From Buchnera aphidicola (Stegophylla sp.) (lineage in GTDB: Bacteria; Pseudomonadota; Gammaproteobacteria; Enterobacterales; Enterobacteriaceae), in NCBI RefSeq assembly GCF_005080785.1, contig NZ_CP032998.1, positions 230,679 through 294,678 of the forward strand: DNA of 64,000 nucleotides, read 5' to 3'. The translations under genes were made by a program, and so were the position numbers. How positions within the stretch are numbered: the first letter of the stretch is position 1; each line of letters begins with the position of its first letter. The notes under the pieces are model-generated. The model did no database searches and was not told the DNA's origin. It saw only the letters and a list, made by a program, of their open reading frames with translations. Below, piece after piece: positions 1 to 64,000 of the stretch.

Positions 1-1329
1 TGTTAATCCTTTATGTTTATTATTAAAGTATACTGGTATAACACCTCGATATAAAGAAACAAAATTTAATGTACATTGATGTTTAGATAAAGCAAAAATA
101 GGTAATCCTGATGTAATACGAGACATAAGTAATGCACTTTTCCCTGATTCTGTAAGTGCAATAATAGCACTTGTTCCGTATAAATGGTTTGCAGCATACA
201 TAGCAGACATAACAATGGTTTCTTCAATATCATAAAATTTTATATTTAAACGATGTTTAGAAACATTAATACTAGGTATTTTTTCTGCACCTTGACAGAC
301 TTGACTCATAGAATATACAGTTTTTGATGGATATTTTCCAGTTGCTGTTTCTGCAGATAACATCACTGCATCTGTTCCATCTAATACAGCATTTGCAACA
401 TCCATAACTTCTGCTCGTGTTGGTATAGGATTAATAATCATAGATTCCATCATTTGTGTTGCTGTAATTACAATCCTATTTAATTTTCGAGCATACTTAA
501 TTAATTGTTTTTGCGCACTTATTAATTCAGGATCGCCAATTTCTACTCCTAAATCGCCTCGAGCTACCATAATAACATCAGAAGCCAATATCATACTTTT
601 CATGATTTTTTTATTGGCTACAACTTCAGCTCGTTCAATTTTCGCAACTATTTTTGCATAACTACCTGATTCATGAGCTAATGATCGTGCCATAATTAAA
701 TCTTTTGGATTTCTAGGAAATGAAATAGCTAAATAATCTACTCCAATTTTTGCAGCAAGATTAATATCTTCTCGATCTTTTTGTGTTAAAGATTTTGCAG
801 ATAACCCTCCTCCTAATTTATTTATTCCTTTATTATTGGATAATTTTCCTCCACAAATAACACGAGTAAATATTTGAGAATTATATATACGTACTACTTT
901 TAATTGTATTCTACCATCATCTAATAATAAAATATCATTTATTGTGACATCTTGAGGTAACTGTTTATAATCTACACCAACTTGATATTCGTTACCTTGA
1001 TTATGAGGTATATGAGGATCTAATATAAATGTATCATTTTTATGTAATAAAATATATTTTTTTTTAAACGTGGAAATTCTAATTTTTGGACCTTGTAAAT
1101 CGCCTAATAAAGCAATGTGATATCCTAATTTTTTTATTATTTTTATCGCATGAAAAGCTCTATATTCATGTTCTTCATGAGTACCATGAGAAAAATTTAA
1201 TCTTAATACATTCGCTCCTGATAAAATAACTTTTTCTAAATTATTCAATTTGTCTGTTGATGGTCCTAATGTAACAACTATTTTTGTTCTTCTTATTCTA
1301 TTTTTTGCTATTTTGTTCATCATATTCAT
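1..1329 (-). CDS. pykA: Pyruvate kinase, 3' end cut by window edge
   Basis: Converts phosphoenolpyruvate and ADP to pyruvate and ATP, the last step of glycolysis, in the cytosol. My translation gives 443 codons in frame to base 1 without a stop, so only the C-terminal few dozen residues are missing. Visible motifs are [13 protein letters not shown] near the N-terminus, the substrate/metal segment [20 protein letters not shown], and [14 protein letters not shown]. Candidate ATGs lie at 1329, 1323 and 1320; I took the outermost, while family alignment would fit any of them. It is divergent from zwf, as in other Buchnera. The missing C-terminus prevents checking the allosteric domain. Confidence 0.95.
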
Positions 1330-1630
1330 GATTTTATTTTAATACGAATAATTTATAATAATATATAATTATTATAAAATTATTTCAATTATATAAAAAA
1401 TTTTCCATATATTATAATTATTATAAATAATATAATATATAAATATTTAATTAAATATTTTAATAAGTTTATATAATGTAAATAAATATTTTTAAATTAT
1501 ATATTTATTGTACATATGTGCAACTAATAATAGAACATTATAATATATATTTTAAAAATATTACACTAAATAATAATTATTATATTTTTATAATTATAAT
1601 TATATTATAATTTTACGTTATATAAAATTA
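1330..1630. other. AT-rich divergent intergenic region between pykA and zwf
   Basis: About 300 bases of almost pure A/T between two divergent genes. It must hold the promoters for both, but the composition makes -10-like boxes occur everywhere, so I cannot pick one. I see no RNA gene, terminator or repeat. Confidence 0.6.
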
Positions 1631-3088
1631 ATGAGAGACAAAGTGAATATTAAAGATAATAAACCATATAATTTAATCATTTTTGGGGTTAAAGGTAATT
1701 TATCTTCTAAAAAACTTATACCTTCTTTATATCAATTAGAAAAATCAAATTACCTACATAAAAAGACTCAAATAATTGGTGTAGGACGAGCTAATTGGAA
1801 TAATAAAGATTATATTCAAATAACATTTAAAACATTGAAATCATTTATCAAAACAGATCTTGATAAAAAATATTGGAACATTTTTAAACAACGTTTATCT
1901 TTTTGTAATTTAGATGTATATGAAATTAAACAATTTGAAAAACTAAAAAATATATTAAAATATACAATGAATACAAATATTTATTATTTTTCTACACCAC
2001 CTAATACCTTTGGAAATATTTGTATGGGATTAGGAAAAATAAAATTAAATTATAAACCTAATAGAATTATTGTAGAAAAACCTATTGGAACATCATTAAA
2101 TTCGTCTAAAATTATTAATACTCAATTAGGAAAATATTTTTACGAACAACAAATATTTAGAATTGATCATTATCTTGGTAAAGAAACAATATTAAATTTA
2201 TTAGCATTACGTTTTGCAAACACTTTATTTTATAAAAATTGGGATAATACTGTTATTGATCATATAAAAATTAATGTTTCTGAAACAATAGGTATTGAAG
2301 ATAGATGGAGTTATTTTGATCAAATTGGACAAACACGAGATATGGTACAAAATCATTTATTACAAATATTAAGTATTGTTGCCATGTCACCTCCAAAAGA
2401 TTTAAATTTTCATAGTATTAGAAAAGAAAAAATTAAAGTATTAAAATCATTAAGAACAATGAATATTCACAATGTTAATCAATTTACAATACGAGGACAA
2501 TATAGTGAAGGTATTATTAATGGTCAACTTGTTCCTTCATACATTAATGAATTAGGAGCAAATAAAAATAGTAATACAGAAACTTTTGTAAAAATTTTAG
2601 TATATATTGATAACTCAAGATGGCAAGGTGTTCCATTTTATTTAAAAACTGGTAAACGTTTATCTAATAAAATATCTGAAATTACTATATATTTTAAAAC
2701 CATGCCTATACAATTATTTAATATAGATAATCAAAATAAAAAATTAAATAAATTAATTATCAGATTACAACCCAATGAATCTATAACAATGACATGTTTT
2801 AATAAAATTCCCAATTTAAATCCAGAATATCAATTACAAAATATTGAATTAAACTTTAGTTATGCTAACAGTTTTCGAAATTCAAAAATATATGATGCAT
2901 ATGATCGTTTATTATTAGAAAGTATGAGAAATAATCAATCTTTATTTGTGTGTCGAGAAGAAATAGAAGCATCATGGAAATGGATTGATTCTATTATAAA
3001 TGCATGGTCTATATGTGGAATCAAGCCTCAATTATATCCATCAGGAACTACAGGTCCTAAATTATCCAGAAAATATGAAAATAAATAG
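1631..3088 (+). CDS. zwf: Glucose-6-phosphate 1-dehydrogenase
   Basis: Oxidises glucose-6-phosphate to 6-phosphogluconolactone with NADP+, the entry to the oxidative pentose phosphate branch. At 485 aa it is close to the E. coli enzyme (491). The N-terminal dinucleotide-binding motif reads GVKGNLSSKKL where E. coli has GAKGDLARRKL. The catalytic segment RIDHYLGKE is intact, as are EKPIGTSL and the C-terminal VPFYLKTGKRL. ATG start; no strong Shine-Dalgarno is visible. It stands alone downstream of the pykA-zwf divergent region and upstream of htpX. rpiA elsewhere in the window belongs to the same pathway. Confidence 0.96.
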   Translation: MRDKVNIKDNKPYNLIIFGVKGNLSSKKLIPSLYQLEKSNYLHKKTQIIGVGRANWNNKDYIQITFKTLKSFIKTDLDKKYWNIFKQRLSFCNLDVYEIKQFEKLKNILKYTMNTNIYYFSTPPNTFGNICMGLGKIKLNYKPNRIIVEKPIGTSLNSSKIINTQLGKYFYEQQIFRIDHYLGKETILNLLALRFANTLFYKNWDNTVIDHIKINVSETIGIEDRWSYFDQIGQTRDMVQNHLLQILSIVAMSPPKDLNFHSIRKEKIKVLKSLRTMNIHNVNQFTIRGQYSEGIINGQLVPSYINELGANKNSNTETFVKILVYIDNSRWQGVPFYLKTGKRLSNKISEITIYFKTMPIQLFNIDNQNKKLNKLIIRLQPNESITMTCFNKIPNLNPEYQLQNIELNFSYANSFRNSKIYDAYDRLLLESMRNNQSLFVCREEIEASWKWIDSIINAWSICGIKPQLYPSGTTGPKLSRKYENK

Positions 3089-3278
3089 TACTAATGATAT
3101 ATACATACAGAACGTATGTAATATTTTAATTATTATAATTATTTATATATACGATATTAAATTTAATTAATTTAAAATATTTTTATAACATACATATTTA
3201 TGAAGTTCAATATATTTAACATTAAAGATTATTGAAATATTTTGATAAAATACTTAATTTAATTAATAGGAAAATTAT

Positions 3279-4157
3279 ATGATACGTATGATTCTTTTTA
3301 TGTGCACGAATTTATCAGTTATGTCAGTATTTGGAACGGTTTTATTTCTTGCTGGTATTGATGGAAATAGTATTAGTGGATTAATGATACTCTCCGGTCT
3401 TGTTGGATTTGGAGGGTCAATAATATCATTACTATTATCAAAATGGACAGCATTAAAATCGTTCCATGGTATGATTTTAAATAAACCCAATAATCCTATG
3501 GAATTATGGATTTTAAGTACAGTACATAAACAATCCTATCAAGTAGGCATTACTCCTCCAACAATACTTATTTATTATAAACAAGCGGTTAATGCGTTTG
3601 CTACAGGATGTTATAAACATTCAGCATTATTAGCTCTTTCTACTGGTTTATTACAAGTAATGAATAGGGATGAAATTGAAGCAGTTATTGCTCATGAAAT
3701 AAGCCATATTGCAAATGGTGATATGGTCACTTTATCATTAATACATGGTGTAACCAATACTTTTGTGTTTTTTATTTCTCGTATTTTATCAGAAACAATT
3801 ACTAATTTTATTTCTGATAACAAAAAATCTATATATATACAATATTGTACTACTTACATTCACTTTGTAATAGCAACAATTTTACAAACTATATTTGGTG
3901 GATTAGCTAGTATGATAGTTATGTGGTTTTCAAGATATCGTGAATTTCGTGCAGATGCAGGTGCTGCACAATTAGTAGGTTCAGAAAAAATCATTAATGC
4001 TTTAAAAAAATTTCACAGTATTAGCGAACCAAAATATAATATTGGTATGAATGCACATTATATACATGGAAAATCTGGTTCATCATTACATTTATTTGCA
4101 TCTCATCCACCAATACAAACAAGAATTCATGCAATTTATAAAAAAACATATATGTAA
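3279..4157 (+). CDS. htpX: Membrane zinc metalloprotease HtpX
   Basis: Inner-membrane protease (M48 family) that degrades misfolded membrane proteins, functionally overlapping with FtsH, which is also in this window. At 292 aa it matches E. coli HtpX (293). Two N-terminal transmembrane segments lie at about residues 4-25 and 33-53, the zinc motif HEISH at 139-143, a second hydrophobic pair at about 155-210, and the downstream ADAGAAQL segment supplies the third zinc ligand region. The ATG at 3279 follows an AGGA Shine-Dalgarno and gives the conserved beginning MIRMILF. It follows zwf, as in other Buchnera. Loss of its downstream neighbours leaves a 1.7 kb empty stretch. Confidence 0.96.
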   Translation: MIRMILFMCTNLSVMSVFGTVLFLAGIDGNSISGLMILSGLVGFGGSIISLLLSKWTALKSFHGMILNKPNNPMELWILSTVHKQSYQVGITPPTILIYYKQAVNAFATGCYKHSALLALSTGLLQVMNRDEIEAVIAHEISHIANGDMVTLSLIHGVTNTFVFFISRILSETITNFISDNKKSIYIQYCTTYIHFVIATILQTIFGGLASMIVMWFSRYREFRADAGAAQLVGSEKIINALKKFHSISEPKYNIGMNAHYIHGKSGSSLHLFASHPPIQTRIHAIYKKTYM

Positions 4158-5855
4158 TTTATTTAAATAATATATTATATAATATAACACATATATTTTT
4201 TAAATATTATAAATTTATTTTCAATCATATCAACATGATTGCCTGGATTGAATGAATTGTTTATTTATATGAAATTTTTAATATCAATATTCAATCATCA
4301 TTTTAATGAAATTATTAATTATAATGAGATACAAAGTGTATTTAAAATTAATAAATTAGTATTTATTTTAATTTGATCGAAATTATATTTGTTTAATTTA
4401 TCATAATAGATATATAGAATTGATATATATTCAGTAACAAAATAATTTTATTTTTTATAATGCTTTATATCACGATTGGAACTAACGAATATAAAATAAT
4501 CAATATTTTATTTTTTAAAAAACGATATGGTTATTTATTATATGATTTAAAATACTATAGAACAATGTAAATAACGTAAATATAATACAAAACAATTACA
4601 ATCGTCTAATTTTATATTATAATTTTAAAATTATTGTTTAAACATAATTATATATTAAAATCAGTGATTGATAATATTAAAATGATAAATAATTATATAT
4701 AATAAAATATTATTAGTCACTGTTATTATACATTGTATATTATTACATTGAAATAATTAAAAAATATTTATTTATATTAAACAATGATAATATTATATTC
4801 AATTTTATTGATGATTAATTTAAATTTATTTGAAAACATTGATATTATAAACTGATCGAATATCTATTAATAATTACCAAACTTGTATTTTTAAATTTAA
4901 AGATTTTATAAAATTATCTTACATTATTATATTCAATATAAAATATATATATTTTCAAGAAATAATATTGAAATAACTTGAGAATTAATAATTTCAACAA
5001 TTATAAGTACAATCATTTTTTTTAATTAAAACATGTTACTTAAAAAGTTTTATATATATTATATTTAATTTTTAAGACATTACATATATAATCTGAAATA
5101 TAAGAATAAATATAATTAATAAAATATTCACATGAAACAAATGATCTATAAGAGGTATTATAATATGAAAAAATATAATGTTTTCAGTATATAGTAAATT
5201 ACATAGTAAATTTAATTATACTATTAAATATATAATAATGAATTTTAAATATGTGAAAATATCATTCGATATACAATAAAAAATATTATATACTTTCAAG
5301 TATGATAAATAAAATACAATTAACATCATAAAATATTAATTTTTTCATCAAACACATTTTATTATTATAATAAAAAATTTAATGTTATTAATTTATTATA
5401 AATATTAATATCTAAAACATTTATATCATTGTAATTAATAATTTTTTTCTTTCACTGACATGTATAAAATGATTAAATATATTATTGATTTTTACTATAA
5501 AATATTATAATTCTGATATGAAATATCTAAAATTATTATTAAAAATAATTCTTTATTGAATAAATATCAATTGATATTTCCAAGATAATTATTTATTATA
5601 AAAACAATATATGAAATTAAAGATACTTTTTTATTTATATTATTCATTTTAGATAATGAATCATTTTATAAAATTATAATAATATTAGTATTCGTTATGA
5701 AATTTTTATATTATTATATCGAAAGTATATCAAATAAATTTGGTATGTATTGGTACAAAATACATAAAATATTTTATGTTATAATATTTTTATAAAATAA
5801 ATATAATATGTAATAATTTTATTATAATTTTAAATTTTATATTTACATATCAAAT
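4158..5855. other. 1.7 kb gene-free stretch, probable site of lost cspC/yoaE
   Basis: No open reading frame, tRNA or hairpin terminator is evident. From memory of other Buchnera genomes, a cold-shock gene (cspC) and the membrane protein gene yoaE lie between htpX and tsaB, and the length of the gap would accommodate them. A short patch near 4240-4262 (TGGATTGAATGAAT) faintly recalls the KWFNES codons of a cold-shock protein, but this is far too short to prove. The stretch is slightly less purely A/T than other gaps, as expected of decaying coding DNA. Confidence 0.45.
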
Positions 5856-6536
5856 ATGTTTAAAAATATATTATGTATTGATGCATCTTTTTATCAATTT
5901 TCAATTTCAATATTATATAAAAAAAAAATTATTAGTGAAATACAAACATGTAATCGAAAATATGAAAAAAATATTTTGATAATATTAAAAAAATTTTTAA
6001 CAAAAAATAATATAAAAATCAATAATTTAAATGTAATTGCATTTTCTACTGGTCCAGGTCATTTTAATAAAATAAGAATTGTAGCAAATATAGTACAAGG
6101 TTTGTCATTACCTTATAACATTCCACTAATTGGAATATCTACATTTTTAGTATTAGCTCAACAAATATGGAGAAAAAAAAAATATCAAAATATTATTTTT
6201 TATATTATTGATAAAAAAAAATATATATATTGGGAAAAATATAAAAAAAATAATTTTCATTTTTGGAGCAAAAAAGAAAAAGAGTTATTTATAAATATAG
6301 ATAATTATAAAAAAAAAATACAGTTTTTAAAAAAAGAATGGTACTTTTACAAATATAATTTAATTTTTTCTAAAAAAAAAAATAAGTTTTTTTATAAAAA
6401 TATTAATATTATTCAACCTCAATCCCAAGATTTAATATCATTAACTCTTATAGAATTGAAAAAAAAAAATTTTTTAACACTTAACAATATGAATATAAAT
6501 TATTTATATGATCTTATGTATTTTTTTAATTTATAA
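5856..6536 (+). CDS. tsaB: tRNA threonylcarbamoyladenosine (t6A) biosynthesis protein TsaB
   Basis: Non-catalytic partner of TsaD in making t6A at position 37 of ANN-decoding tRNAs; an ASKHA-fold protein. At 226 aa it compares with 231 in E. coli (YeaZ). The N-terminal strand MFKNILCIDAS and the core STGPGHFNKIRI followed by VQGLSLPYNIPLIGIST align with the TsaB GPGSFTGVRIG and QGLA...IGVST blocks. The C-terminal half is Lys/Asn/Tyr-rich and strongly diverged, with many A runs of 6-9. The ATG at 5856 has no clear Shine-Dalgarno. It is convergent with leuD. The family call rests on the first half of the protein. Confidence 0.88.
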   Translation: MFKNILCIDASFYQFSISILYKKKIISEIQTCNRKYEKNILIILKKFLTKNNIKINNLNVIAFSTGPGHFNKIRIVANIVQGLSLPYNIPLIGISTFLVLAQQIWRKKKYQNIIFYIIDKKKYIYWEKYKKNNFHFWSKKEKELFINIDNYKKKIQFLKKEWYFYKYNLIFSKKKNKFFYKNINIIQPQSQDLISLTLIELKKKNFLTLNNMNINYLYDLMYFFNL

Positions 6537-6594
6537 AACTACATATATAATAATATTATATGTAGTTTCTTTAAAGTATAAAATAATTAAAATT

Positions 6595-7203
6595 TCAATT
6601 ATATTTTAAAAAATTAGGGATATTTTTTTCATATTGTAAAATATATTTTTCGTATTTCATAGTTAAATCAATATTATCTAAACCTTTTAATAAACATAAA
6701 CGATGAAAATTATTAATCTTAAATGAATATATTTTATTACATAAAATAAATTGATTATTTTGTAAATTAATAGTCGCCTGTATACCAGGTTTATTATAAA
6801 TTATATAAAATATATTATTAATATAATTTTCTGATAATGTAATCAAAAGCAGATGATTGTTAAAACTATTACTATAAAAAATATCTGCAAAACTAGGAGC
6901 AATAATCGCTTTAAATCCATAATCCAATAAAGCCCATACAGCATGTTCTCTAGAAGAACCGCATCCAAAATTATGACGTGTAATTAAAATACTAGATTTT
7001 TTATAATTTGGATGATTTAAAATAAATGTATGATTAATTTTTTTAATATCGCCATTTATAAATTTCCAATTATAAAATAAATATTTTTTAAAACCAGTTT
7101 TACTCACTTTTTGTAAAAATTGTTTTGGTATAATAGCATCAGTATCTATATTAGAAATATCCAAAGGTGCTATAATTCCAGTATGATTAGTAAATGGTTT
7201 CAA
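6595..7203 (-). CDS. leuD: 3-isopropylmalate dehydratase small subunit, TTG start proposed
   Basis: Small subunit of isopropylmalate isomerase (with LeuC), step two of leucine synthesis. The swivel domain shows the conserved NIDTDAIIPKQFL and the active-site-flanking GCGSSREHAVWAL. I place the start at a TTG at 7203: it gives a protein beginning M-KPFTNHTG like the family, 202 aa against 201 in E. coli, preceded by AAGGA ten bases upstream. Longer in-frame starts exist (ATG at 7254, TTG at 7269) but would add about 17-22 unmatched residues and overlap the end of leuC. The frame is open throughout. Last gene of the leuABCD operon. Confidence 0.93.
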   Translation of the reverse strand: MKPFTNHTGIIAPLDISNIDTDAIIPKQFLQKVSKTGFKKYLFYNWKFINGDIKKINHTFILNHPNYKKSSILITRHNFGCGSSREHAVWALLDYGFKAIIAPSFADIFYSNSFNNHLLLITLSENYINNIFYIIYNKPGIQATINLQNNQFILCNKIYSFKINNFHRLCLLKGLDNIDLTMKYEKYILQYEKNIPNFLKYN

Positions 7204-7234
7204 TATTGTGATTTCCTTATTTAAAAAATAATCA

Positions 7235-8635
7235 TTATAATAATTCTCTAACATCAATAAAACGTCCAAAAATTGCTGCTGCTGCAGCCATAGCAGGACT
7301 CACTAAATGTGTTCTACTTCCCACTCCTTGTCGATTTTCAAAATTTCTATTACTTGTTGATGCACACCTATCATGAAGAGTCAGATGATCATCATTCATT
7401 CCTAAACACATAGAACATCCAGGTAATCTCCATTCTAAACCAGAATCAATAAATATTTTATCTAATCCTTCATATTCAGCTTGTTTTTTGACTACTTGTG
7501 AACCTGGTACTACTATAGCATGAACATTACTATGTATTTTTCTATTTTGAACTATTTTTGCAGCAATTCTTAAATCTTCTATTCTAGAATTTGTACAAGA
7601 TCCAATAAATACTTTATTTATTTTAATATCAGTTAAAAACATTCCTTCTTTTAACCCCATATATAACAATGATTTCTTAGCAGTTTGCCGTTCGTCATAT
7701 TTAGTAAACTTATCAACCGATGGAATACATTGATCAATAGAAATAACTTGACTAGGATTAGTCCCCCAAGTAACTTGTGGAGCCAGATTATCAATATTAA
7801 TATCAATTGATTGATCATATATGGCATCATTATCTGATTTTAATGTTTTCCAATATTTTAAAGCTGTATTCCAATTTTGTTTTTTAGGAGTAAAAGATTT
7901 ATTTTTTAAATAATTAAAAGTTATTTGATCAGGTGCGATAATTCCTGATTTTGCTCCCATTTCTATTGCCATATTACATAACGTCATTCTACTTTCCATA
8001 CTTAAAACAGATATTACTTCTCCTGTAAATTCTATTACACAACCTGTTCCTCCAGAAACACCTATTTGATTAATAATATATAATATTATATCTTTAGAAC
8101 TAATACCCTTTTTAAGAGTACCATTAATAATAATATTCATATTTTTAAAACGTTTTTGTTTAATAGTTTGTGTAGCTAAGACATGTTCGACTTCTGATGT
8201 TCCAATTCCAAATGCTAAAGCACCAAAAGCACCGTGTGTTGAAGTATGCGAGTCACCACAAACAATTACCATTCCTGGTAGTGTCATACCTTGTTCAGGT
8301 CCTATAACATGTACAATACCTTGTTTTTCATGATGTATATCATATAATGAAATATTAAATGCATGACAATTATCAATTAATGTTTCCATTTGAATTTTTG
8401 ACATAGGATTTAAAGCATCAAAATTTTTTGTTTTTGTAGAAACATTATGATCCATGGTCGCAAACGTTTTTTGAGGACATCGTACATGTCTATTCTTAAC
8501 TTTTAACGCATGAAAAGCTTGAGGAGAAGTTACTTCGTGTATTAAATGTAAATCTACATATAAAATAGATATATCTGTACTATTTTGATATACTATATGA
8601 TGATCATATAATTTTTCATATAATGTTTTTCCCAT
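7235..8635 (-). CDS. leuC: 3-isopropylmalate dehydratase large subunit
   Basis: Large, [4Fe-4S]-carrying subunit of isopropylmalate isomerase, converting 2- to 3-isopropylmalate with LeuD. At 466 aa it is the same length as E. coli LeuC. The iron-sulfur cysteines are visible in [12 protein letters not shown] and [10 protein letters not shown], and [25 protein letters not shown] is the conserved substrate region. The ATG lies one base beyond the leuB stop, indicating translational coupling. It sits within the minus-strand leuA-B-C-D order. Composition is slightly less AT-rich than in neighbouring housekeeping genes, reflecting strong conservation. Confidence 0.97.
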
Positions 8636-8636
8636 A

Positions 8637-9731
8637 TTATGCCTCTTTACTGATTAGTTGAGCAATTATATCTCCCATGTGATCAGTACTAATATAATCT
8701 TTACTACAATCAGCAATATCAAAAGTTCTGTATCCTTTCTGTAAAGCAGTTTTAACACACGAATAAATTAAATTCGATAATACATTTAACTTCATACTGT
8801 AACGTAATAACAGAGCAATAGATAAAATTTGAGCAATAGGATTAGCTATATTTTTATTTTGAATATCTGGAGCTGATCCTCCTGCAGGTTCATATAAACC
8901 AAAATTATTTATGTTTAAACTAGCTGATGCTAACATACCAATAGAACCGGAAAGTGCAGCACATTCATCAGATATAATATCACCAAACAAATTCGAACAC
9001 AAAATAACATCAAATGCTACTGGATTTTGAATAATTTGCATAATCGCATTATCAATATATAAATGAGACAATTGAACATCAGGATATTGAATTGATATAC
9101 TTTCTACTATTTCTCGCCATAATTTTGAACTTTGTAAAACATTTGCTTTATCAATAGAAACAATTTTTTTGTTTCTTTGTTGGGCGATGTTAAAAGCAAA
9201 TTTAGCTATTCTTTCAATTTCAAAGGCATAATATAACTCAGTATCAAAAGCGAATTCTTTTAATTCTAAATTAGTTTTGCGATCTGAATTACCAAAATAA
9301 ATACCTCCTGTTAATTCTCGTATACATAATATATCAAATCCTGAATCAACTATTTTAGTTTTTAATGGTGATAATTGTTTTAATTCAGGATATAATATTG
9401 ATGGACGAATATTAGCAAATAAATTAAAATGTTTTCGTAAAGGTAATAAACCTCCTTTTTCAGGCTGTTGATTATCAGGTAATGTTTGCCACTTTGGCCC
9501 TCCTACTGAACCTAAAAGAATAGCATCAGATTGTTGACATCCTAATAATGTTTTTTGAGGCAATGGACACCCATATTTATCAATTGCAATTCCACCAATA
9601 TCATACTCCTTAGTAATAATATTTAAAAAATATTTTTTTTTTAAAATATTTAAAATTTTATATCCTTGTCTCATAATTTCTGGACCTATTCCATCTCCAG
9701 GTAGTACTGCAATACAAAAAGAATTTTTCAT
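8637..9731 (-). CDS. leuB: 3-isopropylmalate dehydrogenase
   Basis: NAD-dependent oxidative decarboxylation of 3-isopropylmalate to 2-ketoisocaproate, step three of leucine synthesis. At 364 aa it matches E. coli (363). Motifs are [12 protein letters not shown] at the N-terminus, [20 protein letters not shown], the metal-site segment [10 protein letters not shown] and the nucleotide loop [13 protein letters not shown] start at 9731. The leuA-leuB spacing is about 137 bases of A/T, while leuB-leuC is nearly contiguous. Confidence 0.97.
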
Positions 9732-9868
9732 TTTAATTATTCTTAAATTATATTTATGTAATCGTTTGTTTATAAAAATTTTTTATGGTATTCATAATAA
9801 ATTAAATATTATTTCAATATTAATATTATTTATATTTAAATAAATAATAATAAAAATTTATAATATAT

Positions 9869-11410
9869 TTATGTTCTTTTTAATTGTAACATAACTTGAT
9901 TTGATCTCCAAATATTGTTAAATACATTTATCATAGCTTTAACAGATGCTTCAATAATATCAGTTGCTAAACCTACTCCATGAAATTTTCGACATTGATA
10001 TTTTACTAAAATATCTACTTGGCCCAAAGCATCTTTTCCTTTTCCTTTAGCAAACAATTGAAATTTTTGTAATGTAATTGAATAACTTACAATTTTATTT
10101 AAAGCTTGATACACAGAATCAATAGGACCATTACTAGTGGTGGTTGATTTAGTAATAATTGATGTACCACATGCTAATGTTACTGAAGATGTAGATAATC
10201 CAGTAGAACTGGATTGAACATTAAAATATTCTAACTTAAAATATTCATAATCTTCTTGTTTATTATTTATGAATGCTAATGCTTCCAAATCATAATCAAA
10301 AACTTGTCCTTTTTTATCAGCTAATTTTAAAAAAGCAACATATAATTCATTAATATCATATTCATTATCTTTATATCCCATCATGGTCATACGATATTTT
10401 ACTGCAGCACGTCCAGATCTTGAAGTTAAATTTAATTTTTTTTCTTTTAATCCAATTGTTTGAGGTGATATAATTTCATAATTTTTTCTATTTTTTAATA
10501 CACCATCTTGGTGTATACCTGAAGAGTGTGAAAATGCATTACTACCAACAATAGCTTTGTTTGCTGATATAGGCATGTTACATAATTGACTAATAATTTT
10601 ACTCGTTCTATATATTTCTTTACTATTAATATTGGTATACACATTTAATAAATCTTGCCTTGCTTGAATAGCCATAATAATTTCTTCTAATGCTGCATTA
10701 CCAGCTCGTTCACCTATTCCATTGATTGTTCCCTCTACTTGACGAGCTCCAGCAAGTATTGCAGAAATTGAATTTGCTACTGCCATACCTAAATCATCAT
10801 GGCAATGTACAGAAATAATAGCTTGATCAATATTAGGTACTTTTTGGTATAATGATTTAATAATGTTACCAAATTGATTCGGAATTGTATAACCAACAGT
10901 ATCTGGAATATTTATTGTTGTTGCTCCGTATGATATGGCTATTTCAACAATTTTACAAAGATTATCTATTGATGTTCTCCCTGCATCTTCACAAGAAAAT
11001 TCAATATCATTAGTGTAACGTTTTGCTCTTTTAATTGAATGTATCGCCATCAGTATAATGTCATCAAAATTTTTTCGTAATTTAGATTGTATATGTAAAT
11101 CTGATGTACCTAAAAAAATATGAATTCTAAAATTTTCAAGTTTTGACATTGCTTCTGCTGCTACATCAATATCTTTATCTATACATCTTGCTAAACTACA
11201 TATTCTACTATTTTTAACATGTTTAGAAATAGTTTGAACAGATTCAAAATCTCCAGGAGATGAAATTGGAAACCCAACTTCAATTACATCAATTTTCATT
11301 CTTTCTAATGCTAATGCAATTTGTAATTTTTCTTTTACACTTAAACTAGATTGTAATGCTTGTTCTCCATCTCTTAACGACGTGTCAAAAATAATAACTT
11401 TTTCAGACAT
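9869..11410 (-). CDS. leuA: 2-isopropylmalate synthase
   Basis: Condenses acetyl-CoA and 2-ketoisovalerate, the committed step of leucine synthesis. At 513 aa (E. coli 523) it has the catalytic TIM barrel with DTSLRDGEQ at residues 9-17, [13 protein letters not shown] with the metal-binding histidines, and [13 protein letters not shown]. The C-terminal regulatory domain (about 390-513) is retained, so leucine feedback control is possible. The ATG at 11410 follows an AGGA Shine-Dalgarno. First gene of leuABCD. In many Buchnera this operon sits on a repA plasmid; here it lies between chromosomal tsaB and rsmC with no repA in sight. No leader-peptide attenuator is visible upstream. Confidence 0.97.
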
Positions 11411-12375
11411 GGTATTTCCTATATATAAAATAATATGAAAATATAAATATATAAAATAATATTATCAAAATTAAATAAATAAATTATTAATTATATATTA
11501 TTATATTTATATATATAAATTATATAATTTATATATTTATTATTGATATATTTAATAAAATATTTATATATTGAATGTTCTATAATTAAATATTTTAAAA
11601 TAATTTTAAAACGTATATTTATATACTATTTTATAAATATAATAAAATTTTTTAATCTTTTATATACAAATTTTTATATATATAATGATTTGAGATTTTA
11701 TAATGATATTTTAATATTTAATAAAGTATAGATATACAATGTCTATTTATTTTGAATGGTTCATTTTAAAATAATCATATAATTTATATTTATAATAATA
11801 AATTATGTGTTATAAACAATAAAATTTAAACAAAATTGTTTATTATATATTATTATGATATAATAAATATATTTATATTTTTAAATTATATATTTGTATA
11901 TATGATAATTATTTTATATTATGTGTAAAATATATTTAGAGATTTATTAAATTATTTTATATAAAAATAATAATATTTATTAATAATACCCATCGAATAT
12001 ATACTATTTTAAATATATAAATTTTAAATAATAAAATATATTTCTTTAAAATTTTTAAAATATATTAATTATGATATTTATAAAATATATCAATACATTT
12101 TTTATCTATATAATATATTTTTTATATGAATATCCATTATTGATTCCATTAATACGTAACTAAATTTTATTTTTAAAAAATATTTTCATATCGATTTTTA
12201 TTGCATGATATATTAGAATTTATGTAATTTATATAATAAAATTTTATCATTTATATTCTAAAATTAAATAAATTATATACCTTATGATTATGAGAAATCT
12301 TAAATATCATTGTATCATAAAATATTTATAGTATATATAAATCAACTAATCATATTATATGGAGAAAAATTATAT
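11411..12375. other. 0.96 kb AT-rich stretch between leuA and rsmC
   Basis: Divergent intergenic region carrying the leuABCD promoter on one side and the rsmC start on the other. A 62-codon reading frame at 11543-11731 is almost entirely Ile/Tyr/Phe/Asn/Leu and looks like chance. I see no repA remnant, transposon end or direct repeat marking how the leu cluster arrived. Confidence 0.5.
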
Positions 12376-13386
12376 TTGAATGATAAAAATCATATACTAA
12401 TATTAAATCATAAAAAAATTATGAATAAAAGATTTTTGGTGTTTAATGATATACAAAATAATATTGATTTATATTTCAAATCAAAAAATTTGATAATACA
12501 TACAAAAAAAAAATTACTTTTAGATTTTTATAAATCTTTTCTAAAATATAACAAATATAATATGATTTTTAATAAAAATTATTGTATTAGTTTTAATACA
12601 TTAATATATTTTTGGAAAAAAAATAAGTCAGAATCAATATTGCAATTACATTATTTGTTGTCTATTGTTTCTATATATAGTGATATATTTATAATAGGAC
12701 AAAATAATATTGGCATTAACAGTACTAAAAAACTCTGTAACCCATTTGTACATTTAAACAAAATAAATTATAAAAAAAAATGTTCTCTTTATTATGGTAT
12801 AATTACTAAAAAATCCAATTTTATATTGCAAAAACATTTTAAAATATATATATGGAATAATATAATTATTCAAACTTTACCAGGTGTATTTGGTTATCGA
12901 GGATTAGATAAAGGTAGTTTATTATTGATTTCAACATTTCATAAAAATATTACAGGACAAGTATTAGATATTGGATCAGGGTCAGGGATTTTATCGGTAA
13001 TATTAAAAAAAATTGCTGTAAACACTGAAATAACATTAGTTGATAATAATAATATAGCATTATTATGTAGTAAAAATACACTTCGATATAATAATATTAT
13101 CGGTACTGTCTTATTCAGCAATATATATTCTAATATAAATAATAAATTTGATTTAATTATTTCTAATCCTCCAACTCATTGTGGTAAAAAAAATAATTTT
13201 AATATAATTAAACATATTATTCAAAATTCAGTTAAGTACCTCAAAAAAAATGGAATATTAAGAATTGTAATACATTCATATATATCATGTCATAAAGAAT
13301 TATTAAAAACTTTTAATAATTATACAATAATTAAACAAATGAACCATTTTTGTGTTTATCAATCCATATTAAAAAAAAAAAATTAA
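12376..13386 (+). CDS. rsmC: 16S rRNA m2G1207 methyltransferase
   Basis: SAM-dependent N2-methylation of G1207 in 16S rRNA during 30S assembly. It has the degenerate N-terminal methyltransferase-like half and a C-terminal catalytic half with the SAM motif LDIGSGSGILSV, the acidic VDNNN strand, and the catalytic ISNPPTH (NPPFH in E. coli). TLPGVFGYRGLDKGSLLLIST matches [21 protein letters not shown] of E. coli. I propose the TTG at 12376, with GGAG eleven bases upstream, giving 336 aa against 343; another in-frame TTG lies at 12310 and the first ATG only at 12421. The tail is A-rich. Convergent with tRNA-Leu. Confidence 0.9.
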   Translation: MNDKNHILILNHKKIMNKRFLVFNDIQNNIDLYFKSKNLIIHTKKKLLLDFYKSFLKYNKYNMIFNKNYCISFNTLIYFWKKNKSESILQLHYLLSIVSIYSDIFIIGQNNIGINSTKKLCNPFVHLNKINYKKKCSLYYGIITKKSNFILQKHFKIYIWNNIIIQTLPGVFGYRGLDKGSLLLISTFHKNITGQVLDIGSGSGILSVILKKIAVNTEITLVDNNNIALLCSKNTLRYNNIIGTVLFSNIYSNINNKFDLIISNPPTHCGKKNNFNIIKHIIQNSVKYLKKNGILRIVIHSYISCHKELLKTFNNYTIIKQMNHFCVYQSILKKKN

Positions 13387-13400
13387 AATTTGTTATATTT

Positions 13401-13484
13401 TACCCGGAGCGGGAATCGAACCCGCAAAGCTGTTAAGCCGAGGGATTTTAAGTCCCTTGTGTTTACCTATTTCACCACCCGGGC
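13401..13484 (-). tRNA. leuZ: tRNA-Leu(UAA)
   Basis: Complete class II cloverleaf with acceptor GCCCGGG pairing through G-U ends, loop CTTAAAA giving anticodon TAA, a variable arm, and T-loop TTCGATT. CCA is not encoded. On this strand it follows tRNA-Cys, keeping the E. coli cysT-leuZ order. Confidence 0.97.
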
Positions 13485-13495
13485 AATTTTTTTAT

Positions 13496-13566
13496 AGGCG
13501 CGTTCTGGAATTGAACCAGATTATACGGATTTGCAGTCCGTCACATAACCAATCTGTCAACGCGCC
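13496..13566 (-). tRNA. cysT: tRNA-Cys(GCA)
   Basis: Acceptor GGCGCGT pairs with ACGCGCC; anticodon loop CTGCAAA gives GCA; T-loop TTCAATT. CCA is not encoded. It lies just upstream of tRNA-Leu(UAA) in the same direction, with 11 bases between them. Confidence 0.97.
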
Positions 13567-13760
13567 GATTAAACATAAAAAGTTAATGTTAAAAAATAAA
13601 TTTATAAAATACAAAATATTTTTTATATTTATATTATATTTAAAATTATTATTAAATGCAATACAATTTTCTAAAATATTAAATATTTTTATTCAATCTT
13701 TACATTATGTAAAAATTATATTATTATACATAAAGAATAATATATAAATTTATTATTTAT

Positions 13761-13847
13761 GGAGGAGTGGCTGAGTGGATTAAGGCAGCGGTCTTGAAAA
13801 CCGTCGATGATTTATTTCATCCGAGAGTTCGAATCTCTCCTCCTCCG
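13761..13847 (+). tRNA. serT: tRNA-Ser(UGA)
   Basis: Class II tRNA. Acceptor GGAGGAG pairs with CTCCTCC, discriminator G, anticodon loop CTTGAAA giving TGA, long variable arm, T-stem GAGAG/CTCTC. CCA is not encoded. The flanking AT-rich DNA (13567-13760) holds only a chance reading frame. Confidence 0.97.
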
Positions 13848-13994
13848 TTATAATAATATATTCTATAAATTTATCTTTTATATAAAAAAATTGTATTTTA
13901 TAATATGTGATAACTTATTAAAAAATTTCACTAATATAATCATAATTTTAAAATCGTATTATAAATATTTTAATAAAATATATTTATTAAATTT

Positions 13995-15536
13995 TTAATT
14001 AGATACTTTGAAATTTAATTGATTCCATCGAAATCTCAATATAAATAATGCTATTAAATATACAATTGTAGAAAATAAAAATAATAAAAATAATCTAAAT
14101 AATTTATATATAACACTACCAGTATCCCAAGGTGGCATAATATTTAGAATAAAAAATAAAGCAACAGACAAAATATAAGATGCTATTATAACTTTAACAA
14201 ATAATCGTAACCAACCAGATTGAGGAACAAAAATTTTATTTTTATATAAATACCAATATAATAAAATAACATTTAGCCAAGATGAAAAGCTAATCGATAA
14301 TGATAATCCTAATTGTCCTAATGATACAAAAAATAAAATAGTATTGAGCACTTGAGTAACAATAATAGTAATAATAGAAATTATCATTGGTGTTTTTGTA
14401 TCTTGACGAGCATAAAAACCTGGCGATAAAACTTTAATTAAAATAAATGCTATTAATCCTATAGAATAACCTAACAAAGATTGTTCTGTCATTAATGTAT
14501 CAAATCTGGTAAATTTTCCATATTGAAATAAAACAGTAATAATTGGACGTGATAAAATAAAAATTACAATAGTACTAGGTATTCCAATAATTATTGTAAT
14601 ACGTAATCCCCAATCAAGTAATTGAGAAAATTCTTTCATATTCTTTTCAGCAATACTTTTTGTTAAAAGTGATAATAATATTGTTCCTAAAGATATTCCT
14701 AATATACCAACTGGAAATTCTACTAAACGATCAGCATAATACATCCAAGATACTGAACCTGAAATAAATAAAGAAGCTAAAATACCATTAATAAATAATG
14801 AAATATGATTTGCTGATACACCAATAATTCCCATACCTACTTTAGTAATTAAACTGGAAATATTTAATATTTTAAAATTTATTTTTGGCATTACAAACAT
14901 ATCAATTTTACTTAAAAACAAAAATTGATACAAAAATTGTAAAATACCTCCAAAAATTACAGACCATCCTAATGATAATATAGGCATACTAAAAAATTTA
15001 TTTAAAAAAACAACAAATAAAATCATGCTAATATTTAATAAAATTGGAGAAAATACTGGAATAACAAAGTATCCCCAAATATTTAAAACAGCTGTAGTTA
15101 AAGCAGATAGTGAAACAAAAAAAACATAAGGAAATGTAATCCTTAATAATTCTACAGCTAATGCAAATTCTTTAGGTTGTTTTAAAAATCCTGGAGCTGT
15201 TAAAAATATAATTACAGCGGATAAACATATTCCAATTAAAGTCATGAAAAATAATGTTACAATCATAAATCCTAAGACGCAAGAAAAAAAATATTTTGTT
15301 GTATGATGTTTACCTTTTTGTTTATATCCTACTAACAATGGAATAATAATTTGTAAAAATGCACCCTCTGCACAAATACGTTTTAATAAATTAGGAATTT
15401 TAAAAGCAATGAAAAATGCATCAGTTGATATTGATACTCCAAAGATGTAAGCAACAATAAAATCACGCACAAAACTTAATGTTCTGGATAGGAAAGTGAT
15501 AATACTAATGTTAATTAGCGATCTTATCAAGTTCAT
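13995..15536 (-). CDS. murJ: Lipid II flippase MurJ
   Basis: Polytopic inner-membrane protein that flips lipid II for peptidoglycan synthesis (MviN, MOP superfamily). It is about 513 aa with around 14 hydrophobic segments spread along the length. The N-terminus MNLIRSLINISIITFLSRTL matches E. coli MNLLKSLAAVSSMTMFSRVL, and STDAFFIAFKIPNLLKRICA and EGAF are conserved. This selects the ATG at 15536 over a GTG at 15548. Upstream lies 1.3 kb of gene-free DNA; in E. coli and other Buchnera the flg flagellar cluster lies between this gene and rne. Confidence 0.95.
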   Translation of the reverse strand: MNLIRSLINISIITFLSRTLSFVRDFIVAYIFGVSISTDAFFIAFKIPNLLKRICAEGAFLQIIIPLLVGYKQKGKHHTTKYFFSCVLGFMIVTLFFMTLIGICLSAVIIFLTAPGFLKQPKEFALAVELLRITFPYVFFVSLSALTTAVLNIWGYFVIPVFSPILLNISMILFVVFLNKFFSMPILSLGWSVIFGGILQFLYQFLFLSKIDMFVMPKINFKILNISSLITKVGMGIIGVSANHISLFINGILASLFISGSVSWMYYADRLVEFPVGILGISLGTILLSLLTKSIAEKNMKEFSQLLDWGLRITIIIGIPSTIVIFILSRPIITVLFQYGKFTRFDTLMTEQSLLGYSIGLIAFILIKVLSPGFYARQDTKTPMIISIITIIVTQVLNTILFFVSLGQLGLSLSISFSSWLNVILLYWYLYKNKIFVPQSGWLRLFVKVIIASYILSVALFFILNIMPPWDTGSVIYKLFRLFLLFLFSTIVYLIALFILRFRWNQLNFKVSN

Positions 15537-16826
15537 ATTTTTAATCACTTTTTAATTAACATCGAAAGAAAATTATATTATAAATAATACAATAATTGTC
15601 AATATATTAATTATATTTTATAATTATATATATAAAAATATATTTTTTTTTGTATTTCAAAAAATTTATCTGATATAAATTGAAAATAATGTATATAGAT
15701 ATATCAGAATACATCTACGATTGTAAGAATGTATCTTTAATTTAATGTATTTGTTAATTATTATCAATATAATTTTAAAATAGAAATTTATATTTAAATA
15801 ATATTATTATTAAAATATAATAAATATCTCAACATACAAAAAATAAATAAATTACTATGTATAAAAATATTTAAGTAATATATTGAATTAAAATTGTTAT
15901 AATATACAATTATATATAAATATATTAATTTTTTGGTTACATATTATTTTATTATAATAAAATATAAAATTATTTCAGATTTTAAATATATATTTATTAA
16001 ATAAATACAATTATATTAAATATAATATTAAATTATCATAATTTTATAATATAGATAATAATAATAATTTTATATTGAAATTAATAATTTTATTAATTTT
16101 TATATATATTATAAATAATAAAAACATTTTACGAAATTGATGATAATGTATAATCATAATAACAAAAAATAAATATATTTATTTTAAATTATTTTATATT
16201 GAAAATATATTTAATCAATATTATCATTATTCATGTATATAAAAAATAATTATTGTATACTAAATTATATTGTTTTCAATTTTATCAATATATAAAAATA
16301 TATCATTTAAAATATACATAATATATTATGAATTATTTATAATATAATCATTATATTAAATAAAATACTGATATTTTATAATGTATAGTTTTATATATAT
16401 AGATATATTTAATTAAATAAAAAATATCTAATATTATTGTATTAATAATATTAAAATATTAATAATGAACATATATATATTTTAAATAATATTTTATCTT
16501 CTTAAAAAATAAAACATAGTTTTTAAAACCAGATATCAATATTCAATAATAATAAATATTTTCATGTATTATATTCTAATATACAAAATAATAATATAAA
16601 TTTTTATTTTGTTAAATAATTATATATAATATGTCATTGTAAAATATTTATGTATATAATTAATATAATTATATATTATTGAAAATAATAAATTATAAAT
16701 TTATAAAACTTCGTTGCTATACCAGTTATATAGAATATAAAATATAATATTAAAAGTAAATAAATAATTTAAAAATATTTTTAAATTATGATATATAAAT
16801 AAATTTTATATTTTTAATAATAAAAT
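15537..16826. other. 1.3 kb gene-free stretch between murJ and rne
   Basis: Extremely A/T-rich with no supportable gene. It corresponds to the E. coli position of the flagellar flgN-flgA...flgK/flgL block and probably contains the eroded 3' part of rne, which lies immediately on its right side on the minus strand. I found no readable flagellar or RNase E tail remnant. Confidence 0.5.
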
Positions 16827-18074
16827 TTATAATTTTTTCATAGTATATTTTTGACATTGTGAACAAACATATTGTTGATTTTTAAAAGAAGATAAATTTA
16901 GTTTTTGACGTGATAATTCTAATATTCCGAATTGTGAAATATTTCCTATTTTAACACGTGCAGCATCTCGTAATATTAATTGTTTAATTCTTTTTTGAAC
17001 GATTTTAATATTATTAATTATTTTCATATTAATAAAATCAATTATAATTAAACCTCCTATATTACGTAATCGTATTTGACGTACAATTTCATTTACAGAT
17101 TCTAAATTAGTATATAATGCTGTTTCTTCTATACTGGATGTTTTTAAACATTTATAAGAATTAACATCTATAGCAGTTACAGATTCTGTAAAATCTATTA
17201 TTATTAATCCTCCAGATGGTAATAAAATTTTTCTTTTAAGTAATATATATATTTGTTTTTCAACATTATAATATTGAAATAAAGGAATTTTCCAAGTATA
17301 TAATATAATTTTATTTAATAAATATAATTTATTCAATAAAATGATGTAAATATATGATAAATTAAAAATATTTATATTATCTATTATAATTTCATTAACA
17401 TGATAATTTAAATAATCTCGAAATATACGAATCATTATATTATTTTCTTGATAAATTAGTATAGGATACAAAGAATATTGTATTTTTTTTTTAATTTTTT
17501 CCCATTTATTTACATTAAATATAATATCTTGATTTAATTGCTGTATCGATTTTTTTTTACCTGAAGTACGTATTATCAAACTCATATTTTTTGGTATGTA
17601 TAATTTTGTAATATTTTTTTTTAAATTTATTCGATCTATACCTTGAATTTTTTTTGATATTTTAATAGCATTACCGCTATTAGGTAATAAAATGATATAA
17701 CAACCGATTAATTGAATAAAAGTAGTTAAAACAGCTTTTTTATTTTTATATTCTGATTTAATAATTTGTACAACAATTTTTTGTTTATTATTAAAAATAT
17801 ATTTAATATTATTTTTATTAAAATTAATTTTTTTTTTAAAAAAATAATATTTAGAAATTTCTTTGAAAGGAAGTAACCCAATTTTTTTTTTTTCATAATT
17901 TACAAATATAGCTTCTAAACTATATTCAATTTTAATAATTATACCTTGATAAATATTAAGTGTTTGTGTTATAAATTCATTATTTTCTATTTTAAAATCA
18001 TATATATTATTTTTTTTTATGGTTGCAATACGCAATGTATTTTTTTTAACAAAATTAATTAGTATTTTTTTCAT
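16827..18074 (-). CDS. rne: Ribonuclease E, catalytic core only
   Basis: Endoribonuclease for mRNA decay and for rRNA and tRNA processing. At 415 aa (E. coli 1061) it contains the RNase H/S1/5'-sensor/DNase I-like catalytic part. Counting residues, the metal-binding aspartates fall at D303 (AIDVNS) and D346 (IDFINM), and the zinc-link cysteines at C404 and C407, the same numbers as E. coli. The protein then ends eight residues later. The small domain (about 415-529) and the whole degradosome scaffold and membrane anchor are absent. ATG start at 18074; divergent from rluC as in E. coli. RNase G is an alternative name, but synteny and numbering favour rne. Confidence 0.93.
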   Translation of the reverse strand: MKKILINFVKKNTLRIATIKKNNIYDFKIENNEFITQTLNIYQGIIIKIEYSLEAIFVNYEKKKIGLLPFKEISKYYFFKKKINFNKNNIKYIFNNKQKIVVQIIKSEYKNKKAVLTTFIQLIGCYIILLPNSGNAIKISKKIQGIDRINLKKNITKLYIPKNMSLIIRTSGKKKSIQQLNQDIIFNVNKWEKIKKKIQYSLYPILIYQENNIMIRIFRDYLNYHVNEIIIDNINIFNLSYIYIILLNKLYLLNKIILYTWKIPLFQYYNVEKQIYILLKRKILLPSGGLIIIDFTESVTAIDVNSYKCLKTSSIEETALYTNLESVNEIVRQIRLRNIGGLIIIDFINMKIINNIKIVQKRIKQLILRDAARVKIGNISQFGILELSRQKLNLSSFKNQQYVCSQCQKYTMKKL

Positions 18075-18192
18075 TTTACAGTTTTAAAAAAAATCGTTAT
18101 TAATATAAATATTATATGTATTATTTTTTATAATATAATGAGTATATTTTGAAATACAATTTAAATTTTATATATAATATATTTTAAAAAAT

Positions 18193-19134
18193 ATGATTAA
18201 TTATATACCATTATTTCATGTAATAACAATTCTTCATAATACAGCTAATCAACGTATAGATAATTTTATACGTTCTAAAATTTATAAAATTTCTAAAAAT
18301 ACACTATATAAAATTATACGTATAGGTATTATTAAAATTAATAAAAAAAAAGTTCAACCTAATTACAAATTAAAAATAGGAGATATATTATATATTCCTA
18401 ATTATTTAATAAAAAAATATAATCAAAAAAATATTACTTTAGATGAAAAAATAAAAAATAAAATACTATCTTCAATCATATATGAAGATAAATATTTATT
18501 AATTATTAATAAACCGACTGGAATAGCTGTACATGGAGGCAGTGGATTAAAATTTGGAATTATAGAAAGTTTACGATTATTAAAACCTAATATTAAATAT
18601 TTAGAATTAGTACATCGGTTAGATCGACATACATCAGGTATATTAATATTAGCAAAAAAAAAATCTGCTCTTAAATATTTACATGAACAATTCAGAAATC
18701 AAATAATTATAAAAAAATATATAGCATTAATACATGGCAATTTATCAAAAAAAAAAGAAATTGTTCAACAACCTCTGATAAAAAATAAATATCATAAAAA
18801 AAAAATTGTTCAAATTCATAATCAAGGAAAAAAATCAAAAACTATTTTTATATTAAAAAAAAACTTTATCTCATATGCTATGGTTTCAATATATCCTAAA
18901 ACTGGACGTACACATCAAATACGAGTACATGCATCATATATAGGTCATCCAATTATTTTTGACCATGATTATGGAAATAAATTTTTAGATCTTAAAATTA
19001 ATCCAAATTATCAAATACAAAATATGCTCTTACATGCTTCAAAAATTATTTTTTATCATCCTCAAAGTCATCAAAAAACTTGTATATATGTTCCATTAGG
19101 GAAAAGATTTAAAAAATATTTGCAAATAAAATAA
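18193..19134 (+). CDS. rluC: 23S rRNA pseudouridine(955/2504/2580) synthase
   Basis: Isomerises three uridines in the peptidyl-transferase region of 23S rRNA. At 313 aa it compares with 319 in E. coli. An N-terminal S4 RNA-binding domain (about 20-80) is followed by the RluA-type catalytic domain with HRLDRHTSG; the catalytic Asp falls at residue 144, as in E. coli. KTGRTHQIRVHA is conserved. ATG start. It is divergent from rne and followed by rpmF, keeping part of the E. coli rne-rluC-yceF-yceD-rpmF order with yceF and yceD gone. Unlike rluD, truB and rimM in this window, its frame is intact. Confidence 0.96.
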   Translation: MINYIPLFHVITILHNTANQRIDNFIRSKIYKISKNTLYKIIRIGIIKINKKKVQPNYKLKIGDILYIPNYLIKKYNQKNITLDEKIKNKILSSIIYEDKYLLIINKPTGIAVHGGSGLKFGIIESLRLLKPNIKYLELVHRLDRHTSGILILAKKKSALKYLHEQFRNQIIIKKYIALIHGNLSKKKEIVQQPLIKNKYHKKKIVQIHNQGKKSKTIFILKKNFISYAMVSIYPKTGRTHQIRVHASYIGHPIIFDHDYGNKFLDLKINPNYQIQNMLLHASKIIFYHPQSHQKTCIYVPLGKRFKKYLQIK

Positions 19135-19229
19135 TATAAATAAATTTTATCAATAAATAATTTACATATATTTTTTTTATTTTATAATAAATTATAATAA
19201 ATATATCATTTAAAATATAAGGTAATACT

Positions 19230-19415
19230 ATGGCAGTGCAAAAAAGTAAACTTACTCGATCTAAAAGAGGTATGAGAAGATCTCATGACAAACTAAAATT
19301 TATATTTTTATCTAAAGATCCCATCAGTAATGAAACACATATTCGACATTGTATAACAAAAAGTGGATTTTATAAAGGAAAAAAATATTTAAAACATAAA
19401 AAGAATACCAAATAA
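19230..19415 (+). CDS. rpmF: 50S ribosomal protein L32
   Basis: Small basic protein of the large ribosomal subunit. At 61 aa it compares with 57 in E. coli, beginning [20 protein letters not shown], diagnostic of bacterial L32. GGT Shine-Dalgarno remnant and ATG start. In E. coli it is followed by plsX-fabHDG-acpP; none of these is present here. Confidence 0.97.
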
Positions 19416-19717
19416 CTTATAATAATATTACAAAATATCATTTGTAAATTTAAATATATTATATATAAAGAATATAATTTATCATATCAATATTATATTT
19501 AAAATAATATATAAAAATTAAATATTACATATATAATATATTTAAAAAAATTTTATCATTATTGATTAAAATTTAATTATATAAAATAATTAATTTGCAA
19601 ATTATATAATTATAAATAATATATTATTAAAACATATTATAAATAATATTTTTATATACAATGATAACTATAATAATAAAATATTAATGAATAAATATTT
19701 TAATAATAAGAATATAT
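19416..19717. other. 300 bp empty junction between rpmF and tmk
   Basis: A/T-rich with no gene. In E. coli this interval holds plsX, fabH, fabD, fabG, acpP, fabF, pabC and yceG, so the fatty-acid block has been deleted from this locus down to about 300 bases. Confidence 0.55.
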
Positions 19718-20383
19718 ATGAGAACAAGTAAATTTATTGTTTTAGAGGGCCTTGACGGTTCTGGAAAAACATATGCATGCATGACAGTTAAAAAAATACT
19801 TAAAAAAAATGGAATTAAAAAAATCATTATTGTACGAGAACCTGGAAGTACACCTATAGCAGAAAAAATAAGAAATATTATAAAAAATTTTCATAACTAT
19901 GAAAATATTGATAAAAAAACAATATTATTATTAATGTATGCTTGTAGAATACAATTAATTAAAAATATTATCAAACCTAATTTAAAAAAAAATATATGGG
20001 TTATCTCAGATCGACATGATATGTCTACTTTTGCATATCAAGGCGGAGGTTTTGGTATTGAAGAAAATACTATTAAAACATTACGAAATATGATGATAGG
20101 TGATTTTTATCCTGATTTAACAATATATTTAGATGTTATACCTAAAATTAGTTTACAACGTATATTTATACGATCACAACCAGATAATATAGAAATAAAT
20201 AATATAGATTTTTTTCATAAAATACGAAATAGTTATTTACAATTAGTCAAAAAAAATTCTAAAAATATTACAATAAATGCAAATTTAAATATTAATATTG
20301 TTCAACAAGATATTAAAAAAAAAATAGAAATATGGCTTAAATATGAAAATAACATGGAACCCATGGTTAAAAAAGTATTATAA
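19718..20383 (+). CDS. tmk: Thymidylate kinase
   Basis: Phosphorylates dTMP to dTDP for DNA synthesis. At 221 aa it compares with 213 in E. coli. P-loop EGLDGSGKT at residues 10-18, the DRY-like SDRHDMSTFAYQGGG segment, and a lid region RSQPDNIE before the C-terminal helices. ATG start. Its last 41 bases overlap the start of holB in another frame, the compact E. coli-like tmk-holB-tatD arrangement. Confidence 0.96.
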   Translation: MRTSKFIVLEGLDGSGKTYACMTVKKILKKNGIKKIIIVREPGSTPIAEKIRNIIKNFHNYENIDKKTILLLMYACRIQLIKNIIKPNLKKNIWVISDRHDMSTFAYQGGGFGIEENTIKTLRNMMIGDFYPDLTIYLDVIPKISLQRIFIRSQPDNIEINNIDFFHKIRNSYLQLVKKNSKNITINANLNINIVQQDIKKKIEIWLKYENNMEPMVKKVL

Positions 20384-21332
20384 AGAAATTATTCAATATT
20401 GTTATATAAATAAATTACACCATTCGATAATAATAGAATCTTATAATATTAAAGATACTTTTAAATTAATATGGACTCTTAGTCAATGGATTTTATGCAA
20501 TAAAAAAAAAAATATGAAAAGTTGTGGTATTTGTTCAGGATGTACATTAGTATCATTATATAAACATCCTGATTTTTATGTATTGTATCCTAAAAATAAA
20601 AAAAAAAATATAGATATTGTAACTATTAGAGATACAATACATAATATTTTAAAAACAGCACAACAGAACGAAAACAAAATCTTATGGATACCAAGATATG
20701 AATTTCTTACATCTTTTGGTATTAATGCATTATTAAAAATTATTGAAGAACCACCAAAAAATACTTGGTTTTTTATTGGTAATAATAAAATCCATACATT
20801 ACATAAAACATTGCGTAGTCGATGCGTACTATACCAAATATCACAACCTGTAGAAAAAATAGGATATATTTGGATGAAAAAATATATTGAAAAAAACAAA
20901 CATGTTTGTTTAACATCGTTACGTATAAATTATCATAGTCCAGAATTAGCTATCAATTTTTTAACATCACCTTTTTATGAAATGAGATATAATTTATATT
21001 TTAAAATACATTATGCAATTAATAATAATAAGTTTGTACAATTGTTACCTTTTATTTATGATAAAAATATGATTGTAAAAATTAATTGGATTATATTATT
21101 ATTATTGGATGCCATGAAAATAAAAAAAAAATTTTTTATATTTACCATAAATTTAGATCAAATAAATTTAGTAAAAAAAATATCAATAAAATATTCATAT
21201 CATAATTTATATAACATAATACAAAATTGGATAAAATGTAGATATCAATTAATAAATATAAACAATATTAATTATGAACTATTAATTATTAATCAGTTAT
21301 TCATGTGGGAAAATATTATATTAAATAAATAA
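20343..21332 (+). CDS. holB: DNA polymerase III delta' subunit
   Basis: Stationary clamp-loader subunit that helps load the sliding clamp. At 329 aa it compares with 334 in E. coli. The start MKITWNPWLKKYY matches MRWYPWL. A zinc module CGICSGC near residues 60-65 and LLKIIEEPPKNTWFF with LRSRC near 125-165 mark the AAA+ fold; no Walker A is expected in delta'. The ATG lies inside tmk, implying coupled translation. The C-terminal third is strongly diverged and Lys/Ile/Asn-rich. Confidence 0.95.
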   Translation: MKITWNPWLKKYYKEIIQYCYINKLHHSIIIESYNIKDTFKLIWTLSQWILCNKKKNMKSCGICSGCTLVSLYKHPDFYVLYPKNKKKNIDIVTIRDTIHNILKTAQQNENKILWIPRYEFLTSFGINALLKIIEEPPKNTWFFIGNNKIHTLHKTLRSRCVLYQISQPVEKIGYIWMKKYIEKNKHVCLTSLRINYHSPELAINFLTSPFYEMRYNLYFKIHYAINNNKFVQLLPFIYDKNMIVKINWIILLLLDAMKIKKKFFIFTINLDQINLVKKISIKYSYHNLYNIIQNWIKCRYQLININNINYELLIINQLFMWENIILNK

Positions 21333-21366
21333 TAAATTTATATTAATAACACAAAAGTAAATATAT

Positions 21367-22167
21367 ATGTATTTAATTGATTCACACTGCCATTTAAATA
21401 TTATTTTACATAAAAATAAAAAATATACAATAAGAAAAATATTAAAAAAAGCATATTGTTCACACGTAAAATTAATTTTAAACGTATCTACTTCTATTAC
21501 AGATTATTATAATAATTTCAATAAGTTTAAAAAATATCCTAATATATTGTATAGTTGCGGTATTCATCCATTATATTATAAACAAAAAAAACAAATATCA
21601 AAATTAAAAAATATTACATTAAATAATCATCGTATTATAGCAATAGGAGAAACTGGTCTAGATTATTATCATATAAATTTTAATAAAATTATACAACATC
21701 AATTATTTGTTAAACATATAAAAATTGGTATTCAGATGCATAAACCAATTATTATACACATGAGAAATTCAGAAAAAGATATTTTAAACATTTTATCTAG
21801 TACAGAATTAAAAATGTGTACAGGTGTTGTACATTCATATTCAAGTAATCTCGATACAGTTAGAAAATTATTAAATTTAGGTTGGTATATTTCATTTTCA
21901 GGACTGATAACATTTAAAAATGCATATGATATACATAAAATCGTTCAATTTGTACCTATCAATAAAATTTTAATAGAAACTGATTCACCTTTTTTAACAC
22001 CTGTACCATTACGAGGTAAAATAAATCAACCTTCTAATACATTTATTATTGCAAAATATATATCAAAATTAAAAAATATTGATATCCATACTATTGCAAA
22101 TGAAACAACAAAAAATTTTTATAAATTATTTCATATACCATATATAATAAAAAATACTATTATTTAA
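21367..22167 (+). CDS. ycfH: TatD-family metal-dependent hydrolase/deoxyribonuclease (YcfH)
   Basis: TIM-barrel hydrolase of the TatD family. At 266 aa it compares with 265 for E. coli YcfH. Metal ligands are visible in DSHCHLN at residues 5-11, [26 protein letters not shown] and the terminal [18 protein letters not shown] start; it follows holB by about 34 bases in the conserved tmk-holB-ycfH-ptsG order. The physiological substrate of this paralogue is uncertain. Confidence 0.94.
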
Positions 22168-22226
22168 ATATAAAATTTATTATTAATATTAAAACATTTC
22201 AAGAAAATATTCAGGAAACTTATTTT

Positions 22227-23648
22227 ATGTCAACAAATATATTCGCAAATTTACAACAGGTTGGTAAATCATTAATGCTACCAATTTCCGTATTACCTAT
22301 TGCAGGCATTTTTTTAGGTATAGGATCAGCACATTTTAATATAATTCCAAATATAATATCACATATCATGATTGAATCTGGAAATACAATATTCCAAAAT
22401 ATACCATTAATTTTTTCTATTGGAATTGCACTAGGGTTTACTAAAAATGATGGTGTTTCTGCATTAGCATCAGTGATTTGTTACGAAATTATGATAAAAA
22501 CAACATCTGTTATAATACCAATTTTGTATCACGAAACAATTAATAATTTAAATTTTTGTGATACAGGAATATTGGGTGGTATTTTATCAGGTGCAATTAC
22601 AGCATATTTATTTAACAAATTTTATAATATTCAATTACCAGAATATTTAGGTTTTTTTTCTGGAAAACGTTTTGTTCCTATGATTTCTGGAATATCAGCC
22701 ATATTTTTTGGTTGTATATTATCTCTTATATGGCCTCCTGTAAATAATATTATACAAATTTTTTCTCAATGGGCTGCATATCAAAATCCCATGATTGCTT
22801 TTGGAATATATGGTTTTGTAGAACGTTTATTATTACCATTTGGTTTACATCATATATGGAATGTACCATTTCAAATGCAAATTGGAGAATATATTAATTC
22901 TACAGGACAAATTTTTCATGGAGATATTGCAAGATATATGGCTGGAGATCGTACAGCAGGAAAATTATCAGGAGGTTTTTTATTTAAAATGTATGGTTTA
23001 CCTGGAGCAGCATGCGCTATATGGCAATGTGCAAATAAACATCATAAATCAAAAATTGGCGGCATGATGTTATCTGCATCTTTAACAGCATTTTTAACCG
23101 GTATTACTGAACCGATTGAATTTTCATTTTTATTAGCAACACCAACATTATATATAATACATGCTATTTTATCTGGATTAGCTTTTCCAATATGTATTTA
23201 TTTAGATATGCATGCAGGAATTAGTTTTTCTCATGGGTTAATAGATTTTATACTATTAAGTAGTCGAGGTAATAAAATATGGTTATTTCCTATTATTGGA
23301 TGTTTATATGGTATAGTTTATTATATAATCTTTTATACTACAATAAAATATTTTAACCTTTCTACTCCAGGTCGAGATCAAAAGCATATAATTATGTATT
23401 CCTCTAAACAAATAGCACCATTATTAATATCAGCATTAGGAAAAACACAAAATATAGATAATTTAGATGCTTGTATTACAAGATTAAGAATAACTGTAAA
23501 AGATATTAATAAAGTTAATCAGGAAAAAATAAAACAACTAGGATCATCTGGAATCATTATTTCAGGACTAGGGATACAAATAATATTTGGAACAAAATCA
23601 GATAATATAAAAACAGAAATGGAGAAATATATGAAAAATAAAAAATAA
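22227..23648 (+). CDS. ptsG: Glucose-specific PTS transporter EIICB
   Basis: Imports and phosphorylates glucose in the inner membrane with EIIA-Glc, HPr and EI. At 473 aa it compares with 477 in E. coli. The hydrophobic EIIC domain covers roughly 1-385 with [14 protein letters not shown] and [12 protein letters not shown]; after a linker, the EIIB domain carries the phosphorylated cysteine in DACITRLR at residue 416. Shine-Dalgarno AGGAA upstream of the ATG. It feeds the glycolytic enzymes eno and pykA encoded in this window. Confidence 0.97.
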
Positions 23649-23815
23649 TTTTATTAAATATTATGCCTATAATATTCAAATCACATAATAGAGAATAAAA
23701 TATAATAATAAAAATAAATCAATTCATTTATATTATATCAATATCTACATAAATGAAATATAATCATTGTAAACACTAATATATAAAAATTATTCATATA
23801 AATAATATTCATGTT

Positions 23816-25210
23816 TTAACATAATGCATTTTTCACACATCTAGGAAAGGGTATTAAATCTCGAACATTTTTAACACCAGTAATATATGATAATAATCTT
23901 TCAAAACCTAATCCAAATCCTGAATGAGGTACACTACCATAACGACGTAAATCCACATACCAAGAATATTTTTTTTTATTTAAATTACATTCTGATAATC
24001 TAGATTCTAAAACCATTTGTCTTTCTTCTCTTTGTGAACCACCTAATATTTCTCCAATATCTGGAACTAATAAATCCATTGCAGCAACTGTTTTATTATC
24101 ATTATTTAATCTCATATAAAATGCTTTTATTTCTTTAGGATAATTTTTAATAATAATTGGAGATTTAAAATAATGGTCAACAAGATATTTTTCATGTTCA
24201 GACATTAAATCCATACCCATATATACAGTATGAGAAAAATTTTGATGTGATTTTTTTAAGATTTTAATAATATCTATATAATTAATATGAATAATTTTAG
24301 AAGACAAAAATTTTTGTAATCGATTAAAAATATTTTTATCAATATGATTATATAAAAATTTTATATCATCTTCACAGTCATTTAAAACAAATTTTATAAC
24401 ATATTTTATAATTTTCTCAGATAAAATTATAATATTTTCTAAATCAGAAAAAGCTTTTTCTATTTCTAACATCCAAAATTCTGCTAAATGACGCGTAGTA
24501 TTAGAATGTTCAGCTCTAAAAATAGGTCCAAAAGTATATACTTTAGTCATCGAACATGCATAAGATTCTGCAGTTAATTGACCAGATACAGTTAAAAATG
24601 ATTCTTTTCCAAAAAAATCTTTTTTAAAATTTATTGTTCCATCATGATTTACAGGAATATTATTTAAATTCAATGTAGATACTCGAAACATTGAACCTGC
24701 ACCTTCAGAATTTAAACTAGTAATAATTGGAGTAGGAATCCAAAAATATTTTTTTTTATATAAAAAATGATGTAATTTGTAAAAAATATGATTTCGAATT
24801 CTGGTAATCACGCCAATGAAATTGGTTCGGGAGCGTAAATGAGGAACTTCTCGCAAATATTCATAAGTATGTTTTTTTGCAGAAATAGGATAATGATGAG
24901 GATTATCAATCCAACCCAATACTTTAATTTTTAAAACTTGAATTTCATATTTTTGTTTTTTTCCTAAAGATAATATTAATATACCTGTTAAACAAATAGA
25001 ACAACCAATAGTTAATTTTAATACTTCTGTTTTATAATTGGGTATACTTTTTTTTACAATGGCTTGGATTGTTTTAAAACAAGAACCATCATATACATCA
25101 ATAAATGAAAAACCAGATTTTGAATCTCGACGACTTCGAATCCAACCAAATATTGAAATCACATCATTAATTAATACATGATTATTATGTATATCATTTA
25201 TTGATATCAT
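23816..25210 (-). CDS. asnS: Asparaginyl-tRNA synthetase
   Basis: Class IIb synthetase charging tRNA-Asn. At 464 aa it compares with 466 in E. coli. An N-terminal OB-fold anticodon domain (about 1-105, VFGWIRSRRDSK-like) precedes the catalytic domain with motif 2 RAEHSNTTRHLAEFWMLE and motif 3 GFGLGFERLL near the C-terminus. ATG at 25210. Convergent with ptsG; the genes usually between them are gone, leaving 167 bases. Confidence 0.96.
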   Translation of the reverse strand: MISINDIHNNHVLINDVISIFGWIRSRRDSKSGFSFIDVYDGSCFKTIQAIVKKSIPNYKTEVLKLTIGCSICLTGILILSLGKKQKYEIQVLKIKVLGWIDNPHHYPISAKKHTYEYLREVPHLRSRTNFIGVITRIRNHIFYKLHHFLYKKKYFWIPTPIITSLNSEGAGSMFRVSTLNLNNIPVNHDGTINFKKDFFGKESFLTVSGQLTAESYACSMTKVYTFGPIFRAEHSNTTRHLAEFWMLEIEKAFSDLENIIILSEKIIKYVIKFVLNDCEDDIKFLYNHIDKNIFNRLQKFLSSKIIHINYIDIIKILKKSHQNFSHTVYMGMDLMSEHEKYLVDHYFKSPIIIKNYPKEIKAFYMRLNNDNKTVAAMDLLVPDIGEILGGSQREERQMVLESRLSECNLNKKKYSWYVDLRRYGSVPHSGFGLGFERLLSYITGVKNVRDLIPFPRCVKNALC

Positions 25211-25346
25211 TATATTTATTACCTAATAGCATAACATTGATTATATAATACATAAAATATTATATATATTATAACATTTATGTATATTTAAAATATGAAA
25301 TATAAAAATAAATTCATATTTATAATTTAAATATATAATAAAAATT

Positions 25347-26306
25347 TTATTTATATACATTCACAGTAGTATAAAAAGATTTTACCATACACCTGGTTGA
25401 ACAATAACTATGATATTTGATATAACAATATTTGCATTGTATTACAAGACGATGGCAACGATTATAACTACAATTAATATAATTATCACAAATATTATTA
25501 CATTTATGGCATAAAGATAATTTATGATTAGATACTTTTTCCATCATACGATAATCAAATACAAATAATTTACCTTGAAACTGTATAGGAAGAAAATTTC
25601 TTTTTGATTCACGAATATAATTTATAATGCCTCCTTCAATATGATAAATATGTTTAAAATTATGATATTTCATCCAAGCAGTTGCTTTTTCACAACGTAT
25701 TCCTCCGGTGCAATATAAAACAATTTTATTATTTTTATACTTTTCTAATGTATTTAGCATATTTTTTAATTGTAATCGAAATGTATGTCCAGGTATGTGT
25801 ATTGCATTTTTTAATCTTCCAATATTATATTCATATATATTTCTCATATCTACAAAAATGGTACGTGAATTATTTAACATTTTATATACTTGAAAATATT
25901 TTAAACATTTTCCTGTATTATCATTATTATATTGAAAATTTACTAAACCATCTGAAACAATTCTATTACGTATTTTAATTTTTAACATCCAAAAAGATTG
26001 CGTATTATCTAAACTAACATTCATATGAATTTTTTGAAAATTGACATTTAAGTACTTTAATGATTTTTTGAATATATAATATTTTTTTTTTAAAACACTA
26101 ATTTGTGCATTAATACCTTCACGAGAAATATATATTCTTCCAAAAACATTTAATGTATTCAGTACAATATATAAATTATTTTTTAACGTCATTAAATTAT
26201 CTATATTACAATATTTATAAAAAGATAAATTAATTCTCGACTTATGAATAATTAATATATCATTGTTTATTATTTTCCTTGAAAATATATTACATGATAA
26301 TGACAT
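25347..26306 (-). CDS. trhO: tRNA uridine(34) hydroxylase TrhO (rhodanese family, YceA)
   Basis: Oxygen-dependent hydroxylation of U34 to ho5U in tRNA wobble positions. At 319 aa it is shorter than E. coli (350). The N-terminal acylphosphatase-like domain has FYKYCNI and FGRIYISREGINAQIS; the rhodanese domain has YCTGGIRCEKATAWM with active cysteine at 199; a Cys-rich C-terminus (CHKCNNICDN, CKYC) probably binds metal. The basic C-terminal tail of the E. coli protein (about 30 residues) is missing. ATG at 26306. It lies between valS and asnS, all on the minus strand. Confidence 0.94.
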   Translation of the reverse strand: MSLSCNIFSRKIINNDILIIHKSRINLSFYKYCNIDNLMTLKNNLYIVLNTLNVFGRIYISREGINAQISVLKKKYYIFKKSLKYLNVNFQKIHMNVSLDNTQSFWMLKIKIRNRIVSDGLVNFQYNNDNTGKCLKYFQVYKMLNNSRTIFVDMRNIYEYNIGRLKNAIHIPGHTFRLQLKNMLNTLEKYKNNKIVLYCTGGIRCEKATAWMKYHNFKHIYHIEGGIINYIRESKRNFLPIQFQGKLFVFDYRMMEKVSNHKLSLCHKCNNICDNYINCSYNRCHRLVIQCKYCYIKYHSYCSTRCMVKSFYTTVNVYK

Positions 26307-26483
26307 AAAAATTCCTATATAAAAATATACAGCTATGAAACTATAATTTTATAATTATTTTATATAATATTTAATAATTTCAAATTATTTGTATGTCTAT
26401 TAATATGATAATATGGTATAAAATATATTAAATATTGTAATGTTATCATGAAAATATTTTATTGTTTAAAAATAAATATGATT

Positions 26484-29126
26484 TTATAAAATAATAAAAA
26501 TTTTTATTTTATCTACTAAACCTATGATAGCATTTATTTTTATATCATTTATAGAAGATAATATTTTCATATTTTTAATATATCCTATCTTTTTAATAAT
26601 ACTTTTATTTTTAAATAAAAAATCATTTAATTCAAAATGAGCATTACTTATAAAAACACACAAAAAATAATTACATTTTAATTTTAAATTAATACGAGTT
26701 TGACGCATAAATAAAACAATTTTTTGAATTATACCCATAAAATAAATAATTTGAAAATTCATAATTTTTTTGTTAAAAATAGGTAAAGATTGTAACATAA
26801 TCGTTTCACCTACAATACTAAAAATATTTCTTAATTTTAACCAAATAATTTCTGTAATAAAAGGTATTATAGGATGTAATAATTTTAAAATAACTTCAAA
26901 AATACTTACTAAGGTCCATTGAACATTTTGAATGTCTACAAAGGAACCATGTTGTAATATTATTTTTACAAATTCTAAATACCAATTACAAAATTTATTC
27001 CAGACAAAATTATATATTTCATAAGTAACTAAATCAAATCTGTATAATTTTAAAAACTTATGATACATATTTATAGTATTATTTAATTCCATAAATATCC
27101 ATAAATCAAAAAATAAAAAATTTTTTTTAATATTTTTGATATTAATATTTTGAATATGTACATATTTTAAAATAAATCGACCTGCATTCCAAAGTTTATT
27201 ACAAAAATTTCTATATCCTTGTAATTTATTCATATCCCATTGAATATTTCGATTGATAGAAGATAAAGAAGAAAAAGTAAATCGTAATGCATCAGCCCCG
27301 AAATTTTTAATTCCATTAGGAAAATTTTTTTTAGTGTCAGTTTTAATTTTATGAAAAAAATCATCTTTCATTATATTATCAGTACGTTTTTTAAGTAAAT
27401 CATCAAAACTAATACCATCGATAATATCTATTGGATCTAAAACATTTCCTTTTGATTTAGACATTTTTTGACCCATATTATCTCGTATTAAACCTGTAAT
27501 ATATACTTGTTTAAACGGAATTTTTAAAATTCCAATATTATCTTGAAGACAATACATTGTCATCATAATCATTCTTGCAATCCAAAAAAATATAATATCA
27601 AAACCACTAACAAGAACATGAGTTGGATGAAAAATTTTCAACATCTTTTTTTGAGGCCAATCCAAAGCAAGAAATGTCCATAAACTAGAAGAAAACCACG
27701 TATCTAAAACGTCATGATCTTGTATCAATTTTTGATTATGTAAAATTATATGTTTTTTTCGCACAGTTTTTTCATTTTTTTCAACATATACATTACCGTG
27801 AATATCATACCAAGCTGGAATACGATGTCCCCACCATAATTGACGCGAAATACACCAATCTTGAATATTGTTCATCCACGATAAATACATATTTTTATAT
27901 TGATTAGGAATAAACTTTATTTTTTTTTCTTTAACTGCTAAAATAGCATGTTCAGATAATAAAGAAGTACGTAAATACCATTGATTAGTTAACATAGGTT
28001 CTATTTCAGAACCACTTCTATCTCCCAATAAAACTCTAACATTATCATAGAGATAATAATCTAACAAATTCGATTTTTTCAATAAATGAATTATTTTTTT
28101 CCTTGCTGTATATTTATTCAAATCGCGTAATTCATTAGGAACATATGAATCATAAATATTTGAAAAATTACCATGTGTATCATAAACATCAAGTTGACGA
28201 CAAATATTTCCATTTTTTTGAAAAATATTAATCATAGGTAATTTATGTCTTAAAGAAACTTCATAATCATTGAAATCATGTGCTGGAGTAATTTTAACAC
28301 ATCCTGTTCCTTTATTTATATCAACATAATTATCAGATATTATAGGAATATATCTATTTAATAAAGGGACTTTAACATATTTCCCAATACACCATTGATA
28401 TCGTATATCATTAGGATTAACTGCTATTGCAGTATCACCTAACAATGTTTCAGGTCTAGTGGTTGCAACAACTAAATATTTAGATTTATAACTTAATTGA
28501 TATTTTTCTAATATCAAATATTTAATGTACCATATTTGATTATATGTATTTTTAATTTCTACTTCTAAATCAGAAATTACTGTTTTTAATTTTATATCCC
28601 AATTAGATAATCTTTTTTTACGATAAATTAAATTATTTTTATATAAACGAATAAAAATTTTTTGAACATTATATGATATTTTATTATCTAAAGTAAATCT
28701 TTCTCTACTCCAATCAATAGAATTACCCAATCGTTGCATTTGATAATTAATATTATAATTTAATTTTTTTTTCCATTTCCAACATTGTGAAACAAAATAA
28801 TCTCGACTAATTTGATGTAAAGTCTTATTTTCTTTTAATTGAATTTTTTTTGATACCATTATTTGTGTTGCAATTCCAGCATGATCTATTCCTATTTGCC
28901 ATAATGTATTTTTTCCTTTCATACGATTATATCTAATTAAAATATCCATAATAGTCTGTTGAAATGCATGTCCCATATGTAAATTGCCAGTAATATTTGG
29001 AGGAGGTAAAATAATACAAAAACTACTTTTTTTTAAATTATAATTAGGTTTAAAGTAATTACAATTCTTCCAAATATTATATATAATTTTTTCAATATCT
29101 TTTGGATTATAATTTTTATTTAACAT
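26484..29126 (-). CDS. valS: Valyl-tRNA synthetase, shortened C-terminus
   Basis: Class Ia synthetase charging tRNA-Val, with an editing domain. I chose the ATG at 29126, giving a start MLNKNYNPKDIEKIIYNIW like E. coli MEKTYNPQDIE; a further in-frame ATG at 29198 adds 24 unmatched residues. About 880 aa against 951 in E. coli. HIGH-type motif NLHMGH, editing-domain VATTRPETLLGDTA and catalytic KMSKSKGNVLDP are intact. The protein ends shortly after the anticodon-binding domain with a much reduced C-terminal coiled-coil arm. Upstream lies a 0.6 kb gap where E. coli has holC and pepA. Confidence 0.95.
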   Translation of the reverse strand: MLNKNYNPKDIEKIIYNIWKNCNYFKPNYNLKKSSFCIILPPPNITGNLHMGHAFQQTIMDILIRYNRMKGKNTLWQIGIDHAGIATQIMVSKKIQLKENKTLHQISRDYFVSQCWKWKKKLNYNINYQMQRLGNSIDWSRERFTLDNKISYNVQKIFIRLYKNNLIYRKKRLSNWDIKLKTVISDLEVEIKNTYNQIWYIKYLILEKYQLSYKSKYLVVATTRPETLLGDTAIAVNPNDIRYQWCIGKYVKVPLLNRYIPIISDNYVDINKGTGCVKITPAHDFNDYEVSLRHKLPMINIFQKNGNICRQLDVYDTHGNFSNIYDSYVPNELRDLNKYTARKKIIHLLKKSNLLDYYLYDNVRVLLGDRSGSEIEPMLTNQWYLRTSLLSEHAILAVKEKKIKFIPNQYKNMYLSWMNNIQDWCISRQLWWGHRIPAWYDIHGNVYVEKNEKTVRKKHIILHNQKLIQDHDVLDTWFSSSLWTFLALDWPQKKMLKIFHPTHVLVSGFDIIFFWIARMIMMTMYCLQDNIGILKIPFKQVYITGLIRDNMGQKMSKSKGNVLDPIDIIDGISFDDLLKKRTDNIMKDDFFHKIKTDTKKNFPNGIKNFGADALRFTFSSLSSINRNIQWDMNKLQGYRNFCNKLWNAGRFILKYVHIQNINIKNIKKNFLFFDLWIFMELNNTINMYHKFLKLYRFDLVTYEIYNFVWNKFCNWYLEFVKIILQHGSFVDIQNVQWTLVSIFEVILKLLHPIIPFITEIIWLKLRNIFSIVGETIMLQSLPIFNKKIMNFQIIYFMGIIQKIVLFMRQTRINLKLKCNYFLCVFISNAHFELNDFLFKNKSIIKKIGYIKNMKILSSINDIKINAIIGLVDKIKIFIIL

Positions 29127-29733
29127 TTCATCTATTCTTATAAATTCATCATATAAATATTTTATTATGCAATATATAATTATATTTTTATTATACATAT
29201 TTAATAAATAATTATTTATTATAAAAATAGTTTTTATATCTTTCTTAATAGTTATAATATGATAATTATTCTATAAATTTAATAATATTCACAATGATAA
29301 TATAAATCATTAATATTATATAATAAACAATATAATATAATATTTATGAATAATCATAAAATATTATTCATGAAATTAATAATTTATTATAATGTTTTTT
29401 AAAATTACTTTAAATTATTTCAATGAACATATTATTAATTATTTAAATATCTATACATTGCATAACTAAAAATATTATATTATGAACATATTTATCATTA
29501 TATAATTAATACAGTTTATATTTAAAACATTTTTCATCATATAAATAAATAAATTTAAATTAACAAAAAATTTTAGATTTATATTTATTTTACAATTAAA
29601 TAATACATTTTAAATATGTTATATAAATTTAAAACTTTATTTTATTTACATAATATTTGATAAAATTAATAAACTTATTATCAATAATTAAAATTTTTGT
29701 TCAATTTATTAAAATTTTTCAATAGGAATTAAT
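29127..29733. other. 0.6 kb gene-free divergent region between valS and argI
   Basis: Pure AT-rich DNA with promoters implied for both divergent genes. holC and pepA, next to valS in E. coli, are not present and no remnant is readable. Confidence 0.5.
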
Positions 29734-30732
29734 ATGAATTGTTTATATAAAAAAAGTTTTTTAAAAATGTCAGATTTAAATCAAACAGAAATTAAAAAAG
29801 TAATTGATTTTGCTATTTTTTTAAAAGAACAACGGAATAAAAAAAAAGAAAGACAATATTTAAAAAAAAAAAAAATTGCTTTAATTTTTGAACAACAATC
29901 AACACGAACACGATGTGCATTTGAAATAGCAATATATGAACAAGGAGGATATTCTAGTTATTTAAGTCCTAAAAATATACATTTAGGATATAAAGAATCA
30001 ATTTTAGATACCGCTAAAGTATTAGAAAAAATGTATGATGGTATCCAATATCGAGGATGTAATCATAACAATATAAAACTATTATCTAAAAATATTCAAA
30101 TACCAGTATGGAATGGATTAACAGAAAAATATCATCCTACACAATTACTTGCAGATTTGATGACAATACAAGAATATTCACCTAATAAACCCATTAATCA
30201 TATTATTTGTGCATATGTAGGAGATGCGTCTAACAATATTGGGAATACTATATTAGAAACTGCTCATATTATGAATTTTGAATTAAGATTAATTGCACCT
30301 AAAAAATATTGGCCTAATAAAAAATTATTAAATAAATATAAATCAAATAATAAAATTACATGTACTGAAAACATTAAAGAAGGTGTTAAAAAAGTCGATT
30401 TTATTTATACAGATGTTTGGATATCAATGGGAGAATCTGATTCTGTATTAAATGAAAAAATTCTTGCTTTAAAAGCATATCAAGTAAATAACCAAATGTT
30501 AGAATTGACAAAAAATAATCATGTTCAAGTATTACATTGCTTACCAGCTTTACATGATAATAAAACACAAATAGGTAACAAAATATCAAAATTATTTAAT
30601 TTTCATGATGGAATTGAAATCACTAATGAAGTATTTCAAAAATATAATAAAATTATATTTCAACAAGCTGAAAATAGATTACATACTATAAAATCTATAA
30701 TGATTAAAACAATGAAAAATCAATTGATCTAA
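29734..30732 (+). CDS. argI: Ornithine carbamoyltransferase
   Basis: Transfers carbamoyl phosphate to ornithine giving citrulline, a step of arginine synthesis for the host. At 332 aa it compares with 334 in E. coli. Carbamoyl-phosphate loop STRTR at residues 56-60, HPTQLLADLMTIQE, ornithine/SMG region WISMGE and the catalytic HCLPA block are intact. The ATG follows an AGGA Shine-Dalgarno. Downstream the pyrB/pyrI (aspartate carbamoyltransferase) genes known from other Buchnera are missing. argF is the paralogue name; the two cannot be separated by sequence. Confidence 0.96.
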   Translation: MNCLYKKSFLKMSDLNQTEIKKVIDFAIFLKEQRNKKKERQYLKKKKIALIFEQQSTRTRCAFEIAIYEQGGYSSYLSPKNIHLGYKESILDTAKVLEKMYDGIQYRGCNHNNIKLLSKNIQIPVWNGLTEKYHPTQLLADLMTIQEYSPNKPINHIICAYVGDASNNIGNTILETAHIMNFELRLIAPKKYWPNKKLLNKYKSNNKITCTENIKEGVKKVDFIYTDVWISMGESDSVLNEKILALKAYQVNNQMLELTKNNHVQVLHCLPALHDNKTQIGNKISKLFNFHDGIEITNEVFQKYNKIIFQQAENRLHTIKSIMIKTMKNQLI

Positions 30733-31254
30733 TATATATAATAATATAATATCATTTTAATAAATAAATTTACATATATTAATATTAAATATATCAATAA
30801 CTCATAATATAAAAATATTACTTTAATAATATATAAAATGTAAAAAATTCATTTTAAAATATTTAAAATATCATAATAAAAAATAAATAATATTATTAAT
30901 ATTATAATAAATAAAATAAATATAAATTAAATAATTATATAATTATTTAATTTATAATATTATTTCATATAATTATATTATTGTAAAATGTTAAATATCT
31001 AAATAAAAATTTACAAAAATTATAATAAATTAAATATATTTCATATTGTAATTCCAGTTAACAAATCTATAATAATATGATACATATTAATATGTCATAG
31101 TATATTTTATAGTTAATAAAAAACTTTGCATATTATTATACAAAAATTTGTTTTATTTTTTATTATTACTTGTTATATCTTTACGGTATTTAAGAGTATT
31201 TTAAAATTTATCATTATAAATTAATTAAAACTTGTTTTTAATATCATATTATTA
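30733..31254. other. 0.5 kb gene-free convergent region between argI and deaD
   Basis: No gene or clear hairpin. As I recall, other Buchnera carry pyrB, pyrI and ridA here; this segment shows none and is too short for pyrB. Confidence 0.5.
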
Positions 31255-32907
31255 TTATTTTTTTTTATATCTTTCTAAATAAGTAAATTTATTAAGAATT
31301 CGAATACGGCTCAGATCATTTAAATTATTTTTAGGAATATTCGTAGACAATTCTATAATAGTATAATTAGAAAATATTTGAATATTACCAATATGATAGT
31401 TAGAAATATTCCCTTCATTTAAAAATGCTCCTACTATATGACGAACTTCTATACCATCATTTTTACCTAATTGGATACGATAATCACGCATTGTATCATT
31501 TAAACGATAATTCTTTTTTTTATCACATGTTATTTTTTTAATATTTTTTAATTTTTTTATATTATTAAAATTTTTATTTTTATTAGTATATTTTATAGGA
31601 ATAATTAATTGCAATATTTTTTGAGATATTTTTAATAACACTAAAGATAATATTTCAATATTGAATTTTTTATTAGGACATAATTTTTTTAATAAATTAC
31701 GATATTTATATAAATTATTATTATTTAAGTGATTAATTATTTGTAAATAAAATCTATCTAATTTATATTTCATTAATAATTGAGAATTAGGTAATTTAAT
31801 CTCTATAATAGGTTTTTTCAGCATATGCTCTATGTTTTTTAAGAACCTAATTTCTCGACGTTCAACAAATAATAATGCACGTCCCATTCTACCAGCTCGA
31901 CCTGTTCGACCAATTCTATGAATATAAGATTCTGAATCAATAGGAATATCATAATTAATAACTAGACTAACACGATCAATATCCAATCCACGAGAAGCAA
32001 CATCAGTTGCAATTAAAATATTTAACTGACCATTTTTAAATTTTTTTAAAGTATCTTCTCGGAGTATTTGATTCATATCACCATTTAATGCAGAACTATT
32101 ATAACCATGTTTTAATAAAATTTCAGACACTTCTAATGTAGCACTTTTTGTACGAACAAAAATAATTATTGAAGAACAATCTTCTAGTTCTAAAAATTTA
32201 ATTAATCCATTTGTTTTTCTTCCATGAACCATCCAATAATTTTGATAAATATTGGGTTTAGTTATAACATTGGAATGTACGATAATTTCTTTGGGATGAT
32301 ACATAATATTTTTTGAAATATTACGAATAGTTTCTGGCATAGTTGCAGAAAATAATGCTGTTTGATGTTTGACAGGTATTTTTAAAATAATGTTCTCAAC
32401 ATCTTCAATAAATCCCATTTTTAACATTTCGTCTGCTTCATCTATAACTAAACTTTGCAATTGTGATAAATTTAATGTATTACGTTTTAAATGATCTATT
32501 AACCGTCCAGGAGTACCTACAACAACTTGAGGTCTTTTTTTTAACGCTAATAATTGTGTTTCATATTTTTGACCTCCATATATAGGTAAAATTTTAATAC
32601 CTTTAATATATTTAGCAAACTCTACAAAGGATGTAGATATTTGTATTGATAACTCACGTGTTGGAGTCAAAACTAAAATTTGAGGATATTTCAAATATAA
32701 AACAATATTCTGTAGTAAGGGTAATGCAAAAGCAGCAGTTTTTCCACTTCCCGTTTGTGCTACACCTAATACATCTTTTTTTGATAATAAATATGGAATA
32801 CATGCTCGTTGAATAGGTGAAGGTTTCATGTATCCTAAATAATTTAAAGACTTTATAAGAAAATTGTTTAATCCTAATGTAGAAAATAAGTTTTTACTTG
32901 CAATCAT
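31255..32907 (-). CDS. deaD: DEAD-box RNA helicase DeaD (CsdA)
   Basis: ATP-dependent RNA helicase for 50S assembly and mRNA decay. From the ATG at 32907 it has 550 aa (E. coli 629); an in-frame TTG at 32925 adds six residues without support. Motifs: Q-motif PSPIQRACIP, AQTGSGKTA, PTRELS, VGTPGRL, DEAD, SAT, VATDVASRGLD equivalent ATDVASRGLDIDRV and HRIGRTGRAGR. After the core, a DeaD-specific C-terminal RNA-binding domain VRHIVGAFLNEGNIS is kept, while the Arg/Gly-rich tail is gone. Next to pnp as in E. coli, where nlpI intervenes. Confidence 0.96.
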   Translation of the reverse strand: MIASKNLFSTLGLNNFLIKSLNYLGYMKPSPIQRACIPYLLSKKDVLGVAQTGSGKTAAFALPLLQNIVLYLKYPQILVLTPTRELSIQISTSFVEFAKYIKGIKILPIYGGQKYETQLLALKKRPQVVVGTPGRLIDHLKRNTLNLSQLQSLVIDEADEMLKMGFIEDVENIILKIPVKHQTALFSATMPETIRNISKNIMYHPKEIIVHSNVITKPNIYQNYWMVHGRKTNGLIKFLELEDCSSIIIFVRTKSATLEVSEILLKHGYNSSALNGDMNQILREDTLKKFKNGQLNILIATDVASRGLDIDRVSLVINYDIPIDSESYIHRIGRTGRAGRMGRALLFVERREIRFLKNIEHMLKKPIIEIKLPNSQLLMKYKLDRFYLQIINHLNNNNLYKYRNLLKKLCPNKKFNIEILSLVLLKISQKILQLIIPIKYTNKNKNFNNIKKLKNIKKITCDKKKNYRLNDTMRDYRIQLGKNDGIEVRHIVGAFLNEGNISNYHIGNIQIFSNYTIIELSTNIPKNNLNDLSRIRILNKFTYLERYKKK

Positions 32908-33131
32908 GTAATGTAAATATTTCAATTAATGTGTAATAAAATGAGTTTATATAGATTATAATAAATTTATAACTTTATATATAATAGATACCTATAAACT
33001 AATTTAATGTAATCAATCATTTATTATATAATACAAAAACAATTTATATTTTAAAAATACGTTATATATATTTTAATAATCCTAATATTTTACAACTAAT
33101 CATTGAACAATATATTTATATTATGTAATAA

Positions 33132-35228
33132 TTATGTTTTACAATTTAATGCTTGTTTAATACTTAAACGCATACGCCCTTGTCGATCTATTTCTAATAC
33201 TTTAACGAAAACATTTTGCGTAATTTTTAAATAATCATTAATTTTTTCAACTTTTTTATGAGAAATTTGTGAAATATGTACTAATCCTTCTTTTCCAACA
33301 CCAATAGCAACAAATGCTCCAAAATTTGTAATCTTAATAACTTTTCCGTTATATATTTTTCCTACTATAATATCAGCAGTAATTTCTTTAATACGATTAA
33401 TAGCATTAATTGCTTTTTGTTTAAGAGACGCAGCAATTTTTACAATACCATCATCTTTAATTTCTATTATAGTACCTGTTTCTTCAGTTATCATCCGAAT
33501 AACAGAACCTCCTTTCCCAATAACATCTTTAATTTTATCTGGGTTAATTCTCATAGTACAAATACACGGAGCAAATTGAGAAATAGTATTATTATGAATA
33601 CGAATTGTTTGATTCATAATATCTAAAATATATAATCTAGATTTTGTTGATTGATATAAAACATGTTTTAGCATTAAACTAGTAATTCCTGGAATTTTAA
33701 TATCCATCTGTATTGCAGTAATACCATCTTTACTCCCTGAAATTTTAAAATCCATATCGCCAAAATGATCTTCCTCTCCTAAAATATCAGACAATATAAT
33801 ATATTTTTCTTTTTCTTTAATTAATCCCATAGATATACCTGAAATAGCTGATGTAATCGGCACTCCAGCAGACATCAATGCTAATGATGCACCACAGACT
33901 GATGCCATAGATGAAGAACCATTAGATCCAGTAATTTCAGAAACAATTCTAATTGTGTATGGAAAATGATCTACAGTAGGCATAACAGCTAATAAACTAC
34001 GTTTGGCTAAACGACCATGTCCAATTTCACGTCGTTTAGGAGATCCTACTATACCTATATCTCCTGTTGAATATGGAGGAAAATTATAATGAAATAGAAA
34101 ACTATCTACTTTATCTCCTAATAATTCATCTAAATTTTGTGCATCTCGTGATGTACCTAATGTTACTGATACTAAAGACTGGGTATCTCCACGTGTAAAT
34201 AAAGCAGAACCATGAGTACGAGGTAAAACATTAATACGTGCATTTAAAGAACGAATTTCATTTTTTTTCCGTCCATCAATACGAATGCCACTTTTTAATA
34301 TATTTTTTCTAACAACTATTTTTTCAATATTATTTAACATGTTTGTAATAACAAATTTTTCTAATAAAGGATTTTCATTTTTTAAAATTTTTATAATATT
34401 ATTTTGAACAACTTTTAATTTTTTATTTCTATGAGATGTAGAAATAATTTGATATATTTTACTAATCGAACGATATGATATTTGAAAAATATGTTTAAAC
34501 AACTCATGATCACAAATATCATAACATATATATTTCCAATTTGCAACACCAACACTTTGAATAAATCGATTAATATTATCAATCAATACCTGTTGTTTTT
34601 GATGTCCAAATAAAATAGCATTTAAAACCTGATCTTCATTTAATAATTTTACAGATGCTTCAACCATTAAAATTGTATTTTTTGTACCAGAAACAATCAA
34701 ATCTAATTGTGTATTTTTCATATCGTCTATAGTAGGATTTAAAACATATTCATGATTAATATAACCGACTCGTGCTGCACCAATAGGACCTTTTAAAGGA
34801 ATACCTGACAATTTTAACACTGTTGACGCACCAATAATTGAAACGATATCAGGATTTATTTGCGGATTTACAGAAACTACCGTTGCAACTATTTGTACTT
34901 CATGACAAAAATTTTTTGGAAATAATGGTCTGATAGGTCTATCAATTAATCGAGAAATTAAGATTTCATTTTCACTTGATCGACCTTCTCGTCGAAAAAA
35001 TCCCCCTGGTATACGACCAACAGCATATGCTCGTTCTTGATAATTAATAGTTAAAGGAAAAAACTTTTGATCAAAAGTTTTTTTTTTACTTACTACCATA
35101 GTAACTAATATAGTAGTATCATCCATAGTAATCATCACAGAAGATGTTGCCTGACAAGCTATAAAACCAGTTTCTAAAGTAATAGTATGTTTTCCATATT
35201 TAAATGATTTAATAATAGTATTTAACAA
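33132..35228 (-). CDS. pnp: Polynucleotide phosphorylase
   Basis: Phosphorolytic 3'-5' exoribonuclease. At 698 aa it compares with 711 in E. coli. Two RNase PH domains (FFRREGR and [25 protein letters not shown]), then a KH domain (about 555-615, IGKGGSVI) and an S1 domain (about 620-690) with [12 protein letters not shown]. The start is a TTG at 35228 preceded by AAGGA seven bases upstream; E. coli pnp is also known to start at UUG and has the same MLN beginning. Only the acidic C-terminal tail is missing. Downstream of rpsO, as in E. coli. Confidence 0.97.
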
Positions 35229-35408
35229 AATAATATCCTTAATTTAGACAAAATTTTATAATTATATATAGAAAAATATTAACATTTACTACAATATATA
35301 AATGTAAATAAAATTATCAAAATTTTATATCATAAAATATAAAAATTTAATTTTACTTACAATTAATATCAAATTTATATATAATTTTAATTTATTGAAA
35401 ATTTCGTT

Positions 35409-35663
35409 TCAACGACGTAAACCTAATTTTAAAATTAAATTATTATATTGTAATATATTACGACGTTTTAAATAATTTAACAATCTTCTTCGATGAGAAA
35501 TCATCTTTAATAAACCTCTTTTACCAGAAAAATCTTTTTTATGATTTAAAAAATGATCTTTTAAAGAATTTATTTTATTACTTAATAAAATAATTTGATT
35601 TTCAGAATTCCCTATATTTTTTGAACTAACCAAAAATTTCAGAATATTCTTTTTAGTATTCAT
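35409..35663 (-). CDS. rpsO: 30S ribosomal protein S15
   Basis: Primary 16S rRNA-binding protein of the small subunit platform. At 84 aa it compares with 89. The C-terminal half HFLNHKKDFSGKRGLLKMIS and LGLRR at the end are diagnostic; the N-terminal third is unusually diverged (IGNSENQII where E. coli has TGSTEVQVA). ATG start. It lies between truB and pnp in the conserved order. Confidence 0.95.
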   Translation of the reverse strand: MNTKKNILKFLVSSKNIGNSENQIILLSNKINSLKDHFLNHKKDFSGKRGLLKMISHRRRLLNYLKRRNILQYNNLILKLGLRR

Positions 35664-35696
35664 AAATATAACCTCTATATTGAATTAATATTATAT

Positions 35697-36616
35697 TTAA
35701 TCAATATTTAATATTTTACATGACACTAATGTGCCAAATTTATTAATATGTCCTATAATAAACATATCTTTAGATTTTTCTATAGTAATTCTAATGATGC
35801 CTTCATGTCGATATAAAATAAAACAAATTTTATTTTTTTTTTGTAATATTACAGGAGAAAAAAATCTTATTTCTGGTAAAGCAAAAAAAATAACTTTTAA
35901 AGGTATAATTAATTTTAAAAAAATATCATAATTTTTTAATATAGAATAACACCGTTTTAATTTATATATTTTTTTTAAAGTTATAGAATCTTGAATATTA
36001 TATGAAGCAATCTGTAATCTTCGTAAAAAAATTACATGAGCACCACATTTTAACATTTGTCCTAAATCATGTACTAATGTTCTAACATATGTCCCTTTAG
36101 AACAAACAATTTTTAATTCAACAAAATTATCATAACGTTTTATACATTCTAATTTATATATATAAATTTTACGTAAAATACGAGGAACAATAAAATTTTT
36201 TCTTGCATATTTATATAATTGAATACCTTGATATTTTACTGATGAATACATAGGAGGCAGTTGAGTAATATGACCTTTAAACATATTTAAAAAATTATAA
36301 AATTCACAATCACTAAAATTAATTATTTTATTTTCTACAATGACACCTTCTGAATCATATGTAGAAGTACTTTGTCCTAATTTTAAAATAACATGATATG
36401 TCTTAATAGAATTTTCTAAATACTTGGAAAATTTTGTTCCTTCTCCAATTAGTATAGGTAATATTCCAGATGCTAATGGATCTAAAATTCCTGAGTAACC
36501 TAATTTACTAAAATAAAAAATTTTTTTTATTTGTTGTAATACTTGATTAGATGATATTCCTGAAGGTTTATCTAATAATAATATGCCATGAATACTTTTT
36601 TTTTTATATTATTCAT
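35697..36616 (-). CDS. truB: tRNA pseudouridine(55) synthase, frameshifted in an A10 run
   Basis: Makes pseudouridine 55 in the T-loop of tRNAs. From the ATG at 36616 (GGA six bases upstream) the frame runs only about twelve codons to a stop. The downstream frame, entered through the A10 run (T10 on the plus strand at 36596-36605), encodes SIHGILLLDKP, the catalytic ILDPLASG with Asp at about residue 46, and CSKGTYVRTLVHDLG. It has no usable start codon before about residue 109, and a stop lies just before the run. One extra A joins the halves into 306 aa (E. coli 314). Probably read by polymerase slippage; otherwise a recent pseudogene or assembly error. Confidence 0.9.
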
Positions 36617-36644
36617 ATTATTTCCATTGTATAAAATATAAATA

Positions 36645-37046
36645 TTATTTTAATACCCTATTAATTAAATTAGATATCTTGATCCCTGAAATTAAAGAAT
36701 CATCATAACAAAATATTAAAGATGGTATTATTCTCAAGTGAAGATTTCTAGATAATATTTTTCGAATATAACTAGAAGAATGTTGTAATATTTGCATAAT
36801 TTTTGGAATATGATTTATATTATGAGTATTTTTCATAAAATGTTGATTTGCCCCTAAATAACTAAAAAATATTTTTGCACAAGATAAATCATGTGATATT
36901 CTAACCATAGAGATAGTAATAAAAAAATTTATTCTAGGATCTTTAATATATTTTTTTAATATTAATGATATTTCTTGTTTTAATATATTTGAAACACGAA
37001 TAGAACGTTTAATATTTTTTCTGTTAAATTTTTGAAATGATTTCAT
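36645..37046 (-). CDS. rbfA: 30S ribosome-binding factor A
   Basis: KH-type factor for late 16S rRNA maturation. At 133 aa it has the same length as E. coli. RSIRVSNILKQEISLILKK near the N-terminus and the later SYIRKILSRNLHLRIIPSL correspond to the E. coli RVAQELQKEIALIL and IRSLLGKAMRLRIVPEL blocks. ATG at 37046, about 25 bases after infB, within the nusA-infB-rbfA-truB-rpsO-pnp run. Confidence 0.95.
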   Translation of the reverse strand: MKSFQKFNRKNIKRSIRVSNILKQEISLILKKYIKDPRINFFITISMVRISHDLSCAKIFFSYLGANQHFMKNTHNINHIPKIMQILQHSSSYIRKILSRNLHLRIIPSLIFCYDDSLISGIKISNLINRVLK

Positions 37047-37071
37047 ATGATTATTTAATATTATAATAAAT

Positions 37072-38661
37072 TTATATTTTTAACTTTATTACTTCAAATG
37101 ATTTGATTATATCACCAATATTCATATCATTACAATTTTTTATACTAAGACCGCATTCTTTACCAGTATTCACTTCTTTAATATCTTGTTTAAAATGTCT
37201 TAATGACTCTAATTCACCTTCATGTATAATAAGATTGTTACGAATTAGATGAATATGATTATAACGTTTTATAATACCTTTTGTTACCATACATCCTGCA
37301 ATGACAGATTTAGAAGATTTAAATATATTTCTCACTTCCGCAATACCCATAATTTTTTTATTATATTGAGGAGATAATAATCCTAAAACAATTGATTTTA
37401 AATCATCTATTAAATTATATATTACTGAATAATAACGAATATCAATATTTTTATTTATAATCATATATTTGATTGAAATATTTACTTGTACATTAAAAGC
37501 AATAATAATAGATTTTGATGTTAATGCTAAAGAAACATCAGTTTCTGTAATATTTCCAACATTAGCATAAACAATTTTAATACTTACATTTTTATGTTGA
37601 ATATTATTTAAAGAATATAAAATTGCTTCTAATGATCCTTGGACATCAGTTTTCAATATAATATTTAAAAAAACATTATTTTTATTATTTAAATTATCAA
37701 ATATATTGTCTATAGTTATTTTTTTTGTCTTATATAACTTCATTTCTCTAAATTTTTTTTTTCTAGATATAGAAATTTCACGTGCTTTTTTTTCATGTTC
37801 AATAATAGTAAAAAAATCTCCACTTATTGGAACACCAGAAAATCCTAATATTTTTACAGGAATTGATGGTTCAGATGATTGTAATTCACATCCAAAAGAA
37901 TCTTGAATAGAACGTATTTTACCATATTCTAAACCACATAATATAACATCACCTTTCTTTAAAATTCCTTGTTGTACTAAAATCGTAGATATAACACCTT
38001 TATTTTTATCAAGATACGATTCAATTATCATGCCTGAAGCTAAACCAGAATAAATAGCAGTGAGTTCTAGTAATTCAGATTGTAATAATATTGAATCTAA
38101 TAATTCATTTATACTTTCACGATTTTTTGATGATATATTAACAAATATATTTTGTCCTCCCCATTCTTCTGGCAAAATATTATATTTCATTAATTCTTTT
38201 TTAATTTTTTCAGGATTAGACTCTGGTTTATCAATTTTACTAATAGCAACCAGTATAGGAACATTCGATTCCTGAGCGTAACGAATAACTTCTATTGTTT
38301 GCGGTTTTACTCCATCATCACCAGCAATCACTAAAACAATAATATCTGTTATTTTTACCCCCCGAGAACGCATAGAGGTAAATGCATCATGTCCAGGAGT
38401 ATCAAGAAAAGTAATTACTCCTTTTTTTGTTTTGACATGATATGCATTTATATGCTGTGTAATACCTCCAAATTCATGATCAGCAACATTAGAAGAACGT
38501 ATACAATCTAATAAAGTTGTTTTACCATGGTTTACATGACCCATAATAGTCACTACAGGAGGTCGAACTTTTTTTATACACTTTTTATTTAAAACTTTTT
38601 GATTATTTTTTAACGCTTTTTTAGATTTATTTTCATTTTTAATAATCACATTATAACCCAT
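37072..38661 (-). CDS. infB: Translation initiation factor IF2, G domain and C domains only
   Basis: GTPase placing fMet-tRNA on the 30S subunit. The intact frame from ATG 38661 (or TTG 38676) encodes about 530 aa against 890 in E. coli. It starts just before the G domain: [16 protein letters not shown] (G1), GGITQHI (G2), DTPGHDAF (G3), SKID (G4; NKID in E. coli), then domains II, III and the fMet-tRNA-binding domain with GECGL-like [11 protein letters not shown] at the end. The N-terminal domains are missing from the frame but partly recognisable upstream in other frames. Neither candidate start has a Shine-Dalgarno, so initiation is unclear. Confidence 0.93.
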
Positions 38662-38860
38662 GTTATTTGAAATCAATGATACTGTTTGAAAATCAATTTT
38701 TTGATAACAGTAAGTATTATACTATTTGAAACATTTTTTTTATCAAATTAGAACTATTTATACACATTTTTTTAGATAAATCAAATACTGTAATTGTTTT
38801 ATTAAAAATTATATCTTTGAAAATAATTTATTTGATTGATAATGTTTTTTGTAATAAAAT
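38662..38860 (-). pseudogene. infB: Eroded N-terminal segment of infB
   Basis: Reading upstream of the intact infB frame, different frames give LQKTLSIK, a stop, then KDIIFNKTITVFDLSKKM and NLIKK, matching E. coli IF2 LQQGFQKP, RDVVIGETITVGELANKM and QVIKA. Next to the intact part, [15 protein letters not shown] matches VIDQETAQLVAEEMG. One added A in the A8 run and one in the A6 run would give a 31-residue stretch of identical length to E. coli, but a further in-frame stop lies upstream, so this part looks genuinely decayed. Confidence 0.7.
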
Positions 38861-39428
38861 ATTATATATTTTCTTTGAATTATGTGAATAGTATAAAAAT
38901 ATTTTTTTATATTTATATTTTGATTATTATAATCTTAAGTATCTTTTTTATAATATTTATATCGTTTAATATTTTTATATATATTAAAATTTAATATACT
39001 TTTATTATTTTTTTTAAATATATTGAAAATATTTTTTTAAATTTAACATATTTTTAAAATATCTCAGTAAATATAATCATATTATACAATAAACTGTTAA
39101 GTCATTTTATAAAAAAATTCTTTATTTTATATATTTTACAAATAAATTTTAGTCTATTTATTCTTAATTTCTATACTTAATACACAATAAAATAACTTAT
39201 TTGAAAATAAATTAATAATTTAAAAAAAATTGATATTGTTATATTATATAACAAATAAATAAACATATTGTATATATTTACATATTATACTTTTATAATA
39301 TATATTAGAAAATATAAAAATATATTTTAAAAATATATTTGTTTATTGTATAATATAATACATATTTTAATATACTGTATTAATAAGTAATTCAATATAT
39401 TAAATATTTTTAAATTATTTTATTAAAC
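38861..39428. other. AT-rich stretch between eroded infB start and nusA
   Basis: T-rich on the plus strand. It probably once encoded the rest of the IF2 N-terminal region, but I can read no further similarity. No RNA gene or terminator is seen. Confidence 0.5.
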
Positions 39429-40688
39429 TTAATTTAATGAATTAAAAAATATTTTTTTTAATTTTTTCCGAATCCAAAGTACTATATTTATATTTATATC
39501 TTGAATTTTTAATAATACATTATCAGAAATATAAAATAATTCTTCTAAAGAAGAAAATCCTTCTTTAATCAAAATATTTATAATATATTTTTGTAATTGT
39601 AAACATTTAAAAAAAAGATTATAAATTTTTCTCATTTTTATTGTATTTTTTTTTTTAAATTCTTCAACAGTTAAAATATTTAACTTCCAACCACTTAATT
39701 TTGACGCTAATCGTACATTTTGACCATGTCGACCTATTGCTTGTGATAAATAACTAGTATCAACCAAAATATCCATGGTATAACTATCTTCATGAACAAT
39801 TATATCAATCACATTAGCAGGAGCCATAGCATTGATAACAAATTGTGCAGGATTATTATTCCATAAAATAATATCTATACGTTCATCAAAAATTTCTTTA
39901 GATATTGCTTGTATTCGTGTGCCTCGAATACCTATACAAGCGCCAATAGGATCAATACAATGATCATAACTTATGACAGCTACTTTAGATCTAAACCCAG
40001 TATGACGTGCAACTGCTTTAATTTGTACTACTTTTTCTTTAACTTCTGGTATTTCTATTTTAAATAATTCAAATAAAATTTCAGGTTTTGAACGACTAAT
40101 AAATAATTGTATACCTTTTTTAGGAATATGTTCATGATATAATATACCTTTAATACGATCTCCTAATTTCAAATGTTCCTTAGGAATCATATCTTTATCT
40201 TGCATCATAACTTCAATATGATCATTTAAATTTAAAATTATATATTTTTTTTTTATCGATGTTACAATACCTGTAACAATTTGATTAGGGTAATGATAAA
40301 TATTATCCAATATTTTTTTCATTTCTATTTCTCTAATTTTTTTAATAATTTCCTGTTTAATAATTTGAGTAGTAAAGCGATTCAACATAACAGAATCAAT
40401 TTGATCTTCTATATAATCATTTATTCTCACATATCTATTTTCAAATTGTGCTGCTTCCAAAGTAATTTCTCGGGTTGGTTTCGTCACATATAAAACTATT
40501 AACCACCTACGAAAAGTATGAAAATCACCATTCTGTCTATTGATACTAATTCGTACATCAATGTCATAAGGATATTTTTTTTTTGTCGCTATGGACAATG
40601 CAAATTCTAATATTTTAAAAATTTCTTCTCGGGACAATAGTTTTTTATTCTCTATAGATTCTACAATAGATAAAATTTCTTTATTCAT
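39429..40688 (-). CDS. nusA: Transcription termination/antitermination factor NusA, no AR2 domain
   Basis: RNA polymerase-associated pausing and antitermination factor. At 419 aa it is shorter than E. coli (495). The N-terminal polymerase-binding domain begins MNKEILSIVESIENKKLLSR; the S1 domain follows (about 135-200), then two KH domains with DPIGACIGIRGTRIQAI and AIGRHGQNVRLASKLSGW. The first acidic repeat (about 350-419) is kept in degraded form; the second repeat, which in E. coli binds alpha-CTD, is absent. rimP, normally upstream, is not present. ATG start at 40688. Confidence 0.95.
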   Translation of the reverse strand: MNKEILSIVESIENKKLLSREEIFKILEFALSIATKKKYPYDIDVRISINRQNGDFHTFRRWLIVLYVTKPTREITLEAAQFENRYVRINDYIEDQIDSVMLNRFTTQIIKQEIIKKIREIEMKKILDNIYHYPNQIVTGIVTSIKKKYIILNLNDHIEVMMQDKDMIPKEHLKLGDRIKGILYHEHIPKKGIQLFISRSKPEILFELFKIEIPEVKEKVVQIKAVARHTGFRSKVAVISYDHCIDPIGACIGIRGTRIQAISKEIFDERIDIILWNNNPAQFVINAMAPANVIDIIVHEDSYTMDILVDTSYLSQAIGRHGQNVRLASKLSGWKLNILTVEEFKKKNTIKMRKIYNLFFKCLQLQKYIINILIKEGFSSLEELFYISDNVLLKIQDININIVLWIRKKLKKIFFNSLN

Positions 40689-40840
40689 TAATTAACCTGA
40701 AAAGTTAATGTTTAATATTAATTCAATTATACTAGAGATCAATAAATATAAATTATATTTTAAATAATTGCATATCATATTTATAATACTGAAAATACAT
40801 ATATAAACACATTTTAAAAACAAATTAATAATTTTATATA

Positions 40841-40868
40841 TTAAAACCTCGATAATACGAGGTTTTAA
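40841..40868 (-). terminator. Hairpin between tRNA-Leu(GAG) and nusA
   Basis: Perfect 11-bp inverted repeat TTAAAACCTCG / CGAGGTTTTAA with a six-base loop, the only G+C-containing hairpin in the 300-base gap. Direction fits termination after tRNA-Leu on the minus strand or a leader structure for nusA. The following U tract is imperfect. Confidence 0.55.
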
Positions 40869-40987
40869 TTGATACTAAATTGTATATAATATATTTGAAA
40901 ATAAAAAATTTTATATTAATTTAAATTATATATATTATATTTCAAAATTATATATCATAATTTTTAATAATAAAATTTCATTTTATT

Positions 40988-41075
40988 TACCGAGGATGGG
41001 ATTTGAACCCATAAGCTATATGATATAGCACTACCTTCTCAAGATAGCGTGTTTACCTAATTTCACCACCTCGGT
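40988..41075 (-). tRNA. leuU: tRNA-Leu(GAG)
   Basis: Class II cloverleaf, acceptor ACCGAGG pairing with CCTCGGT, loop CTTGAGA giving anticodon GAG, variable arm, T-loop TTCAAAT. CCA is not encoded. It follows secG on the same strand, as leuU does in E. coli. The first acceptor base is A where E. coli has G. Confidence 0.97.
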
Positions 41076-41136
41076 AAAATTGTTGCGCAATAATATAAAA
41101 TTTAATACTACTTATTAAATTAATATTTATTTAATG

Positions 41137-41373
41137 TTAATTCATAATAATATTATTCATATTTAAGTTACATATTAACACACTCAGCAATAAAAAAATT
41201 ACAATAAGAAATTTAATGATACGATTAATAATAGTATTATAATATATTGGATTAAACAATTTAACACTTTTATAAGAAGAATAAAAATCATTTTTTTTCA
41301 CTGGATGTAACATAATTAATGTAACTAATGAACATGTAATAATAATAAATATTAATAAAATAAAATAATACAT
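41137..41373 (-). CDS. secG: Preprotein translocase subunit SecG
   Basis: Small auxiliary subunit of the SecYEG channel in the inner membrane. At 78 aa (E. coli 110) it has two transmembrane segments, about 2-22 and 52-70. The conserved LVTLIMLHP corresponds to LVGLIMLQQ, and the end LICNLNMNN to LVLGNINSN. The glycine-rich cytoplasmic loop of E. coli is replaced by a short Lys/Ser/Tyr loop and the C-terminal tail is gone. Identification rests on the N-terminal motif, size and position before leuU. Confidence 0.87.
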   Translation of the reverse strand: MYYFILLIFIIITCSLVTLIMLHPVKKNDFYSSYKSVKLFNPIYYNTIINRIIKFLIVIFLLLSVLICNLNMNNIIMN

Positions 41374-41475
41374 AATTATATAACCTTTATAAATATTAAA
41401 TATAATATCAAAATATATACATTATAAAAATCATAAACTGTCATTCTATATAAAATGATATATTATTCAACATTA

Positions 41476-43320
41476 TCATTTATTTATATTATTCCATCCA
41501 ACAGGATCTTTAACTTTTTTTCTATTCATTAAATCATCGATTTGATCGGCATCAAGAGTTTCATATTTCATTAATGCATCTTTCATAGCATGTAAAATAT
41601 CTAAATTTTCATTTAATAATTTTTTAGATCGATTGTAATTTCTATCAATTAATAATTTAATTTCTTCATCAATGATACGAGAAGTTTCATTAGATATATA
41701 CATGGACTTCAGTGATGTATGATTAAAAAATATTTGATTATCATCATCATCATGTGAATATAATATAGGACCTAATTTTTCTGAAAAACCCCATTTTATT
41801 ATCATATTACGTGCTAAACTCGTAGCTATTTTGATATCATTCATAGATCCAGTAGATATTTTTTGTACACCATATATTATTTCTTCAGCTAAACGACCAC
41901 CGTATAAAGTAGATATTTGACTTTCCAATTTTTCTCGACTCACACTTACTATATCAGATTCTGGTAAGAAAAATGTTATACCTAAAGCTAATCCCCGAGG
42001 TACTATAGTTACTTTATGCGCTGGATCATGTTCTGGAACTAATCTTCCTATAATTACATGACCAGATTCATGATATGCAGTAAATTCTTTTTGTTTTTCT
42101 GTCATCATCATAGATTTTCTTTCAGCACCCATCATCATTCTATCTTTAGACTGTTCAAAGTCTGACATAGAAACAAATTTTTTATTTGATCTTGCAGCAC
42201 ATAATACAGATTCATTAACTAAATTTGATAAATCAGCTCCTGAAAATCCTGGTGTACCTCTTGCAATTACCATACAATTTACATCAGATGAAATAGGGAC
42301 ATTTTTTATATGAATTTGAAGAATTTTTTCACGTCCTTGAATGTCAGGTAATGGAACAATCACTTGTCTATCAAAACGACCTGGACGTAACAAAGCAGAA
42401 TCTAAAACATCAGGTCTATTAGTAGCAGCAACTAAAATGATATTTTCATTATCTTTAAATCCATCCATTTCAACTAACATTTGATTTAATGTTTGCTCTC
42501 GTTCATCATTACCTCCACTAGTCATTCCCCCTCTTCGTCTTCCAACTGCATCAATTTCATCTATAAAAATTATACAAGGTGCTAATTTTCTAGCATGTTG
42601 AAATACATCACGAACTCTTGAAGCACCTACACCAACAAACATTTCTACAAAATCCGATCCAGACATTGTTAAAAATGATACTTGTGCTTCTCCTGCAATA
42701 GCTTTTGCAAGTAATGTTTTACCAGTCCCAGGTGGACCAATCATTAAAATTCCTTTAGGAATTTTACCTCCCAATTTTTGAAATTTTTTTGGTTTTTTCA
42801 AATATTCTACTAATTCACGTACTTCTTCTTTTGCTTCATCACATCCTGCTACATCATCAAAAGTAGTACGAATTTCATTTTTAGAAAATATATATGTTTT
42901 ACTTTTACCAAATGATTTCATATGATGATTGTGACTATTTTTCATTCTATACATAAAATATAACCATAATCCAATAAGTAAAATAGTTGGAAACCATGAA
43001 ATAAAAATAGAAAAAATAATACTGTGTTTTTGTGGAGGCTGACTTGATATAATCACATCATGTGATAATAAACGATTCAATAATTTCGAATCATATAAAG
43101 GCATATAAGTAGAATATTCACTATGATCTTTTGTTATAATATTAATATAATTGTCATTAATACATACTTTTTGTATTTCATGTTTATTTACTAATGATAA
43201 AAATGTAGTATAATCAATATTGTGATCGTTTACATTGTGTATATTGAAGCCATACATAATAAATATAAACAATATTAATACCATTAACCAAAATATAAAA
43301 TTTTTAGCTATATCATTCAA
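41476..43320 (-). CDS. ftsH: ATP-dependent zinc metalloprotease FtsH
   Basis: Membrane AAA+ protease for quality control. At 614 aa it compares with 644-647. Two N-terminal transmembrane segments (about 7-24 and 98-118), Walker A GPPGTGKT, Walker [16 protein letters not shown], the arginine-finger region and the zinc motif HESGH. The start is a TTG at 43320, with GAGG eight bases upstream; its beginning [12 protein letters not shown] matches E. coli MSDMAKNLILWL. The disordered C-terminal tail of E. coli is missing. Between rlmE and secG; folP and glmM of the E. coli order are gone. Confidence 0.97.
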
Positions 43321-43368
43321 TGTATCAACCTCATGATAATTACAAATATGTTAAAAATTAATAGAATA

Positions 43369-43995
43369 TTATATTTTTTTTTTTTTTGCTAATAAAAAAA
43401 CTTCTTTAGATCGACTTCGCGACGAAGAAGGTTTACAAATTCTTATTGTATTAAAAAAATCGTACATATTATGTAAATAATTTTCAAATTCTTCCCCATG
43501 AAATAATTTAATTAAAAAAATACCCTTATTAGATAAAGTTATTTTAGCAATTTTGAAAGCTAAATTAAACAAATCAAATGCATTAGACATATCAGTATAA
43601 GAAATTCCAGTTATTTTAGGTGACATATCTGACATAACTAAATTAATTTTTTTATATTGTATATGATTTAACAAAGCATTAAATATTATTTTCTTAGAAA
43701 TATCACCTTGTAAAAAAAATACTCCTGAAATTTTATTCATAGCATTCATATCACAAGATGTCACTGATCCGGTTTTTCCGACGTGTTTAATAGCATATTC
43801 TGACCAACCACCAGGAGATGAACCCAAATCAATAACATTCATTCCAGTTCGAAATAAATGATACTTTACATCAATATCATGCAATTTAAACCATGACCGA
43901 GAACGTAAATTTTTCTGATGAGTTTTTCGAACATATGGGTCACGAAAATGTTCTGATAACCAACGATATGAACTAATAGAACGTTTTTTTATCAT
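43369..43995 (-). CDS. rlmE: 23S rRNA 2'-O-methyltransferase RlmE (FtsJ/RrmJ)
   Basis: Methylates U2552 in the A-loop of 23S rRNA. At 208 aa it compares with 209. SKSRSW-like LRSRSWFKL, SAM motif VIDLGSSPGGWSEYA, VMSDMSPKITG with the catalytic Asp, and LIKLFHGEEFENY. ATG start. The 3' end of the gene is an A14 run (T14 on the plus strand at 43374-43387) just before the stop, so slippage there would only change the last few residues. Confidence 0.96.
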   Translation of the reverse strand: MIKKRSISSYRWLSEHFRDPYVRKTHQKNLRSRSWFKLHDIDVKYHLFRTGMNVIDLGSSPGGWSEYAIKHVGKTGSVTSCDMNAMNKISGVFFLQGDISKKIIFNALLNHIQYKKINLVMSDMSPKITGISYTDMSNAFDLFNLAFKIAKITLSNKGIFLIKLFHGEEFENYLHNMYDFFNTIRICKPSSSRSRSKEVFLLAKKKKI

Positions 43996-44111
43996 ATTGA
44001 TAATTTTATAAAATATATTATCTTTTAAAATATTATATACATATAAAACATTTACAACTCAAATATTTAACTATATTAAAATATCATTTAAGTATTAAAA
44101 TATATAATTTA

Positions 44112-44588
44112 TTAGATATATTTAATACTTAAAATTTTATAACTAACTTTACCTCCAGGAGTATTAACTATTACAATATCAGAAACTTTTTTACCAATTA
44201 ATGCTTTAGCTATTGGAGAGTTAACAGAAATTAAATTTTTTTTATAATCAGATTCATCATTACCAACAATACAAAATGTAAATATTTTATTAATATCTAT
44301 ATTTAATACTTTAATAGTAGAACCAAATGTAACCTTTCCATTAAAATAAATATTTTTTATATCAACAATCTGAGCGCAACATAATTTAGATTCAATTTCC
44401 CGAATTCGATTTTCACAAAATAATTGTTCTTCCTTAGCTGCATGATACTCAGCATTTTCTTTTAAATCACCATGTTGCCTTGCCTCAATAATAGAATTAA
44501 TAATTTTAGGTCGTTTATAATTTTTAAGTTCATATAATTCTTTTTCTAGTTTTTTTATTCCATTTATAGTTATAGGTGTTGTATACAT
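44112..44588 (-). CDS. greA: Transcription elongation factor GreA
   Basis: Rescues backtracked RNA polymerase by stimulating transcript cleavage. At 158 aa it has the same length as E. coli. The N-terminal coiled coil carries the acidic tip in GDLKENAEYHAAKEEQ, and the C-terminal FKBP-like domain ends with SPIAKALIGKKVSDI and TPGGKVSYKIL. ATG at 44588. It is divergent from ibaG. Confidence 0.97.
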   Translation of the reverse strand: MYTTPITINGIKKLEKELYELKNYKRPKIINSIIEARQHGDLKENAEYHAAKEEQLFCENRIREIESKLCCAQIVDIKNIYFNGKVTFGSTIKVLNIDINKIFTFCIVGNDESDYKKNLISVNSPIAKALIGKKVSDIVIVNTPGGKVSYKILSIKYI

Positions 44589-44764
44589 TACAATATTTCC
44601 TTAATTATCTTAAATGTATAATAAATATAATATATTTAAACAATTAATTTATATTAAAATATAAAATAAAATTATTTAACAAATAAATATAATATATATT
44701 ATATTTATTATTTTTTACATACATTGTAAAATAATTTATAACTTTAATATGATAAAAATAAAAT

Positions 44765-45016
44765 ATGAAAAATAAAGATATTCAATCTTATTTAATGAAA
44801 ACAATTCCTCTCGATAAATTATATGTAACTGGTGATAATAATCATATCAAAATTGTCGCTATTGGAAAAATATTTGAAGGAATAAATAATGTTCAAAAAC
44901 AACAAATCATTTATAAACCTTTAACAAAATATATTATAGAAAAAAAAATACATGCTATTTCTATTCATACATTTACTTTAAAAGAATGGAAAAAAAAAAA
45001 TACAACAAAACAATAA
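44765..45016 (+). CDS. ibaG: BolA-family protein IbaG (YrbA)
   Basis: Small BolA-like protein thought to work with monothiol glutaredoxins in iron-sulfur handling. At 83 aa it compares with 84 for E. coli IbaG. VTGDNNHIKIVAIGKIFEGI, QKQQIIYKPLTKYI, and AISIHTFT match the BolA fold; the conserved His lies within the loop before IKIVAIG. ATG start. In E. coli it is followed by murA, which is absent here; rplU follows within about 160 bases instead. Confidence 0.9.
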   Translation: MKNKDIQSYLMKTIPLDKLYVTGDNNHIKIVAIGKIFEGINNVQKQQIIYKPLTKYIIEKKIHAISIHTFTLKEWKKKNTTKQ

Positions 45017-45176
45017 ATATTATTTAAAATAAATTCTATATATAAATATTTTATATAATATTCATGTATTTAAAAAATAATTATGAAAACTTAAAATAAT
45101 TAATTTATTCATCAATTATATTTTTTATTTAATGAAAATTATCATAAACTATTTACCCAATATAAGGAATATATTC

Positions 45177-45491
45177 ATGTATGCAATTTTACAACATGGT
45201 GGTAAACAATATCAAATTGAACAAGGAAAAACAATTCGAATAGAAAAAATTAATCTGCCAATAAATAAAAATATTGAATTTAACAATATCTTAATGTTTT
45301 CAAATAATGGAAAAACTCAAATAGGACAACCTAATTTATCAAATATTAAAATTATAGGTAATATTATACAACATGGTAAATACAAAAAAATAAATATTAT
45401 TAAATTTCATCGTAGAAAACATTATAAAAAAAAACAAGGACATCGACAACACTTTACAGATGTTAAAATTATAAATATGTATCATATTTAA
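45177..45491 (+). CDS. rplU: 50S ribosomal protein L21
   Basis: Large-subunit protein binding 23S rRNA. From the ATG at 45177 it has 104 aa (E. coli 103), starting MYAILQHGGKQYQIEQG and ending HRRKHYKKKQGHRQHFTDVK; AAGGA lies nine bases upstream. An in-frame ATG at 45132 would add 15 unmatched residues. First gene of the conserved rplU-rpmA-obgE group. Confidence 0.97.
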   Translation: MYAILQHGGKQYQIEQGKTIRIEKINLPINKNIEFNNILMFSNNGKTQIGQPNLSNIKIIGNIIQHGKYKKINIIKFHRRKHYKKKQGHRQHFTDVKIINMYHI

Positions 45492-45512
45492 ATAAATCTA
45501 AAAGGAAAAATT

Positions 45513-45767
45513 ATGGCACAGAAAAAAGCTGGCGGATCTACTCGAAATGGAAGAGATTCACATTCAAAACGATTAGGTGTAAAACATTTTGGAGGTGAAT
45601 ATATTACATCTGGTTCTATTATTGTTAAACAACGAGGCACAAAATTTCATGCCGGCAATAATGTTAAACTAAGTAAAGATCACACTATATTTGCAATTAA
45701 AAATGGAAAAGTACAATTTTTAAAAAAAGGAATAAAACGTAAAATTTATGTAAATATTATTATTTAA
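45513..45767 (+). CDS. rpmA: 50S ribosomal protein L27
   Basis: Large-subunit protein near the peptidyl-transferase centre. At 84 aa it compares with 85. The N-terminus [20 protein letters not shown] is diagnostic, followed by [13 protein letters not shown]-like [18 protein letters not shown] Shine-Dalgarno and ATG. Separated from rplU by about 20 bases, so co-transcribed. Confidence 0.98.
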
Positions 45768-45906
45768 TTAAAATATAACAATATTACTATATTTTATTAT
45801 AATACATTGTAATAATCTATAATAAAAAATAAAATATATAATATATAAAAATTATAAATGAAAATTTTTATTTGATTATTTAAATATTAAAAAATAATTT
45901 TTATGA

Positions 45907-46926
<1,020 letters not shown>

Positions 46927-46940
46927 TATATAGAATTTAA

Positions 46941-46967
46941 AATCCGGATATTGAAATATTCCGGATT
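46941..46967. terminator. Bidirectional hairpin between obgE and rpsI
   Basis: Inverted repeat AATCCGG / CCGGATT with a partly paired A/T centre, midway between two convergent genes 48 bases apart. The G+C stem in otherwise A/T DNA suggests selection as a shared terminator. Confidence 0.6.
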
Positions 46968-46974
46968 ATAACAT

Positions 46975-47367
46975 TTATCGTTTAGAAAATTGAGGTTTTT
47001 TCCTTGCTTTACGTAATCCAACTTTTTTTCTCTCAACACGTCTCGCATCTCGAGTTACAAAACCTGCTTGTCGTAATTCACTTTTCAATGACGAATCACA
47101 TTTAATTAAAGCATGTGTAATACCTTGACGAATTGCTCCAGATTGACTAGATATTCCACCTCCTTTAACAGTAATATATAAATTTACTTGATTTAACATA
47201 TTAGTTAATTGTAATGGATGCAAAACTACCATACGTAATGTTTCTCGAGGAAAATATTCTAATATAGATTTTTTATTAATAACAATATCACCTTTTCCTT
47301 TTTTTAAAAAAATACGTGCAGATGAACTTTTTCGACGACCAGTAGCATAACTTTGAATATTATTCAT
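46975..47367 (-). CDS. rpsI: 30S ribosomal protein S9
   Basis: Small-subunit head protein whose C-terminal tail reaches the P site. At 130 aa it has the E. coli length. [18 protein letters not shown] at the start and the basic end [14 protein letters not shown] are diagnostic. ATG start 15 bases after rplM, the conserved rplM-rpsI pair. Confidence 0.98.
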
Positions 47368-47382
47368 AAATTGTACCCAAAA

Positions 47383-47811
47383 TTAAATATTTAAAAACGC
47401 AGGATTTTGTGCTGTATGCATATGAGAATCAGAAGCATACACTTTTAATTTTCGAAACATAGCGCGACCCAAAGATCCTTTTGGTAACATCCCTCGAACT
47501 GCAATTTCAATCACCCTTTCAGGATATTTTAAAATCATATCGTGAAAAGATATTTTTTTAATACCTCCAATATAACCAGTATGTTGATAATATAACTTAT
47601 CTTGTTTCTTATTTCCCGTTACTATCACTTGTGAAGCATTTAAAACAATAATATAATCTCCTACATCAATATTGGGAGTATATTCTATTTTATGTTTACC
47701 TCGTAAATAATAAGATATCTGAGTACATAAACGACCTAAAATTTTTCCTTTTGCATCAACATAATACCAATTTTTTTTTACATGATTACAGTTTATCGCA
47801 AAACTTTTCAT
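47383..47811 (-). CDS. rplM: 50S ribosomal protein L13
   Basis: Early-assembly protein of the large subunit. At 142 aa it has the E. coli length. [40 protein letters not shown] and [20 protein letters not shown] are conserved. ATG at 47811; divergent from pheA. Confidence 0.98.
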
Positions 47812-48039
47812 TTATATTATCCAAAATGTATATATAACAATTTTAAATTATATAAACATAAAAATATTTAACATACAATTATGTTATATAATCAAATATT
47901 TATACTTTCTGTGTAAAACAAAAACAAATATATATAATTCTTACTAATAATATTATTATTTTAGTACAATAAGATAAGTATAATGTTATATTGATTAAGA
48001 TAGAAAATATTTACAAATAATAATATTATGGATTAAATT

Positions 48040-49143
48040 ATGTACTATCAAAAAAAATTACTTACGTTCAGAAATAAAATAAATGATATTGACAAAACAA
48101 TACTACGATTATTATCTGATAGAAAAAAAATAATAGTAAAAATTGTACACAATAAAATTTTTTATAATTTATCTATAAAAGATAAAAAACGAGAACAAGA
48201 AATATTAGAAAAATTATTTAAAATAGGAAAAAAATATTTCTTATCTAATTATTATATTAAAAAAATATTTAAAAATATTATTCACGAATCTGTAAAAATA
48301 CAACAAAAAATTAAAAATAAATATATTACTAAAAACATTTTTACAACACCTTGTTTTACTTTTCTTGGCCCAAAAGGATCATATTCATATCTTGCAACTA
48401 TAAAATATGCTAAAAAAAAATTTCAATATTTTAACATAAAAACACAAGTAAATTTTCAACAGATATTTCAATCTATTAAAAATAAAATATCTCATTTTAC
48501 AATTGTACCTATTGAAAATACTTACTCTGGATTCATCAATGAAATATATAGCTTATTACTATTAAGAAAAATAAATATTATTGATGAAGTTGTAACTCCA
48601 ATACAACATCATTTAATTACAAAAAATATCACTCATTTAAAAAATATCAAAACGATTTATAGTCACCCTCAACCATTCGAACAATGTAATAAATTTTTAA
48701 AGACATTTAAAAATTTAAAAATACAATATACAAATAGTACTACAGATGCAATAAGAAAAATACTTACAATACAAAATAATTATTCTGCTGCTATAGGAAA
48801 TAAAGAAAAAATAAAAACATATCAACTAAAAAATCATAAAAACAAAATTACTAATCAAAAATATAATAATACTAAGTTTTTTATATTACAAAATAAAAAA
48901 TTTAAAAAATTTCCAAATGTTACTACAAAAATAATTTGTATTATAAATATAAAACAATATTTAGAATTAACTAATAAAATATTATTTCTTTTAACCCAAA
49001 ATAAAATAAATATATTAAAAATAGAATTAAAATCAAATCATTATAAAATATTTTGGGAAAATACTATATATTTAGAAATTCAAAAGTATCCATTATCAAA
49101 AAAAATAAAAACAATATTAAAAAAAATAAAAAATATCAATTAA
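48040..49143 (+). CDS. pheA: Bifunctional chorismate mutase/prephenate dehydratase
   Basis: Converts chorismate via prephenate to phenylpyruvate for phenylalanine supply. At 367 aa it compares with 386. The mutase domain (about 1-95) keeps the expected Arg, Lys, Asp-x-x-Arg-Glu (DKKRE) and Gln positions. The dehydratase domain (about 105-285) has FLGPKGSYSYLA, VPIENTYSGFINEIY and SHPQPFEQC; the TRF motif reads TKF. In the C-terminal ACT domain the E. coli phenylalanine-binding motifs GALV and ESRP align by eye with ELTN and ELKS, suggesting weakened feedback inhibition. ATG start; no leader peptide seen. Confidence 0.95.
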   Translation: MYYQKKLLTFRNKINDIDKTILRLLSDRKKIIVKIVHNKIFYNLSIKDKKREQEILEKLFKIGKKYFLSNYYIKKIFKNIIHESVKIQQKIKNKYITKNIFTTPCFTFLGPKGSYSYLATIKYAKKKFQYFNIKTQVNFQQIFQSIKNKISHFTIVPIENTYSGFINEIYSLLLLRKINIIDEVVTPIQHHLITKNITHLKNIKTIYSHPQPFEQCNKFLKTFKNLKIQYTNSTTDAIRKILTIQNNYSAAIGNKEKIKTYQLKNHKNKITNQKYNNTKFFILQNKKFKKFPNVTTKIICIINIKQYLELTNKILFLLTQNKINILKIELKSNHYKIFWENTIYLEIQKYPLSKKIKTILKKIKNIN

Positions 49144-50107
49144 AATTATAAAATATCTAAATCATACAACAAAATATGTTCATATATTTTAAAATTATAA
49201 TAATATAATTATTACAACCAATATTTAAGAATTTTAAAATATAAAAATATTTAAAACATACAAAAATATAATAATATAAAACTAAAATATTTTAAAAAAT
49301 TCAATTTATATACTATAATTAATGAATAAAATAATAACATTTAATATTATGATAAAAAATAAACAATATGATAATATCAAAAATGAAAATATATTATCAA
49401 AATAATAATAATTATTATGTAATAAATATATAAAACCATAGATAAATTTAATATTTTCAATCCACAAATAATTATATATAATATTAAACAATAAAATTAT
49501 ACGATATAATAAAGTATTTACATAATTTATGATAATAATATTATATTAGTTACATAATAAATTGCATTATTAAAACATAAAATTATTTCTTTTATTCATT
49601 TTAAAATATATATAATATCACGTAAAATAATAATAAAAACTTTTTAAATATTTAAAATTATATATTTCATAAATATATAAAAATAAAGTAAAATAATAAT
49701 TATTTAAAATACATTTCCAATCTGTTATAAAAATTTTTTATATATAATAAATATTATAAATTAATTAAATCATTGAGTTCATTAAGTATTCAAAATAATA
49801 TAAATAAAATATTTATTTTTTATCTTTTAAACATATAATCTTAAATATAAAAATATTTTTTATATAAATAAATAAATAAAAATATAATATAAATAATAAA
49901 ATATATATTCATTATCATAAAAAATTATATACATATAATAATAAATATATTAAAATTAATATAACAAATTTAAAATTATTACATAAACACACAATCTTTT
50001 AACAAAAAAATTTTTAATATATTATTTATATTTATCATATATAATAGAAAATAATATAATAAAATAATATTACCAGAATACATTAACCAATATTAACACG
50101 AGGAAAT
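49144..50107. other. Nearly 1 kb gene-free stretch between pheA and rpsP, position of ffh
   Basis: In E. coli ffh is next to rpsP, and other Buchnera keep ffh between pheA and rpsP. Here the interval has only chance reading frames (for example 49306-49491 on the minus strand, all Ile/Tyr/Phe/Asn) and no trace of the SRP GTPase motifs. Confidence 0.55.
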
Positions 50108-50374
50108 ATGGTAAAAATACGATTAGCATTACATGGTGCAAAAAAAAAACCATTTTATAAAATAGTAGTTGCAGATAGTCGATTCCCGCGAAATGGAAGA
50201 TTTATTGAAAACATTGGATTTTTTAACCCAAACATTAATCAAAAATCAAAAAAAATCAATTTAAACCTCAATCGAATCGACTATTGGATAAAAAATGGTG
50301 CAAAAATGTCAGAAAGAATAAAAACAATAATTAAAAAAATAAAAAAAAATAATTTTTTACATAATAAAAATTAA
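50108..50374 (+). CDS. rpsP: 30S ribosomal protein S16
   Basis: Small-subunit assembly protein. At 88 aa it compares with 82. MVKIRLALHGAKKKPFYKIV and DSRFPRNGRFIENIGFFNP are diagnostic. ATG follows GAGGA. First gene of rpsP-rimM-rplS; the C-terminal tail is Lys/Asn-rich. Confidence 0.97.
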   Translation: MVKIRLALHGAKKKPFYKIVVADSRFPRNGRFIENIGFFNPNINQKSKKINLNLNRIDYWIKNGAKMSERIKTIIKKIKKNNFLHNKN

Positions 50375-50400
50375 AAGAAAAAGAGGAAATATATAAATAA

Positions 50401-50894
50401 ATGATAAATCCATTAGTAATTGGAAAAATTGGTTGTGCTTATGGTATATTAGGTTGGAATACTATATTATCTTTTACTGAAAAAAAAAAAATATTTTTCA
50501 ATATCACCCTTGGTATATTATGAAAAATAATCATTGGAAAACTATATCTTTAGAACATAAAAAAATATATCAAAATAAAATAATAATTAAAATTAAAAAT
50601 ATTAATAATCGTGATCAAGCTAAAAAATTAGTCAATTCTTTAATTATGATTGATGCTCAAATATTACCTAACCTAAAACAATTTGAATACTATTGGAAAG
50701 ATATTATTTCTTGTAGAGTGTTTAATACATATCAAAAATATATTGGAATAGTTTACAATATTATAAGATCTAAATCAAATGATATATTAGTAATTAAAAA
50801 TTATTATCACGAAATACTCATTCCTTTTATAAAAGATACTATTATTTATCAAGTAGATATCATCAATAAAATTATTCATGTCAATTGGAATTGA
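50401..50894 (+). CDS. rimM: Ribosome maturation factor RimM, frameshifted in an A12 run
   Basis: 30S maturation factor binding S19. From the ATG at 50401 the frame gives MINPLVIGKIGCAYGILGWN, matching E. coli VLGKMGSSYGIRGWL, up to FTE; it then hits the A12 run at 50480-50491 and stops at 50519-50523. The other frame continues NIFQYHPWYIMKNNHWK (E. coli SIFDYQPWFIQKAGQWQ) and ends with the PRC-barrel part FEYYWKDIISCRVF. One extra A joins them with exactly the E. coli spacing (TE, four residues, IF), giving about 164 aa. The second part alone begins at 50520. Likely rescued by slippage; an assembly error or young pseudogene is possible. Confidence 0.9.
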
Positions 50895-50981
50895 ATATAC
50901 TATGTAAAGTATCAATATCATAGTTAATACAATAAAAATATTTTATTTTTAAAAATTTTTATAAATATTGGATACATGATA

Positions 50982-51356
50982 ATGAAAAACAACATTATAA
51001 AAAAAATTGAATATCAACAAACTAAAAAAAAAAAAATACCTTGTTTTAGACCTGGTGATACCATAGAAATACAAATTTGGGTAGTAGAAGCATCTAAAAA
51101 ACGTCTACAATCTTTTGAAGGTATTGTAATATCCATAAAAAATAGACAATTACAATCTTCATTTACAGTACGTAAAATTTCTCATGGAGAAGGTATTGAA
51201 AGAGTTTTTCAAACATATTCAAATATTATTGAAAATATTATAGTTAAAAAATGCGGTTCAGTAAGAAAAGCAAAATTATATTATTTACGTCATAAAATGG
51301 GAAAATCATTACGTATTAAAGAACGTATAAAAAATATATCCAAACATAAAAATTAA
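50982..51356 (+). CDS. rplS: 50S ribosomal protein L19
   Basis: Protein at the subunit interface of the 50S. About 124 aa from ATG 50982 (E. coli 115). [51 protein letters not shown] and AKLYYLR are diagnostic. GGA lies nine bases before 50982 but only three before an in-frame ATG at 50976, so I prefer the former. It follows rimM by about 90 bases; in E. coli trmD lies between them. Confidence 0.97.
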
Positions 51357-51360
51357 ATTA

Positions 51361-51386
51361 TGCAGTCATATGTTGTATTGACTGCA
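51361..51386 (+). terminator. Hairpin after rplS
   Basis: Perfect 8-bp inverted repeat TGCAGTCA / TGACTGCA with a ten-base loop, starting five bases past the rplS stop. The following run is A-rich rather than T-rich, so it may act as a 3'-end stabiliser as much as a terminator. Confidence 0.5.
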
Positions 51387-51902
51387 AAAATAAAAATATA
51401 ATTATGGATATTATCTATCATAATATTAAAAATATTCATAAAATATATATTATTGTAAAATATATTATTATTTATATCCATACAAAATCTTAAATACCTC
51501 ATACAAAATACAAGCAAACATAATGATACAATTTATTTAATTTATAACACAAAATATTAATTTCTTACAAATTATTTTTAAAATACAAATAGATGCTATA
51601 AAATATAAAATACAAAAAATATTATATACTATATTGTATTAAATAGTATATTATATTAATATTATATAAATGAAGATAAGTATTTTTACAATATAAATAC
51701 ATAATATTTTATTGTCTAAAATTTAAAATAATTATATAAATCAAATGTTTATTTTATTAAAATATATATAAAATTATAAAATATTAAATTTTTATGGCTT
51801 ATTATATAATAATTTTTAATAAAATAAACAAAAATTAAATGCTTTACAAAAATATTTAAAATGATTACCATAAATTATGAAATAACTATATAAAAAATAA
51901 AT
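51387..51902. other. 0.5 kb gene-free stretch between rplS and aroQ
   Basis: AT-rich, with no gene, RNA or clear repeat readable. Confidence 0.5.
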
Positions 51903-52358
51903 ATGTCTTATTTTAAAATTCTAATATTAAATGGACCTAATTTAAACTTATTAGGAACACGAGAAAAAAAAATTTATGGCACAAAATCATTAAATACTTT
52001 AATAAACGAATTATATACAAAATTTAATCAATCAAATGTTAAAATAACACACTTACAATCTAACGCAGAACATATTTTAATCGAAAAAATACAAAAATCT
52101 AATAAAAATATTGATTACATCATCATCAATCCAGCTGCTTTTGCACATACAAGTATAGCGTTACGAGATGCATTATTATCAATAAATGTTCCATTTATTG
52201 AAGTTCATATCTCTAATATATATTCTAGAGAAAAATTTAGATCACATTCTTGGTTATCTGATATTGCTCAAGGTATTATCTGTGGATTTGGAACTGATGG
52301 ATATTATTGGGCAATCAAAACAGCACTAAAAAGACTAAAGAAAAAACATAACTATTAA
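51903..52358 (+). CDS. aroQ: 3-dehydroquinate dehydratase, type II
   Basis: Third step of the shikimate pathway, supplying chorismate to PheA. At 151 aa it has the typical type II length. [16 protein letters not shown] carries the active-site Arg and Tyr; [19 protein letters not shown] and [14 protein letters not shown] carry the catalytic His region and substrate loop. ATG start. E. coli has an unrelated type I enzyme (AroD); type II is what Buchnera is known to use. Confidence 0.97.
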
Positions 52359-52621
52359 ATCAATTTCATCATGTAATATTAAAATAATAAAATATAAAAA
52401 ATTATTTAATTGATCATAATAAACGTTAATATTATATACATGAATCAAAAATATATATAAAAAATTTTTCAATACAAGGACTCATATTACATTTTATAAA
52501 CAATGACTATATAAATAGTATTATAAATATATCAAATATATACCTAATTATAATACAATAAAACTATAATATATTTCAAAATCTTTTATAAAATAATATA
52601 AATATTATTCATATTTATATA

Positions 52622-53550
52622 TTATAAATATTGCATAATATGTAAAATATCTATAGGTAACGATATTTGAAACCTCATTAACTTATTAAAAACAGGATGA
52701 ATAAATGCTATTGTACTAGCATGCAATGCTTGTCTAGAAAATAACCTAATTTTTTTTACAGATTGATGTGTCATCCCTGTTGAGATATTATTATTATATA
52801 ATAAATCTCCTAAAATAGGATGTCGTATATGCAACATATGTACACGAATTTGATGTGTACGTCCTGTTTCTATTCGAATACGAAGATGAGTATAATATTT
52901 AAATTGTTGTATAACACGATAATGTGTAACGGAAGTTTTACCAGATATATTAGTCATCATACAAATTCTTTTTTTAATATGTCTCATAATAGGATAATTA
53001 ATTACTCCTCCAGAAATTACATGACCACATACTAATGCATCGTATTCACGAATAATTAATCTTTTTTTTAATAAAAATACCATTTTTTCATAACTATACA
53101 CATCTTTAGCAATAACCATCAAACCTGTAGTATTTTTATCTAATCTATGTATAATCCCCCCTCTAGGTACATTTTTTAATCGATAATCATAATATAACAA
53201 AGCATTTAATAAAGTACCATTTACATTTCCACATGCGGGATGTACAACACAACCAATTAATTTATTAATTATTAATATATTGTTATCTTCATAAATAATA
53301 TTTAAAGGAATATTTTCACCTAAATCATATTTTTTTTCTTTAACATCTAAAAAAATAGTAATTTTATCTCCAGGAAAAACATTAAAATTTGGTTTATCAA
53401 TAATCAAAAAATTTATCAATACTTGACGAGAAATAATGTATTTTTTTAAAATCGATCGAGAATAATTAGGAAACATACATACTAAAATATGATCTAATCT
53501 ACTTTTTTTTTATAGTATATTGGAACAATAACTTCAATTTTTTTTTTCAT
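52622..53550 (-). CDS. rluD: 23S rRNA pseudouridine(1911/1915/1917) synthase, frameshifted in an A9 run
   Basis: Modifies helix 69 of 23S rRNA. From the ATG at 53550 the frame gives MKKKIEVIVPIYYKKK, then stops after the A9 run (T9 on the plus strand at 53503-53511). The other frame continues RLDHILVCMFPNYSRS (E. coli RLDQALAEMFPDYSRS), then HRLDKNTTG with the catalytic Asp at about 138 and ETGRTHQIRVHM. A stop precedes the run in that frame and its first ATG is at 53476, which would cut into the S4 domain. One extra A yields about 309 aa (E. coli 326). Probably rescued by slippage. Confidence 0.9.
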
Positions 53551-53645
53551 AATATAATATTAACTAATTTTATTTAATAATATATTAAATAATATAATAA
53601 AATTAATCAATAAGGATTTTATATATTATATTATTTAAGGAATAT

Positions 53646-56264
53646 ATGAAATATACAATCAATAATGTTAGAAAAATGTTTTTAGATTTTTTTCAAAAAA
53701 ATCAACATACAATAATATCCAGTAGTTCTCTACTTCCTAACAATCATTCTAATTTATTATTTACAAATGCTGGAATGAATCAATTTCAGGATATATTTTT
53801 AGGTTACAAAAAATATCATTTTCCCCGAGTAACAACTGCACAAAGATGCTTAAGAATGGGAGGTAAACATAATGATTTTAAACAAGTAGGATATAGTGAA
53901 CATCACCATACTTTTTTCGAAATGTTAGGTAATTTCAGTTTTGGAGACTATTTTAAAAAAGAGTCTATTTTATATGCATGGAAATTATTAACTAACAAGA
54001 AATGGTTTAATCTACCAAAAAATAAATTTTTTGTTACTGTGTATCAAGATGACCAAGAAACATATAATATATGGAAAAATATTATTCAATTACCAGAATA
54101 CAAAATTATCCGAATAGGAAATAAACTACATAATACTTATGAATCTGACAATTTTTGGCAAATGGGCGACACTGGACCATGTGGACCATGTACAGAAATA
54201 TTCTTTAATCAATCCAACGATGAAAAAATATATCTTCATAATTTAAACGACTCAAATAAATATATAGAAATATGGAATATTGTATTTATTCAATTTAATC
54301 GAATTAATCATAATAAACTTATTCCATTATCAACATTTTCAGTCGATACAGGAATGGGTTTAGAACGTATAACTGCTATTCTACAAAAAGTTCACTCAAC
54401 TTTTAAAATAGATGCATTTCAAAATTTAATAAAATCTATATGTCAAATCAATAAAATTGACAATAATAAAAATCATCAATCTATTAATATTATTGCTGAT
54501 CATATACGAGCATCTACATTTATCATTAATGATAACATATTGCCTAATCATGAACATAGAGGTTATATACTAAGAAAAATTATTCGAAGAGCATTATTAC
54601 ATGGCTATAAATTAGGAATCAAAAAAAATTTTTTATATAAATTAGTTTCCAGTGTTATAAAATACTTTGGTAATTTTAAAAAAAAATTATACAATCAACA
54701 AAAAAAAATAGAAAATATAATTCAAACAGAAGAATTACAATTTAAAAAAATACTTGAAAAAGGATTTGACTTATTATTAAAAAAAATAGAAAATATAAAA
54801 AATAATAAACTCGATGCTAATACTATATTTTATTTACATGATACTTTTGGTTTTCCAATTGATCTAACACAAGATATATGTCAAGAATATCAAATAAATA
54901 TTGACATACATGAATTAAATAATATAATTAGTCAACACAAAAAAAAATCTCAACAAAATATAATTAATAAAAATGCTCATACAATCCATACAAACACAAA
55001 ATCAATTTTCCAAGGATATAAATACCATACAATTAAAGCAAAAATTAAACAAATATTTATCTGTGGAGAAGAAAAATCAACAATCTCTGAAAATGAAGAA
55101 GGTATAATAATACTTGATAAAACTCCATTTTATGGAGAGTCAGGAGGACAAATTGGAGATAATGGAAAAATATTTACAAAAAAATCAATATTTTATGTAA
55201 ATAATGTACAACATTATTCTTACGCTATCGGTCATATTGGCAAAATCCAATTAGGAAAAATAAAAATAAATGACATCATTACAGCACAGATTGATATAAA
55301 AAAAAGATTATTAATACAAAATAATCATTCTGCAACACATTTATTACATTCTGCATTAAATTTAATATTAAAAACTAATATTCATCAACAAGGCTCGTTC
55401 ATTAATGAAAAATATTTAAGATTTGATTTTTCTCATACACAAAAAATTAATAAAGATCAAATATCTTATATAGAAAAAAAAATTAACTATCAAATTCAAA
55501 AAAATAAAATTATATATAATCATATTAGTAATATTAATCAAGCCCAACTAGAAAAATATACATTTCGAAAAAATAAACATTATTATAAAACAATACGTAT
55601 GTTAACTATTGGTTCTTTTTCAAAAGAATTATGTGGAGGTACTCATGCTCAAAGAACTGGAAATATCGGTTTATTTAAAATAACATCTACAAAAACAGTT
55701 TCTTCTGGAGTATATAGAATAGAAGCTACAACTGGAAAATATGCATTAAATATAATAAACATTCAAAACCAAAATATGTTAACAATCCAAGAAATTCTTA
55801 AAGTCCAAAATTCAGAAATTTTACAAAAAATAAAAAAAATAATTTATTATTATACTGAACTAAAAAAAGAAAACCAAATTTTAAACCATAAAATCACTTT
55901 ATATTATACCAAACAACTATCAAAAAATATTATTAAAATCAAAAACATAAATTTTTTAAGTAGTGAAATCAATATTCACAAAAGAAAACTATTAAATATG
56001 ATAATAGATCAATTAAAAAAAGTAATACATATTGGTATTATTATTTTATTTTATCAATATCAAAATAAATATATTTGTATTATTAGTTTAACAAAAAATA
56101 TAATTCATAAAATACAAGCAAATAAAATTGTTGAAATAATAAAACAATATACTCATTGTTCTGGAGGAGGAAAATTAAAAACTGCAGAATGTTTAATAGA
56201 CAATATTAATAATTTTGATAAAATACTTCCAAAAATAAAATTATGGATTACTAAAAATGTTTAA
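53646..56264 (+). CDS. alaS: Alanyl-tRNA synthetase
   Basis: Class IIc synthetase charging and editing tRNA-Ala. At 872 aa it compares with 876. Catalytic core (about 1-450) with LFTNAGMNQFQDIFLG, QRCLRMGGKHND and GDTGPCGPCTEIF; editing domain zinc motif HSATHLLHSAL and CGGTH; C-Ala domain ending CSGGGKLKTAECL. ATG start. It lies upstream of csrA as in E. coli. Confidence 0.97.
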   Translation: MKYTINNVRKMFLDFFQKNQHTIISSSSLLPNNHSNLLFTNAGMNQFQDIFLGYKKYHFPRVTTAQRCLRMGGKHNDFKQVGYSEHHHTFFEMLGNFSFGDYFKKESILYAWKLLTNKKWFNLPKNKFFVTVYQDDQETYNIWKNIIQLPEYKIIRIGNKLHNTYESDNFWQMGDTGPCGPCTEIFFNQSNDEKIYLHNLNDSNKYIEIWNIVFIQFNRINHNKLIPLSTFSVDTGMGLERITAILQKVHSTFKIDAFQNLIKSICQINKIDNNKNHQSINIIADHIRASTFIINDNILPNHEHRGYILRKIIRRALLHGYKLGIKKNFLYKLVSSVIKYFGNFKKKLYNQQKKIENIIQTEELQFKKILEKGFDLLLKKIENIKNNKLDANTIFYLHDTFGFPIDLTQDICQEYQINIDIHELNNIISQHKKKSQQNIINKNAHTIHTNTKSIFQGYKYHTIKAKIKQIFICGEEKSTISENEEGIIILDKTPFYGESGGQIGDNGKIFTKKSIFYVNNVQHYSYAIGHIGKIQLGKIKINDIITAQIDIKKRLLIQNNHSATHLLHSALNLILKTNIHQQGSFINEKYLRFDFSHTQKINKDQISYIEKKINYQIQKNKIIYNHISNINQAQLEKYTFRKNKHYYKTIRMLTIGSFSKELCGGTHAQRTGNIGLFKITSTKTVSSGVYRIEATTGKYALNIINIQNQNMLTIQEILKVQNSEILQKIKKIIYYYTELKKENQILNHKITLYYTKQLSKNIIKIKNINFLSSEINIHKRKLLNMIIDQLKKVIHIGIIILFYQYQNKYICIISLTKNIIHKIQANKIVEIIKQYTHCSGGGKLKTAECLIDNINNFDKILPKIKLWITKNV

Positions 56265-56450
56265 TTTATACATAAAAAAAAATAAATTTTTATTCTAAAT
56301 AATATACTTTACACATCATAAAAAATTATTATGATATTATAATAATTATATACTATAAAAATTTTAAAATTGTTAATATATACTGATAAGTATTATGAAT
56401 GTAAATTATATAAATTAATATCATTATATACTTTTTTCAAGGAAAAAAGA

Positions 56451-56630
56451 ATGCTAATTTTAACTCGTCGAGTGGGTGAAACACTAATTATTGGTGATGA
56501 AATTACTGTAACAGTACTAGGTATTAAAGGTAATCAAATTCGAATTGGTATTAATGCACCAAAAAAAATATCAGTACATCGTGAAGAAATTTACCAAAAA
56601 ATACAATCTGAAAAAATAAAAAAAAAATAA
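56451..56630 (+). CDS. csrA: Carbon storage regulator CsrA
   Basis: Small RNA-binding dimer that controls mRNA translation and stability. From the ATG at 56451 it has 59 aa (E. coli 61): [18 protein letters not shown] and [12 protein letters not shown] are diagnostic, including the RNA-contacting Leu4 and Arg44 region. AAGGA lies seven bases upstream. A longer frame from a TTG at 56370 has no family support. It is one of few regulators left in such a genome; followed by tRNA-Ser and tRNA-Arg as in E. coli. Confidence 0.96.
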
Positions 56631-56781
56631 ATACTGTTGATGAAATATATAAAATTAAATTATATAATTAATAATTATAAATTATTTAAAATAATATAAT
56701 AAAATCAATAAACTAAAAATTTATTTGACTTAAATAAATAATTAAGTAATATTATATAGGTTAAGATATTAAAATTACTTT

Positions 56782-56870
56782 GGTGAGATGGCCGAGAGGC
56801 TTAAGGCGCTCCCCTGCTAAGGGAGTATATAGAAAAATCTGTATCGAGGGTTCAAATCCCTCTCTCACCG
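56782..56870 (+). tRNA. serV: tRNA-Ser(GCU)
   Basis: Class II, acceptor GGTGAGA/TCTCACC with G discriminator, loop CTGCTAA giving anticodon GCT, long variable arm. CCA is not encoded. The csrA-serV-argV order is that of E. coli. Confidence 0.97.
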
Positions 56871-56880
56871 GAATGGAAAA

Positions 56881-56954
56881 ACATCCGTAGCTCAGTTGGA
56901 TAGAGCACTCGGTTACGAACCGAGAGGTCGGAGGTTCAAATCCCCCCGGATGTA
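56881..56954 (+). tRNA. argV: tRNA-Arg(ACG)
   Basis: Acceptor ACATCCG/CGGATGT, loop TTACGAA giving anticodon ACG, which needs A34-to-inosine editing by TadA. The T stem reads GGAGG against CCCCC, leaving one A-C mismatch where E. coli has CCTCC. CCA is not encoded. Confidence 0.96.
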
Positions 56955-57148
56955 ATTCAAGTATTATAGAACATTGTTACTAAATAAATATAAAATTCAC
57001 ATATAAAATGTATAATTGTCATAATATTCATATAACACACATTAAAATTATATTATCATATAAGTATATACAATAAAATTTATAATTTTTATTATATAAT
57101 CAATAAAATCATAACATAAAGATATAAAAATAAAACATAGTTATCACA

Positions 57149-57799
57149 TTAAAGAATTTTTACACCATATTTTGTACCAATTACAATCACATCAGGTTTT
57201 CTATAAGTAAACAATCCTACAGTGACTACTCCAGGTAAAGAATTTATCTTATTCTCTATTAAAATAGGACATTCCAAATTTAAATTATAAATATCAACTA
57301 CAATATTACCATTATCTGTAACAATTCCATATCTATATTTGACAACACCGCCTAATTTAATTATTTCTTGTTTAATATAAGAATATGATATAGGGATAAT
57401 TTCTAATGGTACAGGAAAAAAACCTAATGTATGAACTTGTTTAGATTGATCAATAATACAAATAAACTTTTTAGATATTGATGCAATAATTTTTTCTTTA
57501 GTTAAAGCAGCACCCCCTCCTTTAACTGATTCTAAATTATTATTTATTTCATCAACACTATCTATATATATAATAGGAGAAAAAATAGTATTTATATCAC
57601 AAACTCTAATACCATATTGTCTTAAAAAAAATGTAGTATTATTAGAACTAGATATCACACCTATTAAACGATTTTTAACTGTACTAAGAACTTGAATAAA
57701 ATACGATATTGTAGAACCTGAACCAATACCAACAACTAAATCAAAAGAAACATAATTCAAAGCAGCAATAGCTGCATGTTTTTTATATTGACTGCACAT
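57149..57799 (-). CDS. rpiA: Ribose-5-phosphate isomerase A
   Basis: Interconverts ribulose-5-phosphate and ribose-5-phosphate, linking the oxidative branch (zwf) to nucleotide precursors. At 216 aa it compares with 219. GIGSGSTISYFI binds the phosphate; DSVDEIN and VKGGGAALTKEKI carry the catalytic Asp and Lys; near the C-terminus LPGVVTVGLFTYRKPDVIVIG matches the family. ATG at 57799. A lone gene among tRNAs. Confidence 0.97.
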   Translation of the reverse strand: MCSQYKKHAAIAALNYVSFDLVVGIGSGSTISYFIQVLSTVKNRLIGVISSSNNTTFFLRQYGIRVCDINTIFSPIIYIDSVDEINNNLESVKGGGAALTKEKIIASISKKFICIIDQSKQVHTLGFFPVPLEIIPISYSYIKQEIIKLGGVVKYRYGIVTDNGNIVVDIYNLNLECPILIENKINSLPGVVTVGLFTYRKPDVIVIGTKYGVKIL

Positions 57800-57902
57800 T
57801 ATACATTGATCATGAATTATATATTAAAAAATTTAAATTTACAACTATAACAATATTTTTACATATATTAGCAATAAATACAATTGTATTTCATGATCTT
57901 AT

Positions 57903-57973
57903 CTGGGGTACCTGGATTCGAACCAGGGATGCCGATATCAAAAACCGGTGCCTTACCACTTGGCTATACCCCA
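57903..57973 (-). tRNA. glnU: tRNA-Gln(UUG)
   Basis: Acceptor TGGGGTA/TACCCCA with G discriminator; loop TTTTGAT gives anticodon TTG; T-loop TTCGAAT. CCA is not encoded. Read on the minus strand the order is Met-Leu-Gln, as in the E. coli metT-leuW-glnU operon. Confidence 0.96.
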
Positions 57974-57997
57974 ACATGAAAAGTTTTAAATATTTAA

Positions 57998-58079
57998 TAC
58001 GGGAGGCGAGACTTGAACTCGCAAACCTAAAGGCGCCAGAACCTAAATCTGGTGCGTCTACCTATTTCGCCACTCCCGC
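57998..58079 (-). tRNA. leuW: tRNA-Leu(UAG)
   Basis: Class II, acceptor GCGGGAG pairing with CTCCCGT, loop TTTAGGT giving anticodon TAG, variable arm, T-loop TTCAAGT. CCA is not encoded. Middle gene of the Met-Leu-Gln tRNA cluster. Confidence 0.97.
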
Positions 58080-58090
58080 AAAAAAAACAT

Positions 58091-58164
58091 TAGCTACGAA
58101 GGGAATTGAACCCCTGACCCCAGCGTTATGAGTGCTGTGCTCTAACCATCTGAGCTACGTAGCC
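58091..58164 (-). tRNA. metT: tRNA-Met(CAU), elongator
   Basis: GGCTACGTAGCTCAG start as in E. coli elongator metT, anticodon CAT in CTCATAA; position 1 pairs with 72, unlike an initiator tRNA. CCA is not encoded. Confidence 0.95.
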
Positions 58165-58297
58165 TTATGTAAATTATGCTGCTTAAGTTTATTTACGTCA
58201 ATAAATTTAGCAAAGATTTATAACTTTATGAACAAAATATATTAATATAGTTTTAAATATAAACATTGAAATTCAATAATATATATTAATAACAAAT

Positions 58298-59944
58298 ATG
58301 AAATTATATAACAGAAAATATAATATCAGTTTTATACATAAAATCATTAATCATGATATTAAAAAAAATAAAAACTTATGTCTACATACTAGATTTGCAC
58401 CAGAACCTAATGGATATCTTCATATTGGTCACGCAAAAGCAATTGTTTTAAATTTTGAATTAGCTAAACAATTCCATGGACGGTGTAATCTTCGTTTTGA
58501 TGATACTAACCCTCAAACAGAAAATATTAAATATATTAATGCTATTAAACGCGATATCTTATGGTTAGGATATAAATGGTATAAAAAAATTCAATATTCT
58601 TCTAACCACTTTGAAAAAATTTATCAGTATGCTTTACAATTAATAAAAAAAAAATTAGCTTATGTAGATAAATTAAAAAAAAATGATATTCAAAAATATC
58701 GAGGCACATTAAATAGTGTAGGTATTAATAGCCCATATAGACATCATACTATAAAAGAAAATATATTTTTATTGCAACAAATGAAAGATGGTAAAATTCC
58801 AGAAGGTTATGCTTGTTTAAGAGCTAAAATAAATATGAAATCTTCGTATATAATACTTCGAGATCCAATATTATACAGAATTAAATTTGACGCACATCAT
58901 CAAACAAAAATTTCATGGTGCATTTATCCAACATACGATTTTGCACATTGTATTTCAGATGCTCTAGAAAATATTACACATTCTTTATGTACTTTAGAAT
59001 TTCAAGATAATCGAAGATTATACAAATGGATATTAAATAATATAAATATTATTCATCATACTCGCCAATACGAATATTCACGAGTACATATAGAATATTC
59101 TACACTATCAAAAAGAAAATTAAAACTACTTATTCAAAATAATATTATTCAGCATTGGAATGATCCTAGAATACTTACAATTGCTGGATTAAAAAAGAAA
59201 GGATATACACCTTCTTCTATTATAAATTTTTGTAATAAAATTGGTGTCACAAAACAAAATAATTTAATAGAATTTTCAGTTCTTGAACATTGTATTAGAA
59301 ATGAACTCAATAAAACTGCGCATCGAACAATGGCTATTTTAGAACCAATACCAATTATTTTATATAATATACCTAATCAATATGAAGAAATTATTAATAT
59401 ATTGAATCATCCTCATTATTCACATATGGGCAGCAAACATATCATATTTAATAATCATTTATATATTGAAAAATCAGATTTTAAAGAACATCCTGAAAAT
59501 CAATATAATAGATTAATATTAGGAAAAAAAATAAAATTAAAATATTCCTATGTTATTCAAGCACAATACATTGAGAAAGATAAACATAAAAATATTATAA
59601 AAATATTTTGTACATGTAATTTAAAAAATAAAAACAATAAAAAAAAATATGGAATTATTCATTGGTTATCCAAAAAACAATCTACCATATCAGAATTTAG
59701 ACTATATAACCATATTTTTACTGTTAAAAATCCAGAACACCATAAAAATTTATTATCCATTATTAATAATAAATCAAAAATTAAAAAATATGGTTTTATT
59801 AATAAATCAATATATAAAAAAAATTTTCAAAATATTACTTATCAATTTGAACGTATAGGATATTTTTTTAAAGATAAAAAATTGTCTAATAGTAATAATA
59901 TAATATTTCATCGAACTGTTAGTATGAAAAATAAGATAAAATAA
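58298..59944 (+). CDS. glnS: Glutaminyl-tRNA synthetase
   Basis: Class I synthetase charging tRNA-Gln. At 548 aa it compares with 554. FAPEPNGYLHIGHAKAI holds the HIGH motif at about 31-47; RFDDTNP; YDFAHCISDALENITHSLCT; the KMSKS equivalent is TLSKRKL; the C-terminal beta-barrels bind the anticodon. ATG start. It lies beside the tRNA cluster including tRNA-Gln, as in E. coli. Confidence 0.97.
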   Translation: MKLYNRKYNISFIHKIINHDIKKNKNLCLHTRFAPEPNGYLHIGHAKAIVLNFELAKQFHGRCNLRFDDTNPQTENIKYINAIKRDILWLGYKWYKKIQYSSNHFEKIYQYALQLIKKKLAYVDKLKKNDIQKYRGTLNSVGINSPYRHHTIKENIFLLQQMKDGKIPEGYACLRAKINMKSSYIILRDPILYRIKFDAHHQTKISWCIYPTYDFAHCISDALENITHSLCTLEFQDNRRLYKWILNNINIIHHTRQYEYSRVHIEYSTLSKRKLKLLIQNNIIQHWNDPRILTIAGLKKKGYTPSSIINFCNKIGVTKQNNLIEFSVLEHCIRNELNKTAHRTMAILEPIPIILYNIPNQYEEIINILNHPHYSHMGSKHIIFNNHLYIEKSDFKEHPENQYNRLILGKKIKLKYSYVIQAQYIEKDKHKNIIKIFCTCNLKNKNNKKKYGIIHWLSKKQSTISEFRLYNHIFTVKNPEHHKNLLSIINNKSKIKKYGFINKSIYKKNFQNITYQFERIGYFFKDKKLSNSNNIIFHRTVSMKNKIK

Positions 59945-61331
59945 TATAAAAATAAAAATAAAATATACAATAATAAAAAGCATACTTGCAATTAATAAAA
60001 CAATGTGATCATTATCAACACCACATTTATGTAATTACATTTACTTATATACAATATAATGTTTTGTAGTTATAAACAATTCAATTTATATATTCATATG
60101 AATTAAAATTATTTTTTATTATAAAATAAAAATCTTTATTATAAAATATACAATATTAATTTAATTAATATCAATATTCTATTCATATCATTAACATAAT
60201 AAAACATATTATTTATAAATCTAATCATTAAAATACTATGATTTTTGAACTTACAAGTAGATTAAATAATCTAAAATCTTTATCATTAACATCATAATGT
60301 ATTATTTATAATAAAAATATAAAACATTTTTATCTATATAATATTTTCATAATATATTGAATATTGAATACAAGAATACATGGTAGAATATTAATATTTT
60401 AAATTTTATATATTAATATTTACTAAATTATATAAATATATGTATGACATATAAAATCTAAAATAGAAAATTATTAATCTAATAACACTTGATAAAATCT
60501 ATAATTTATTTACAAAAATTCTATTTAGTATATATAATATAGTATAATATAAAATTAAAAATTAATAACTATATTTTTATAATAGATTTTTATAATAATA
60601 TTAAAAAACAAATAGAATAAAATAATATATTAAATAAAAATAATTTTCAAAATATAATTATATATACATAAAATAATGAATTTATTCAACACATATAAAT
60701 TCATGATAAAATACATAAACAATGTATTTAATAATATATATAAAAATAAACACATATATTTTCAACATTGTAAACAATACATGATTTTATTATAATTATT
60801 TAATAATTTAATTACTTGTAAAATTTTACATGATCTCAATTTATTAATAATCATATAATATATTAGAAAAAATATTTTATATCATACAACATAATAAATA
60901 GATACAATTAAATAAAGATAGTTTTATATCAATATTACATATATTTAATACTCATCTTTAACATATAATTAAAAATAAAATTTGTGATTTTATTAGTATA
61001 AAATTATAAAATAACACAAAAACATTGAAATAAAATATGCAAAAATAAACATTCAAAATATAAAAATCTATTACAATAGCAAGAATATCATTCGAATATC
61101 ATAATATATATTAACATATACAAAAAATCATAAACACATTTAAAAAATAAATAATATAAAATATATATAATAAAATTATAAAAAAATTATAAAATTATTA
61201 CATTAGTTATTCTGGAATGCATAAACACAGTTTAATACCAAAAAATCATCATTATTTATTATAAATACAATTAAATAACTTAAATGTATCTTAAAAAAAT
61301 ATCTAATTTTAAATATAAATAGGAAAAACAA
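59945..61331. other. 1.4 kb gene-free stretch between glnS and eno, position of pyrG
   Basis: pyrG is immediately upstream of eno in E. coli and, as I recall, in other Buchnera. This interval holds no reading frame longer than chance and no visible CTP synthase motif. AGGA at 61321 is the eno Shine-Dalgarno. Confidence 0.55.
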
Positions 61332-62645
61332 ATGTCCAAAATAAATAAAATTTCTGCTCGAGAAATAATTGATTCTCGAGGAAAACCAACAGTAGAAGTA
61401 GAAGTAGAACTACAAGACAGTTCAATTGGATCATTTTCATGCCCATCAGGAGCATCAACTGGAAAATACGAAGCATTAGAGCTTCGTGATCACGATCCAA
61501 AAAGATTTTTAGGTCAAGGAGTGACTAAATCAATTGCCATAATTAATACAATTATTTTTAAAGCATTAAAAAATCAAGATGCTAATAACCAAAAACAAAT
61601 TGATAAAATAATGTTAGATTTAGATGGAACAGAAAATAAAAAACGTTTAGGCGCAAATTCAATTTTATCAGTATCTATGGCAACTGCTAAAGCGGCATCG
61701 ATTTCCAAAAAAATACCTTTTTATGAACATATTGCAGAATTAAATAATACTCCAAAATGTTTTTCTATGCCTTTACCTATGATTAATATTATCAATGGCG
61801 GTAGCCATGCAAATAATAATTTAGATATACAAGAATTTATGATACAACCTATTGGAGCTAAATCTATTAAACAAGCTATTCAAATGGGATGCGAAGTTTT
61901 TCAAACATTAGGTAAAATTATTAAAAATAAAAATTTAAGCATATCAGTGGGTGATGAAGGAGGATATACTCCTAATTTATCATCTAATACATCTGCTTTA
62001 ATGATGATTCAACAAGCAGTTGAACAATCTGGTTATATATTCGGTCAAGATATTGCAATATGTATAGATTTTGCTTCATCGGAATTTTATGATACTAAAA
62101 CAAAAATTTACGAATTAAAAAACGAAAAACAACGTTTTACCTCAAAAGAATTTAGTAATTTTATAAAAAATTTAATATTAAAATATCCTATTACTTCTAT
62201 TGAAGATGGACAAAGTGAATCTGATTGGAACGGATTTTTATATCAAACAAAACTATTAGGTAATAAAGTACAAATAGTCGGAGATGATTTATTTGTTACA
62301 AACCAAAAAAAACTAAATAAAGGTATTCAAAACGGTATTGCAAATTCTATTTTAATTAAATTAAATCAAATTGGAACATTATCTGAAACATTATCAACAA
62401 TACAAACAGCTAAAAAAGCAAAATATTCCACAATAATTTCGCACAGATCAGGTGAAACAGAAGATACATCGATTGCAGATCTCGCTGTTGGGACACAATC
62501 AGGACAAATTAAAACAGGATCTATGAGTCGATCTGATCGATTAGCAAAATATAATCAATTACTTCGTATAGAAGAAAAATTAAAAGAAAATGCTCCATTT
62601 CATGGAATGAAAGAATTAAAACAATATTATAATCATTGTAAATAA
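61332..62645 (+). CDS. eno: Enolase
   Basis: Converts 2-phosphoglycerate to phosphoenolpyruvate. At 437 aa it compares with 432. [44 protein letters not shown] and [18 protein letters not shown] carry the catalytic and magnesium-binding residues. The ATG follows AGGAAAAACAA. Base composition is less extreme than in neighbours, consistent with high expression. The degradosome site for enolase on RNase E is missing in this genome because the rne scaffold is lost. Confidence 0.98.
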
Positions 62646-62917
62646 TTACACACAAATAAAATATAAATTTATATTTTTAATACTTAAATTATTAGAATAA
62701 AAAATATTATATACTCAAAATATATATTAAAATAAATAATATGAAACGTTATTATCTATCCATACTATCAATATAGTACATCATGTATAATTGATAGAAT
62801 GAAAATATTTATTCAATTGTAAACATTTAAAAATTAAAAAATAAGAAAATAAATTAAAAATTTTATAAATATAATAATTAAAAACATTATAATAAATTAT
62901 GTACCTTAAATAATAAT

Positions 62918-63523
62918 TTACATATAATTTTTATACCACATATTAATAATATTTAATATTTTGTTAACCCCGACTTTAGTACGAGACGAAAAAACAATAA
63001 TTTCAATATTATTAAAATTGACAAACAATTGTTTTTTCAAAATATATAATTGTTTTTTTTGAACTAATAATGTCACTTTATCACACTTAGTTAAAACAAT
63101 AAATATATTAATATTTCTTTTTTTAGATAATTTTAAAACATCATAATCTATAGACCTAATTAATCTTCTAATATCTATTAATAAAATTAATCCCTTCAAA
63201 TAAGTTCTTGTTTTTAAATATGTAAAAATTAAATTTTGAATTCTTATTTGTTCATGTTTACATAATTGAGAATATCCGTATCCAGGTAAATCAACAAAAC
63301 GAAAACGTGAAGTCACTCGAAAAACATTAATCATCTTTGTACAACCTGGAAACCGACTAAACCTCACTAATTTATTATTATTTGCTAAACAATTGATTAA
63401 ACTAGATTTTCCAGAATTTGAATAACCAGTAAATGCAAATTCAATACCATATGGATAAACATGATTAGTATTCCATCGAAAAAAACTATTAAGAAATTGA
63501 ATACACTGATAATTTATAATCAT
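62918..63523 (-). CDS. engB: Ribosome biogenesis GTPase EngB (YihA/YsxC)
   Basis: GTPase for 50S assembly. At 201 aa it compares with 210. G1 GYSNSGKSSLIN, G2/G3 FVDLPGYGYS, G4 LTKCDKV, G5 FSSRTKVGVN. The ATG lies at 63523. It is divergent from typA, the Buchnera arrangement. Confidence 0.95.
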   Translation of the reverse strand: MIINYQCIQFLNSFFRWNTNHVYPYGIEFAFTGYSNSGKSSLINCLANNNKLVRFSRFPGCTKMINVFRVTSRFRFVDLPGYGYSQLCKHEQIRIQNLIFTYLKTRTYLKGLILLIDIRRLIRSIDYDVLKLSKKRNINIFIVLTKCDKVTLLVQKKQLYILKKQLFVNFNNIEIIVFSSRTKVGVNKILNIINMWYKNYM

Positions 63524-63645
63524 AAAATTATAAAAACATTTATAAATTTAAAAACATTAATATATAAAATTATACAATATTAATTATATATTCTAATATA
63601 TATAATCATAGTATAATCATCATAGTTATTATATAAGGATATCAT

Positions 63646-64000
63646 ATGGTTGTACGTTTAAAAAATATAGCTATTATTGCACATATTGATCATGGAAAAA
63701 CAACTTTATTGGATCAAATACTAAAACAATCAGGAACATTAAAAAATAAAAAAGAAAATATTCATCGCATCATGGATTCTAATGAATTAGAAAAAGAAAG
63801 AGGTATTACAATATCATCTAAAAATACATCTATTCAATGGAATAAATATCATATTAATATTATTGATACCCCAGGACATTCCGATTTTGGAGGAGAAGTA
63901 GAACGTGTCATGTCTATGGTAGATTCTGTATTATTAGTTGTTGATGCTTCTGATGGACCAATGCCTCAAACAAGGTTCGTAACAAAAAAAGCTTTTGCAT
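63646..64000 (+). CDS. typA: Ribosome-associated GTPase TypA (BipA), 3' end cut by window edge
   Basis: Translational GTPase of the EF-G/LepA type. The first 118 codons are in the window: [20 protein letters not shown] (G1), [13 protein letters not shown] (G2), [20 protein letters not shown] (G3) and [16 protein letters not shown], nearly identical to E. coli TypA. The ATG follows AAGGA. The remaining four-fifths lies beyond the right edge. Confidence 0.96.

Follow-up and report, generated by a model that had tools for sequence, protein, structure and literature searches.

One-base-short poly(A) runs in truB, rimM and rluD of a Buchnera genome: probable tolerated frameshifts with partial rescue by slippage

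Poly(A) frameshifts in insect endosymbionts

Frameshifts within poly(A) tracts that are tolerated and rescued by slippage are already known in genomes of this type. Genes bearing such frameshifts, with rescue by transcriptional slippage, have been described for Buchnera and Blochmannia (Tamas et al., 2008, as cited in PMC3164680, PMC3017870 and PMC5009743). In Blochmannia vafer, eight genes, including dnaX, dnaG and pth, are reported as broken at poly(A) or poly(T) tracts; three of the eight function in information transfer, the dnaX break is also present in a second species, and the four genes that are broken in B. vafer only exhibited no unusual acceleration (PMC3017870). For Buchnera, between 1 and 18 homopolymeric frameshifts per genome are listed in a table covering eight genomes (PMC3164680), and 12–50% of the transcripts are reported to be corrected in endosymbionts (PMC5009743). 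Insertion of A is described as the prevailing transcription indel at Buchnera A/T runs, and 151 of 157 transcription insertions in Buchnera, versus 16 of 57 deletions, were located in homopolymers (PMC5574713); the figure for deletions is given elsewhere in the same paper as 15 of 70, or 21%.

The breaks reported here are similar to the genes of Tamas et al. (2008), as these are portrayed in the citing papers, in that they occur in an AT-rich insect endosymbiont (GC 21%), each amount to one single-base break inside a long run of A (A10, A12, A9, A11, and A14), affect genes that are otherwise open and constrained, and are in some cases common to several species. They differ in the genes involved (viz. 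truB, rimM, rluD, rsmI, and folD) and in being known from DNA alone. The homopolymeric frameshifts of B. vafer represent the same kind of break, but in another genus and in other genes (PMC3017870). The number per genome is comparable to that in the Buchnera genomes of PMC3164680, with five kept here in 69% of the genome, and in both cases the same gene has been hit repeatedly (murF in that work and rluD here), although the examples named there (murF, murE, and mraY) are cell-envelope genes, unlike those found here. We consider it likely that the breaks are real and persistent poly(A) frameshifts, tolerated with partial rescue by slippage, and that they represent neither sequencing errors nor, as yet, dead genes.

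Broken reading frames in the window and across the genome

The window, i.e., the whole stretch of 64 kb that was analyzed, is rich in A-runs, with 133 overlapping matches to A9 versus 37.65 expected in shuffled sequence. It contains 69 A/T runs of at least 9, of which 62 have A on the sense strand and fall within aligned genes. Among these runs, only those in truB, rimM, and rluD were found to be out of frame (Table 1); long runs that are in frame include the A13 of rplS (51024–51036) and an A14 at 29862–29875. The preliminary description of this stretch had pointed to these three runs as being one A short within the first third of genes for tRNA or rRNA maturation. The runs are present as described, the start codon and the body of each gene are in different frames, the functional assignments agree with the NCBIfam names, and all of the breaks lie within the first fifth of their genes. 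The A14 run that had been placed at the 3' end of rlmE is also located there.

Table 1. Positions in the window of the broken genes, their A-runs and rlmE.
Feature	Position	Strand	Remarks
truB, tRNA pseudouridine-55 synthase	35697..36616	-	start codon and body in different frames; NCBIfam TIGR00431 (TruB), 230.7 bits
truB conserved body	35700..36602	-	
A10 run in truB	36596..36605	-	codons ~4–7; one base short of register
truB start codon	36616..36614	-	
rlmE	43369..43995	-	NCBIfam RlmE
A14 run in rlmE	43374..43387	-	last codons; in frame
rimM, ribosome maturation factor	50401..50894	+	N-terminal part out of body frame; NCBIfam RimM, 118.4 bits
rimM start codon	50401..50403	+	
A12 run in rimM	50480..50491	+	codons ~27–31; one base short of register
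rluD, 23S rRNA pseudouridine synthase	52622..53550	-	codons up to ~13 out of body frame
rluD body	52625..53509	-	NCBIfam RluD, 341.6 (slightly below cut-off of 351)
rluD open frame from internal ATG	52622..53476	-	would encode 284 aa
A9 run in rluD	53503..53511	-	codons ~14–16; one base short of register
rluD start codon	53550..53548	-	

In frameshift-aware alignments, the rimM break was called by all nine references and that in rluD by all three. The open frames of rimM are 137 and 140 aa long in the genome under study (G000, 412 kb) and in its sister genome G002 (77% identity), versus at least 166 aa in the other nine genomes of the genus, where the gene is in a single frame (9/11). truB is a case of a break at the 5' end, where a body without an in-frame start adjoins an out-of-frame ATG; after the A10 run, its frame contains no ATG, GTG, or TTG over about 106 codons. 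This gene is in register in eight of the 11 genomes of the genus; the three exceptions, G000, G002, and G004, form one clade, but in G004 the gene is off in the opposite direction (one-over), and the length of the run varies between species. For rluD, G002 is in frame at the A9 site and is broken instead at a later A13 run.

The census of coding poly(A) runs of at least 9 that had been proposed as a check was carried out over 284 kb (69%) of G000. A break was kept if it was supported by at least two references, by family or protein searches, or by a check of the 5' end; truB was kept based upon relatives and the 5'-end check, and folD based upon one reference together with a full open frame in nine relatives. 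Five breaks were kept, consisting of the three in the window plus those in rsmI (A11) and folD (A14), and each of them is one short, consistent with the uniform direction noted earlier, versus 203 sense-strand coding runs that are unbroken. The rsmI gene is split at the A11 run in G000 and G002 alike and is in a single frame in the nine others, whereas folD was not found in G002. The count excluded frameshift calls that fell outside runs of 9, at the ends of genes, or at RNA genes. A gene with 16 frameshifts is present at 327605–329215 of G000, in contrast to the genes with a single break.

Direction of the breaks and constraint on the gene bodies

Across the four genomes G000, G002, G004, and G007, 15 breaks were kept, and 13 of them are one short (p = 0.007), the two one-over exceptions being truB in G004 and pheA in G007. 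The five breaks kept in G002 are in truB, rimM, rluD, rsmI, and ybeY, and the other broken genes in G004 and G007 are ribE, erpA, secA, and pheA. When shared breaks are counted only once, the ratio is 10:2 (p = 0.04). Eight weaker A-run calls (runs of at least 9) were dropped, four of them one short (G002 41068, secE-like and named by eye; G004 345871; G004 348248; G007 104547) and four one-over (G000 310666; G002 29157; G007 315035; G007 344644); with these added, 17 of 23 are one short (17:6; p = 0.03). Two T-run calls (G000 354235 and G004 206169) were also dropped. Additionally, metG of G007 was left out of the count due to an in-frame ATT just before the run, where the G000 start codon sits; its inclusion gives 14:2 (p = 0.004). 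The excess is thus in the direction that insertion of A during transcription could rescue.

The breaks in truB, rimM, and rsmI are also present in G002, which suggests that they are old, whereas the site in rluD differs. Alternatively, these breaks could have arisen recently and in parallel in genes under weak constraint; rluD illustrates that one gene can be hit twice. The genes might be early pseudogenes, already dead but with bodies that have had no time to decay. The genus is losing genes for RNA modification (no trmD was found in four of 11 genomes, and the N-terminal part of rluD is lost in 6 of 10 relatives), and the absence of folD from the G002 search results is in the same direction. 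However, the bodies of truB, rimM, and rluD (301, 136, and 295 codons) contain no stops and no second frameshifts. In neutral simulations at 0.10 substitutions per site, they remained stop-free in 0, 77, and 2 of 2000 runs, respectively, and at 0.05 substitutions per site in 28, 381, and 52. The four bodies compared with G002 (including rsmI, with 85 codons only) show 71–74% aa identity, and their ratios of changes at codon positions 1+2 to position 3 are 0.55–0.69, well below 1, the range for 41 other genes being 0.24–0.91. When 45 genes are ordered by decreasing constraint, these bodies occupy ranks 24, 28, 38, and 42, and as all four are in the less constrained half, some relaxation is possible; third positions are perhaps saturated, which makes this a coarse test. 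The remaining frames are thus intact and appear to be under purifying selection (folD was compared with G004 only), and the several stops or indels and the similar evolution of all codon positions that characterize ordinary pseudogenes were not seen in them. Together with the apparent age of the shared breaks, these results make early pseudogenes an unlikely explanation, though the strongest of the rivals.

Rescue by slippage, its rivals and its consequences

Homopolymer undercalling during sequencing or assembly, by which the true runs would be one base longer and the genes intact, would account for the uniform direction of the five breaks in G000. However, long runs are not generally out of frame: of the 203 unbroken runs, which extend up to A18, 30 are 12–18 A long, yet runs of only A9 and A10 are out of frame, and hence general undercalling is unlikely. 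The breaks in rimM and rsmI also recur at equal run length (A12 and A11) in a second species, while these two genes are in a single frame in nine of the 11 genomes of the genus and truB is in register in eight. The systematic undercall that had been offered earlier is therefore improbable. An equally doubtful proposal is programmed −1 ribosomal frameshifting of the dnaX type with a set product ratio. A slippery A-run is available and a −1 slip would also rescue one-short frames, but the 70 bases 3' of the five runs exhibit no unusually stable RNA structure (z = −0.85, −0.06, 0.45, 0.11, and −0.12), and the rluD break site and the truB run length differ between species. A slip of the ribosome caused by loss of TrmD was also considered, as a lack of m1G37 is associated with +1 shifts; it was rejected, since the direction needed is opposite to +1 and G004 has trmD yet shows breaks. 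Lastly, a regulated partial-yield system, in which slippage at A-runs sets ribosome and tRNA maturation, is very improbable: such genes hold four of the five breaks kept in G000 and all five in G002 (Fisher p = 0.0007 including the discovery window, with hand-made gene lists), but outside the window one of 17 hand-listed RNA genes versus one of ~165 others is broken (p = 0.18), which lends no support to common regulation; folD in G000 and ribE, erpA, secA, and pheA in relatives are broken likewise, and truB of G004 is off the other way.

Of the readings offered in the preliminary description, insertion of A in transcription is thus the best supported, being favored by the direction of the breaks, the open and constrained bodies, and the published Buchnera data. 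According to this explanation, replication slippage would have shortened the runs by one base, while the gene bodies remained under purifying selection, as the comparison with G002 indicates. RNA polymerase would slip in runs of 9–14 A, often adding one A, as reported for other endosymbiont genes, and the extra A would restore register in part of the mRNA. For this reason the genes probably still yield full-length protein, though less of it, and RNA-modifying enzymes presumably tolerate this since small amounts of them suffice. One-short frames would likewise be rescued if the ribosome slipped by −1 on these runs, and the two mechanisms are indistinguishable here. In view of the loss of its N-terminal part in relatives, rluD may additionally be served by the internal start. 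Nothing points to a dedicated regulator.

A broader proposal, which we put forward only tentatively, is that across about nine or more A the DNA-level frame in this clade is nearly neutral in one direction. As RNA polymerase tends to add A, one-short genes would keep working, and consequently even the normally essential secA (in G007), and perhaps metG, could have drifted one short, while the opposite, one-over state would mostly be selected out. The broken genes would then be those needing little protein, which in the G000/G002 branch are the rRNA/tRNA maturation set.

If rescue by slippage is correct, functional genes would be labeled pseudogenes by automatic annotation, and in tiny genomes the DNA alone would not reveal the frame of genes that contain poly(A) runs. 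The one-short excess among the kept breaks provides a testable sign that the error bias of the polymerase helps to decide which frameshifts persist. In addition, the breaks in RNA-modifying enzymes, together with the loss of trmD, suggest that rRNA/tRNA modification is relaxing stepwise in the G000/G002 branch.

Frame breaks in truB, rimM and rluD and a census of poly(A) runs

The window occupies positions 230679–294678 of a single 412404-bp contig and has a GC content of 21%. Among plasmid records, the best match to its LeuA is that of Buchnera aphidicola (76%), and the order of the genes considered here is the same in ten Buchnera genomes of 419–453 kb. The A-runs of truB, rimM and rluD (identified by the NCBIfam models TIGR00431, TIGR02273 and NF008385, respectively) are present where the preliminary description placed them, and each of the three is, as it stated, one base short of the register of its gene; the A14 of rlmE does lie in frame at the 3′ end of that gene. 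In the frame of the truB body (the conserved part 3′ of the run), no ATG, GTG or TTG is found within the first ~106 codons. In the same region, infB (window 37072–39036) is open for only 534 aa, in comparison to 664–869 aa in its relatives, and its N-terminal part upstream of this frame is degraded, with stops and shifts of frame.

The proposed count of coding poly(A) runs of at least nine, with their frame state and direction, was carried out on 284 kb (69%) of this genome (G000), comprising the window and eleven 20-kb stretches. A purpose-written frameshift-aware protein-to-DNA aligner was used, the window being aligned to ten relatives and the wider sample to G002 (the sister of G000), G004 and G007. 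Five poly(A) breaks were retained, in truB, rimM, rluD, rsmI and folD; the second set of five stretches yielded no further retained break, and one call supported by only one reference, at an A9 close to the start of a gene (G000 310666), was dropped. The automatic table lists 203 sense-A runs without a break and five with one, these five differing from the retained ones because the truB run lies at a gene edge, rsmI runs off the end of its stretch and some of the flags fall on the ends of genes. A systematic undercall of homopolymers, as earlier suggested, would have shifted most of the 203 runs, 30 of which are 12–18 long, and hence a sequencing artefact is unlikely. The sample also contains an unbroken 18-A run (L216, G000:22982–22999) within an aligned gene at 22419–23270, by eye perhaps rpoH, and a strongly eroded gene (L076, G000:327605–329215) with 16 frameshifts and five stops, whose homologue in G002 is a 583-aa open frame. 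Unbroken coding runs of at least nine with T on the sense strand number only 24.

Poly(A)-associated frame breaks and their positions
Gene	Location	Strand	Run and register	Support or structure
truB	start codon 36616–36614	-	A10, codons 4–7	301-codon body in another frame
rimM		+	A12	between ~26 N-terminal codons and 136-codon body
rluD		-	A9, codons 14–16	between short N-terminal piece and 295-codon body
rsmI	run at G000:60257–60267		A11	
folD	run at G000:337216–337229		A14	
ybeY	G002:C1:317762–318201		A10, one short	3/3 references
ribE	G004:C1:86147–86742		A12, one short	2/2 references
erpA	G004:C1:167091–167428		A14, one short	2/2 references
secA	G007:C1:161985–164446 (L225–L226)		A10, one short	3/3 references
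pheA	G007:C1:303523–304636		one base too many near A9	10/10 references
metG (named by eye)	G007:C1:86431–88059 (L093)		A10	sole nearby ATG out of frame before run, in-frame ATT at expected start

Sharing between species and constraint on the gene bodies

In an unrooted tree based upon 31 genes (9799 sites), the branching was (G007,(G008,(G004,(G000,G002)))) with support of 1.0; residue identity between G000 and G002 is 77%. The rimM break, at an identical A12, and the rsmI split at A11 are present in both of these genomes, and each gene is in a single frame in the nine others, the rimM match of G005 containing one internal stop. The truB gene is one short in G000 (A10) and G002 (A11), off by one in the opposite sense in G004 (A10), and starts in frame in the other eight. 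For rluD, the G000 site is read through in G002, where a break occurs at a later A13 (5/5 references); the gene is full length in G004, G007 and G008, and in the remaining six (G001, G003, G005, G006, G009 and G010) the N-terminal part is lost and the catalytic part kept. Among the 11 genomes, folD is a full open frame in nine, is broken in G000 and had no match in G002. The sharing of three breaks between sets of five and six, the latter including a secE-like call dropped later, has a probability of about 0.0001 if breaks are independent over 208 runs; weak constraint on these genes would raise the chance of coincidental sharing.

Between G000 and G002, the rimM, rluD, truB and rsmI (85 codons) bodies show 71–74% identity and ratios of change at codon positions 1+2 to position 3 of 0.55–0.69, the range for 41 other genes being 0.24–0.91. 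They rank 24, 28, 38 and 42 of 45 from the most constrained, all in the less constrained half, and the in-frame RNA-modifying genes rlmE (31) and rluC (36) rank nearby. For folD, compared with G004 only, the ratio is 0.41 over 113 codons. In a crude neutral simulation at 0.10 substitutions per site, means of ~8, ~3 and ~7 stops arose in truB, rimM and rluD, where none is observed; at 0.05, rimM was still open in 381 of 2000 runs. For the open bodies to count as evidence of function, the breaks must be old, which their sharing between species suggests without proving it.

The trmD gene, just 3′ of rimM in relatives, is intact in 7 of the 11 genomes and was not found in G000, G002, G007 or G008; in G000 the gap (window 50895–50975) lies between rimM and rplS. 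PMC9035817 refers to TrmD loss in endosymbionts. In the sampled stretches, position 37 of tRNA-Leu(GAG) is A in G000 and G007 and G in G002 and G004, and G37 is retained by tRNA-Pro(GGG) and tRNA-Leu(UAG) of G000.

Direction of the breaks, gene class and likely mechanism

Direction was scored for 15 retained poly(A) breaks with open bodies in four genomes, YbeY, RibE, ErpA, SecA and PheA being named through in-frame homologues. Thirteen are one short (truB, rimM, rluD and rsmI in both G000 and G002, folD in G000, ybeY in G002, ribE and erpA in G004, and the normally essential secA in G007) and two are one over (truB in G004 and pheA in G007). The excess is significant by a sign test (p = 0.007), also with shared breaks counted once (10:2, p = 0.04) and with inclusion of eight A-run calls dropped for weaker support, themselves 4:4 (17:6, p = 0.03). 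The metG gene of G007, which would be the fourteenth one-short break, was left out, as an in-frame ATT at the expected position indicates that it may simply start there.

RNA polymerase slippage on poly(A) would rescue one-short genes. According to PMC5574713, 151 of 157 transcription insertions in Buchnera lay in A/T runs, compared with a much smaller share of the deletions (16 of 57), so that the one-short genes are those which the polymerase can rescue, although frame-restoring transcription errors were not found in the data of that study. The same direction would be expected from a −1 slip of the ribosome, and replication biased towards run shortening is a third possible cause of the excess.

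A regulated RNA-maturation system, also raised earlier, is not borne out. Of 27 rRNA/tRNA modification or maturation genes listed by hand in the 284 kb (14 named by searches, 13 by eye), four are broken in comparison to one of about 205 others (p = 0.0007). As the window itself raised the question, this value has to be weighed against that outside it, where the figures are 1/17 and one of about 165 (p = 0.18); a separate count gives 190 aligned genes there in total. Further, truB excepted, the broken genes of G004 and G007 belong to other functional classes. The cluster in RNA-maturation genes is read as tolerance, not regulation.

Eight Buchnera genomes are reported to carry 1–18 homopolymeric frameshifts each (PMC3164680), and for Buchnera and Blochmannia there are accounts of conserved frameshifts whose transcripts are corrected (PMC3017870; PMC5009743). 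Slippage rescue of this known kind is the most likely explanation here. Among the papers listed for Buchnera with truB, rluD and rimM, or with rRNA modification and pseudouridine synthase, none treats frameshifts in these genes in its title or in the abstract shown. What is new here is the set of genes, the breaks common to more than one species and the excess of one-short runs, this last point being of moderate strength.
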